Below, one piece after another: positions 1 to 64,000 of a stretch of 64,000 nucleotides of DNA. The DNA comes from Branchiostoma floridae. Lineage: Eukaryota > Chordata > Leptocardii > Amphioxiformes > Branchiostomatidae. Location of the stretch: the NCBI RefSeq assembly GCF_000003815.2, contig NC_049981.1, positions 5,247,992 through 5,311,991 of the forward strand, written 5' to 3'. The first letter of the stretch is position 1; each line of letters starts with the position of its first letter. Below the pieces are notes generated by a model. It was given only the letters and a program-made list of their open reading frames with translations, ran no database searches and was not told the origin of the DNA. Made by a program: the position numbers and the translations under genes.

Positions 1-859
1 CGCTTCTACTATTCTGTTTGTTGATGAAGTCATCTTTGTGTGGTAACAAAAAGATAAGCACTTCCCAATATTATATACGTATGCATGCGTATATACACAC
101 ATGCACAATGGAATCTCAAGGCAAAAAATAGTTTGGAATATGTATGTGCGTAAGTTGAAAAATAAGAAATAGTCGAAGCCCCTGGTCGAAATGATGGCGT
201 GGTTTAGCAATTGATTCCGTAAGGTCTGTGTAGCTAGTCGCGAAAAAAAGACTGCGTTAAACGTTACAGCCGTATTTATGCCATTAGATCATATTTTTGA
301 AAAAAAAGTCTTGAATTGTAATTGACAGTTGAATTTTGAATAATCTATCGAATTTTGTCATTATGTTTACCTTCACGCAAGGTAAACATATTGTTTTGCT
401 CTGTTTTCTTCTTCTTCTCTAAACGAATAAGGTCAACGACCTGGACCAGCTGTCACCATGGTTACCGGTAAAGTAGCAGGCACCCTTTGGTGTTCGGTTA
501 CATAATGTAGCAAATGTCTTAGCACAGAGCTGGAGGGGCTCATATAAGATAAAATAATAAAAATGTGTTGGAGTAAATATGAACATAACAGTAGTCAGTG
601 TTGGACTACAAGTTATGTGAAGGTAAGCATTATATATTTACTTTCTAGTAATATTTTTGGTTTCTATGATTTTCATGATTGATAATATGTTCTGATTTGT
701 ATGTTCCTAATCCCAGACTATTTTGTGAGTTAACCATATCTATGTGTACTGTCTGTAAACCTTATACAGGTAAAAGACTGCTACGGGATTGTCAATCAAC
801 GCCTAACACTAGTGTGATGTTGTAACAATTGGACCAAAGCCACACGTTTTAATTTCACA
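1..859. other. Sequence 3' of gene A, no gene seen
   Basis: AT-rich sequence with no convincing open frame on either strand. No repeat stood out by eye. Confidence 0.6.
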
Positions 860-863
860 AACG

Positions 864-869
864 TTTATT
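864..869 (-). terminator. Polyadenylation signal of gene A
   Basis: AATAAA on the minus strand, about 190 bp after the stop codon of gene A. It is the first such hexamer downstream. Confidence 0.6.
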
Positions 870-1059
870 ACTTCAACACCACACAACTAATTCCTGTCTA
901 AATCTACTGTGAATCTTTCTATCGCAGACTAATACGTATTTGAGACCTTCACACGCTGAATTATACCGATAACACATTGTTAGAAATTGTCCGAAAACTC
1001 AAATTACTAAAGCTACAAATCACTTCAATATGGCGTTGAGCTAGAAAATGGCGGCGAAG

Positions 1060-4000
1060 TTAGCCCTTCTTCCCATGACGCACTGCGACTGGCACGGCGA
1101 TCTGCTGAATCCGCACTGGTTGCTTGACAGCCACAGGTTGCAGTCGGACAGCCACGGGTTGCTTGACCTGTGCAACCAAAGCAAATGTCAATGATTAATG
1201 GTTCATTCAGTATCAAGTATCTACAACAGCCTCTCAGGCAACCACTTGTTGCATATTCTTGAAGATGTTAAATTTGAAAGTTTCTAGTTCTATAAGTGGG
1301 CTTATCAACAACATTGCTATTGCTCGTTGTACACTTTTGCTTAAAATCATCATTCGAGTATATATGGCCTCCTTCGGTCAATATTGAGCATGGTAAAATC
1401 CTAACTGACATCAGCCCTACAGCGTCGACTGTGGCTAAACGAGAATGACAGCTAGCCCTGTACGAAAATCGTCACTAATTATATTATGTATACCATGCAT
1501 ATTCATTCTGCCGTACCATAATCAAAATTCGTTTGGCAAGTAATAAAATGTTGAATTTGTTCCTTATAATGTCAAACAGAAAGATCAGCATCAAAATCAA
1601 TGTCAGAACATCCTCCTACGCACGGTCCCCAACGGCTAGCTGACTCAGCCTATGGGGCCCTGCTATCTCATGGCATACCAGCGGTTACTATGGTTGTCGC
1701 CACAAATCAGCTGTCAGCCAATCAGGGAATAGACATTTCTTGGGCTTTCTGTTTACGAAAGCCATCTCGCAAAGGCCGCTGGGAAGCTATCAGCCAATCA
1801 TGTTACGTCTTACATAGCACCATCCTCCAACGCCCGATCCCCAACGGCTGACTGCCCATATAAGGGTAAGCTCATTAATACTTATAAGCAGAGCGGCTAG
1901 GAACTAGTCTAAGTGCGTCAGATAGCAGAGGTGACCCAATGAGTTTGGACACAACTGTGGGTCCCTCTGCGCAGGAGAATGTGTCAGAATGTTTTTATAT
2001 TAATGCATATTATTCCAAACGAAACCAGAAGCCGCAGAGAAACGTCTGTTTTGCCTCACCTGCACTGGTTGCATGACCACCTGCTGCACCGGTTTCTGCA
2101 CCACCTGCATCACCTGCACGTAACGGATGGGCTGGCAGTCGAACGGGGTGCCCCGGGTGGCCATGCCGGTGTAGCCGGGCTTGCACTGGTCACAGCGGGC
2201 TCCGGCCGTGTTGTGCTGGCAGTCCTGAAAAATAATAGCGCACAAGTTAGAACAGAGGTCAACAGCTACAGGTCAGTCCTAGTCTTTGCTTTCACAGGGA
2301 GTCAATGTGTATAAAAGGCCTTTCATTAGTGATCCCATGCTAGGTATAGAACAATACTAGATCACAAAATGTATTATTTGTTATACTTACAGCGCAAACG
2401 CCCTGGGCAGCGCACTTGTTGGAGTGGCCATAGCAGAAGCAGGTGATCACAACTGGAAAAGAATGAAGATAGGTTTGCTTCCTCTGATACTGATAAGTAG
2501 TTCTGAGCCTTGTGAGAATTAGGCCACTCAGCTGCGGTAGATTACACCCAATTCACGCTCCAGACTGTTCCATACAATAATCTATTGTACTGTGTAATCG
2601 GACAAGTAGTAGAAATTATTTCATACATTTATGAAAGACATCCGGATTAATTACGAGCCAATCTCTACAACTACATGAAAACGGACATTTACTTCCGGAC
2701 GTTCCGAGTGACATCCGTCACTCTTGTTTAGTGTCACTTGAATGAACTGGCAGAACAAGTCAACGCTTTGACATGTTCAAGCGTTTTTCCAATAAGATGT
2801 ACTTGTAATATCGACTTGTTATATCAATTCATTCTATTGACGCTGAAGAAGAGTGATGGATGTTACTCGAAGCGAAGTTTTATCCAGTTTTAGGGATTGA
2901 AGTTGTCTTAAAGCATCTTTTGCAACGGTGAGTCATTCACAAATAGAGAGGCCATTTAAATCAGAGCCCACCAACCTTCCCTCAACCGAGATGGGGGCCG
3001 ATACCAACTACCAAGCTCCTTTGACCCTTTGCTAACGTCACTTTTCCGGTCCGGATGTGTGATATAGGCTTTGGGTCATTTCGACTTGATAACAATCAGA
3101 GGACTGATCGAAAGCCTGTTGGTAATCGCTTTATTCTGTGTACGAATATATTAGGTCTTATAATTGTAGCATAATCTTACTTTGCTGCGGCTTCTGCACG
3201 ACGACATAACGCTGAGGCTTGTGCACGACCATCTGCGGCTGGAGCACCATCATGGGCGGCTGGGGAGCTGCTTCCACCGGCGCAGGCTCCGGCTCCTCCT
3301 CCTCCTCTTCCTCGGCCTCTTCTTCAGCTGGTACCTCCTCAGCTGCATCTTCTTCTTCTTCTTCTGCGGCATCCTCCTCTTCAGGAGCTTCTTCCTCAGC
3401 AGCCTCCTCCTCTTCTTCTTCGGCTATCTCTGGCTGCTGCTGAACGGGCACCATCTGCTTGCCGTTGCCGTAGGTCATGAACACCTGAGGGGCCTGTTGG
3501 CCGGGAAGGGCCACGACCTGCTTGACATGCTGTACCTGCTGTTGGACGACCTTGACCGGTTGAACGACCACCCGCTGGGCTTGTTGCTTCTTCTGGGCAT
3601 AAGCCTGGGCTGCCCAGACTGAAAACGTGAAAGTGTAATTTAGAATCCGTAAATAGCTTCATCAGGTTGGCAAATATTCATATAATATGTCATCGACAGA
3701 GAGGAAAACAGAAGAACACGCTGGATTAAGAAGGCAGTTTTGATAAGAAAACTAGCTCCAGTCATGAACAGAGACGAGGGGCGTGTGTGTGTGTGTGGGG
3801 GGGGGGGGGGTACAAGCTGAGCCACGTTTGGGACGGCATTCTTGCTGCTGAAGCGCCACCTACATCGGCTATAAGTAGCAGCAAGAAGTAGTTACCAGTC
3901 ATTCTACCCTGATGGTGTCTGATAGACATCGAAACGTTGGAAGTAGGTACTCCCTGGTTGTGCGTAAAGAACTTAACTATATGTATAATGTATAATGTTA

Positions 4001-7000
4001 CTGTGTACATTGTAATATGTAACGTTAATACCAACACAGTTTGAACAACTGTTCTAAGAATCAATTGCTATCATTGCGTTTGTCTGTCTTCCTATTCTAC
4101 TTGCTAGATGTGCTTCTCAGAAAATAGAATGTACTGATTTTCCATTCGCAAGGCAATTCATCAATAGCATAACACCGTACACATCTACAAAGCTCAACTA
4201 CGTACTCAACAACAAACTTCCACGCTACATGCTTGTCTACTGCCGAGACCAAAGCACATGAACAACCAGGCAAAGCACAAGCAATGAACTTGCTGTCCCA
4301 AAATCCCAGCGAGAAACCTTCAGAAGAGCCATCGCCTACCGTGGACCCACCATCTGGAACAGTCTACCACCAGACATACACACAGCCAAAACTCTGGCTT
4401 CCTTCAATAGACTCTTAGAGTAACGGAAATGGCCAAAATGAACGAACTATAGTCATGTAGCAGCTCTTACTATTATGTATTTTGCACTTTGTATGTAAAA
4501 TTGTGTATATAAGACTCATTAGGACTTTAAATGATGTAATCTGTATATACTTTGTCTGACCCTTGCCTCTTTCCTCAATGAAAAGCGGCCTGCAGGCCGA
4601 TTTGATCTTTCTTGAATAAAACATAAACAATAAAGCTTATATTTCTTATTCTAGATGTATCCTCTCTTTTTTATGTGTGCCTACCTGGCTGTAACGTGAA
4701 TACAATACATGAATCCAGTCAAATAGCGGCAATGTAAAAACAGTAACAATTAGTCCTATTGTTTCTTGTACCACCTAAAAGGTTCAGTTTGACCGACACA
4801 CCCCACAACAAAGCATGGCCATTACATCGCCTGCTTACAATGATTCATTGTCCTCGTAGAATGTAAAGAATGTCTCAGTTGCCCTTGAGCTCTTAACTAA
4901 GGAAGCATCCAGATACCTATTAACCAAGAACAGACTAGCCACTATTTAAAACCAGCTGTGTATTTTCTACTTTCACATCGGTACTAATTGCTTCCTTTTT
5001 CGAGTAAGGCTCTGTTAGCTACCATTTGGACTCTAACTAACAGATGGATGTTTTAAGTCTCTAAGGTCTGCTCATTATAAAGGGGTTATTAGTGTGATAC
5101 TATTTACCTCATTCTGTGGAAAGATTTGTTCAAAATGTTGAATGAAGGATGTTCATCCGTGAAATTGCTAAACATAATTATCCTGCCTCTTTTTTCCCTC
5201 TTGCTCTATTGTCCCGACATCGCTAACCCTAACCTTCACTTCAAATATTTTGCCCTTTCCTTTTGACTGTACCTGTAACAGTATCATTAAAGTCGGTGTA
5301 ACCGCCCTTCAGTGTAGTATACCAGTTTCTGTATTTGCATTTGTATTAGTCTCCAAGCAGACCCTACGGTGCCATAAGATAGTATGGCCAAGGAGTATAG
5401 CCGAGGGAGTCAAACGGGCACAGGAGCCGGCTATACTCCTTGGCCAGCTTTGATACTATCTTATGGCACCGTAGGGTCTGGTTGGAGACTACATTTTTAT
5501 AGCCTTTCGGTGTAATACACTAGCTTCTATATCTATAAAACCGGTATAACCGCCCTTCCATTCCCTTTGTAGAGCAAGAACTGTGCAGGTACACTGCGTA
5601 GCGACATCTGGTTGTATTACACTGTGCCGACTCTCTACAAGTAACGTTAAGTATATTTTACAGCAAAACAGCTGTGTGCATCGGTTTATTTACCTTTCTA
5701 ATCAGCATAGTCAGGGGCAACAAACACGGCGTACTTATGCATAATAAGATCAGCAAAAAATTAACGCCATCTTAGGGCGGGTACCATCTTAGGGCACCTC
5801 TCGTTATATAATACTTAGAATAGTCTGGATTTCTGTCTGTACTTACACTGTCCACAGTTCTGCTCATCCGATTGGTCGGCGCAATCGTAGATGCCGTTGC
5901 AGCGGGCAGAGTTGGCCACACAGCCGTACCCATTGGAGCAGGCGATGTTTGGATACTGGCACACCTGCACAACAGCGACCGCCTGCACCTGATGGCCCTT
6001 ACTGGTTGGCTTGCCTTGCGGTAACAGATACACACAGAACTGTTGGTTAAACAGTGGCTCCTTCTTTGCCATTTACAAGGATAAGAGGCTTTGTGGTAAG
6101 GATTACGGTCTTTTAGACTGGGCACTTGGGATACACAGACGGTGGAAACGCGATATCCAGACAGATGGTGATTTTTCGTTGGCCTTTTTCTTTTAGGCTT
6201 CTTCGCTGAAAAGCGCTGTAGATTGTGGCCGAATTGGTATTGGTTGTCAGAGATGTTAGCCTATTTAGAAGTTATCATTTCTTTGTATTCCATAGCCGGC
6301 TAGCTTCTATTGCAAACTACTAGTAATCATTCGACTGAATTGGCCATTTTTAGCAAGTAATGGCTTCTGGTAGAGACAACGTTTGTGCACAAAAACTCTC
6401 AATGTTAGGCCACTGAGTTGATGACATTGCATTCATTTCAAACTTTGACTTTAATGAACGGCTATCGCAGAAGAGCCCAATAACGTTTCCAAGGAAAATG
6501 AGGGGGACCAACAGACGTATTCAGAGTTGGTAAGCCTTTCTCTTGCGTTTAAAAAGTTCTCTGCGTTATGCTAGGGTCACAAAAACTAAACACTACAATT
6601 ATACTCATCACTATTTTTACGTTCCGTCTTCTTTTTTTAAATCTTTTATATGTTACTTCTTGTTCACGAAAGCTACCTGATCGGGCCCACTTTTGAAATG
6701 TGACAGTAGCATGACGCATCGCTATGATGGTCATTCTAAAATAGTTATGTCAATTATACCTCCTTTCCACTAGGACGGCGCTCTCGCGGTGCTCTCTCTC
6801 ACGGCGCTCTCTCTAAAATTTGACATATCCCTCAACGAATTGTACAGCTAAAGAAACGAATCTCTTTACACTTTCTGTGTTTTGTTGTCTTCTCAGTCAC
6901 ACTTTTACGTTTTGTATGATATACCCAGTGTGAAATCAAAGGTTACACATATCCTATTTAGGTCGCAGTGAGAGCGTAGCGCAATCGCCATCTAGTGGAA

Positions 7001-7104
7001 AGAGGACTTTAGAAAGCCCAATAAGAATGGACCCTACCTTCGCATCCATCAAAGCTCACTGTTGCAGCCAATGCAACAACAAGGAGTAAGACTTTGCCAT
7101 CCAT
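1060..7104 (-). CDS. Gene A: secreted LDLa / Glu-rich / laminin-EGF protein (6 exons, 335 aa)
   Basis: Exons, in coding order: 7104-7038, 6014-5847, 3618-3181, 2452-2391, 2224-2060, 1167-1060 (stop TAA). Intron phases are 1,1,1,0,0, all with GT/AG ends, and the reading frame is open throughout. The ATG at 7104 starts a typical signal peptide (MDGKVLLLVVALAATVSFDG). LDLa spans about residues 41-76, with six cysteines and the acidic Ca-binding end DQSDEQNC. A Val/Gln/Lys-rich linker follows, then a tract of about 45 residues that is mostly Glu/Ala (around 145-190), then more Val/Gln. One laminin-type EGF with eight cysteines lies at about 229-275 (CFC...DC.HNT.G). The tail repeats VKQPV-like units and ends HGKKG. 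No transmembrane segment is seen, so it is probably secreted. The role is unknown; an extracellular matrix or mucus component is inference. It is the 3'-most of four tandem paralogues. Confidence 0.85.
1598..1975. repeat. Dispersed repeat (copy 1) in the last intron of gene A
   Basis: This segment begins CATCCTCCTACGCACGGTCC, has an inverted partial echo near 1830-1850, and is related to 59228-59540 in this window. The 83-codon plus-strand frame at 1600-1851 lies wholly inside it and is not a gene. Confidence 0.65.
3786..3811. repeat. (GT)n microsatellite followed by a G run
   Basis: GTGTGTGTGTGTG runs into twelve consecutive G. Intronic (gene A intron 2). Confidence 0.9.
3885..3975. mobile_element. 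Relic of a foldback element (half copy)
   Basis: Contains a GACATCGAAACGT core and a tail reading CTGGTTGTGCGTAAAG. Both resemble the right half of the complete foldback element at 49749-49886. Confidence 0.45.
4144..4423 (+). pseudogene. Non-LTR retrotransposon, 3' end of reverse-transcriptase ORF (degenerate)
   Basis: The plus-strand frame ending at the TAA at 4421-4423 reads ...LNNKLPRY..., then one in-frame TGA (about 4258), then a tail with ELAVPK, RAIAYRGPTIWNSLPPDI and ASFNRLLE. The order 'VP.....R.....G...WN.LP..I' followed by '..F...L' is the classic C-terminus of CR1/L2/Jockey-type reverse-transcriptase ORFs. Sequence to about 4650 looks like its 3' UTR. It is a truncated, dead copy in intron 2 of gene A, antisense to the gene. 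Confidence 0.75.
5348..5490. mobile_element. Foldback MITE, family 'TCTCCAAGCAGA' (copy 1)
   Basis: A near-perfect palindrome: the left end AGTCTCCAAGCAGACCCTAC is matched in reverse complement by the right end at 5471-5490. The arms are about 55-65 bp around a short loop. Related copies lie at 20668-20839 and 39568-39703, with a fragment near 32365. Confidence 0.8.
6015..7037. other. Intron 1 of gene A
   Basis: AT-rich. It contains the MITE at 6759-7009 and otherwise nothing recognisable. Confidence 0.6.
6759..7009. mobile_element. PIF/Harbinger-like MITE, family 'CCCCCTTTCCACTAG' (copy 1)
   Basis: Terminal inverted repeats CCTCCTTTCCACTAG / CTAGTGGAAAGAGG, with subterminal GCGCTCTCTCT blocks and a shared core (TATACCCAGTGTGAAATC). 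Related copies lie at 16208-16424, 38460-38700 and 51501-51734. It ends only 28 bp from the exon 1 donor of gene A. Confidence 0.75.
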
Positions 7105-7215
7105 GTTGTAGAAGCTCAAAGTCCTTCCGATGACCAGACACAACGTCGAAGGAGACCAGCCGACTTGAAGCCCACAGCGACGGGTAAAACACGATCTTAG
7201 GTTCTTCACCGGCAC

Positions 7216-7251
7216 TTTATATCGTCTGTGTGTGGCATTTTTGCGCATGCG
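7216..7251 (-). promoter_or_regulatory. Core promoter of gene A: TGCGCATGCG plus TATA box
   Basis: The palindromic TGCGCATGCG (7242-7251) matches the NRF1-type consensus. On the minus strand a TATAAA box (7221-7216) follows about 20 bp downstream of it, roughly 112 bp before the start codon. The same pair recurs in front of genes B and D. Confidence 0.6.
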
Positions 7252-7751
7252 TACATGCGATGGAATCCGCTAAGCTCTTTGTTGCCTCACAAAGACAACT
7301 TTAGGCAGAGAAAGACCAGTGGAAGGGTGTAAACGAAAAGGTGACGCGTGTCTGACACAAGGTCATCAAGGTCACGTCGGCTAGCCACAAGACAAAACAG
7401 ATCTACTTCGAATCGCAGACGTGTAAACTTTACGGTCTGAAGACTTTGCGTCCGTCTGCATTTGAACCGACTGTGCTAACATAATTCGTCACAAGAATAT
7501 TCTCACGAGCAACCAATATCACATGAGTTGGGATTGCAATGATTTATTAACAAAGTGTTTTAAGTTATTCTTGCATCACCTGGTATTTCTTTGGGTTACC
7601 GCTCTCTTTGTGTTGTGTTTTCAATCAAACTAAACATTATACGGGCCGAAGACAGGTATGTGAGTGTTTAAAAGGGGGATATATCGCATAACACATTGAG
7701 GAAGGAACACACAGAGAAAGAGCAAAACCATCAACATTGCTTTAAGCAACG
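7252..7751. other. Spacer between genes A and B
   Basis: About 500 bp between the promoter of A and the 3' end of B. No coding signal or repeat was recognised. Confidence 0.55.
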
Positions 7752-7757
7752 TTTATT
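7752..7757 (-). terminator. Polyadenylation signal of gene B
   Basis: AATAAA on the minus strand, about 545 bp after the stop codon of gene B. The local context (TAATAAACGT) resembles that of the gene A signal. Confidence 0.55.
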
Positions 7758-8302
7758 AGTTCAATGGCACATGTTGAATTCTGTGTGAAGTAGACATACA
7801 AAATGCATTTTCTGTCGCTTTAAACATTCTAACTGCTGAACAAGTTGGTATCACATATTTTTTCAAAAGCGACTGTTTAAATAACAATGTTACAGTAACA
7901 GAAAATAATCGCACATTGTAGATTAGTGTTTGATAACAGTGACACAAATTGTGGTTGATTTCACCCTGTTGCCACGCTAGCCTGATATTAATAGCACCGA
8001 AGTTATGAGTGGTACACTCTGAATAATATTTGATTAGCACCTGTTTATGATGTAATATGTTACGAAAAAGCAACATCATTTTATTAACATTGGATGCATT
8101 GGATGCACCTCTATATTGATATACATTATGGAATGTTATGAAGAAAGTAACTTTTATTTCCAAGTTAGGAACTTCCTGATTTTTTTTGAACGCAAAAAAG
8201 GCACGGCTATGCGATATACACGTAAAACAAACAAACAAACAATGCGATCAAAGCCTTTCGGTCAGACTGTCACAGCATCGGATGTACATAGGAATGTACA
8301 TT

Positions 8303-11300
8303 CTACTCGGGCTGCTTGAAAGCAGGTGCTGCGTAGGCTGCAGGTGCAACGTATGCAGCTGCCTGCTTGACGTGCACAGGTGCTGCGTAGGCTTCAGGTG
8401 CAGCCTGTTTCACGTGCATGGGAGCTGCCTGCACGTAGGCCGCGGCTTGCTTCACGTGCAGGGGCGCCTCAACAGCGGCAGCTTGCGGTTGGTAGTAGTA
8501 CTGCACGGCAGGCTGGCAGTCGTAGGCGGTGCCTCGGGTGGCCATGCCGGTGTAGCCGGGCCGGCAGTACTGGCACATGTTGCCGATGGTGTTGTGCTGG
8601 CAGTTCTGTTTAACGAACACAAAAAATAATCATAACCATATGATATGCAATGGAAAATCCAATTGCTAACTGTATGGTATTCAAAGATGGCAAAAGTTAC
8701 CCGCCTGGACACACCATATAATGAACAAAGGCCTTCGATCAGAAACAGCTACTATACATTTGTTAATTGCTCAGATATTGAATATTAGTCAGTTGTAAAC
8801 GAAACGCTTTTCATTCAAACGAAAGGCTTTTCATAAGTAATATATTTTCCGTTGTTATAATATTAATACCGCTACTGTACATTATGAGCATTATGTTAGC
8901 ATTATCGTTTTATTTATATCAGCTCTGTTATATACTCATAATGACCATTCCAGTACCCTTATGCATGTTATTGGCTGTATTTTTTTAGTCGTGCCGCTAA
9001 CATAAGATTGATCACTGTGTATGTATTTCGTATTTTGTGTTTAATAAAAAAGACCTCCTGTCACAATTAAGAAAACTTATGCTAGCGTAGTGTGGCAAGA
9101 TATTTCAGCTTGATTATTACTACATTCCAAAATATGCAATGAACAGTACTAGCAGCAATCTATTACATTTAAATAAACACAGTATCCTTCAGGAGTACGC
9201 TGCATAGTCTATTTATCACATTCGATTCCAATACAGACCGGAATTTTGTTTTTAATTCCATGGGCGGGGCTTCATAATTTCCAAATGGCGTACAACCCAA
9301 ACCCCCCTCCTCAACGACTGAAGGTCAAGGGACTATGTAGGTAGGTAGGTAGGTCTCCAATTTTGCAGTGACTGATGTTTTTATAAAATCTTAATTGCTC
9401 CTGTAATTTTTGATATTGTTAAGACTTGATAAGGTATGATGCCACTGGTGTGGTTTTATTGGCTAAAGCCGTCTAAATATGGAATTCCGAAAGTATAAAA
9501 AAATGATGTTTTATATTCTATATTCTATATAAGTATTTTATATCAAGTCAATCATTGGTACAGTCATATAACGCTGGTACGGATGGGTGGGTGGGGGTAC
9601 TCACCGCGCACACTCCCTGGGCAGCGCACTGGTAGGAGTGCCCGTAGCAGTAGCAGGTCGGGGCTGGGGAAAGACAAACAAAACAATATAATGTCATGTA
9701 TGTTATCCAATTTCTTTTGAGAATTAAGAAAACAAAAAGAAAGAAAGAAAAGGGAACAGCATACAAAAATGAAAAAGAAACTTGTAAGGTGTTGTATTAA
9801 TCAGTAATATGCGTAACATGTTTGTTATGTCAATGAAGGTTAGACAGCCAGGTAATAAGATGCGCCAAATAGCACTTAAGGCCCCCTCTCACTAGACTCG
9901 CGTCACGCTTGTGTCGCTGCGGGGTTCACTCACTGTGTCACTGTTGTGTTATTTTCGCCGATTTTCTGTTGCGCTCACACTTACTTGCGTCCCTGTTGCG
10001 TTTCTAGACTAAATGAGCGTTGTCAATGTATGAATATCACTGTAAAATGATGAAAATGCCTCAAAATGAGATTTATAATGAAATAATTTCCCTTCATAAT
10101 ATGTTACTTATGTTATATGATAACCTTGAAAGACGTTTAGACCAGTAAAAGAAGTGACCCAAATGAACGAACCATATACCAGAATAGAGTCCATCGCTTA
10201 TGTGTTTTGCAACAAGTATGTGTAATGGTGTGTGTTTATAGGTTTATTGAACAATTTTCAAATTTCACAAATAAAAAACCTTGATATTTCCTACGTTTTA
10301 ATAGGAAATAGACAAAATATAACCTTGACACTGTTGAAGGCATGTTGGCGTCACTGTTGTGTCACTGTTGTGTTACTCTCGGGTCACTGTTATAACTGAA
10401 TCAAAAACCGCTGTAAAATGATATCTAAAATGTATCCAAAATAGCTTTCAATAATAAAAGGATGTTTACTTTTGATACTTGGTGCCAAATAAACAAAATA
10501 TAACCTTGATACTGTTGAAGACATGTTGGCGTCACTATTGTGTCACTGTTGTGTTACTCTTGGGTCACTGTTGTGTCACTCTTGGGTCACTGTTGGGGCA
10601 TCTTGCCACTTGCGTTATTTTTCAACTTCCAAAAAAAACAAACGTCGCGCCTGCTTGTGTCACCTCTAGGTTCGCTCGCGTCACCTATAGGTGCCGCGGG
10701 GTCACGTCTGTGTTGTCGAACCCCGAAGCGACGCAAGCGTGACGCGAGTCTAGTGAGAGGGGGCCTTTACTCAAGCAACTGGATATTTTGGAAACGGTCA
10801 GACATTTCAGATATCATCAGTTATCTTTCGTCTGTGACACTGAAGATATCGTGTTGAAGAGCAGGCCGGTGTTATATCCTAACTATGATTAGTTATGTCC
10901 AAAAGTTGAGGACAATGTTTTAGTAGTTCGATGTCAAACGAGGATTAGACAAAGTCGATGCAAATGTGTTAATTAGCTCCTGTTGATTGAATTTTGTTAC
11001 GTTTGTTTTAACTTCAACTGAGTGCATGAATTTTGCTTGTGGTTTTCACAATAATTTTGGCGATATGTTTCCCCTGGTGACATAGATAAACAAGCAAACA
11101 AACAAACAAGAAACAAAACTGAGAATTTCAAAGAGAAAAAGAAAAAAAAAAGAGAAGAAAGAAAATGAAAGAAACAAGGACAGGCAAACTGGTCAGTAGT
11201 AAGTCTAATTCGTGAATCAAAATCTATAACAGCGTGAGAAAATTACAGGAAATAATATCTTATTTTTGATTTTGTTTATCATATAGGTAAAAAGGATAGG

Positions 11301-14300
11301 ATGTGCATATAAATACTATTTGCAAATACGTGCTGTCTACGTGCCAAAACACAATCTTTTGTGATCCGTAAGTGGTAAGTACCGCCTCCGTACGAACTCG
11401 TAGGGAATCCGACGAATTTTGGAGCACGTGGATACGCCGTAGAACTTTACGTGCAGGCAAAACTTTGTGTGCCGTGCGTTGATGTACTCCCTCTCTGCTC
11501 TTGCCAGTCGTTCCCCACGTTTTCAGAAATACGTGGCGGACGTGGCCTCCCAAAAATTAAACGTACGGCAAAATTGCATGTACGGTGGGTAGTGCCCTTA
11601 GCTGTACTGGTGTTACCGTTGTGAGCTCACCTGAGTAATACTGGACCTGCTTGGCGTGCTCGGCGTACGCCTGCGGCACGTACTGTACGTACTGCGCCGC
11701 CTGGGGCTGGTAATACGCCAGGCCGTAGGTCCCACGGGCTAGATAAATACAAAAAGGTGAAATGATTCCTGTTAAACCGTTATAGACATCAAGAGTTTTG
11801 TTTAGCTTATAGCTCTAAGCACTCAGAACGTCAATGTAACTATGTTTAATTACAGTTGGATGGAAATTATGACGACCCTAAAAATGAATGAATAAATAAA
11901 TAAATATAAATGACATTCATGCAATGGCAAGGTTATGGTTATGTTTGTTAACTGACTGCAATGGGTGCGTAGCTACAATGCTAAAAATCTGACACTAGAC
12001 GAACGGACCTAATATGTAGACGTATGCTGACGGATTACAATTTGCAACACCTGACGGATGCTGACGTATGTTGACAAATGCTGACGGATCCCAAAAACCA
12101 TCACGGATCCCAAAAAATGACGGATCCCACTTACATCCGCAACGCATTCGTAGGTATCCGTAACTCACGGTGGATGCAAACACGGAACCCGTATACTTAC
12201 GTGCTTCGTGACGGATGCTAACACTGCATCCGTATGGATACTTCCTAAATTACGGACCCTATACACATACGTAACGCATTCGTTGGTATCTATAAGTCAC
12301 TAACGGATTTAAACATTGCATTCGTATGAATACTTTACTTTTAACGTAAACAAAAGCATACGCGGTCAGGATTATTGTTTATCAGCAAAAACTGTTCAGA
12401 TGCAGACGTATACGAATTCGCAACATCCTGACGGATGCTAACGGATCCCCAAGATTACCAAAAGTCACGGATCCCATACACATCCGTAACGCATTTGTTG
12501 GCATCCGTGAATCGCTGTGAATGCAAACACGGAATTCGTGTGCTTACGTAATTGGCGGATGCTAACACAGCATCCGAAGGATACTTACTTTTATGTATGC
12601 GTGGCTAGCACTCTTGTTTTTGAGCATATATTTTATTTTTTAGATTGGTCATATCTTTCCCCCTTTTTGTACCTCGGACACCACAGTTTGTAACGTCAAT
12701 ACAAGTGAGACAATCCACGTTACGCTAGATACCAGAATACTCGGATTCGTAAGGATGCGAAATGGGTTTTTTTCTGCATTCGTGGCAAGATTACCAACAA
12801 TGCACTGCTCCAGTGGATTGCTCCAGTGGAGGGGATTCCATTGGAGCAGTGCATTGTTGGTAATCTTGGGATATCTTAAATATGCGACTCTGTATTTTTT
12901 TGCATCCATACATTGGGGCGGTGTATTGTGGGTAATCCAATCGTTGTCTCTCTGACCAATCAGACTGCACATCAGTCAGTTTAAAAATAAAGCGGAGATA
13001 GTCAGCGTTGTCCGTGAGGACCGCAATCTTTTTGTACCTCAAACTTTGAGTTTTGAAACGTTGAACTCGGGATATGGATTTGTACACACGTGTGTGAACT
13101 TCTGTAGTAGGGTGATGTTGAGGCGGTGACCAAACTCAAGTGGCAGTCGACGGACGGGACGGCGATCGAGGGACTGAAACAGCCAGCCATGTTTTGTAGT
13201 TCGGCGTCCTGGGGCTATTTTACATCACTGTCCTGCGGATCTCACGGCGAGGTATGTTTTATACAATCACTGTTTCCAAACAATACCCGCTTTGAATTCG
13301 TCTTTGTGACTACATTCCTTGTTGGCTAGTAGTTAGTAGCGCTTTTGGTATGCTTGGGCTGAACAGAAACTTATCAGCGACATAACGGAGCCTTACAAAA
13401 CACAAGTCACAAGCATGATACTTGCTGAGTAACTGTTGACTTATTTGGGAAAAAATTGAATCATCATCAAAACAGTACTTGTATACACATATGTTTGTCT
13501 CAAGCCTGGTATTTATTCGCATAGGAACATTCTGTTCCAACGGTGTTTACGTGTTTGTTTATATGCGACGTCTCGTACACAATGCAAAGTCCGGCCGGGG
13601 AAGCAGATCACACCTTGTCACTAATTATGCAACGCTAGACTGTTTCTGCCGCGCCCTCCCGGGGGACTTTTTTGGTATGATAATGCGGAATGTAACGGTG
13701 ATAATGGCGATACCACAATCAGATGCATTTGTTCCTGTTGTATAACAAGCCATTCACCATTTCTTTTCATATACACCCTAATTACTTTGACGGACGCATC
13801 CATCAAACATGGATGCTTTAGCTATCTCAAAATTTGATGGGATTATTCTTTCTCTTTTTCAGAAGGCGGGTCGACATTCTCTGGCCGTGTCAACAGCTGG
13901 GAGAACACTGGACTACAGGAAGGGCACAGAAGGAATTGAGCTGGGAGGGATCAGGGCGTAACTATCCTGAAAAGAAGCGGAGCACTGTCACTAGTAGAAA
14001 GGAGGCTTTGTGCTGTTGCGAGAAGCTGTACATACTGATACTATAAGTCATGTTAGTTGCACTTTACAAGCTGGATTCACTATCTGTATCCTGTAGCCGG
14101 ATGTGGAAATTCCTTAGAGTTGGACATCGCGAAGACTTTGATTTGTAATAGAAACAGATATTCGTAGAAGCAAGATTAGCCACAGACTCCCATGTCAGCT
14201 TTACATAAAAGTCAAATTGTATTCACGTTTGATCCTATATTCTATTTGGAAGTATAAGAAGTCATGTGATATTGGCGGTTAAAGGATTCAACTTTCCCTT

Positions 14301-17300
14301 AACATAATTAGATAACAGGGACTCTCTGTACATACCTGGTATAACCCATTCTTGTTGCAATATTGTATCTGTATACATATCATGTGGCAGACCGGATTCG
14401 GCCTCGATGACATTACGTCGTTTAGTTCTTCTCAGGACTGGTTTAGAATAAGATTATTCTGTGCATTCTTTTCTATTTCAAATCGTGTTAGACTTTTATA
14501 AGAAAGTAATTGGGCACACATGATATTGTGATTTGTCAAATGTGCGGAAAATTCATTAAAGTGACTTTGTATCTGCAGAAAATCCCGTTTTGGATTCTTT
14601 ATGATCTGATCATACGAAGAAATCCCTAAAAAACGACTTCGCATCCGCGGCAAATGCCGCATTGGGATTTCTTAAGATCCGACCATGACAAATATACGAG
14701 GAAAATCCTATAAAAACGACTTCGCATCCGCGGCAAAGGCCGTTTTGGGACCCGTTCATTCCAGGTATTCGAAGAAATCCTTTGAAAAACGACTTCGCAT
14801 CCGAGGGAAATACCGTTTGGGGATTCTTTGCGATCCGATCATTCCAGGTATTCGAAGAAATCCCTAAAAAAAACGACTTCGCATCCGTGGAAAATCCCAT
14901 TTTGGGATATGTTTGAGTCTTTTCATTCCGGATCCCAAAAATCCAAATTTCGGATATCTTAGGGATCCAACTCGAATCCGTTTGCATTCGCTAGCATTTG
15001 TTACAAATACGCAAATATCCCTGCTCGAATATGGCTACATCCGATACCCTTTCCCCCAGTGTGAGTATACTGAGCTTGGCCTATACATTTCACATACATG
15101 CATATCGATGAAAAGACTATTCCACCACTGCCCACAATATGTACTAGCATAATGTAGTTTACAGCTGATCATCATTCCTCAAGAAAGTTATGTTCCTCTG
15201 TTGTTGGTGCTTCTATCAACAGCATAATATGTGGATGGATCCGTTTGATATTTGGTAGGTAGGTTAGGGTCTAGAAAACGACGGCCAAGTCCGATAATAC
15301 CTCTTGGGGCAGGGAACAAGTGGTGTTTGCGGCCCCTACCGGCTTCTCTAAAACTGCAGGAGCCGGTTGTGTTTCAGACTTCGGACGAGAAAAACTGAAG
15401 AGTCATGACGGATTGTCATGACATCTTGTATGCTTAATATGGTGTCTCACTGCACCTGGGGCACCTGTGCGGCACTGCGGGGTTCGTTCACTGCGACACT
15501 ATTGTGTTATTTTTGCCAATTTTTATCATCTAGACATTGTGTAATACGTAAAAGTATAACTTAGAAGACAACAAAATAAACAAAACGTAAGAAAATTCGT
15601 TATCTCTGAAAGTCGTTGAGTAATCTTTGAAACCGCGCAGTGCCGCACCGGTGCCGCAAGTGCAGTGAGATACCACCTTATGCATGGAGCAGTGCCAAAG
15701 GGATATCAATCACCGCTGTACTCTAACCTCCATATATGTGTGTATAAAGGGTTATTATAACTCACTTAACCCCAGACCAGCGACTGTTCCCGAGGGAGTG
15801 TTTCTTCACAAGGCGCGTCTGTGTGGGTAGGACACGACAGGTGGTCACACCTGTACGAGCCGGCCACTTTTCTCTTTGATCTTACCGTGATTTGCATTTA
15901 TTCATTCTATGTTGGCTGTGCATGGGTGCAATGGTCAAGGTTTTAGAGTGCTCGTCTTGCATTTGGTAGGGCCTGAGTTCTATACCCGACCGTATCATAT
16001 TTACGAAAGACATTAAAATGGTGAGTGCTGCTTTCCCTGCTTAGAAATCAGTATTTGTCAAAGAGTATAGTAGTTGAATACACAGACAACTGCTAGTGGA
16101 CTAGTTCCCTACATGCGTACGTGATTGCACCAAAAGTTTTGTGGCCAAATGGCTACAGAAACGGAGATGGGTGCCGCCCTAGGCCTATGCACTGTCCTGT
16201 GCGGGAAGGCCCCCTTTCCACTAGACGGCGATCGCGCTGCGCTCTCACTGCGAACTAAATAGGATATGTGTAACCTTCGCTTTCACACAAAATGTAAAAG
16301 TGTGACCGAGAAGACAGCAAAACATAGAAAGTGAATAAAGATTCGTTTATTTTTTGTACAATTCGTTGAGGGATATGTCAAATTTGAGGTCGCAGAGAGA
16401 GCGCCGTCCTAGTAGAAAGGGAATATAACTGGCGTAAAAACCACGAACTAAAGAGTAATTTTGTAAAAAATAAAATAAAAAAACCCCAGAACTATGAGTT
16501 TTAAACGTTAAAGAGTATTCGTGATGCTTGCATACTCCATTACATAAATAATAAGCAAGTATGATGTATCATCAAAGATTTCAAACTTCCCAATAAACAT
16601 ATAACATAACGCTAGATTCGGCCCGAGGTTCCGGCAAATAATATCAATCAAAAACGGAAATGAGAATAACTACCTTGAAGTTTATATCTAGACGTTGTCA
16701 GCAACGAATTGACGGGATATGAAGAATAAAGGAATATAAATGTAACTTTCTGTCACTCTGGTATTCAAACTCGCTCGATGAGTACAACCCGCAAACAGCC
16801 TGTTTGACCGCGGTATTTTCCCAACAATGTGCCTCATCTAAAGAGGCGCGGAAAGACCTTTCTGTGTCAAATCCCCATCAGTGGCAGCTAAATTTCAGGA
16901 ATTCTCGTGAGTCAATCAATTTCTAACCGTCACATTCCGAAGAAAAGAACTTCGACAGGTTCCTTGATTAATCTGTTCGTTACATTAATTACATTTCCTG
17001 TATCTACGATTAGGCATGTTGCATTGGACTTTGCTTTAATTTGAACTTGTGAAACGTTTAACTTGTGAAAAATCTATAAAACGTAAGGTTTAAAAAGATT
17101 CTCGGAGACGGAAAGGTCACATTACAAAATGCGAATGTGAACATTCTGAAGAAAAAAATCTACTAAAGACCCTTCCGTTCTTCAAGTACTTTTTATCTTG
17201 ATATTAATGAAAAAATAAACCCGGCAATATATCCGTTACATTTTTGCTCATTGACTTCCCTTTCAGTAAACAGTAAAATGAACTTCTTTTAAAATTGAAA

Positions 17301-17733
17301 ACTCCGATTTTATAGGTGTATCTCCGTTAACAAGGAGCGCCTCTAAAGGCCGACTTCACAAACTTTTTTCAAGAAACGTCTGATATCGATGTTTAAGATC
17401 TTATATGAATTTTTTTCTGTTTTCTCAGAAGACATATCATAAATTTGATACGACCTAGTCCTACTTCAGCACAAACTTTTTATCCAAATAAAATTGGCAG
17501 GTGCCTTACCTTCGAATGGCCGTTCTTTACGCACAACTGAAAATAATTTTTCAAGCTTGCGATTCCATTAAATGTTCTCAGTCTGTACTTTTTGACGGAA
17601 GCTAGACGTGTTCTAGATGGATGCAAGGTTAAAAATTAGTCTTGGCATGCAGAAAACAAGTCATACCTTCACCTTCCTGAATACCGGCGACCATAAAGGC
17701 GACCACGAGGACGAAGAAAACGTTTCCAGACAT
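8303..17733 (-). CDS. Gene B: small secreted laminin-EGF protein with HVKQAA tail (4 exons, 178 aa)
   Basis: Exons, in coding order: 17733-17667, 11738-11631, 9663-9605, 8605-8303 (stop TAG). Phases are 1,1,0. Exon 1 is 67 nt, the same length as in genes A and D, and encodes a signal peptide (MSGNVFFVLVVAFMVAG). Exon 2 encodes a Tyr/Gln/Ala-rich linker with repeated QYVQYV. Exons 3 and 4 encode one laminin-type EGF at residues 62-108. The tail (109-178) has three or four copies of a HVKQAA motif spaced by Ala/Tyr/Pro-rich sequence. There is no LDLa exon, unlike the three paralogues, and intron 1 is nearly 6 kb and filled with repeats. In exon 1 the donor after ...EGEG is preferred over one 6 bp upstream, because it restores the 67-nt length. 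Secreted; function unknown. Confidence 0.83.
8606..9604. other. Intron 3 of gene B
   Basis: AT-rich. A short (GTAG)n run sits at about 9339-9354. Nothing else was recognised. Confidence 0.6.
9664..11630. other. Intron 2 of gene B
   Basis: Mostly the 888-bp transposon. The part from about 10780 to 11630 is low-complexity and AT-rich, with no gene seen. Confidence 0.6.
9879..10766. mobile_element. PIF/Harbinger-like non-autonomous transposon with 3-bp TTA target duplication
   Basis: The ends AGGCCCCCTCTCACTAGACT and its reverse complement form terminal inverted repeats of about 45-50 bp. They are flanked exactly by TTA (9876-9878 and 10767-10769). A 3-bp TWA duplication is typical of PIF/Harbinger. 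The interior has degenerate direct repeats of GTCACTGTTGTGT and no transposase frame. It sits inside another repeat (see the findings). Confidence 0.78.
12000..12560. repeat. Degenerate short-period repeat rich in GACGGATGCTAAC / ACGGATCCCA
   Basis: Phrases such as GACGGATGCT, CACGGATCCCA and CATCCGTAACGCATT recur many times with variable spacing. A long minus-strand frame across part of it is an artefact of the repeat. Confidence 0.65.
12784..12870. repeat. Hairpin / foldback element
   Basis: CAAGATTACCAACAATGCAC at the left is matched in reverse complement by GTGCATTGTTGGTAATCTTG at the right. The arms are about 32 bp around a loop of about 20 bp. Confidence 0.8.
13099..13959 (+). CDS. Candidate two-exon plus-strand gene end nested in gene B intron 1
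   Basis: Possible exons at about 13111-13250 and 13861-13959. The first reads VTKLKWQSTDGTAIEGLKQP... AMFCSSASWGYFTSLSCG and ends at a good donor (GGCGAG|GTATGT). The second follows a strong pyrimidine-tract acceptor (TTCTTTCTCTTTTTCAG) and continues in phase 0 as KAGRHSLAVSTAGRTLDYRK to a TAA. It is more GC-rich and codon-like than its surroundings. I do not recognise the family. It may be the 3' end of a nested antisense gene, a duplicated gene fragment, or chance. The upstream acceptor is weak and no start exon was found. Confidence 0.3.
14575..14945. repeat. Minisatellite, about 85-95 bp unit, 4 copies
   Basis: The phrase ACGACTTCGCATCCG occurs four times (near 14632, 14719, 14790, 14874). 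Each is followed by a GGCAAA..CCGTTTTGGGAT-like segment and a GATCC-ATTCCAGGTATTCGAAG segment. The open frames across it are repeat artefacts. Confidence 0.8.
15438..15678. mobile_element. PIF/Harbinger-like MITE, family 'CACTCTCACTGCACTTGGGG' (copy 1)
   Basis: The left end GGTGTCTCACTGCACCTGGG and the right end ...AAGTGCAGTGAGATACCACC are inverted repeats, with a GTGCGGCACTGCGGGG block inside. About 240 bp. Related copies lie at 24210-24454, 43543-43784 and 57567-57805. Confidence 0.75.
15921..15992 (+). pseudogene. tRNA-like sequence (degenerate tRNA or SINE head)
   Basis: An A-box-like GGTCAAGGTTTTAGAGTG is followed by CTCGTCTTGCATTTGG and a decayed B-box GAGTTCTATACCC in tRNA-like order. 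The B box departs from GGTTCGANTCC, so this is a pseudogene or tRNA-derived SINE head at best. Confidence 0.35.
16208..16424. mobile_element. PIF/Harbinger-like MITE, family 'CCCCCTTTCCACTAG' (copy 2)
   Basis: Begins GGCCCCCTTTCCACTAGACGG and ends TCCTAGTAGAAAGGGAA. The core is in reverse orientation relative to copy 1. Confidence 0.75.
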
Positions 17734-17851
17734 GATGATGGCTCTGAGTTGTATTCTCTCTCACACACGAATCTTCAAGACGCAAGACGAGCTCTGGTCT
17801 TCTCGAGGGGTAGTCTGAAGTCTTCAGATGCTGGAGGCTTTCTCAGACGTC

Positions 17852-17886
17852 CTTATAAACCGTGCGACTGCACGTTTGCGCATGCT
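17852..17886 (-). promoter_or_regulatory. Core promoter of gene B: TGCGCATGC plus TATA-like box
   Basis: TGCGCATGCT at 17877-17886 (plus-strand reading). On the minus strand TTTATAAGG follows about 20 bp downstream, 119 bp before the ATG. The arrangement is the same as in gene A. Confidence 0.55.
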
Positions 17887-19607
17887 CGAGTGTAAATCTA
17901 CCAATGATCTGCCGTTTTGTGTCGCTGACAAAGAAGGGGATCCGCTTCTCGAAAGGAGTGGCAGAATCAATGACATCGTAAGTGGCGGGGTCACCAGAGG
18001 TCAGTGTGGATAACCACATAACCAAAACAAACCAGTCTGGTATAGACACACGTGAATTGCAATGTCTAGAATTCCTCGTCACGGCTGCGACGGTTTTTAC
18101 AAATACATTACAAATAAATTATCTTTATTCAACACCAGGATGAGAAAGAATTGCGCTTCGTAATGGTGATCTGCTGCTCTTGTCTATCATCTGCGTCATT
18201 TTCGTGCGGAAATGTCCCTGTTTTAATGTTTGTTTCTCTTGAGTACCAAAACATCTTTTAGCTCAATCACACCCTTTAGTTGTCACAGAGAAAATGTTTT
18301 TCCAGTCGGTTCTTTTATCTTAATTTGACAGCTACACAATGATGTGGTTTTTGAAATGTTTATCTGTTTACAGACACTTACGGTATCATTGCCTCGTTAG
18401 TACCAGAGACCTGTTGGCTAAACCGCGAATCTTTTCATTGTGCAGACTGTAAATGCTATTATGTTATTACCGGGTGGTTGGGTAAACGTTTACGCTTGTC
18501 TTTGTAAATGCTATGTACTCGTGTTGTATATACGGCGAACCCATTTGACCTGGGTAATTGATCATTGTGAAGAGAGACTGCCGCATCGTGGTTCTACCGT
18601 TGGAACTGTTCTAAGCCGCACGTACGAAATAAGGGAACGTAGGTAGATGACAAACGTTCTGTCGGTAGATTAAATGCACTACTGTAAAACGGCAGCGATA
18701 TATACATTCTGATATTTCTAAAGAGAATATCAAATCTGAATAATCTATAACCTCACACACTCTTTGGGTGGACAGGAGGCGCTTTTACTCCAGTAGCGTA
18801 ATAAGTGGGAAGGTCTTTCTAGAAGGTTCAATCTAAAGTAACTTATTCTTAGGACTATTCTTAAAAAGAGAGAGAGAGAGAGAGACAGAGAGAGAGAGAG
18901 AAAGAGAGAGACAGAGAGAGAGATAGAGAGACAGACAGACAGACTGACAGAAAGACAGAAAGACAGAAAGACAGAGAGAGATACAGACAGACAGGCGGAG
19001 AGAAAGAGAGACAGAGAGACAGAAAGAGACAAAGACAAACAGACAGACAAAGAGACATGGAGAGACAGGAAGAAAGGGGAATGGTCTATATTGCGCGAAT
19101 TGCACTCTTATATAAAAACTTCACACATAAGAGCAGCATGGCGCTTTCTAATCCAGCAGTCCTACATCTTCATCTATCGTTGTTTCTTACTTGTTGTCCT
19201 GTGACGAACACTCCCCTCGTCGAAATGGAAGTCAAGTACAGTATTTCTCATACTACTTTACCAGCATTTCGTAGATTGTCATAGAGTCAGTTATTCAAAA
19301 GAGGCTACCCTTGTGGCCTTTTTTCATACAGTTTGTGGGTTTTCAACGAAGTAACACTGCATTTTACACAATAAGCAGTGAAGTATTAAATAGTCTCAAA
19401 TGTAGAAAGTGCTCTGGTACTTGAGCTTTGGCATGAAACTTGAGAATGCAGAGATGTGCAAATAAAAAGTACACGTTTCTTCACTTTCATGTATGCATTA
19501 TAATACCTCGCCTCACTTGTTCCATGACTTTACTCGTAGTAATCTTAATACTAGATGGATCTTTTAAAGTAAAAAGAAGAGTTTAAACACAATTCTGAGT
19601 ACAACAT
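17887..19607. other. Spacer between genes B and C
   Basis: Contains only the GA/GACA microsatellite. No gene was recognised. Confidence 0.55.
18868..19060. repeat. (GA)n / (GACA)n microsatellite
   Basis: About 190 bp of GA with interspersed GACA. The three Ser/Leu/Cys-rich minus-strand frames here are artefacts. Confidence 0.95.
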
Positions 19608-19613
19608 TTTATT
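19608..19613 (-). terminator. Polyadenylation signal of gene C
   Basis: AATAAA on the minus strand, about 820 bp after the stop codon. A nearer functional signal cannot be excluded. Confidence 0.4.
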
Positions 19614-20431
19614 GTCAAGCTTACATGTAGATACACAATCTTCTTATAGTACCGTATGCTGGATGATATGGTACACAGACAAGATACTTTGAAATAATGC
19701 CGGTAGCCAAGAAACTACACATTCTGTAATGACTAATGATGATATGAAATCAAAACATCACTCTTGTTAAAATTCCGTGATGTCATCACACTTATATTAT
19801 GTGCACGAATACATATTTGCGTGTTGATAATTTTTTAAAACAATAACTTTCTCGTGTCAACATGATGCATAGGAACATCGTCTACCAGGATATATCAACG
19901 ATTGGGAAAAATATTGAAACACAAAGTTTGCATCTTTCTTTAAGTATATGGGGCCAATTGTTCTTTACATGGTACAATATTGTCCATTTTCTTTCTACAG
20001 GATTCCTTTAATAGTTCCATCAGAATGGTATATCATTTGAAAATGAGATAATTCATACTCTATAGAGAAATCCATGCCACCGACGGTTTGATATCTCCTC
20101 AGCTATCTTCGGTAGCTACTCAATGCAGTGGCATGCAGGAGCAGCATTCCAAATGTCCTTAAAAGTGACGTTACTCTCCAAGCAGAGGTTAGTGGGTAAT
20201 ATTGTGACCTTCTTCCACAATTAGCTTAGAAATTATTTAGCCCTTTTTTCCGACTTGTAGGCCGGAAGAGAGAAAACAGGGAATAGGGCGGACATAGAAG
20301 AAGGTCATAATTTTCCAACTAGCCTTTTCTTAGAAAAACGGAGGGAGTTTACTATACTGAGAATTGAAACGCGACAACATTGTACATGAAAATAACATTT
20401 GTTCTCTTGAATTCTAAAAACAGTTCTCCTT

Positions 20432-23400
20432 CTACTGGAACATCCAGTTGTTATGGTGACGCCTGGGATGACCACGCGGGATGAACTGGACATACTGGAC
20501 AGGCTGACAGTCCAGCGGAGTCCCGCGGGTGGCCAGACCCACGTACCCCTGCTGACAGTACTGACACTGCATCCCCTCCGTGTTGTGTTGGCAGTTCTGT
20601 GGGGGTGGGGCAATAAAAAATTCCTATCAGCATGGCGTACATTCATCGGTTATTTTTCTGTATGTTAATCTCCAAGCAGAGAGCTTACGGTGCCATAAGA
20701 TAGTATCAAAGCTGGACAAAGAGTATAGCCGGCCAAAAGAGTAAGACGACCACCGGAGCATACACCCTCCTAGCTTCACTCCTCTGCCAGCTTTAGCTTT
20801 TGATACTATCTTATGCTCACGAAGGATCTGCTTGGAGATAAGCTTTATAAATACCTTGCTTTCGGCCTCTGTGCGTGGTAGTAGTAGTAGTGAAAAAAAG
20901 GCATCAGTAAAAAGTATATTGTCAACTTAATCTTAAAACGTTAATATAGATATGACAATGACGTCGAATTGCAGAGGGGCTAGGCCAAAGGACTCAGGAG
21001 CAAGCTGTTTCGATATTTGGCGTTCTGGGCTAGACGTGGTGTCCTTGCGAACTTAGGGGCACTTCACACGACTTTCCTGGCTCCACCCTGGCGTAAAAAT
21101 GGCCCGGTCATCACTGAACGATTGTCCCGGTTGTGGACGGGGAGTGATGGCCCCGCTTTTACGTGCTGTGCCCTAGACACATTGGCCTCAAAAAGGCTTT
21201 CCTTAATGTAAGTGTCATTGAAGACAGCGAGAACGTCCTTGTCTCACACATAAATCTCTTGTTCACTTGCGAGGTCCATTTCCGTAATATTTTATATGTT
21301 TGAAAAGTGTAAGGTGTGTTTATGGCAGAAAAGATTTGGTTTTGGCTCTTCAAATTTTTTTTTGTATCTACTGTACGAACGAAAAGTACAAATGCTTACT
21401 GCGCAGACTCCCTGTGATGCACATTCGGTAGCGTGGTTGTTACAGTAGCACGTGATCACCTGCTGGGCTGGAAGAAAAAAGTTTGTTGAGTAAAAACTGA
21501 GGTTCTAGTTCATAGACACCTATAGACATATATATACATCTAGACATCTACACTCTCTCCTTTGAGAAATTTTGTTAAGTCAACTATGAGCATCCCTTTC
21601 TCTACGTATTTGTTCCGGTTGGAAGATGACGTGCTCCAATTTTGATTGTCTATCAAGGACAAAAAACACTTCATGTATTTTCTTTATCTTTCCAATAAAT
21701 TAGCAAAGACAAATCGAAAATATATACCTGCATATACAACAAGCATATAAATTTGTGAAGAAACTCAAGTAGCATATAAAAAGTATGTTTTTCATTTGGT
21801 GGTGTGGGAAAAATGTCTATGTGTGTGGCTATATTATATTACTTTATTATACAAACGCATCTTAAGCTACAATTTACAACATTGCTAAGAAACGAGAAGC
21901 TGAATAAGTGTATTAGAATAGATTGAGAACCCATGTTTTAGATTAGTGTTAGAAACCATGTGCACTGTATTACGACTCTTTGTATCTATACGAGGGGGGT
22001 TCAATAAGTTCTTTGCCTCACCAAGAAATAACAAGCACAACTCAGATTTTCAGGCACAACTTCATAGTATGAAGTCTTTTATCAATATCCTCCAAATTTC
22101 AAATCATTGGAGTCATTACTTTCCAGGCATTCGTTTTTCCTAAATTAGAAGGTAAGTGGCGAGAAAAAAGTTGTGTGAATTGTGATCAGACATGTGTGGG
22201 TCTAGTTTCCCATGCCATAAATTAACAAAAGACGTTGTCAAAATGTTTGATAATGATTCTCTTCCTATTTCAAGCAAAAAGAATTGGGTTTCTAACTTCC
22301 AGCAGCGCAAATTGACCCACACACTCAGGTCAGGTCAATTGTCCACGTTTTTTTCCTTCTCCCTCACCTAACGTTACTGGGTGTCGCCTGCAAAGTAATG
22401 ATCACACTAATTTGAATTTTGGTACATATTTATATAAGACTTTATACTTGACATCTATGCTTCGAAATCTGAGCTGTGCTTATTTTTTCTCGGTAAAGTC
22501 GGGGACTTATTGATAACCCCACGTACATGTATAAAGTCTTATATAAATGTGTACCAAAATTCAAATTATTGTGATCATCATGTTGCAGGCGACACCCAGT
22601 AACGTTAGGTAAGGGATAACGAAAAAAAAAAGGTGGACAATTGATCTGCAACCTGAGGTGTGAGGTCAAATTGTCTGATCACACTTCACCCTTCTTTTTC
22701 TCCCCACTTACCTTCTAATTTAGAAAAAACGAATGCCTGGAAAGTAATGACTCCAATGATTTGTAATTTGGTGGATATTGATAAAAGACTTCATACTATG
22801 AAGTTGTGCCTGAAAATCTGAGTTGTGCTTGTTATTTCTTGGTGAGGCAAAGAACTTATTGAACCCCCCTCGTATATGCCTGTACTTAGCCCGTTATGGC
22901 ATGGATGTGCAATAAAGGCTATTATCTATATTTTCCTCTATGTTCCTAGGGACAAAGGACATTATGCACAAAGTGCCTAATTTTACGAGTTATTGATGTC
23001 AGTATAACCCGTCATTGTCCTTAAGAAACAGAGGGCATTTCTTACATAATGACTTGGCAGGCCTTTGAAGCATACATCAACATGGCGGACTCTATATGAC
23101 GTCATAGTCACGTAGTTGCGAAAAAGACTGACCTGGTTGCTGTTTCCTGACCATGACCTTGGAGGGAGGGCGGATGACCTTGCTGGGAGGATGAATGACA
23201 GCTTGAGGGGCCGGCAGACCATTCCGCAGATGCATGGCCCAGTCTACAACGAGAAATGTGATTTGTTTTAAAACACAAAAAGCATAATTGGTGCATAGAC
23301 ACATATAGTATGCAATAAAATCTTGACGTTTGCTTTTGTATTAAATTGTAATAAATTCACAGTCATAATTTGGTACAGGTCTGAAGTTGTAATGTTCCTA

Positions 23401-26390
23401 TTTTGCCAAAGTAGCCAAAATGTGAAGTGGGTTGAATAATTTTGCATGCGATTGTATAACCTGTTATAATAAAGATGATGATGTATAACCTGTATTCCTT
23501 AAGCTATTCTGTCCACTATCCCACTGTTTATAAAACCTTAGAGTAACAGAAAATGTGTAATATGCATATGGATTTACATTAAGTAATCGTAAGAAATACA
23601 TTTATTAGCACATTATTGGACAAATGATACGAAGTACATATTAACAAATTGCTATTAAATAGGCCGCATATCGTATACCGCTGTCTGTCCCAACTTCTGT
23701 ACACATTCCACTTTTATTTTTGTACCCACCCTAATGCCATTTTATCTTGGATGTACACGCAATGATGTGTTAACCAGTGTTGATACCATTTTTACATCGG
23801 ATTAACACGCTAGCATGTGGACGCTAGCCTTAAGTGACCGCTGCCGTACATTCCGTGCAGACTTCTGTTTGTCTTGCTTCTTTCCATCACTACTTTAAGT
23901 ACAGTACAAATATCCTTAAGTGAGGTTCTATCCGACCCAAATGGACAGATTAAGAGGATTGGGCGCAGCTGTATTTTAGACAGGCTGTAGACAAAATCCA
24001 TACGGATATGTGTTTCTAAATACGAAAATACCAAACGGAAACCCATGAGAAATATGTACTGTGATGGCGTCGCTCAAAAATAATTGTTTGAAGAGGAAGC
24101 TTCCGTTGTATATTTACTGTATTTACAAAGTGCGGTCTTTACATTTTACGCAAGATTTTCAAGGCCATTTACGTATTGACGACTTGCTATAAAACGTTTA
24201 GAAGACTTAAGGTGCACTCTCACTGCACTTTGGACACCGGTGCGGCACTGCGGGGTTCGTAGATGACTCCAGGAATTTCAAAGATAAAGAACGGATTTTC
24301 TTCCGTTTTGTAAATTTTGTTGTCTTCTAAGTCATACTTGTAAGTAATATGCAATATCTTAATCATTAGAAATTGCGAAAATGATAAAACAGTGCCGCAG
24401 TGAACGAACCCCGCAGTGCCGCACCGGTGCTCCAAGTGCAGCGAGAGTCCACCTTTACTGAAGGCGTTTTCGATATAACCTATCGATGTCTATTGCACCA
24501 ATGTCTTTAGATGTCATGTCATAATTCCATTGCATTTACAAAATTTTCTTCAGGGCTTTACAATAAATTCACACCATACCATTTGTCATAGTGTTCAAGT
24601 GTACAAGTAGATTTATGTAGTGGTTTTATTCCCCCATGTTTTGATGTAGCTGACAATGCATTTATCTTATGTATAGGATAGGATTATGTATAAGTACATG
24701 GTGGTTTCAACATTCTGATCCTATAAAACATGTACGACTAAGATATATTAGAAGAGAGTAAACTAAAGATGAAATTGAATAGAATAGAATAGAAACAGAA
24801 TAGAAAAGAATAGAATTTCTAGAATAGACAATACAACACAATACAGCAGAATAGAAAAGAACAGAATAGAATAGAATAGAATAAAATAAAATACAGTAGA
24901 ATAGAATAGAATAGAACAGACCAGAATAGAATAGAAGAGAATAGAATAGAAGAGAATAGAATAGAACGGAACAGTATAGAATAAATTAAAATAGAATAGA
25001 ACGGAATAGAACAGAATAGAATAAAACAGAACAGAATAGAATAGAATAGAATAAAACAGAACAGAATAGAATAGAATAAAATAAGATAAAATAGAACAGA
25101 ACAGAACAGGATAAAATAAACCAGTCTCCTTACAGTCCACGCAGTTTTCCTCATCAGACCCATCCGGACAGTTGTAGACCCCGTCACACCTCTGACGTCC
25201 GGAGATACAGCCCGCGCCATTGGTGCAGGGGATGTGGACGGGATAGTAACAGGAAGTGACGTATTCGAGCTGTTCATACTCCTGAAGGTCATTCAGGCCG
25301 CTACCTGAAACAAACAAATAAATAAAAAGTAACATAATTACCTTTTTCGAGGAGGGTATGTTTTCTTCTGTGTATGTTCTGGAATTACTAGGTGCATCTT
25401 CAGGAAATGTTCGATTCTAGCCTCCTTGCGGACTTCTGTGGCATTGCAGAACATTCGGTTTTTATGCCTATGTGTACATTATAAGACAAAAAGGCAGTAT
25501 AATTCATGAGCAGGCATAATGCATATTCTATTCATATTTTAGGAATGTGTCTAATTTTGAAATTGATCTAACGCATATATTAATAGTATCAAATCCAAAA
25601 GTTCCCCTGCAGTACCGTAACAAGCTGCCAGGGGGCCCAAAATCGTTTTCAGCTCATCAAGACCTACCCACATACCGTATATCAAAACAATCCATCTAGG
25701 CGTAAACAAACGCTATCCAAAATATAACCTTCTTGGCCAAGGTAATAACCAGACATGACGTAACGAATACTGTTTTTATACACTACCCCGGAATGAATGG
25801 GAACCCCATTGTTTATTTGTGTTGGTGACTCGACACCGCACGCAATAAATTACGATGCTTTCCTACCACTGGGCGGGAATAATTGCCCAACGGTTGACTA
25901 ATAGATGCCAAAAGGGAATGTTTTGTATATTTTATACACTTCTCCTCCTGTCAAGACTATCCATTATCACTGCAAATAATGGCACACAAAATGTGATCTT
26001 TCAGCACACGAAAAGCATTCGAAACTGAACATAAGTAAAGCTGTATAACGCTGTAAACACATCTTTACGAATACTTGAATATTGGACTTGGTGTAGTAAA
26101 GATCTGTCTTCATAACGGTTTAAACGGCATGAAAACAATCGATGAATATACAAAAGTTATGGATGACTTCGTTTGCATAGCGGATAGTAAACTTGATATC
26201 GCACAGAGTAAACGTTGCTACAAATAAAAAAATAATCTCACCACTAGCCTGTAATCTAATAATTTTGCAGTCTACGTTATGAAAACGTCTTTTTCATAGA
26301 CAATGATGACAAGAGAAAGAATGTTTTACCTTCTGACCTTGCCAGGGCTGCTACCACCGTGGTGATCACAAACAGTGCCCTCACAATCAT
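20432..26390 (-). CDS. Gene C: secreted LDLa / laminin-EGF protein (5 exons, 191 aa)
   Basis: Exons, in coding order: 26390-26330, 25304-25134, 23243-23133, 21467-21400, 20596-20432 (stop TAG). Phases are 1,1,1,0. Exon 1 encodes a signal peptide ([17 protein letters not shown]). Exon 2 encodes LDLa at about residues 39-75, with six cysteines and the Ca-site end DGSDEENC. Exon 3 is a short linker with two HPPSKV / RPPSKV motifs. Exons 4 and 5 give one laminin-type EGF at about 121-167, split by a phase-0 intron after GVCA. The tail is short and basic with a His-rich end ([13 protein letters not shown]). It is the simplest full member of the family and probably closest to the ancestral layout (inference). 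Secreted; ligand unknown. Confidence 0.85.
20668..20839. mobile_element. Foldback MITE, family 'TCTCCAAGCAGA' (copy 2)
   Basis: Left end ATCTCCAAGCAGAGAGCTTA, right end GATCTGCTTGGAGAT. It contains the shared ATAAGATAGTATCAAAGCTGG arm. It lies in the last intron of gene C. Confidence 0.8.
21468..23132. other. Intron 3 of gene C
   Basis: Dominated by the 882-bp foldback element. The rest is AT-rich without recognisable content. Confidence 0.6.
21991..22872. mobile_element. Mariner-like long foldback element with a nested related copy
   Basis: The ends CGAGGGGGGTTCAATAAGTT and its reverse complement are flanked by TA on both sides (21989-21990, 22873-22874). The outer arms are at least 170 bp. 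An inner inverted repeat (about 22330-22440 against 22525-22650) and a central block at about 22450-22530 resemble the outer terminal sequence. No transposase frame was seen. The TA target and the end sequence suggest a Tc1/mariner relative. Confidence 0.75.
24210..24454. mobile_element. PIF/Harbinger-like MITE, family 'CACTCTCACTGCACTTGGGG' (copy 2)
   Basis: AGGTGCACTCTCACTGCACT ... AGTGCAGCGAGAGTCCACCT, flanked by TTA (24207-24209 and 24455-24457). 245 bp. Confidence 0.82.
24764..25118. repeat. (AGAAT)n pentanucleotide microsatellite
   Basis: About 350 bp of AGAAT/AGAAC/AAAAT units, ending some 16 bp from the donor of the gene C LDLa exon. The 190-codon minus-strand frame is the real LDLa exon running on into this repeat. 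Confidence 0.95.
25305..26329. other. Intron 1 of gene C
   Basis: AT-rich, with no repeat or coding signal recognised. Confidence 0.6.
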
Positions 26391-26507
26391 GGTTTACACG
26401 TTAAAGCCTGATGACCAAACCACAAAAATTTGGCCGCACAACAAACTTGAAATAGCTTCCTTCTGGGACGTTTTCTACTCCCAGATGGGCGATCGTCTGG
26501 TTAGTAC

Positions 26508-26518
26508 TGCGCATGCGC
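26508..26518 (-). promoter_or_regulatory. NRF1-type element upstream of gene C
   Basis: The palindromic TGCGCATGCGC lies 118 bp upstream of the ATG. No good TATA box follows, unlike in genes A and B. Confidence 0.5.
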
Positions 26519-28378
26519 CAGGATGTGATTCACAGCTTGTGTTGAATGGTGCGAGACTTAAGACAAACAAAGTTAAGGAGTAGGCGAAGAATTGTAAACT
26601 TGAGGGGGAAGCTTCTGAGGCGCAGGTGCAGCGGAGGTCACGTGAGGTCACGGCTGTCAGGCAGTAATCCAAACAAACCTAGCTGTTATAAGAAAAAGAA
26701 AATACACAAGTCTACTTTGTTCACTTCCCGCCTTTTTTTTACCTCATAGTTACAAAGCTTTTCTCAACCGTTCTCTTCAAATGCATGCTATCACTACTCA
26801 GGCTTAGTGTAATGATTTGTTATTTTAACAAAAGATTTAGAGTCTGACTTCGCTTATTTTGTCAATTTATCCTTTGGAACTAGAGAAAGGTAGTTGACGG
26901 AAACTATACTACTATAACGTGTACGATTTGTCGTCGCTGACAAATAAGGACTCTTATACGAGTAGCTTAGATCTGCCGGGATCTGTATCTATTTCAAATA
27001 TAACCTTTCGGATTCATTAATAAAATTTTCCTTTCTTTTTCTGAGCCACCATTGCCCACGTTTCCATCTACTGGCCATGGGTAGCTTTAAAAAACCACAA
27101 GAAGTGCACAAGGGGGTTTCTAACTGTAGATATCATCGATACCAGTGAACCATAGCCTACAATCAGACTTAAAAGACCCCAAATCCATCCGTGACACACA
27201 CACAAAAAAACAGTATACACAGTCATCCAGTAGAAGAACAAACATGGCGGAGTCTGATATACTAACAAACCTTCATCTCAGTACTCTGGTTGCTCTGCAT
27301 GACTGCGACGTGTGTAAACATTTGTGGTATCACGGTGTCCAGGGATAACGAAGAATGCTACCAATGTGTATATTGGATGTCTCGGTATGCTTGTGGTTGA
27401 AAATGTCACCTGCAATCTGGATGATTTTGTTCGCATAGTATGTAGTAGTTAAATGACGGTGCCCTCCTTCTTTCCTCAATCTATCCCTGTAGTGTTTTTT
27501 TTTAAAGAAAGAATGCTACCAATGTGTATATTGGATGTCTTTGTATGCTTGTGGTTGAAAATTTCACCTTCAATTTGGATAATTTTGCTCATGTAGTATG
27601 TAGAAGTTAAATGGTTGCTTCTTCCTTCTCTTCTTCAATTTATCCCTGTGGTGTGTTGTCCCAAGTTAACTCGCTGTATAGAGACATTGAAGGGCAAATT
27701 TGCGTCTAAAATAACACAAACATACGAGTCTACTGAGAACATGGTCATCCTAGTAGGTAGGGTAAACAATGACTCCTAACGCAGCCGTCTATTGTCTAGT
27801 GTTTACTTGTATAGTCTAGTGTTTGGCACGGCTCATTGAAATGTAGATATGTGAAATGTGATCTATACAAGGTTGACTAATTGATACAACCAATTAGTTG
27901 TAACAGATACCATATTAGAGATCCTTGTGTCTTATATGTGGTAAACGTAACGTAGGTTATTAGCTATATTGAAGAAACTTAGCTTAATTTTTTTTCTTTC
28001 AGTTTACCATTTATATCATTTTACTTTATGTACACGTTGGTTTGGATGTTCTGTAATATAGTAAATATTTTCTTCATGAAAAAAGCAAATCATTCAAAAC
28101 TTCTTTATTTGACCATGTTTGCACAAATTGATATATTCTAATCTGTAGTTATTAAAAATGTTTTTAATTAGCTTAGATGAAACAATTAGTTGTGTAAAAT
28201 CTTGTGTTGTAATCTACTTTATTCTTCTTCTCGATCTTACTATCCAGCATATGTTAATTGTAAAACTGATATTATGTTTTCTTAATTACCTTTTAGTAGC
28301 TAGATAGATATCTATTACACCTATTTCTTTCATCAAGAAACAATGACAAAAAGAGAAGATTTACGAAAGCGTGAAGCA
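26519..28378. other. Spacer between genes C and D
   Basis: Holds the two-copy duplication and one short plus-strand frame starting AACATGGCGGAG (27244-27348; see the findings). No confirmed gene. Confidence 0.5.
27348..27657. repeat. Two-copy direct duplication, unit about 155 bp
   Basis: GAATGCTACCAATGTGTATA starts near 27352 and again near 27512. The two copies share roughly 85-90 percent of bases and end ATCCCTGTAGTGT / ATCCCTGTGGTGT. Confidence 0.85.
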
Positions 28379-28384
28379 TTTATT
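28379..28384 (-). terminator. Polyadenylation signal of gene D
   Basis: AATAAA on the minus strand, about 920 bp after the stop codon of gene D. A plausible 3' UTR end, not proven. Confidence 0.4.
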
Positions 28385-29304
28385 AGAGAAAGTGAATTAA
28401 AGAGGTACACTTTTGAGGAATGTAACCTTTGGCTTTTTCCTACGTGCATATATCAATGATAGTAACACTGTCAACATGGCAATTCCTTGAGTCACCGAAT
28501 TTCATTCTAAGCGCTAATATTTAACAACAGAGAAAACTCTAGTGTATTTCAAACCACCAAGAAGACACAAGTTTTTAGCAAAGCGAATCTCACCACTTCA
28601 ACGCAGGTAAACGCACTCAATTTAGAACAATTACAGCTATAATATCTAATTCCGAATACACGAGAAATAACATCGTTAACATCGACTGTAGTAGTACAAC
28701 TTCATGTTGTGTGATATGTAATTCTCATATTACCTGTAAACTGTTTCGCCTGAGTTGTGTCATTTTGGAGCACCATTTTGAGATCAGATTTGATTTATCT
28801 TACCTAATCATTACATAAAGTTCAAACCACATCAAAACGATTTCCCTATTGGCACCGTGAGTAATAACTGGAGGGGTTACAATCCTGATCATCATATTGT
28901 TTTATAAAGTACAGCACCAACTTCAAACAATTATTCTGAAATCATCATATTGATGGTAAAACATGTGTCAGCACCATGTTGTGATACAAAGTTTTCTTTT
29001 GAACAAACAATGGGTATCCTTTTCGATCTATCATATCTTGGTTTTGTAGGCAGCAAGATAGACTACGTGGAGGACGTTTCTAGATGCTGTGTTCTTGAGC
29101 TTTGTTTGCACCTTCATCAACATTCACATCGTAAAAACCTTTTCCTTCCTGCCAAAGCATATTAAAGCTACATTCAGGTGGTATCTATTCTTTAGAGGTC
29201 TACAAATGCTAGCCCTCTTCATCCGCCATCTTGTTTACAAAGGTCAAAGGCCACAGCCTCGTTTTGAGACGACCTGCAGGTGGCATCCTGTACTGCTGAG
29301 GTGA

Positions 29305-32300
29305 TTACTTGGGCATGCGGAAGGTCATGACGGGTTTCTTTGGCTGCACGACCTGCACGGCTACGAGCTGCTGGGCGGGCCGGCAGGAGTCGGCTGTACC
29401 CTGGGTGGCGAAGCCCTCGTAGCCGTCCTTGCACTTCTCGCACTGGTCGCCCTCGGTGTTGTGCTGGCAGTCCTACAAATCAATCAGAAATCGCGATTAG
29501 GAAAGTTCTACCACACAAGTCCAAATGTATCGATACTGTTTGATACTGATTGGTAACGAAGGAAATTGGTTTCTTTCAACAGCTTCATTGATGTCAAAGA
29601 ATACGTGAAATGTCTTAAAACATTCAGGTTCCACAGGACACCATTTGAAGCAAAATAACCGAGCCATTGGTAAACAAGTAGCAAGTAGAGTTTTTTTATT
29701 GTAACGCGCCATGTGAGCTTGAGTGCGTCAGTTATAGTTAGAACTCATGTTGATTTTGCTGTATCATACATATGTGTGTACAGTTTTTGTGTACAGTTTT
29801 TTTCATATAACGAATGACATGTTGTCATAACGCAATTTCTAGAAATAACGCAATTTATCCTGAGGGCGGCAATGTTCTTTCAATTTCAGTAAACTATTCA
29901 TTCGTTTATTCCCTACATTGACAACAAAGCTATCAGCAAAAGGCCAAAGAAGCCTCTACTTACTGCGCAAACTCCATCATCAGCGCACACTGTAGAGTGG
30001 TTGTGGCAGAAGCAGGTGATGCGTCTCTCTGTAGAATGAATAGGAAACCAACAGACATTATTTCACCAAACTGTGTCGTAAGCTGCCTTTATCTTTGCAA
30101 AATACATAGATAAAACTATTTTCCTACAAAGAAAGATGGCAAATACTACTGAAGTTCGAGGAGTCAACCTCTCAGCGTAAAATCATTCTTGATTCATAGA
30201 TGAAAGAAAGTTACATATATCCCAGGTCACGTTGGTCATTACTGATCGAACATGCAGGGGGTTTATACGATAAAGTCTGACAGATACTGTTACAGTAGTT
30301 CTCAGCAATTCTTGCGAAACGTTAGTGCTACAAAAATGACGGATATACAAACAGTAGGGAAGTTAAGGACTGTGCATTGTCTTACTCTGTGGACCCTGGC
30401 AGATTAAATAGTTCTAGACAATGCGTAAGGTATTCATTACGAAAATATCAGGGATCTGGTGTACAGATTGATTAATGGAATTTTCAAGCAGTGACTACTT
30501 TTTAAAGCTAAACACGCGTACCTCCAAATTTTCGATGGCTATCAGTCCATTTTGTTCACATAGTGACCTAGTTCTCGCGAGAGTTGCGAGAACTAGGTCG
30601 AGACTAGGTCACTCCGTGAACAAGATGGACTGATAGCCATCGAAAATTTGAAGGTACGTGTGCTTAGCTTGAAAAGTAGTCACTGATGAAAATTCTATTA
30701 ACTATGTACATACGTGACTAATGAATCTCTTCAACAACAGTACAGAGTGAATCATTGTCTTACCCGGTGGAGCCTGGCAGATGTAATGGCGGTCCCGGCA
30801 GCAGGACTCGTCGTTCCAGCGGAAGTACCCCCCGCCGTTCGGGAACATCTCCACACAGTCCTCATCCTTGCCCTGGTCGTTGGGCTCGCCCTCCGCCCAC
30901 TTCATGAACTTGCCCAGTGGGGTGGAGTCAGCGTACATGAACTGGTCTGTACATTAGTGACAATAGCCTGTGTAAGGTTCCATTGATACATCTTGTTGAA
31001 TTGTAGCTATTTAATAATGGTACGGGTCAACGTCACACCATATCGTGATTTATCTATCGGAACTCAATATAAAACTTACAAGACTTTTCAGTTCATGTTG
31101 TGCTTTTGTGTATCTTATAAGGTTCTATTTACTTAACAAGATATCAATAACGGTAATTTGCAAGATCATCAGCTGGCAATCCCCTCCCATATTGTTCTAA
31201 AACATGTATAACTGATGTTTTCATGTTTAAATCATCGATATCAACAGTCTTTGGTTGTTTGATGCAATACAGACCATGGAAATTTTTAGCAATTTTTAGA
31301 CTCCATTCAATTATGTGTCCTTTAAAATCAGTTAAGTATAAAAAGCTGCTCGTTTTTTTGCTTATTTTGATCTAAATTAAACTTTCCAATATGCTCGCAA
31401 AATCTATTCTTCATGGAGTGCTTTTAAGATTACAAGACAATCAAACAACATAAGTCAACATAAGTTTAAATGTATAACGTAAGAAGTATTGAAGTAAACT
31501 GAAGTGTTAAAATGAACTTGACTCAGTGAACATAAGGTAATGAGGAGGGATCAAAGGTATTCAGTATCAGAAAACAATAACATAAAGAACAAAACATAAC
31601 TACACGATACGTACTCTCGGTAGCTCTGTCCTCCAGCCCGATCCAGTGGTTCTCACCGGGGTTCACCACGTTCAGGTACTCAGACAAGAACATGTGCTGG
31701 TTTTCGTCTGAAAAAATATATGTGAGTTCTATTTATTGCAAAGCTCTGACTTCTATTCTTTGAACTAAAATATAGCAACTAGTGTCTACTATTAGTGTCT
31801 AGAGTTAGAAAAAGGGACAACATAATAAGCCGTATTCGTCAGATCAAGGAGAAATATACTGTTGACGGTAGCCGTGGTGTAAAAATTAAGAGGCTTGTTT
31901 AAGATCTTTCAACGTCTCCTTGTTGCCTTTACCCGTAACCGTGAACAGAGAGCTTGTAGCGAAATGGCTTCTTCAGTTTGCTAAATGTTTAAAGGAATAC
32001 TGTTGATAGTAAACAGGCTAGGATTGATGTAAGGTGTACGGGGTTTGGTTGGGTTCTAGGATACACTTACTGTTGATGGTAGCCAGGCTTGCTCCCAGTT
32101 CACTGCACTCTCCCTCGGCTGTGGTGTAGTTGACTGGCGAGCCGGAGAAGCTGTAGCAGATCCTGTCATGGCGGATGAAACCCTGTGGGCAGATCAGGTT
32201 GACCACCTGCGGCAGCACCACGACGTTCTGTGGGGCAGGCATCACTACGGGCTGGGCCTTCATTGGGGCTGTGGGAGGGCCATTGAAGAAATCACATCAT

Positions 32301-35300
32301 AAGAAACAGACAGATGGTCGTGTTTAGCCTACGTGTCATCAGTTGGCTGTGGCACCCATTTAGACTCCAAGCAGACCTTACGGTGCCCTAGATATAATAT
32401 TAGTACCAAGGCTCTGTTGAAGATCCTTATCTGTCACCCAATCTTTTTGTCAGTCATTTTACCATTCTGTATGGAAGATTGATAGACATTGTCTTAATGT
32501 GTTGTACTTATTATGGCTTATCAACTTATAAATAGGCTGTTATTAACACATTATGTATAGTGTCGCTGAAAAAAATGCACAGTGCTTAAACTATTGGTAT
32601 TTAAGTATGTTTAGAATTAGAGTAGCTGCCATGCCCTGAAAATATGCATGAAAAGATCAGATTTTATGTTTCAAGATTAGACAATGGTGAAGAAGATCAT
32701 TTATAAAGAATGGCCACGAGTCTGAAAAAAACATAGTTGCAGAGTGTTTGAATAAAGGCAGCTGAAGGCTTGATTCTGATGAATACAGATTCAGGGCTTA
32801 CTTCAATTTGATTATCAAGAACAATGCATGGTTTGCACACAGCAAAGAAAATGCATATTAGGCCACGGCAAGTAAATCTTATAGATGACATTAGCGCAAT
32901 CATCCATGATGTTCACATGCTCAATGCAGATATGCACGTTTACACCAGCGCAGAACTTCTGAACGACGCATGCCGCTTCCCCGTCTCAGAAATGCTGAAG
33001 AATGCTGGCAACTTGCAGTAGATTATAAACTGATGCTTTGAAATGGGAAGAAAGGTGCTGAATTATGATTTATTAGGCGCTGCACGCGTTAATGGTCGCC
33101 TGAGCTCGGCACTGTACCCGGCCGTCCCTACCTGACGGGCGGGGCATGTACACAGTCTGCCCGTTCTGAGGTTGACCGTTGCCCTTTTGCTGTTGTTGAT
33201 TCGCTACAGGGAATGAATCGGGTTGAATCGTTAATATCATCACGGATTTTAGCTTGAAATTTCGTAGGTTTCATTTTCAGTTTGAAGCACCATTACCATA
33301 CGGTATGACACTGCGTTAGGGTTCTAAATGCTTGCACAAAATCTATGATAAAAACAACATGCTTTTATGTGGAGCTAGGCGTTGATAATAGCTTACAACG
33401 CCTTCTACATTCTGTTATTCACATGAATGTTACAGTCATTTATAACCCACGTCCATACATACAATAGCAGCTGGGATAATTCAATATATGCATATGATGA
33501 AGAGAAGCTTGAAAATCATGTGGAAACTGTTAAGTTGAATGACGCGAGTGTGCTGCATTCGCGGCAAAAGAAGGTTTAGATCAATGGTTCTGATCGAGTG
33601 CTACAGCGTCACTGATCATTGCATAGTAATACATGTTCGCCGAGTAGCTTAGGTGCATATTTACAGCAGCGCAGTATTTCAGCCTTTTCATCCCAAAGTG
33701 CTGTAAAATCTGGCAACTTGGCTAATGTTTGGCAAAGTATTAGCAATAGATTTTAAAATGATTATGATATATTGAATGGTGTTGTTCATTAGCACTGTAG
33801 AATCTGGCAACTTGGCTTTTGCTTGCATTAGCAGCGGATAAGACGATTGCTTTTTAATTAAAAGAATGAAGTGCTGTATAATCTGGCAACTTGGCTGTTG
33901 CTCGGTATGGTATCCGCGATAGATTTGAAGTGAAGATTGCTTTGCAGTAAAAAGAAACACTGTAGAATCTTATCACTCTTGTCTGTCGCGGATTAGCGGG
34001 GTATTAGATGATATGATTCTTTTCCAATGAAAAGAATGGTGATTGCTCATTAATGCTCGTTAATGGATGCTTGAGCTCGCTCGGCGCTGTACCGGACCGT
34101 CCCTACCTGGCGGGCGGGGCATGTACACAGTCTGTCCGCGCTGAGTCTGTCCCTTGCCCTTTTGCTGTTGTTGATTCGCTACAGGGAACGAATAGGGTTG
34201 AGTTGTTAAAATTAAAACAGATTTTAGCTGGAAAGTTCGTAGGTATATTGGTATGTTTCATTACCATGCGGTATGAAACTATGGTTTAGGATTCAAAATG
34301 GCATGCTTAAACAAAATCTATGACAGAAACGGCATGCTTCTCTGTTGATCTAGACATTGATCATTGTTGACAACGCCTCTTCAAGGGCATTTTACATACT
34401 GGTAAGTATCTGTACGTTACAGTTATCTATGGTCTGACCAGTGCCTGGAGTTGAACAATATGCATACAAATATATGTAGCAGCTGGGATGATAATAAATT
34501 AGGCAATGATGAAGAGGAGATTGAAATCATTTTAAAACTGTTAAATGATTGACGTGAATCTGCAGATATTCACGACAAAAGAAAGTTTATACCATTTCAA
34601 TTAATGATTATGAGTAATAAAGCGTTGCTGTTTATCTGCAAAGATCACATTCATGACATTATTTGCATACAACTATTGTAATGCGTGTGAGCTGAGCAGA
34701 TGAACTATATCTATGCGCAGCATCGCAGCACCGTTTTTCAGCTTTCCCGATCCAGAGTGCTGTAGAATCAGGCAACTTGGCTGATATGTTTGGCATAATA
34801 TTGGTGGTAGATTTTAAAATGAAGATTGATTTGAAAAAAAGGTGCTCGATCATTAGTGCTAAAGAATCTCGCAACCTGGCTGTCGTTTGATATCAGCTGC
34901 AGCTTTTGGCATAGTGATTGGTTTGCAGAAGAAAGAATGGTATTTTGTCGTTAGGCGCATGAATGCGTGCTTGAGCGCATTTGGCGATGTACCGGGCCGT
35001 CCCTACCTGGCGGGCGGGGCAGGTACACAGTCTGCCCGTTCTGAGGTTGACCGTTGCCCTTTTGTTGTTGTTGATTCGCTACAGGGAATGTGTACTGCCC
35101 GCGCTGAGTCTGACCTTTGCCCTTTTGTCGTTGTTGATTCGCTGAAGCGAATGAGTACTGCCCGCGCTGAGTCTGACCTTTGCCCTTTTGTTGTTGTTGA
35201 TTCGCTGCAGCGAATGAGTACTGCCCGCGCTGAGTCTGACCTTTGCCCTTTTGTTGTTGTTGATTCGCTACAGGGAATGAGTACTGCCCGCGCTGAGTCT

Positions 35301-38300
35301 GACCTTTGCCCTTTTGTTGTTGTTGATTTGCTACAGGGAATGAATCGGGTTGAATAGTTTAAATCATAACAGATTTTAGCTTGAAAGGTCGTAGGTGTTG
35401 GTAGATTTCATTCTGAAGCATCATTACCGTACGGTATGAAACTTTGGTAAGGGTTAAAATAGCATGCTTGCACAAAATTATGATAAAAACGGCATGAGTT
35501 TTGTGGATCTAGGCATTGATAATTGCTAACAACGTCTTCTACATACTGTTAATCACATGTATGTTACAGTCATTTATGACTTGAACAGTATTGATATAAT
35601 TTGATAAGATGCATAGAAATAGCAGCGCAGCCGGTGGTGAAGATGTGCTTGAAAATCATTTGCAAACTGTTAAATTGATGGACGCGAGTCTGCTAACATT
35701 CGCAGCAAAAGGAGGTTTAGATTATTCCAGGTAATAGGTCTACAGCGTCAATTTACACTGCATATGTCATGTTAACATGCATAATTTGCATACAGCGATG
35801 GTAATACAAATTAGCTGAGTAGTTCGGTACATATTTACAGCAGCAATTATATGTAATAGTACTTCAGCTTTGCCATCCCAAAATGCTGTGGAATCTGGCA
35901 ACTTGGCTGTTATTCGGTATTTTAGCAGTAGATTTTAAAATGAAGATTGATTTGCAAAAAAGAATGGTGTTCGATCATTAGTGCTGTACAATCTGGCAAC
36001 TTGGCTGTCATTTAAGGATCAGCTGCAGCTTTTATATTTTGACATAGTGATTGCTTTGCAGACGAAAGAATGGTATTTTGTCATTAGGCGCGTTAATGCG
36101 TGCTTGAGCTCGCTCGGCGCTGTACCGGGCCGTCCCTACCTGGCGGGCGGGGCATGTACACAGTCTGCCCGCGCTGAGTCTGACCCTTGCCCTTTTGTTG
36201 TTGTTGATTTGCTACAGGGAATAAATCGGGTTGAGTCGTTAAAACTATAACAAATGTTTAGCTCGAAAGTTCGCGGGTTTGGTAGCTAGGCTTCATTACC
36301 ATGCGTAATGGAACTATAGGTTATGGTTCAAAATGGCACAAAATCTATGATAAAAACAGCATGCTTCTCTGATGATCTAGACATTGATCATTGTTGACAA
36401 CCCCTCTTCAAGTTTATTTTACATACTGGTAAGTATCTATCTGTTGCAGTTATCTATAGCCAGACCAGTGCCTGGGGTTTAACAATATGCATACAATTAG
36501 CATATGGGAGAATATAAGACTAGGCAAAGAGCTTGAAAATTATTTGCAAGCCTATAAATGATCGGCGCGAATCTTCAAACATTCACGACAATAGAAGGTT
36601 TAGATCACTCCAGTTATTGGTTATGAATGATACAGCATCACTGTTTACTGCACAATACCAAGTTAGCAAACATTATTTGCATAGTTGTTTACAGCAATGG
36701 CAGTGCATAATAGCTGAGTAGCTAACTTTTAAAGGTGCATGTTCATATATATAGCAGCGCTGTGATTTAGATTTTCCATCCCATAGTGCTGTACATAGAA
36801 TCTGGCAACTTGGCTGTTGCTCGGTATGGCATCCGCGATAGATTTGAAGTGAAGGTTGTTTTGCAGTATTAAGAAAGTTTGATCATTAGCGCTGTAGAAT
36901 CGGGCAACTTGGCTCTTGTTTGCTGCGGATTGACAGAGGATTAGTGGTTGCTTTGATGTTTTATTATTAGGCGCATTAATTGGCGTTTGAGGCTGAGCTC
37001 GCGTCGCTGTACCGGGCCGTCCCTACCTGGCGGGCGGGGCATGTACACAGTCTGCCCGCGCTGAGTCTGACCCTTGCCCTTTTGTTGTTGTTGACTCGCG
37101 AACGAATATTGTTGAGTCTGGCCATTGCCCTTTTGTTGTTGTTGACTCGTGAACGAATATTGTTGAGTCCGGCCATTGCCCTTTTGTTGTTGTTGACTCG
37201 CGAACGGATATTGTTGAGTCTGGCCATTGCCCTTTTGTTGTTGTTGACTCGCGAACGGATATTGTTGAGCCTGGCCATTGCCCTTTTGTTGTTGTTGACT
37301 CGCGAACGGATATTGTTGAGCCTGGCCATTGCCCTTTTGTTGTTGTTGACTCGCGAACGAATAGGGTTGAGTCTGCCCTTTGCCCTTCTGTTGTTGTTGT
37401 TGACTCGCTACAGGGAACGAATAGGGTTTAGTCGTCAGATTTTAACTTGAAAGTACTGGCACTGGCCGCAGTACTGACACGGGACGATATGATGATGGTG
37501 AGCTTGAAAGTTCGTGTTGATGTTGGTAGCCTTCATTCTGAGGCCCCATCACCATATCGTATGAAACTATGGGTTATGGTTCTGAATGGCGTGCTTTAAC
37601 AACATCTATGCTGCTACGATAAGTCCAGCATGTATGTGAATCTAGGCATTGAACAATATTGCCAACGCCTCTTCAATTTCATCTTACATGCTGGCCAGGG
37701 CTCGAAGTGCATATGCATATGCAGTGGAGCTGTGCAGGTATTTCTTATGTCTACCTGCACCTAACCTGCATTGGTACATGTACTGGGATTTTTTATTGGT
37801 GTATATGGATTGTTATTAGCTGCATTGACTGGTATCAGCTATAAAATATAAACGAAAAAATAGCAATGGTTCCTGAACAAGTTTAGTATGATCCATACTT
37901 TCTAAATTCAGAGTGGTGCAGGTAAAACTTGGTGCAGGTAATTTTCAATGTTACCTGCACCAGTGCAGGTATGCAGAAAAAGTATTTCGAGCCCTGACTG
38001 GTAAGCTTGTGACATCTATTACCTGACCAGTACCAATAACAATAACATTGTATAGTAGCACGGTGTGTACTCACCACCCATCATCACGTACTGAGGCTGC
38101 TGGTGCTGGGCCATCACTGAAACAGAAGCAGAAAATGTAATGCCATAATTACGTCAATCAATGTTCATTAAATCAAATAAATAACTACATCATCATCATT
38201 AGAATATTGTATTATATTGCAATTCCTGCCTAGTTGCAAATTGCTGGTAACATGAAAGTGGCAGGCAATTGATATAGAACAGTATATAATATGCCTAGTG

Positions 38301-41300
38301 CAGCCTTGCCATATATTATAAGTTCTTTTTTTAAACAAACTATGAAAGGCGAAAAATCCCACTTTGTCTGTAATGTGTGGGATATGTGATGTTAGGAAGT
38401 AGAGATAAGAAGGTACAAGACACACTTCTGATAGAACATGGCTTAGACACAATAGCTTAGGCCCCCTTTCCACTAGACGGCGATTGCGCTGTACTCTAAC
38501 TGCGACCTAAATAGGATATGTGTAACCTTCGCTTTCACACTGGGTATATCATACAAACGCAAAAGTGTGACTGAGAAGACACACAAAGTTCAAAAAGATT
38601 TCTTTCCTATAGAATTTGTTGAACGATTTGTCAAATTTGAGGTCGCAGAGAGAGCGCGGCGAGAGCGCCCATTTTTGTGTGTCCTTTTGGAAAGGGGGTA
38701 TTAGAGACAAGAGCCCTTGGGCTAGATGATTGAAATATAATTCAGTAGTATCAGCAATGTGCTTGATACAAAACAGTGACTTCAAAATATGAAGGATGCC
38801 TCACCTGGTGCCGGCTCCAGGCCACCCTCATCAGGTGCCCCCTCTGCTGGAGGGAGGTCGGCCGGGGCATCAGACACGCCTGACAGACCCCTCTCGAAGT
38901 AGCTCCACCCTGCAAAAGGCTGGAACTCGCCCTTCACCATGTTCTTGTTGCGGGAGGACAGGTGGCACTGCCCGTCCATGCTGTGGTCGAACGATCGGCA
39001 GAAGAAGGTGGTGGACTCCAGGCAGAACTGGGCGCACTGCTCGGCGTTCACGTTGGCGAAGGAGGCGTCGTTGTGCCCCTGGATGGCCATGCCGATCTCC
39101 TGGCCGAAGCCGGTCAAGGCCGCTAAGACAAGATAAAATAACGTTAAAGATCTTAAAATTATCATTTTGAAGTTTCCTTTCATTTTAAGTGTTTAAATGT
39201 TTTGTCCTTGTCACTGAAGATGAAAATGCGGAGAAACCTCTAGTTGGCTACTCGTCTTTGAGCCTCCCGGGTCATCCTCATCTTCATCATCATCATCATC
39301 ATCATCNNNNNNNNNNNNNNNNNNNNNNNNNNNNNNNNNNNNNNNNNNNNNNNNNNNNNNNNNNNNNNNNNNNNNNNNNNNNNNNNNNNNNNNNNNNNNN
39401 NNNNNNCAGTAAGTGTTGGAGAGTAATTTCATCTTGTCATTACAAACCTACAGTTACCGGCTTATCATTCAGATATCTGTCCACATTGGGTCTATGGTTG
39501 TCTACCAACTGACTCATATCGGGCCATATACAACAATGTAAAACTAACTACATCAGTGTTGTTAGATAATCTCCAAGCAGATTCCTCACGTGGCATAAGG
39601 CAGAAACATAAGCTAGGGAAGGAGTTTAGCCGGCAGAGGAGTAAAATTCCTTCCCCAGCTTATGTTACTGTCTTATGCCACGCAAGGAATCTGCTTGGAG
39701 ATTAGTTGTTAGAAGCGTTAAAGCACTTCAAGCCGAGCACGACGGCATACTCACACTCTGCGGGGATCATGACCATGGCGGGTTGGTCATGATGGGCAAA
39801 GTAAGGTTCGATGTGATCTTCCGCCGCAGCAGAGGACTCTTCACCATTGCCTTATGTAGAGAACGGTAGCCGAGGGGAAACACACAAGCGTTAAGGTAAG
39901 CGTTAAGGGTTAAAGTCAAAGGTATTCCTGGATAGAGTTTAAGGAGGAAGGGGCTCCGGTCTGTACCCTTTGTCTTAAGACCTCCTTCTCACTAAACAGC
40001 GAACACTGAGAAACCGATGAACTACCAAATTTGGTTTCTTTTATAATGGAAGATGCTGCATTTTGAAAAAAGTGTGATGTGAAATACAAAGCATACGCTA
40101 TGGAAAATTTGATCTTCACCGATGAAATTCTTTGAATGTCCTGTCAAATGTTCAGTTGCTCGGTGGGCATAGCTTCTAGTGGAAAGGGGCTAAGAGAATA
40201 TTGGACAGACGTTCTATCCAGGGAACGTACCGATATAAGTTGGTGTCAGTAAAGCCAAGAGACACACATTGTATTGTTATTTGGATGAAGTGTGTAGCAG
40301 TTCAATAATAATATTAATCATTGCCAGGTTACAATCAGTGCTTCAAAAATATGTCATGTATCTATGTATGTTGCATTGGTATGTGCGTTAATATGAGCTG
40401 TATTGGAATTGAAGTTACAAAACTTGGCACACGGCTTGCATATGTTACCAATTACAACAAAAAACAAAGCTTGATCAACCAGAGCAAAGCATTCAGGTTA
40501 AAACTTTGTTAATTTTAACAAACACCCGCGGGGAGAGATGTTCGCAGCGCAGGGAATAGCACCATTCCAGGATGATTTGTGGAGGTTAGAATTTACCGGG
40601 CTGGGGGGCGACCATCATCACCGTCTGTGGCTGGAGCTGCTGCTCGGCCTTGACGGGCTGTGCGCCCGGGGCCGGGGCCATCACCACCTGGGGAGCCTGC
40701 TGCTGCTTCACGGCGTACACCTGTTGGGCTATGGACAATACAAAACATCTGTCAGTAGAATTCTCATCAAGCAGTGACTACGTTTTAAAATTTTCGATGG
40801 CTATCAGTCCATCTTGTTCACAGAGTGACCTAGTTCTCGCGAGAGTTGTGAGAACTAGGTCGAGACTTGCGTGAATCTCCTGCCCCTCACCCCGCCTCCT
40901 TGCGGAGCTGAGTAGGTGTAGGTAGGACTTAGGCAGCTCCCAGCCATCATTGCGGTTCAGCTACATCTGTTAGAATAATCAGCTCTTTTGTAGACATTGC
41001 TTACCTCGAATCTTTATAGCCAGCACGACAAATGAAAAACTTTCGGCCCCCTTGACGACCCATCTCTACAAAGCTGACCATTTTCGGCTTAAGTGCCTAC
41101 GTCATTATCCAGTCCTTTTATCCCTTTGGTGTCTTCCTCGACGTAGCATCACACCTTATACCCGACACAACCAAGACAGGACTTTTGACTTTCTTCAGCA
41201 TAGCTGACCTTTATAGATATACTTATTTAAGGATACTTTTTTAAGGACATTTTTTTGTATATTTTTGTATTTTAGCCTTTTACCTTTTCCTCTCTTGTAA

Positions 41301-43900
41301 CGAATGAGGGAAGGGCATTGTTTTCTTTAAAGAAGCCTGAGATATGTTGTTGCAAGAGAACTTTGCAACAGCTATCTGTACAGAAAGGGAAGTGTTGGAT
41401 ATTCACAATTGATAACATGTCCATCGGATAATCCTTCTTAGATCCGCCCGGAAACTTGTTCTTCAATTGGGAAACATTCTTGCTTCCTGGGTGGTATGTT
41501 AGTATAAAGGTTAAGTTAAGTGCCTTAGTGACACCTGGACAGAGAAAGTTTAGGTCTTTGTAAGAAGGATTTGCTTTGTATAGAATGTGGCGAACAATTG
41601 TTTATAGTTGTATTGTTGGGAAGACAATGGGGGATGCCTCGCTTTGGCAGATAACGGAAACATCTGTCTTATCACTGACACTCACGATTTGCAGTCTTAC
41701 TTGGAAGAATGTCCAAGGAGCCTTTAAAAGCTCCTTGGTATGTCCAAGACGATTCGGGAAGCCGCAAAAGGATTTAGAGATTTCCTGGACAAAGGCCGAC
41801 ATTGTTTTTGTATTTATGCTACAATGGATGGTGCAACAAAACTTTTAAAAGTCCCTAATCTTTAGTCAGGAGATACTCACAGGACGAATTCCACGTCACA
41901 CATGTTTGCTGATAATGGAAAACTTTTAGTTTGCATGATTCTATCTTACAGAGTAGAAGGACGAACAACTTTATGTTGATTTTCCAGGTATCACTAATAC
42001 TTACATTTTCAGAACCATGATTTTTGTGTGTGATTGATATATCACATTTCATTACCAATGGAGGCTATTAGACCTAAAACCGCTGGAAATCCAACCCTTT
42101 GACGTTTTACATGCAATCTGGGTACACGACAGTTACTTAGCCGTCACAAAGGGAAGAAAGTCCGCTGTATTTTATTTTGTCAGCTGTGGGACCCTGTCGG
42201 CTATTATGACAACGCGGCTTCAACAATGCAGAAAATTATATCACAGACCACTTTACAACTTGTGAATGGCGGACTCCTTTTACATATTAATTTGTTTGAT
42301 ATATATATCTAAGAGCGTTAAGAGGATGAAAAAAACTCTCACAAGTCTTTTCATGAAATCTTCAGAGGCATCTATTAAACCTACCAGATGCTGCAATGAT
42401 TTGTGTACATCATTCTAGTTTTATGCACGATATCTTAACTATAGTCATTAAAAAATAGAAACTACAGCCAAACGAAATCATAGTTCTTTGCAGGGTTGTA
42501 GCCAGCCTGAAATCATTTTCCGTTCCCTAAATTATAAATCCTTTCTATTGTCGAAGGTGTGACGTTCCTAGGGGGGTCCGGGCGCATACCCACCGCCCCC
42601 CCTCCCGGAAATTTTTAAATCTAGACCCTCTGGAACGCTATTTCTTGCATTTTGAGGCGTGAAGTTGTGTAGCCAGAAACAGCTGGACGCAGATGTTTCT
42701 CCCTAGCTGCAGACAGATGTTGAGCGTCCTAAGATCAGACCATGACCCTGGCTTCAAGACTGTTATGTCAACGGAAGAACGACGTGCAGGAAATTACTCT
42801 AGTCGAAACGTGTCAAACAGAAGGGATTGTGTCAACTCTGTCGCAGACGACACAACTGTTGCACCAGACTACATCAAAACAGTCCTCTACCCCTTGCCGA
42901 GACCCTGACTGACATTGTAAACGCAAAGGTCTCTGAATGGTAAACCACAAACACTGTGGACAGCCACAGCTGTCGTCTATTCTTCTTTAAGACTGTGGAC
43001 GGAAGATCTTAAGACTCAGGATTGCCGACAAGGATATCTATACATGAATTGTTCCTATTCACTACAATGTACTTGGATTTAGTCTAAGAAGTATTGCGTT
43101 AGACCACCTTTGCCATTTCCTGCCCTTTTCTATAGGAAAAGGAACATATACGGCATCTTGGGTGTTCTAGACAAGTGCTTGACACTATTTTGTCATCCCT
43201 GAGAAAAACAGACTTCTTTGAAGTCAGCCTAATTAAATCCCAGTACTTCACACTGTAAGTCCTTGTATTCAAACATCTGTGCTATCATTAGAACGGCATA
43301 AACTGGGGTTTTCTATGCAGAAGATGTTTAGTCAAAATACGACTTGTAAGACCCTGAGGAGCATCTTTTCATGTCGATGTTGTATAAACTCGTTCGCATC
43401 AAGAGTATGAAGGCGAAATGGTAAACAAACACTTAGTAGCTGTAAATGTGCAACAAACAATGCCATCAAAGGGAAAACGTCTAGACTAGTTACGTAACAC
43501 TGCCGGACTTTGACGGTATTCAATTTACAAACGTACGAATAAAGGCGCACTCTCACTGGACTTGGGGCACGCTTGCGGCATTGCTGCGTTCGAAAGATAC
43601 CTAACGAATTTCAGAGATAAAAAACGAATTTTCTTTTGTGTATTTTGTCGTCTTCTATGTCATGCTTTTACGTATTACGCAATATCTAAATTATAAAAAA
43701 ATCGGAGAAAATAACAAAATATTGACGTAGTGAACGAACCTCACAGTGACGCAAGCTTGACACAAGTGTGGTGGGAGCGCACCTTAACACTGCCGGATTG
43801 ACGGTTTTCAATTTACAAACGTACAAATAAGCGTGCGCTGTAGTGAAATTCGCAACAATGTGCTTGCGTGTCATCATCATCATCATCATCACCACCATTC

Positions 43901-43946
<46 letters not shown>

Positions 43947-46660
43947 AAGTCACTGTATTCTGCATCTACATTCTTTGACGAATCTTACAGATCTTGCACA
44001 CAAAAAGCATTTTTTTTTCAAAACAACATATCAAAGCCTGCTTACTACAACAATGTTGTATATTAACGTGTAGGTATCAAATCTAATCTAAAACATCACT
44101 TCTTTGATACCTATACGTTTTATACGACAGACATGACAGACTTGAAGAAAAACTTGAAGAAAACGTTGTTGTATTATCTCATGAGTAACTGTCTGAACTT
44201 TAAGTACTAGAAATATTCGAAATTTACAAGATTCGTGAGATCTGCCTACAATAGGAAAGAAAAGCTAGCCCAATCACCTTAAACAAGAATCTATATCAAC
44301 AGAAACAGTAAAAGAAACTAGACCGAGCCAAAGGATTGTAGACAGGGTAGTTTAAAAAAGTAATAAAATTGTAGATTCTACCTGAATCTCGGACCAGCCC
44401 CTATAATCATATTGACTCTGTGATAATAAAAGATTATACATTGAAGAAGGAACGCAGCAGAATAGAAAGAAAACAGCCAAAGATGTAGTTTAGGTGGGGT
44501 CTCGGTAGCTTTTGCCAGCAACCACCTAGAAACTCCAAAGATTCAACACCGGAATTTGAAAGAAAAGTTATGTTCACTGCCTCCACCACGAAATCCTACA
44601 CGAAAAAGAGAAAAAATCCTAAAGCTATAAAATGGTTAGGAAGATCAGATGGGAAGTTTGAAAAGCAAGGGAGTTGTTTCATTTACCTGGTGCACAGTTA
44701 GCCTCGTCTGACCCATCCCTACAATTGTACTGGCCATCACAACGCTGGCTCTGAAGAATACAGTTGGATTGGTCACTACAGGCGAGCTGGGCCGGCCACG
44801 AGCAGCGAAGCATAATCTGTTGTACCGCAACCTGCTTCTTCGGCGCCCGACGGACCCGGTTCAGAATCCGTTCTTTCTCTGAAGAAAAACAAGAGCGCAC
44901 GATAGGTTTCATCCACCTGATCGAGGACGTATGGACATCTAGATAGGATTAACTGCTCAAAACCGAGCGAGAGGAGTTCCATCATAGGAAGATGGCTGAG
45001 AGTTTGCGGGAAGAGTGGAGACGAACTCCGAAAAAGTAAAGGCAATGACTGAAAAAGGTCCAGTGTGAAAGGAAATTCATAGAGAGACTGACAGAAGCCA
45101 TTAGGCCAAAACGTGTCAGGACGAGAAGTTGAGAAACTTTCATCCAACAGTAAAGGCAATGACTGAAAAAGAAAGACTAGTGTGAAGGAATTTCATAGAG
45201 AGACTGACAGAGGCCTTAGGCCAAAAGTTGTCAGGAGAAGTTGAATTACATCCTACAGTACGGTGCATCGAAGTTGCAGAGATTCTATTCCCAGATCCTT
45301 ATTCTTGAGATCTTCGTTGCCGTTAAAAGAAGGAATCATTAGTAGTTGGTCGTGGATTCATCTCATAAAGCTTTGCAGGCTTTATTTAGGAAAAGAACAC
45401 TGCCTGAACTGAGACAGAACGTTTTCGATGTTCAATAAACATTATTGATGATCGGCGACGATTCTCAACTTCTTTGTCTAGTTGGTAGCTCAAGGAATAC
45501 AAACAGGACATTCAAACGATAGGATTTCTACGTCCTTGAGTCCATGATTGACAAGCTAGGAGGGGCAAGGTAAAAGGTTTTCAGCGTCGTCCAACAGGGT
45601 CTTTTGCAATTTCAAGTGTCCCTGCTAGCTGATAGTAACCATAGTCATTGCCATAAAAGCCTGTAATCAATTAGCGGTGTCCTGTTACAAGACGTGGCAG
45701 CTGTCTTCACAGTCGAGAAACTTTAAGATGCCAATCTCTGACACAGTTACTTAGCGTGTGTCGGTGAAGGCGGGCTCAAAACAGACGACCACTTAGCACC
45801 AGAACCCGATGACCTTGGCGATACGGATCGCACTCTGATCGTTTATTTTGTTAAGGTCTTCTATAGCCCAACACAACAGTCGTCACATAGCTGAGAAACC
45901 ACAGGGTTCCTTGCCAAATGCCTGTATATGATACCTAGACATGTCTAGCTGGCACGTGGGGGGGTTGGACAAATTCCAACATTGTTGAACCTAACCGAGA
46001 CAATGACTTAACAGTCTGGCTCTCTCTAACATTACCGTACAGTGTAGATCTGCAAAAGCACTCATGCTTCGGGTTTATACTCATTAGTAGTGAACTTGAG
46101 ACTGTTCCCTGCACATTATGCATTGGCCTGGCTGTAGACTTGTAAAATTATTCAAGATAATTGTTCTCTACAACTACGATTATACACATGTTCTCCAGTG
46201 AATTTCAAGACCCGACAAACAGTCCAATTCATGTAATACATGGCTGCAATCATGCAATGGTCTTTTCTAGTGTTGCGCATTCAATAGAAAAGAAAAAGAC
46301 AGCAAGAGAGTTTTCGTTCCTACAAAGAAGTCGATCTTCTGTGCTATCATACCTCTGTAAGTGATAAACCTTTTGGTTTCAGGAAATATGTATAAAAGCA
46401 TTTCTACTCTGGTTAAAGACGATATGGTTTCTCATTGCTGCCGTTTTTACTCGTTAGAGTTTTTTCCAGAGCTAAGCCAATAGTACCCATTGATCGCAAC
46501 CTCCTACGAATAGATTTCAATTCGTCTTGCTTTTATGGAATAATGTGTCAACTTTAAATTTTGTAAAAAAAATTGAAGGAATTGCGGACTTACCCTCGCA
46601 GTAGGAGAAGTGGAAGGTGGCGACTGTGGCGACCAGGAGCAGAACTAATTTGGCGTTCAT
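29305..46660 (-). CDS. Gene D: large secreted LDLa-PAN-QKG repeat-C-type lectin-laminin EGF protein (16 exons, 824 aa)
   Basis: Exons, in coding order: 46660-46594, 44878-44687, 40728-40597, 39850-39755, 39122-38805, 38116-38075, 37407-37027, 36211-36140, 35330-35007, 34178-34107, 33203-33132, 32268-32071, 31707-31615, 30946-30764, 30028-29964, 29472-29305 (TAA). All introns are phase 1 except the last (phase 0). Layout: signal peptide; RVRR furin-like site at 30-33; LDLa 48-84; Gln/Val linker; small acidic/His exon 4; PAN/apple about 163-225 (Cys 192, 196, 204, 215, core CRSF); QQQQKG repeats 283-589; CTLD 616-745 with WIGL (677-680), EPN (707-709) and WND (730-732), predicting Ca-dependent mannose-type binding; laminin-EGF 753-799; tail to 824. 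Exon 4 is the least certain. The intron between exons 4 and 5 contains the N gap. Probably a secreted multidomain matrix lectin (inference). Confidence 0.83.
30029..30763. other. Intron 14 of gene D
   Basis: Contains the foldback MITE and, at about 30375-30412, a decayed duplicate of the 3' end of the CTLD exon. Confidence 0.6.
30478..30695. mobile_element. Foldback MITE with CTCGCGAGAGTTGCGAGAAC centre (complete)
   Basis: GAATTTTCAAGCAGTGACTA at the left is mirrored by GTAGTCACTGATGAAAATTC at the right. The arms are about 95 bp and include CCATCGAAAATTT. A half copy lies at 40761-40868. It sits in the intron after the last CTLD exon of gene D. Confidence 0.82.
30947..31614. other. Intron 13 of gene D
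   Basis: AT-rich, nothing recognised. Confidence 0.55.
31708..32070. other. Intron 12 of gene D
   Basis: Short intron with two decayed copies of the exon 12 donor-side sequence (near 31857-31876 and 31998-32020). Confidence 0.5.
32269..33131. other. Intron 11 of gene D
   Basis: Contains a fragment of the TCTCCAAGCAGA foldback family at about 32365-32400. A 65-codon plus-strand frame at 32824-33021 could not be assigned and is probably not a gene. Confidence 0.5.
35080..35345 (-). repeat. Coding minisatellite in gene D exon 9, 21-residue unit carrying acceptor-like sequence
   Basis: Four units of the type ANQQQQKGKGQTQRGQYSFPV plus a terminal 24-codon unit. The segment coding SFPV|AN is the same TTCCCTGTAG|CGAAT as the true splice acceptor, so the 63-bp period includes a splice-site copy. 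Confidence 0.92.
37075..37407 (-). repeat. Coding minisatellite in gene D exon 7, 17-residue unit
   Basis: The exon has seven units of the type ASQQQQKGNGQTQQYPF: one of 18 residues, five of 17, then a terminal unit merging into the GQTVYMPRPP end. 127 codons in all. The antisense strand also stays open because the unit is a multiple of three. Confidence 0.93.
37696..37996. mobile_element. hAT-like MITE, ends CAGGGCTCGAA (complete)
   Basis: CAGGGCTCGAA at the left and TTCGAGCCCTG at the right, with internal GTGCAGGTA / TACCTGCAC inverted motifs. About 301 bp. CAGGG ends suggest hAT. I could not see a clean 8-bp duplication. A partial inverted copy lies at 62486-62625. Confidence 0.72.
38460..38700. 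mobile_element. PIF/Harbinger-like MITE, family 'CCCCCTTTCCACTAG' (copy 3)
   Basis: GGCCCCCTTTCCACTAGACGG ... TTTTGGAAAGGGGGTA, flanked by TTA at 38457-38459 and 38701-38703. It carries the TGGGTATATCATACAAACGC core. Confidence 0.8.
39280..39306. repeat. (CAT)n run at the edge of the assembly gap
   Basis: TCATCATCATCATC continues into the N stretch, so the true repeat length is unknown. Confidence 0.85.
39307..39406. other. Assembly gap (100 N)
   Basis: Exactly 100 N, the usual placeholder for a gap of unknown size. It lies in the intron between gene D exons 4 and 5, so a missing exon cannot be ruled out. Confidence 1.
39568..39703. mobile_element. Foldback MITE, family 'TCTCCAAGCAGA' (copy 3)
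   Basis: AATCTCCAAGCAGATTCCT ... AGGAATCTGCTTGGAGATT, with arms of about 58 bp. It lies about 50 bp from the donor of gene D exon 4. Confidence 0.85.
39974..40193. mobile_element. Diverged MITE related to the 'CTTTCCACTAG' family
   Basis: Left end TTAAGACCTCCTTCTCACTAAACAGCG, right end TTCTAGTGGAAAGGGGCTAAG. The interior differs from the other copies. Confidence 0.5.
40761..40868. mobile_element. Half copy of the CTCGCGAGAGTTG foldback MITE
   Basis: Matches the left arm and centre of 30478-30695 (AAGCAGTGACTAC, CGATGGCTATCAGTCCATC, TTCTCGCGAGAGTTG) and then breaks off at the centre. Confidence 0.8.
40869..43491. other. Intron 2 of gene D, proximal part
   Basis: No exon, RNA or clear mobile element recognised. 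A C/G-run segment lies at about 42570-42610. Several 60-90 codon frames have no family features. Confidence 0.5.
43543..43784. mobile_element. PIF/Harbinger-like MITE, family 'CACTCTCACTGCACTTGGGG' (copy 3)
   Basis: AGGCGCACTCTCACTGGACT ... GTGTGGTGGGAGCGCACCT, flanked by TAA (43540-43542 and 43785-43787). It lies between two direct repeats of about 45 bp. Confidence 0.82.
43872..43947. repeat. (CAT)n trinucleotide microsatellite
   Basis: About 75 bp of CAT with CAC interruptions. The poly-His, poly-Ile and poly-Met frames are artefacts. Confidence 0.95.
44879..46593. other. Intron 1 of gene D
   Basis: An imperfect local duplication lies at about 45028-45120 and 45147-45240 (AAGGCAATGACTGAAAAAG ... 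CATAGAGAGACTGACAGA). Otherwise nothing was recognised. Confidence 0.55.
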
Positions 46661-46777
46661 GTTGGAAGCGCTAAACTCTTCTCACTCCAGGGAAGACGAG
46701 ACCAGACGGCTGATGAGACCAGTGCGGTACGGCAAGGCGAGACCAGAACTGTGTGAGAAGGTGCCTCCTCGTCCCTC

Positions 46778-46811
46778 CCTTTAACTCTGTCTCCTCAGCC
46801 GTGCGCATGCG
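46778..46811 (-). promoter_or_regulatory. Core promoter of gene D: TGCGCATGCG plus weak TATA-like box
   Basis: TGCGCATGCG at 46802-46811, 142 bp before the ATG. GTTAAAGG follows about 20 bp downstream on the minus strand, in the place where A and B have a TATA box. Confidence 0.5.
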
Positions 46812-49000
46812 TTAGGAAACCATCCACCAATCGTGCTCCTTTGTCCAGAACAATGGACTAAAGTCCCAAAGAAAGGACCTCCTAAAAAGGTGTAAACTTG
46901 AAGGTGCGGGCTGCCTGACCTGGGTGTGAGAGGGTCAACCCGCACAGAGCTTAGCCTAAACAGACCTGTCTCAAAATTTCAGACAGTTTGTGAACAAGAT
47001 TGACCAGTGCTTCGAAGCACTCAAAGACGTTAGTGTGGGGTTTTTAAAAGTGCCTCTTTATAGTTTTTAAACCACCTGTTGTCGGAAAAGAACAAGCACA
47101 TGTACTGTAAAGAACAGAATGATGTTGGTGGTACATGTATGTTTGCTTTCTTTAGGCAGACCGCAAGACAGGTATGTTACTGTGGTTTTGTAGGAGGGAT
47201 TCTTGTGGTAGAACCCAAAAGTTCACCTATACATCGTCCACATAGTAAGATTAAGCACTCTATTCAGGCTTCTTTATTTACTAATTGTGGAAGCACTTGT
47301 GAGGTGTGAGGTGGCATTTACTTTGTAGCTTTGTGGTGAGCAGATGATGAATGTAGTTAGTCCCTCTCTGTGGTCCTAACGAAAGATCACAGCTGTTGCA
47401 AACTGTGTCATCTGTTCTTCAGTTATGGTCATTTTGCTCACTGGCAAATGAGAGTTTAACTGAATACCGAATCACCCTCGTCTTGTACTATTTGATAACA
47501 AAAGGATAAGCACTTAATTTGTTGAGCCTGTGGTGTAAGTACCATAAACATTATACAAAAGCTTGGCGGAAAATTTATTAAAGGGAAGACAAAGACGAAG
47601 GTGCAGGTGTGTGTTTCACTTACTCCAAATAGTAAACGAAGGGGAAACTCTACCGGCATAAACCAATAAAAGGTGGGGATCTAGTTTGTTGGTTCAGTGG
47701 TTCGCTGGACGGTGATCTCGAATCTTGGCTCGTCTGTCTCTCTTTGCGTCCTGTCTAGGAGTAAATGGAAAGGGGAGAATGACTGTCAGAAGCGGCAGGT
47801 GTGAGATGGATTGATGGTAAACACACACGAACATCAAGGACACTGCGCGGCGTCTTACACGTAAACTGTACCACACAGGGAGGGCATCCCATCAGGGGTC
47901 TTTTGTCTGGAGAAATTCCGATCATTTCTCAAACAGATCGAGCAAAGTGTTTATCATGATCGATGCTGACATGGCGATAACGCACCATTCAAAACGCGTG
48001 TCTTTAATAATTATCGATGACAGAATGGACGAGGTCACCTTTTATAATCATCGTGTTCTTTTGAAAAATGTACATGTATCAGATACTTTAATTCAGGGTC
48101 TAGATAAAGGTTTCCCTGCGTTTGAAACATTACCCCCCAACATCAAAGAAACTGTTAATGTTTTGAAGATCGTTTATCTTTGGAGGCTGTTTGAAACAAA
48201 GCTTTAGGTTCCAAGGTATACGTAGAAGAAACACAGAGCTTCTATTTTTTTTCCTTAGATGAACCATTCATGTACATTTGTAGACAGATGACGCGAGCAA
48301 CAACTAGTACCTCATCTTTCTTTACTACACAAGAAAGGAGGAGTCTTTACATTTTCAAGACATTTGCTGATGTATAAGGCAGGGTATGTCCACAATGTAC
48401 AAAATAGCCTTCCGAAGAAAACAGACATTGAGTTATATACCTTTGCCCAGAAGGTTATGTTTTCAGTAGCGCTTGTATGTATGTATGTATATGTATGTAT
48501 GTATGTACGTATGCATGTCCGTATGTATGTTTGTACATGAAGCATAACTCCTGTACCTGGATGGATTGTATTAATTGTTATATGGTATGTGGGTAGGTCT
48601 TTATGAGACCTTGAAACATGATTAGATTTTGGGCATTATAACGGTTTGTTAAAGTACTGCAGGAGACCTTCCGGTTTCGATATCTTGATTTAGTTGATGA
48701 CAATTACTCTTCAGTATCCTTACTTGCATGTCTCCAGTCGTCTGGGCACGAATATGGGTATACTCATGTCGTTCCGTGCCAGTAGCCAGGCCACGGCCTT
48801 CTCATTAATTCTTCTGAAGCATTCAGAATCAAAGCTTATTACTGGTGGTTTAAAAGGGGCAGAATCCCAATATTCAAAACATTAAGCTATTGAATACATA
48901 AGAACGAAAATCCGAGGACAAGGGTCAAAAGATACGAGTATTTTTTTTTGTATTGGATGAGGTGATGGGATAGAATATCTACATTTAGGTACTTCAAATT
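46812..49000. other. Intergenic region upstream of gene D
   Basis: No convincing gene. An unassigned 86-codon plus-strand frame at 47947-48207 has no recognisable motif. A (GTAT)n run lies at 48474-48545. Confidence 0.5.
48474..48545. repeat. (GTAT)n tetranucleotide microsatellite
   Basis: About 70 bp of GTAT with a few interruptions. Confidence 0.9.
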
Positions 49001-49239
49001 TGCAAAGTCAAGTAAAGCTTTTTAGATCTTCATTAATCGTTGGTCGTTGCCATCACGGTCGTTGCCATCGGCATCATGAGCATGATCATCACTATCACGG
49101 ACCTGAGTCAGCTTTTAACAGATGTCCCCTATGTGGCAGAGACTGTCATTCTCGCATAGGACTGTTTAGCCATAGCGGAAGCTGTAGGGCTGATTTTCAG
49201 TTAAATTTTGCCATGGTCATTACTGACCATAGGAGGTAA
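49000..49239 (+). pseudogene. Probable non-LTR retrotransposon C-terminal zinc-finger fragment
   Basis: The plus-strand frame has a His-rich stretch and then FNRCPLCGRDCHSRIGLFSH followed by ..GSCR, before ending at a TAA. The 'C..CGR.C.SRIGL.SH...C' motif is common at the 3' end of ORF2 in several invertebrate non-LTR retroelements. No upstream reverse transcriptase is present, so it is a fragment. A genuine short zinc-finger exon is the less likely alternative. Confidence 0.5.
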
Positions 49240-49629
49240 TATATACTGCCTTTAATAATATAACTTATATTTGTGGTCGAGGAGTCTATCAATAAATATA
49301 AAGGGCATCAAAAGCGAAGCTATATGTCAGGGAAAAGTCACACAACATCCTTACGCTGCCTCTTTCCTCTAACGAACCCTTGGTTGGGTCAAGGCCATAC
49401 AACCCACAGTCGAGCCAACAAACACCGACATGCTAAAACTCTCAAAAACAAGGTAAACTAATAACGCATGCAGCTGAGGTGGATACAGGTAGAATAACCA
49501 AACTGTTGGTGCTAGCCCAGTCAGGTGAGCCATCGCTAATTAGGGGCAATCTATCACTCTGACGGCCGGTCGTGGTCCACCGAGCCCCCGCCAACTGGCA
49601 ATGTGTAGAACGGTACGATAAAAATCTAC

Positions 49630-50960
49630 CCTCGTGGTCAGGAAGCTTTTAAACTGAACTTGTGTAACGGCTAACACTTTGGTATGGCGGTTTGTACGGA
49701 CGAGAGCCTTCGGTGATGACAGAAAGTTTAGAGTACAGGGCATAAGAATTTTCTTTTACACAACCAGTTTTTCTCACCTGCTGATGCTTCGATGTCTGTA
49801 AGAACTCCAGTTAGAAGCTCTGAGGAAGATGTCTGACAGACATCGAAACGTCAGCAGGTGAGAAAAACTGGTTGTGTAAAAGAAAACTATTTTGTCCTAT
49901 GACCTACCAACCTGATGAAATTATTGTCGGAAGTTTAAAGTACAGTTGTGAGGTTTTCGTGCGCTGTGTTTAGGAATGAATGATTGAAACTAACACCTTT
50001 CACTTAACTTGGATATCATATTTCACTGTCATAATGTTACCGTTTTTTTCTGGTTTGGGCAGCATTGATATTAAACGATGACAAATTGAAAATTGAATTA
50101 GAGTGAGAGTATGGAAAGTCAACAGCAGATAGAAATTTCTCTGTATCTGACAGGAATCTACTAGAGTGGCCAGGAAGCTTTTAGACGGGCTTTGTGGAAC
50201 ACTTCGTACGGGCTAGAGCGTTTGGCGATGATAGACCGTTTAGAGTAGACTTGCTTAGGTACAATGACGGTGCTTTTGGGTCCAGAGTTTAGATGATAGA
50301 AAGTAACACTATAGAAAAGACGCAATGCTCTCGTCGACTCCATGTTTGTGCCTTATCCTTCAATAAAAAATCTTTCTATTTCTTGTTTTGGACATCAAAG
50401 TTTGAATTGTACAGACTTGATTTTGTTGTGAGATTGGAAACTCGAATCTAATGGGTACTTCTTCTTCTTCGTCGTGTATACGAATCTACTAGAGTGGTCT
50501 GGAAGTTTTAAAGAGCTATGTGCACCGGGTTGCACTTAGGTATTGGCCTTTGCACGGGTGAGTGATGGCAGTTCATTTAGGGTTGATGGCGTGGTGATGT
50601 TTTTGAGCTCAGTGTTTAATTAAGGAATGAATTATGAAAAATAACACTATGGAGAAAAATCAAAATGATCTCTTGGATATTACGTGTCGATTATTTCGTT
50701 ATTTGTTTAGGAAACATAAATTTTGAATGCCAAAATGACTGTGATTTGAAAGTCAAAATCTGTTAGCTAGGGATATACGGATTTGCTGTAGAATTCAGAT
50801 AATGATCTAGCCACGTGGCCAGGAAGCTTTTTAAACGGGTTTCTTTGAGCTAGTAGAAAGTTAGAAGGCATTGCCTCATGTGTGAGCGATTCAGCGATGA
50901 CAGATAATTTAGGATAACAAAGGGCTATGGTGTAAGGGACATAATTTTACCTCCTGTGTT
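49630..50960. repeat. Degenerate tandem repeat, unit about 325 bp, 4 copies
   Basis: The phrase GTGGCCAGGAAGCTTTTA recurs near 49637, 50165, 50489 and 50815. Each is followed by a GGTTTG/GGGCTA segment, a GCG-TGATGACAGA phrase and GTTTAGAGTA. The copies are strongly diverged. The first interval is longer because the foldback element at 49749-49886 interrupts it. Confidence 0.7.
49749..49886. mobile_element. Foldback MITE with TTTTACACAACCAGTTTTTC ends (complete)
   Basis: TTTTCTTTTACACAACCAG at the left is reversed as CTGGTTGTGTAAAAGAAAA at the right, with CTCACCTGCTGA / TCAGCAGGTGAG inside. The arms are about 45 bp. Confidence 0.85.
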
Positions 50961-51500
50961 TGCAAAATAATGTTGAAAATATGCTTGACACTGTTGAATT
51001 TTTTTACATAGTTTTCATAATCTTCTTATCATTTCTCGTTTAATAAGCTTTGATTCCCAATGGCATTATTAAACTCCAGAAGAAAAGTCCTGCAGTAACT
51101 TTATCCATCATGGTTGACCGGCTGTGTATATGGTGAATAAAAAGCTAGAAAGGATCAAGTTTCTAAAGCTGGTTGTCTGGAACAGCTGGGTACACACTCG
51201 GCGCTGGTGAACATGAGAAAGTCCACACCACTGCCTAGCAAAACCCGTATCTAATGCACCCAATACAAACGGGACCCATACCACCGTGGTGTGGACTGAC
51301 AAGGGGTGGTCGGGCGATCGTCCTGCAAAGCGGCGCCTTTGAACATATGGTTACCGGTAGAATCGGCCAGTGTTGCGGCGTTTCCGGGCCTGTGTATCGT
51401 TCGCCCGGATAGACCCTCTGAGCGGCACTTGCCCCTCCTCTTTGCTTTGAGTGGAAAAAGCGTTCCCCTCCCACTTTAAGTGGGGCCAGTCTCGGGTTCG

Positions 51501-51734
51501 TACCCCCTTTCCGCCCTCGCCGCGCTCTCTCTGCGACGTAGAATTTGACAGATCGATCGCGCAACGAATTGTATAGAAAAGAAACGAGTTTTTTACACTT
51601 TCTGTGTTTTGTTGTCTTCTCAGTCACACTTTTACATGCTGTATGATATACCCAGTGTGAAATCAAAGGTTAGATATCCTATGTAGGTCGCAGTGAGAGC
51701 GCAGCGCGATCGCCGTCTAGTGGAAAGGGGGCCT
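51501..51734. mobile_element. PIF/Harbinger-like MITE, family 'CCCCCTTTCCACTAG' (copy 4)
   Basis: Begins TACCCCCTTTCCGCC and ends CTAGTGGAAAGGGGGCCTAA. The core is almost identical to copy 1, in the same orientation. Confidence 0.8.
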
Positions 51735-52169
51735 AACTATGTACAAAGTCTGGGCTGATTTAGCGGTTTTCCTTGTACAGCCTAAAACGGAATATGATAT
51801 ATCTTTATACAATTGCTATGCATTTGCGTAGGTTTGATTTCCAACCTGCTCAAGATATCATTGGGGATTTCATTGCCATTATTTTATACACAATTTAAAT
51901 CAGTCATACTATAAGGCCACATGGTTGCAAACCCGAGGTTTATACTGCAGTAGTATGAAGAAGACGAATTTTATTTCACAATATATAAAGCTTGTTAATG
52001 AAATACCCAGATAGACTGCAGACAGAACGTATGGTTGGAATTGTCGGCGATATTTTGGGCGGGGCAGTGCACAGGACATTCAAGGACTGTACACACTCTG
52101 GGCACGCCAGATATGTAGAAATGGTGTGTACCATTGCTGTGGAACATTGAAGGAATGGCATGGTGGGAA

Positions 52170-52381
52170 TACTGTAAATGCATTTAAGTTCGCGGGGATT
52201 TAATTTTGCGATAGCAGGAAAAATAACTTTTCGCGGTGGTTTTAGTTTCGCGGTAACACCATAGACTGCAGTGTAATACCATCATAGAAAAATGTTCGCG
52301 GTGGTTTTACGTTCGCGTTGAAGTGGTCACCGCGAAAACCGCGAACATTAATCCACCGCGAACATTTCTGCATTTACAGTA
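52170..52381. mobile_element. MITE with TACTGTAAATGCA ends and GTTCGCGG motifs
   Basis: TACTGTAAATGCATTTAAG and CTGCATTTACAGTA are inverted ends, with repeated TTCGCGGTGG / CCACCGCGAA inside. About 212 bp. Confidence 0.85.
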
Positions 52382-54450
52382 ACAGCACTTTTAAAGTGGT
52401 AGAAAGGACGGCGAAAAAGACCTTGGTCTATGCCAAATAGAGATTATTCAAGCAATTGTATATGCATGATTCAGACGTTTCAGATACCACCGCCATCTTT
52501 CGTCATTGACACTGAAGAGATCTTTTTGAAGAGCAAGTTTTATGTCCTAACTATGAATGTAAGTTTTGCAAGTTTTATATCCTAACTGACGAAATATTAC
52601 GGATGTTATATGAAACGTCTGACCATTTCCAAAATCATATCCAGTTTAGTAATTGCAATTTGGCGTATTTTTAACTACCTGGATGTCTAACCTTCATCGT
52701 TGTACCTTAGTCTATGGTTGAAAATAGTTTTTGTAACGTCAGAATAGATACAGAATTAGAAAACTTTATACGTACTATCTAGAGCTTCGATGGCGTTAAG
52801 ACATCGGTATGTTTGAAAGAAGTGTACAGCAAAAAAAAAAAAAGATCTGAAAAGTTGTTTTTTTACACGTTCACCTGTACTGAAAAGCCCAAAGAGTGCT
52901 GCTGGTATCCAACGTATGTCCCTGTTTATAAACTAACATAGGATTTGCCTGTATTTTATTTGCTTGGTGTAGGCCTACTGGTATTCTACGTATGCTGTTG
53001 TGTGTAAATAGTACGTCTCAGTGTGTGTAGTGACTACTGACATCATCCTGTACGTAAACCATCTGGTCAGAAAGAGGCAACAAAATCAGAAGTTTAAAAA
53101 GAATACTGTCGTCTTCATGGTCTTTAAGGGTAAGGTTATGAAAGTGTCATTATGCTATATCGCATATAATGACATTTGTCTGACTATGCAATCGTGTTAA
53201 GCGAAAATTAAATATTAATAAATTGATGGAATGATTAGAGTTTGATGTATCTTTCTAGGCTGTGGCAGTTAGTTAGATGTCACCATGATATTAGTAGCCT
53301 TTTTTCTGAGTTCGAAACTCAGATGTGTTACGCTTGACCGATTGAACGAATATGAAGACATAATTGAAATTTTGTTTTAGAAACTTGTTCTCAGCTCTCT
53401 CAGTCTCCTGAATATGGTTTAGTCCCCCCACCCCCATATTACGCCAAACCTGTAACACCATGCAAGGCCTGATCCCTATTTTGTAATCAGGACTACGCCG
53501 AAGCCCGGGGGTCCAAATGTTAATATTAAGGATATACTGTCTCTAAGTGGATTCTGCCCATATTCCCTTTCTGTTCTTTGTCATTTTTGTTGTAATAAAA
53601 AACAACAACAATAAGATGCCCTGAGAAAACGCTTTGTTGTGTATTTATTGTGAAAAGCAGCTATAAAGCCCTCAACATAATTATGTGCCTTATTTTTCTT
53701 TCAGCGTTCATGTCTGATCTGTCAAAGAAAGAGTAACTTTGATTTATCAAATATAACACATTGGCATCTGCTCGTATGCATATCTATTATATAATGATTC
53801 TGCCCAATTTAGAGCTATAACAATCTTGTTGCTCTTTGCCAATATAAAAAGAGCCTTAACTTGGTACTGGTAAGCTTAAGATTTGTGAAACCGTCTGACA
53901 AATTTCAAAGAAAGTATTGAACCCCAATTTTACGTTGAAGCAATGTGTCTCCTATCCATGTCTACGATATCGAATTTGACATTAGATCATTACTAAAATT
54001 GGTCTTTGCCAAGTCTAGTCCGTTGATGTCTGCACAAGATAAAGTTGAAAAGGCACCCTGACCCTATCAACTTTAAGGCACACGTTGAAAACTAGTTCTT
54101 TGCTCCAGACAACAACGTCTTTGCTGTCACGTCCCTCGTTTGTTTCCGTCACTCGTCGCGTTGCCACTCCAGACTCAGCCAGCGTGAAACAGATGGAGCA
54201 AAGAACCAGCCTACCAAAGAGCTGCATTCAAATCAGCCCGGTTTGTTATGTCTGCCGTGTTCCAGAGAATAGGTAGATTAGTTAAACAAATAACAACATT
54301 GTTCATTGTTACCTGATAGGGGTTTACATGTAAACATGGCCGCCTTCTCTCCCGGGCTCTCCCAACACAAACACGGCTTTGTTGTCTAAGAGGCTTTGGG
54401 CGAAGGTTACACCATACAGGAGGGGGATTCACGGGCGGACAATGGGGGTA
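52382..54450. other. Intergenic, no gene recognised
   Basis: Includes a segment at about 52430-52500 related to the host repeat around the 9.9 kb transposon, and a minus-strand signal-peptide-like frame at 54015-54227 that I did not accept. Confidence 0.5.
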
Positions 54451-55730
54451 GACACGCAAAAATGTTACTTAACCAGACAGGAGTACCTCTTACTTAAGAC
54501 TCTACCTGCACAACTTTGTAAAGGTGTTGAAGACCATGGGAAACGCCCATACTGTGAAACTATGCATGCTTGTGTTGACTGCATAGAGTCATTGTATTTT
54601 CACTGCTATTTAATCTTTAAATGACATATGAACAAGCGTGTAGGATTCACTTTAAGACAATTGTAGTAGACACGCAAAAATGTTACTTAACGAGACAGGA
54701 GTTCCTCTTACTTAAGACTCTACCTGCACACCTTTGTAAAGGTGTTGAAGACCATGGGAAACGTCCATACCGTGAAACTATGCATGTGTCGACCGCATAG
54801 TTTCATGGTGATTAACGCAATATGTAAATATATCTCCATATGTTTCAAAAAGCGAGAAGAACATGTTAGATGTAGCCATTAGCGATATTATATGATATTA
54901 CCTCAGTAGTAACACATAGTGCCTTAGTTCTCTTTCCATTTAGCCTAGTTTGAAACCATTGTATAAGTTTAGTTTTTCCTTTGCATCCATAAGAACACAA
55001 GTGGTCCCTTTGTGCATTTAGCATTAGGGCATGAATATGCAATAAAGATATGCAATGCACATATGTATTTCACTGCTTTTTAATCCTTAAACGGCTTATG
55101 AACAATGGTGTAGGATACACATTGAGACAGTTGTAGTAGACACGCAAAAATGCAACTTAAGACAGGTATAGTTCTTACTTTACACCTTGCTCATCACAGA
55201 CAACCATACTATGAGACAATGCAGGCATCCGAATGTCTAAACTATTATCTTCACCACCTTTTATCTAATATCTTTTCTGATATATGAAGAGAATTTAGAT
55301 TGGGAAAACGGTAGAAATCACGCAAAATGTTACTGAGGAATACTTCTTTTTCCTCGTGCTCAACCTACATGGCAAAATGCTATTCTTTAGACTGAAAACT
55401 GTCATGCCGTGAAGGTGTGCAGGTGTGGATTCGTTCTTTCTTTGCTATTTAGTGTTTTGGATAATCTCAGAAGGAAAGAATGGGTTAATTGTTGAGAATA
55501 TACTGCTGGACAATGGTAGCAGGCTCGCAAAAAATGTTACTTAGCGAGACTGGAATACTTCTTCTTAGCTTAGCCCCACCCTACACATCCGAATGTCTCT
55601 CTGTGCTGGAAAACGGCTATATTATGAAATCTTGCAGGTGTTGACTTTTCCACTGTTTACTCGTTTGTCATTATCTATGGAGGAAAAAAAGAGAGGATTG
55701 TGAAAGATGCAGACTCAGGAAACGGAGGTA
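54450..55730. repeat. Degenerate tandem repeat, unit about 180-230 bp, at least 5 copies
   Basis: TAGACACGCAAAAATGTTAC recurs near 54450, 54668, 55137, 55315 and 55528, and possibly near 55720. Each is followed by AGACAGGAGT-CTTACTTA, CTACCTGCACA and a CTGTGAAACTATGCA-like phrase. A unique insert lies at about 54790-55060. Confidence 0.75.
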
Positions 55731-55919
55731 GACTTAAGTATGACTATCGGCATTGTACATTGAATAAGGATTCAAACCGATGGGTGTTCTATATCGGACC
55801 TTTCCAACGTTCAGGTCAGGTCAGTGAGAGTGTTACCATGTGTGGTATTTGCTATAGTTACAAATACTCATTTGACAGTCATGTGAATTGTTTTAAGAAT
55901 GGTCTCCGTAGTCCATGAA

Positions 55920-57566
55920 ACAACAGTTTACCTATGACATGCATACCTGGATACCTATGTCTTTTTAATACGTCGACGTATTTCACCACAACCTGCTCTG
56001 ATATTGAACAGAATAATTAAGAATATTTTGAAAGTGTCACCTATCCTTAGAATATCGAGATTTATTTATCAAAATAAAATAAATGCCATAACTTTGCAAA
56101 ATCTTTTTTTTATGATACAAAGCCAAGCATTTATGTTTTTTACCCGTTTTTGAAGAAGCTGGCGAGATAAGAAATACTGTGAATGGAGAGAGTTAATTTC
56201 CAAGAGTTGTCACACCTAGCCTCTTTAATACCCCTGTCACATTTGGCGAAAATCGATCGGAAGACGATTCTGCAGCAATCGCCCGAGCCTCGCTTATAAT
56301 GAATGAATGAAGACCTTTATTGTACATTCATACCCACTGGGTTTAGTACAGGTCACAACAAATGATACAACATGATATAATGATACAATGAATCTACACT
56401 ACTCAAGGATCGTATTCTACTACGTACATTCGGCTTCTTCTCGTTTCTTTGTGATATTGAAAATGTAAGAACAGATATGCTTTATAAGTAAAGGCTTGTC
56501 TAGATTCATAAGGAATATAAATTTGTCTATAATAATAACTTAGTTGCACAACAATTGTACAAGGTACAAAGTATAGCCTATATGTGACAGGGACGGTTTT
56601 CAGGTGAAAAATACGCGCAACCCTTTGCGGATCTTAAATATGGCCGATCTCCCATCGATACGCCCGAAGATCGTGGATAATGTGACAGGGGTATATACAC
56701 CAGTCTCCGCGACTGCGTCCTTTCAATCCATACACATTGAACGTTGTGTTCAAGTCAGTAAGGTGAAAAGTTGCCTGTAATGCTTTGTTAACTCCCCACC
56801 GCGACTGCAACTTTGCTAAACTTATCCCAAAAGAAATGGCAACCATTTAGCAGGTAACCCCGAAGTTCCTCTTTGTTCAGGTTTTGCAGTTTAAGTTTTA
56901 GAGTTCACAGTTTTGTTTACTGTAGTCGCTCGACACTGCTCCGTCGTCTCCCCATCTGTCAAGCCTCACATAAATCAAGCGGGAATGGTTGGCCTGCCCA
57001 TGGATATGTTGACACGGGTTCGATTCCCAAAGAAAAACGTGCGAGGCTTTTGTCCGATAATGGATCGTAGAAACGGCGTCAATCTTCACTTATACACTTC
57101 AAAAGACGGCGAGCTCGAGAGAAAGAGAATCCACCGACACTTTAGCGTGCCGTGTTTATTTCTATTGGAGAACCGACGAAAAACGGGGAATCATTAGACC
57201 TCTAGTTTAAACTGGTACTTCAAAAGATTCCTCAGCGCTTTGTCTCCGGGGAAGAATGGAGAAAGAAAGTCCCTTTCATACCTATTTGCTTAGGTGAGTC
57301 CTGAGGTGAATAAGGCTACTATTGTAAACACCAGTTTGAGTGAAAGAATAACAGCCCAAGCCGACCCTTTGTTCTGGCGATACGTGTCTGACCTTTCACC
57401 AAGGTCAAGTCCGTTGGCTCTGTAAAGGGACAGGATTTTTAAACACAAGTTAAAGAATGTTTTCTTTGATAAAACAAAATATATACCCCCAAATTGTCCC
57501 ATCGCTGTACTACTTCTGGTCCACATTCATAATCCATATTTCTTGGCCAGCGAAACAAGCTGGACT
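55920..57566. other. Intergenic, no gene recognised
   Basis: A B-box-like GGTTCGATTCC lies at 57018-57028 without a proper A box. Two CCCCTGTCACATTTGG / TGTGACAGGGG phrases (about 56231 and 56680) may mark the ends of a further foldback element of about 450 bp. Confidence 0.4.
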
Positions 57567-57805
57567 CTCACTGCACTTGGGGCACCGGTGCGGCACTGCG
57601 GAGTTCGTAGATGACTCAACGAATTTCAGAGATAAAGAACGAATTTTCTTACGTTTTGTGTATGTTGTTGTCTTCTAAGTCATAATTTTAAGTCTTACGC
57701 AATATCTAAATTATTAAAAATTGCGAAAATACCTAAACAGTGCCGCAGTGAACGAACCCCACAGTGCCGCACCGGTGCCCCAAGTGCAGTGAGATACCAC
57801 CTTTG
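57567..57805. mobile_element. PIF/Harbinger-like MITE, family 'CACTCTCACTGCACTTGGGG' (copy 4)
   Basis: ACTCTCACTGCACTTGGGGC ... GCCCCAAGTGCAGTGAGATA. The interior is near-identical to the 24.2 kb copy. Confidence 0.8.
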
Positions 57806-59227
57806 GTATATTCAAGCAGAGACAGCCGAAATGGACTGACTGATATATCATAAATTATTATCTCTTTAATGTTTATTTAAGCCTCTTGGGCTATTCAGGA
57901 TAATATGTGGTTCAGAACACCAGCAATGACCAACGTGTATTCTACAGTATTTGCAATGTCAATATATTGATACATCAAATCAAATCTGATGGCGGATTGA
58001 CGTTATCGCAGTCAAACATTTAGACGTTGCACTCTTGGCTTGAATTTCAGCTTATCTGTTTGAAGGGAATTCAGAATACTATTAATAGTGTTTCGATATT
58101 GTAATTTGTAGGTATGCCGTCGAAACCGGCAAGAAATTGATAGATTGAACTGAGCATCGCATTAGGGACATTCTTAACTGGTTTATAGATACATGTAACC
58201 GTTATATTATCATTTCTTAGCAGTTTAAGCCATTTCACTTATATGGTACAATCCGTACAAAGGTAAAACAATAGTTGATATTAAAGATATAAAATGATTC
58301 ATCCGGAAAGACATACATATTATGCTATTTGTTGGCGAGGACCATACTATTAAACTTCAAAGTTAACAGCAGGGATAAGAGTCAACCAGCCCCTTGATGC
58401 GAACCGTACAAAAGCGCCACCTGTACCTTTCCAAAGGAATTGCCGATGGAAGTATGGCCCACTGAACAATTGGTAGCAATGAAAACTATACCCAATAGAA
58501 TACAAAGTAGATTTGATTTTCACTCTTTTGTCGAATTGTGGGCCAAATTTCAGTAATGACGTTACAGTAAGAATTGGTAGGGATCGTATACATCGGTGTT
58601 GTCTAGTGGTGTTACAATACAAATATGTCCCCTTTACCTTAAGGGATACGATGAAGAAATTGCAACCTCAAGACCTGACTTTAAAGCATTCTTTACTCTC
58701 ATAACATTGCAAGACATCAGAATCTGCAACACTGGAATATATATCTATGCGACTGATATTTTACAAAATGATCAAATTCTAATACGATGCTAAACGATAC
58801 TTACACGCATACACATTGAAACAAATGTTAAACTTGCTGCCACTTTATTAAATTAGTTGAGCTTTTAGAAGGTATTTGTACTACACAGACTAAGACTATT
58901 GAAATTCTTCACAAGGAAATTATTATGCAACTGACATACTTATTAAGTACAGCTGTACAAGAATTGTACTAGCTATAAAAGCACATCTACACAATGTATG
59001 CTGCAATTGCCACAGCTTTTCAAAACAGGTTTTGCCGTTGAGACTTCTTAAAAGAATATCATAGATCTGCTGCAATGTACTAGAGGCAGAATAAATACAC
59101 TAATTTCAGGCTCATTTTTTTCATTCACCATTCAAGTGATGTCATCATGATTGGAAGATCGTATAGTGATGTCATCATGATTGACAGTTGATATAATGAT
59201 GTCATCATAATTGACAGTAGTTGCTGT
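57806..59227. other. Intergenic, no gene recognised
   Basis: AT-rich. A short three-fold repeat of GATGTCATCATGATTG lies at about 59139-59215. Confidence 0.5.
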
Positions 59228-59540
59228 TCTAAGCTCCTCCTACGCACGGTCCCCAACTGGCTAATCGCCTATATGTTGGGACCCTGCTATCTGAAGGGCC
59301 ACCCCCAGTTACTGTGAGCATTGCCACAACCCAGCTGTCAGCCAATCAGAGAATAGCCTTTCAGTTTTCACAAGGGATCTCGCAAAGGCCTGATTGGGCG
59401 CTGATGGCCTGGTTCCCATATAAGCTCATTAATATTTATAAGCAGGACGGCAGTAACCAAGGGTGGCCCTTCAGATAGCACTGGGTCCCCACATAGGGGA
59501 TTAGCCGGTTGGGGACTGTGCATTGGAGGATGGTTCTAAG
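59228..59540. repeat. Dispersed repeat (copy 2), foldback ends
   Basis: CTCCTACGCACGGTCCCCAA at the left, and GGGGACTGTGCATTGGAGGA at the right as an imperfect inverse. Internal CAGCTGTCAGCCAATCAG is shared with 1598-1975. Confidence 0.75.
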
Positions 59541-61748
59541 GTGTAAGGCAGTGGAATCGTCCTGAGATGGAGGTCCTGAGCAGGGCAGTATTTTGGTTTC
59601 CAGCCTTGTAGCTCTCTAGTTCTAGCCTGAACAGCACTTTTGCTAATTACCAAGTTGAACGTTAATTTCTTGTATGCAGAAATGCTTAGGATGGAAATCA
59701 GGGTAAAGTCACAAAGATAATGTTAAACTTGTATATTATGTCAATGAGTGTTAGACACCCTGGTAATAAGATACAAAAATTACTCAAGATACACCATTAT
59801 ACCATCTTCAATTCAATTGCTTGAGTAACTTTTGCATTGTGTAAAACTATTTTCATTAGTTCATAATGTTTGTATAACTATTAATAGTTAGAAGCTGGTT
59901 TTTACAATTGATAAATAAAAAACAACAAGATGTCAAACAAGGACGACAGTTTATGAACAAAATGGAAGGCATGAAATTTACATGATTATAAGACAAACGG
60001 CAACTCCACTTTCACTATAACTTTACACATTACCACAATGAAGCTAAAATATCACACGTTGTGCAAATAATAGTTTACACATGTAATTTACATATCATTC
60101 AGACCAAGTATTTAATACACACTAGACATGAAGAAGCTAAAAAATACATTTGTGGCTGGACGGTACAGTAAGTTAATATATAATACAGTAAACAATTAAA
60201 AAAAGTAACATAACACATTTAAGGCAATACTGATTTTTTTCCTACACCATCTAAGTCGATATTAGCTACACATCAAATCATCAATATCACTTTATTCTAT
60301 TGCATTTTATTAAAAGCTGCCACAATTTTCTTTTTCATGATTAGCACGAGGTGGTAGCACATTTTTACATTAGACCCTTTCAAAGATCCTACTGCATGCT
60401 GGGAGAAGTACTGCATTATGGGTAACAAATGATGCAGCTTCTAACATTTTAATTTGACCTCTGATCTCCCACCTTCTCTCTAAGTTACCTTTAATTTAGT
60501 TCATTTTGTTGCTTTTCTGTTTACTTATGGTACAAGATTTGTTGTTTATGTTTTGCTTTTATTGTTTATGAATTGTAGGACTCCAGGAAGAAAAATGATA
60601 CTACATTTAGTATCACTAATGGAGATCCCAATAAAACAAACAAACAAACAAATCATTACCATGTTAACATAATTTATATGCAATGCATATTGTGGTCTAT
60701 GTTGCTATGGTATCATTTTTGCCCAAATATACCCATAATGCCCTGCATCTCCCAGAATGCAGTCTGTGGTGTCTGAAAAGGTTTAATAGGCAATATCTCA
60801 CATGCAATTTCTTAAGGCTGCACTTGATTTTTCTGCATGTTGTCTCAAGACTTTGCTAAGAAACACTTAACCAACATCATTCTAGCACAGACAGTTCTGA
60901 AGAAGCTGGTGACACTTTCTTGGACTCCTGCACTGTCTTCATTTCTAAGTTGCTGGGGACCTGTCAGTGAGAAATTAAATCAATGTGAGCTCACATGCTT
61001 AGAAAACTGTATGAAAGGCACAGTTTTTCAAAAACTTCACGACATTTCTATTTCCACAGTGAATTCATAGAGTACTTACTTACTGATAGGAAGTTTTTGA
61101 TTGTAACAAAAATGGTGCATGAAATCAAAACAATGAAAGAGGTGAAGTTCTATATACATAGCCCTGACATTACTCCTACAGCTGAGCTACATGGGTAGCC
61201 ATGATTATATTTTAATAAGCTTAAAGTGAGTTAAACTGACTGGTTTAACATGAAAAATTAACAACATGGGCATCCAATTGAATAGAATTTGCTTTGGAAA
61301 AGTGTGAAATGCTGTCTGGTATCATAGGTTTTCAGAGGGTTGTCATTTCAATGTTTTTCAACCACCTTTCCAACCCCTGATGACCTTCAGCCCTCCCCAA
61401 AGAGTAGGGCAGACAACGATTTAAAGCTGAAAACAGCCCTGATTATGCTACAGTCATAATTGAGCTGGGGTGGATCTCTGGCTGGGCTCTGAAGCTACAG
61501 AGGACTCCTACATGTACTTGGTGCTTATTTATCACCAGGTCCTGGGTTGATTTTAACTGCTAGTCTAAAAAATCTGGGGCCTGGCCATGCCCAAATATAA
61601 TCCTGTAGCTGCAGGGTGTCCCACGGGGCCACGTAGGGCTAACACCCTAATATGCAAAATAACAGCCCTCAAATTATTTGACAGGGCTTCTTTCTCCAAT
61701 TGTGACTGTAGCGTTACAGGTTATGCATACTAATCGCAAACCTGAATT
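59541..61748. other. Intergenic / 3' flank of the FSD1-like gene
   Basis: No gene accepted. Plus-strand frames of 67-77 codons at 60.8-61.2 kb have no features. The last exon of the FSD1-like gene may be hidden here but was not identified. Confidence 0.45.
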
Positions 61749-62059
61749 AAGAGACTCTTTTTACACAACCACTGCTTTATTCTCACCAACGTTTTGGTGA
61801 CTGTATGTCACCTTCTTCAGGGTAATTCCGACTGGTTTACATTGTACTGCAGGACAGGCCGTTTCTGCTTACAGTTCAGATGCGGTCACAAAACGTATTA
61901 TAGTATTTACATTAGGAACCACATCTGAACTGTGAGCAGCGACACCTGTCCTGTAGTACAATGTGAACCAGTCAGATTTATTGCCCTGAAGAAGGTGACA
62001 GACGGTCACCAAAACATCGGTGAGAATAGAGCATAGGTTGTGTAAAAAAGAGTCTCTTT
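61749..62059. mobile_element. Foldback element with AAGAGACTCTTTTTACACAACC ends
   Basis: Left end AAGAGACTCTTTTTACACAA, right end TTGTGTAAAAAAGAGTCTCTT. Inside are CACCAACGTTTTGGTGAC and its reverse, and AACTGTGAGCAG / CTTACAGTTCAG. A partial copy follows at about 62124-62185. Confidence 0.85.
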
Positions 62060-62111
62060 ATTCCTTGGTTGTCACAATGAGTTACCTGTGTACACTGTGT
62101 CTTCATTGTCA

Positions 62112-64000
<1,889 letters not shown>

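Follow-up and report, generated by a model that had tools for sequence, protein, structure and literature searches.

What becomes of a splice acceptor once an apparently coding minisatellite has copied it? The question is raised by an exon of Branchiostoma floridae in which a 63-nt tandem repeat runs across the intron–exon border, carrying the end of the intron, AG included, into each internal copy. Such copies might serve as alternative acceptors, leave the transcript together with the intron or be read through as protein. We address this in a 64,000-nt window of contig NC_049981.1 (positions 5,247,992 to 5,311,991), in whose numbering all coordinates are given.

A lectin gene model with a row of duplicated exons

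The array lies in an inferred gene whose exons were set by reading frame and GT/AG borders, and which is a model only:

29305..39183, minus strand: inferred 12-exon gene, predicted protein of 682 aa

The predicted protein would run from a signal-like N-terminus (judged by eye) through a cysteine-containing N-terminal part and a Q/K/G-rich repeat region to a C-type lectin domain and a laminin-type EGF domain, with Pfam matches to Lectin_C (2.1e-19) and EGF_LMN_ATRN (1.4e-09). The first exon was initially labeled PAN/apple by eye; this was dropped, as no such Pfam match appears at E up to 0.01. The array-bearing lectin is probably secreted. A run of 100 N occupies 39307-39406 of the window.

Five exons of the region are siblings, their names being labels only within the series E7-E13:

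37027..37407, minus strand: E7, 381 nt, with a 6 x 51-nt array (Tandem Repeats Finder and alignment)
36140..36211, minus strand: E8, 72-nt base exon, A type (sequence comparison)
35007..35330, minus strand: E9, 324 nt, phase 1-1, 72-nt base exon plus 4 x 63 nt (alignment with siblings and gene model)
34107..34178, minus strand: E11, 72-nt base exon, A type (sequence comparison)
33132..33203, minus strand: E13, 72-nt base exon, B type (sequence comparison)

The two longer exons resolve into the same base, E9 being 72 + 4 x 63 nt and E7 72 + 3 + 6 x 51 nt, and all five are in frame and of phase 1-1. These alignments show that the row arose from a 72-nt exon duplicated together with its intron, and that in two of its exons the exon body and the final bases of an upstream intron form tandem repeats whose period is a multiple of three. 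The preliminary description spoke of "exon 9"; in the inferred model it comes fifth among 12 coding exons. Between E8 and E11 there are four synonymous and no nonsynonymous differences, the one pair of base exons in ten free of nonsynonymous change; the presence of such differences in the other nine pairs counts against the explanation that we prefer below.

A repeat unit across the intron–exon border

In the assembled sequence, Tandem Repeats Finder places 5.0 copies of period 63, with 93% matches, at 35032-35343, and on the minus strand the unit crosses the inferred acceptor, 35331/35330, as the preliminary description had proposed. Its parts are as follows:

35331..35332, minus strand: border acceptor AG, the outermost, with an AG-free zone of 47 nt
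35079..35330, minus strand: copies 1-4, 63 nt each, with an E8/E11-type body at 4/5 diagnostic sites and a third base at the fifth
35007..35078, minus strand: last copy, a complete 72-nt base exon, E13-like at 5/6 diagnostic sites and E8/E11-like at the sixth
35268..35280, minus strand: captured intron end of copy 2, TCATTCCCTGTAG, 13/13 with the border
35205..35217, minus strand: captured intron end of copy 3, TCATTCGCTGCAG, 11/13
35142..35154, minus strand: captured intron end of copy 4, TCATTCGCTTCAG, 10/13
35079..35090, minus strand: captured intron end of copy 5, CATTCCCTGTAG, 12 nt exact

Only the last 12-13 nt of the intron are present in the internal copies, identical to the E9 border at 13, 11, 10 and 12 of 13 positions. 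The earlier identification of the internal SFPVAN and SFAAAN segments as acceptor copies holds to that extent, although the segments actually read SFPVAN, SFAAAN, SFASAN and TFPVAN. An AG stands in the same column of all five copies (one border, four internal), and each internal AG would drop a multiple of three bases; the expected constancy of phase is borne out in 4/4 internal copies, and so, as models, are the in-frame proteins in 21-residue steps, the five acceptors giving hypothetical products of 682, 661, 640, 619 and 598 aa, all of them open.

This regularity is not a signal of selection to keep the AG, an idea that we rejected, because zero changes at the AG columns are expected by chance (P 0.63 for five copies, 0.71 for the four internal ones) and retention follows from descent. 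Nor are frame-keeping AGs in E9 limited to the captured one: an in-frame GGGCAAAG recurs in 4/5 copies. Of the 28 AGs that E9 contains, 19 lie out of frame. The 63-nt unit has 13 variable columns across the five copies and 10 across the four internal ones; just two of these 10 are third codon positions, so that the array itself bears no sign of purifying selection. The open frame is likewise weak as proof of coding, since the array is also open in one plus-strand frame and, of the three on the minus strand, in a second besides that of the model.

The body of copies 1-4 is of the E8/E11 type and the last copy mainly of the E13 type, which points to sequence exchanged between neighboring exons and rules out pure self-duplication of E9 as the source of copies 1-4. 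The preliminary description had the minisatellite capturing "its own" acceptor: the intron 3′ end is indeed in the unit, but "own" is too simple given that exon body. The introns bear on the same point. In their acceptor-side halves (alignment columns 700-1228), E8 pairs with E11 and E9 with E13 at 24/27 informative sites; over the whole alignment that pairing holds at 31 of 50 informative gap-free sites, the other two taking 12 and 7. Columns 0-400 favor joining E8_E9 with E9_E11 (9/14 sites) and columns 400-700 E7_E8 with E8_E9 (5/9), so the intron pairing is a mosaic in which only columns 700-1228 are clear. The comparison of exon bodies, together with the E13-type acceptor-side half of the upstream intron, shows that the E9 array was partly built by exchange between neighboring exons.

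As a border-spanning array, E9 is of a sort known from lancelets, the mirage minisatellites of BflGb6, BflGb9, Adh3, TnC and PGBD5, in which the unit spans an intron–exon border, many copies hold cryptic AG/GT and splicing is reportedly regular (PMC3087553, PMC3902484). These two papers were all that a literature search on mirage minisatellites in amphioxus returned; one on amphioxus C-type lectins, exon duplication and minisatellites, made by topic and not by gene name, found nothing related. With mirages E9 shares the tandem unit across the border (period 63, each internal copy including 12-13 nt from the end of the intron) and the cryptic splice signals in many copies, an AG being found in 5/5. 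It differs from them in that its period is a multiple of three, its copies are apparently coding and its unit takes in no more than 12-13 nt of intron; its host exon, moreover, belongs to a series of duplicates, and two exon types are combined in the array. Lancelet mirages are further described as unstable in length between haplotypes or cells, and in that of BflGb6 the inner copies are said to be homogenized with the boundary copy left out. In E9, copies 1-4 are of one body type and copy 5 is of another, but copies 1-4 are not identical and exchange with a neighboring exon explains the arrangement equally well. Mirage repeats have been read as coding before: a lancelet PGBD5 gene model took 108-bp repeats for a 57-residue exon, which the authors dropped for lack of EST/mRNA support.

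Choice among the acceptors

Beyond the captured bases the internal sites part from the real borders. Over the 20 positions further upstream they match the five real borders at 2-5, as against 12-18 among the borders themselves and 12-17 between the E9 border and the other four. The AG-free zone measures 14 nt in 4/4 internal copies versus 19-66 nt in 17/17 inferred acceptors, namely 11 of the lectin gene (19-66 nt) and six of related EGF exons in the window (23-58 nt), and in this the internal sites fall short of functional tandem acceptors. The zone is short because a frame-breaking GCAG lies upstream:

35284..35287, minus strand: GCAG decoy, which the first internal AG follows 16 nt downstream, the arrangement being the same in all four internal copies

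In the four decoy models its use would bring the first stop at aa 466, 445, 424 and 403. Pyrimidine content and the yUnAy branch-point motif, tried as discriminators, do not distinguish the E9 border from the copies, a point in favor of the preliminary description. At -20..-4 pyrimidines make up 0.59-0.65 of the sequence before the internal sites and 0.59-0.82 before the 11 inferred gene acceptors, two of which have 0.59; within the AG-free zone the E9 border has a single yUnAy, at -11, as do 3/4 internal copies, while the innermost site has none in its 14 nt and the other four family borders carry theirs at -28. Overall, the extra acceptor copies look too incomplete for routine use.

Each copy also holds a candidate weak branch point, ACTCAG, with its A at -27 and the GCAG 10 nt behind, from which, against the reading that we prefer below, the internal AG could be reached if the GCAG were bypassed. 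The paper on the AG exclusion zone allows bypass of AGs within 12-15 nt and describes a linear AG search for introns with distant branch points.

We posit, with a probability of about 0.6, that the E9 array is a coding mirage in the Q/K/G-rich linker of the lectin: the outermost acceptor, 35331, would be the site mainly used, the internal AGs would be passed over and translated with the rest of the exon, and changes in protein length would come from DNA repeat number and not from the choice of splice site. The preliminary description had repeat number vary by splicing as well as by slippage, with several of the five acceptors in use and isoforms in 21-residue steps. In-frame slippage is possible, the period being a multiple of three and the proteins open, but the ladder of acceptors strikes us as unlikely. 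Its five open, in-frame models, the intron end retained exactly by copies 2 (13 nt) and 5 (12 nt), the border-like yUnAy at -11 in three internal copies and the exonic alternative acceptor (11 nt, in an exon other than that of the repeats) reported for the repeat-bearing C-type lectin family of a prawn (PMC7536079) have to be set against internal sites that lack the upstream intron region common to the real borders, have a 14-nt AG-free zone and lie 16 nt behind a frame-breaking GCAG. Moreover, a linear search meets the border AG first in the transcript, and lancelet mirages reportedly yield no aberrant mRNAs (PMC3087553, PMC3902484). For short reads across such arrays there is the added risk that splice-aware aligners can create spurious spliced alignments from one repeat to another (PMC10632439).

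It seems distinctly unlikely that splicing uses the innermost acceptor, 35079, in which case E9 would be a plain 72-nt exon of the same kind as E8, E11 and E13 and the four extra copies would be spliced out. The complete, mostly E13-like last copy would fit this, as would the array's want of a third-position excess, the reportedly regular mRNA of published mirages (PMC3087553, PMC3902484) and the decision of the PGBD5 authors to keep repeat-derived sequence out of the protein. However, of all the sites this one has the least favorable context (no yUnAy in its 14 nt, 2-5/20 upstream matches) and is preceded by an intact border acceptor, and the periods of 63 and 51 are both multiples of three, which an intronic array does not need (by our estimate, a 1 in 9 chance). 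Nor can captured acceptors remove the E7 array, whose internal copies have no AG at the captured position (TTCGCGAG versus TTCCCTGTAGCGAG at the border). An out-of-frame AG remains within TTCGCGAG, and the one in-frame internal AG of the array is in the first unit; provided that E7 is used, the array should therefore form part of the exon. Since each internal copy of E9 has a captured acceptor and 4/5 copies a donor-like AAAG/GTCAGA in the same phase, length variants might even come from one allele, E9 being shortened in 63-nt steps by alternative acceptors together with the removal of exonic introns of at least 99 nt (36 + 63n); we hold this to be quite improbable. More improbable still is that the repeat number is an assembly artefact or a single haplotype of a collapsed locus: the window does contain its run of 100 N, and PGBD5 arrays of lancelets are reported to vary in copy number between assemblies, but the internal copies differ at 10/63 columns and the last is of another type, which makes plain assembly stutter unlikely.

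Relation to other systems and meaning

Gao and Lynch in 2009 and Zhuo in 2007 are said to have described intron gain through internal duplication that carries splice sites. There, as in E9, duplication brings a splice site into coding sequence, but in E9 no new intron is evident and the acceptor side alone is copied. This route is also discussed in PMC3087553. The prawn Rlecs resemble the present gene as C-type lectin genes whose coding minisatellite, located away from the lectin domain, is variable, with slippage and alternative splicing both proposed; they differ in their 30- and 33-bp units in the second exon and an alternative acceptor in the fifth, and the available text mentions no border-spanning unit (PMC7536079). 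The SmPoMuc mucins of Schistosoma recall the exon row, with genomic units of ~1 kb each comprising one short exon and flanking introns; their exon units, however, are 27 bp, long transcript repeats are attributed to trans-splicing or exon repetition, and acceptor copies inside an exon go unmentioned in the text available (PMC2576457).

The coding mirage that we favor would add an apparently coding, in-frame case to the boundary-spanning repeats of lancelet genes, which are reportedly harmless to splicing. With captured AGs kept in the E9 array and absent from that of E7, the two exons form a natural comparison, suited to asking how large a part of an acceptor a copy needs for the spliceosome to accept it, and by what steps the end of an intron may turn into protein sequence.

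The lectin gene and its duplicated exons

When exons are assigned from reading frame and GT/AG borders, the gene is modeled on the minus strand from 39183 to 29305 as 12 exons encoding 682 aa without internal stops. On the 3′ side of the repeats, Pfam recovers a C-type lectin domain (2.1e-19) together with an EGF domain of the laminin/attractin kind (1.4e-09). Five exons of a single family (n = 5), with a base exon of 72 nt, separate the N-terminal part from the lectin domain:

37407-37027, minus strand, E7, 381 nt (72 + 3 + 6 × 51)
36211-36140, minus strand, E8, 72 nt
35330-35007, minus strand, E9, exon with the 63-nt array, 324 nt (72 + 4 × 63)
34178-34107, minus strand, E11, 72 nt
33203-33132, minus strand, E13, 72 nt

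Each is directly preceded by TTCCCTGTAG and directly followed by GTAGGG, and all are of phase 1-1. A recurring segment around GCCAAGTTGCCAGATTCTACAGCACT is common to the introns at 36212-37026, 35331-36139, 34179-35006 and 33204-34106, and is found more than once in some of them by sequence and local matches.

Elsewhere in the window, related EGF exon pairs (56–68% identity) occur on the minus strand at 2129-2452, 8510-9663 and 20501-21467, so further genes with the laminin/attractin-type EGF domain lie close by. The lectin and N-terminal pieces have no other match at E <0.4 within the window. It also holds about 69 copies of the pentamer AATAG in an array (24773-25118), an open frame on the minus strand in which a motif like that of LDL-receptor class A is recognized by eye (44679-44948) and, near its end, a large minisatellite whose periods are 292 and 96 bp (63103-63995).

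Acceptor capture in the E9 array

Tandem Repeats Finder reports a period of 63 with 5.0 copies in E9 (35032-35343). The AG occupies the same column in all five copies, and the five possible exon starts yield open proteins of 682, 661, 640, 619 and 598 aa, confirming the preliminary description of a repeat with in-phase AGs. This retention is not in itself remarkable, because the chance of neither AG column varying is 0.63 for the five copies (13/63 variable columns) or 0.71 for the four internal ones (10/63). The further claim that the acceptor was captured is supported by the match of the internal copies to the E9 intron end at 10–13 of 13 nt: identity is exact over 13 nt in copy 2 and 12 nt in copy 5, and 11/13 and 10/13 positions are equal in copies 3 and 4. 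From −14 to −33, only 2–5 of 20 positions are equal between the internal copies and the five family borders, as against 12–18 of 20 among the borders themselves. A donor-like AAAG|GTCAGA is present in 4/5 copies (35302-35303 and the equivalent place in the next three), in the phase of the captured acceptors.

A GCAG lies 16 nt upstream of every internal AG; therefore, the AG-free zone (the stretch upstream of an acceptor lacking AG) is 14 nt at all four internal sites. It measures 19–66 nt at the 11 acceptors of the lectin gene and 25, 58, 39, 27, 48 and 23 nt at six acceptors of the related EGF exons in other parts of the window. All 17 comparison acceptors are predicted from sequence, and five of them are duplicated family borders. 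Across all minus-strand AGs in the window the zone reaches at least 14 nt in 39% and at least 19 nt in 27%. Use of the GCAG would shift the frame, and the four models would then meet their first stop at residues 466, 445, 424 and 403.

The pyrimidine share from −20 to −4 is 0.59–0.65 in the internal copies and 0.59–0.82 at the gene's 11 predicted acceptors and, given these overlapping ranges, does not separate them. The only yUnAy in the AG-free zone of the E9 border lies at −11, as it does in three of the four internal copies, and the yUnAy found at −28 in the other four family borders is missing. Thus, the E9 border is superior by its AG-free zone and conserved upstream region, not by a branch-point motif.

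The E7 array and the choice of acceptor

E7 (37027-37407) contains a second boundary-derived array of 6 × 51 nt (Tandem Repeats Finder: period 51, 6.6 copies, 37062-37399), whose inner copies are without the captured AG. They carry TTCGCGAG or variants at the place where the border has TTCCCTGTAGCGAG, consistent with a 6-nt loss that took away the captured AG, and an out-of-frame AG is left there. On reading the unit, exon GACTCA is joined to intron GACTCA, a possible candidate microhomology.

Three readings of E9 splicing remain. Use of the outermost acceptor, with a coding array, is supported by the AG-free zone and conserved upstream region of the border, by the E7 array having its sole in-frame internal AG in the first unit (37377), and by array periods divisible by three. 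Use of the innermost acceptor, with an intronic array, draws support from the last E9 copy, which forms an entire 72-nt exon, and from the absence of third-position excess in the array (2/10 columns, our own count). Use of several of the five acceptors, giving isoforms in 21-residue steps as proposed earlier, is possible but not favored. Each copy contains ACTCAG, a putative branch-point that could in principle serve an internal AG, leaving internal acceptor use unlikely rather than impossible.

Origin of the array and relation to lancelet mirages

Between E8 and E11 there are four synonymous changes and no nonsynonymous ones; the remaining nine base-exon pairs, in which the final copies of the E7 and E9 arrays are included, have 1–6 nonsynonymous differences each. 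Six columns set E13 apart from both E8 and E11, and five of these lie inside the repeated part. At the latter five, E9 copy 5 resembles E13, and at the sixth it resembles E8/E11; copies 1–4 are E8/E11-like at 4/5 columns, with a third base at the remaining one. On the acceptor side of the intron alignment (columns 700–1228), 24/27 informative gap-free sites pair pre-E9 with pre-E13 and pre-E8 with pre-E11. The same pairing holds at 31/50 such sites across the entire alignment, and a different one is preferred in the first 400 columns (9/14). With pairing differing along their length, the introns between family exons are mosaics. From copy typing and intron pairing, E9 looks like an E13-type exon that would have received E8-type bodies fused to a short intron end, which were then multiplied. 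Slippage as the sole origin fails to account for E8-type bodies in an E13-type exon, and exchange among neighboring exons seems needed.

Minisatellite-like duplications of intron-exon boundaries in lancelet globin genes were called mirages after that of Adh3, which shows somatic instability; the copy number of the BflGb6 mirage varies by haplotype (6 and 3), and many mirage copies contain AG/GT signals, with undisturbed splicing suggested by Adh3 data and globin RT-PCR (PMC3087553). A paper on lancelet PGBD5 describes arrays of 60 and 108 bp that overlap splice sites and refers to TnC; it omits a predicted 57-residue exon built of 108-bp repeats (PMC3902484). The E9 array fits with these mirage minisatellites; however, unlike those published, it is apparently coding, contains only the extreme end of the intron and sits in a row of duplicated exons. 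The E7 array offers a natural contrast to it.
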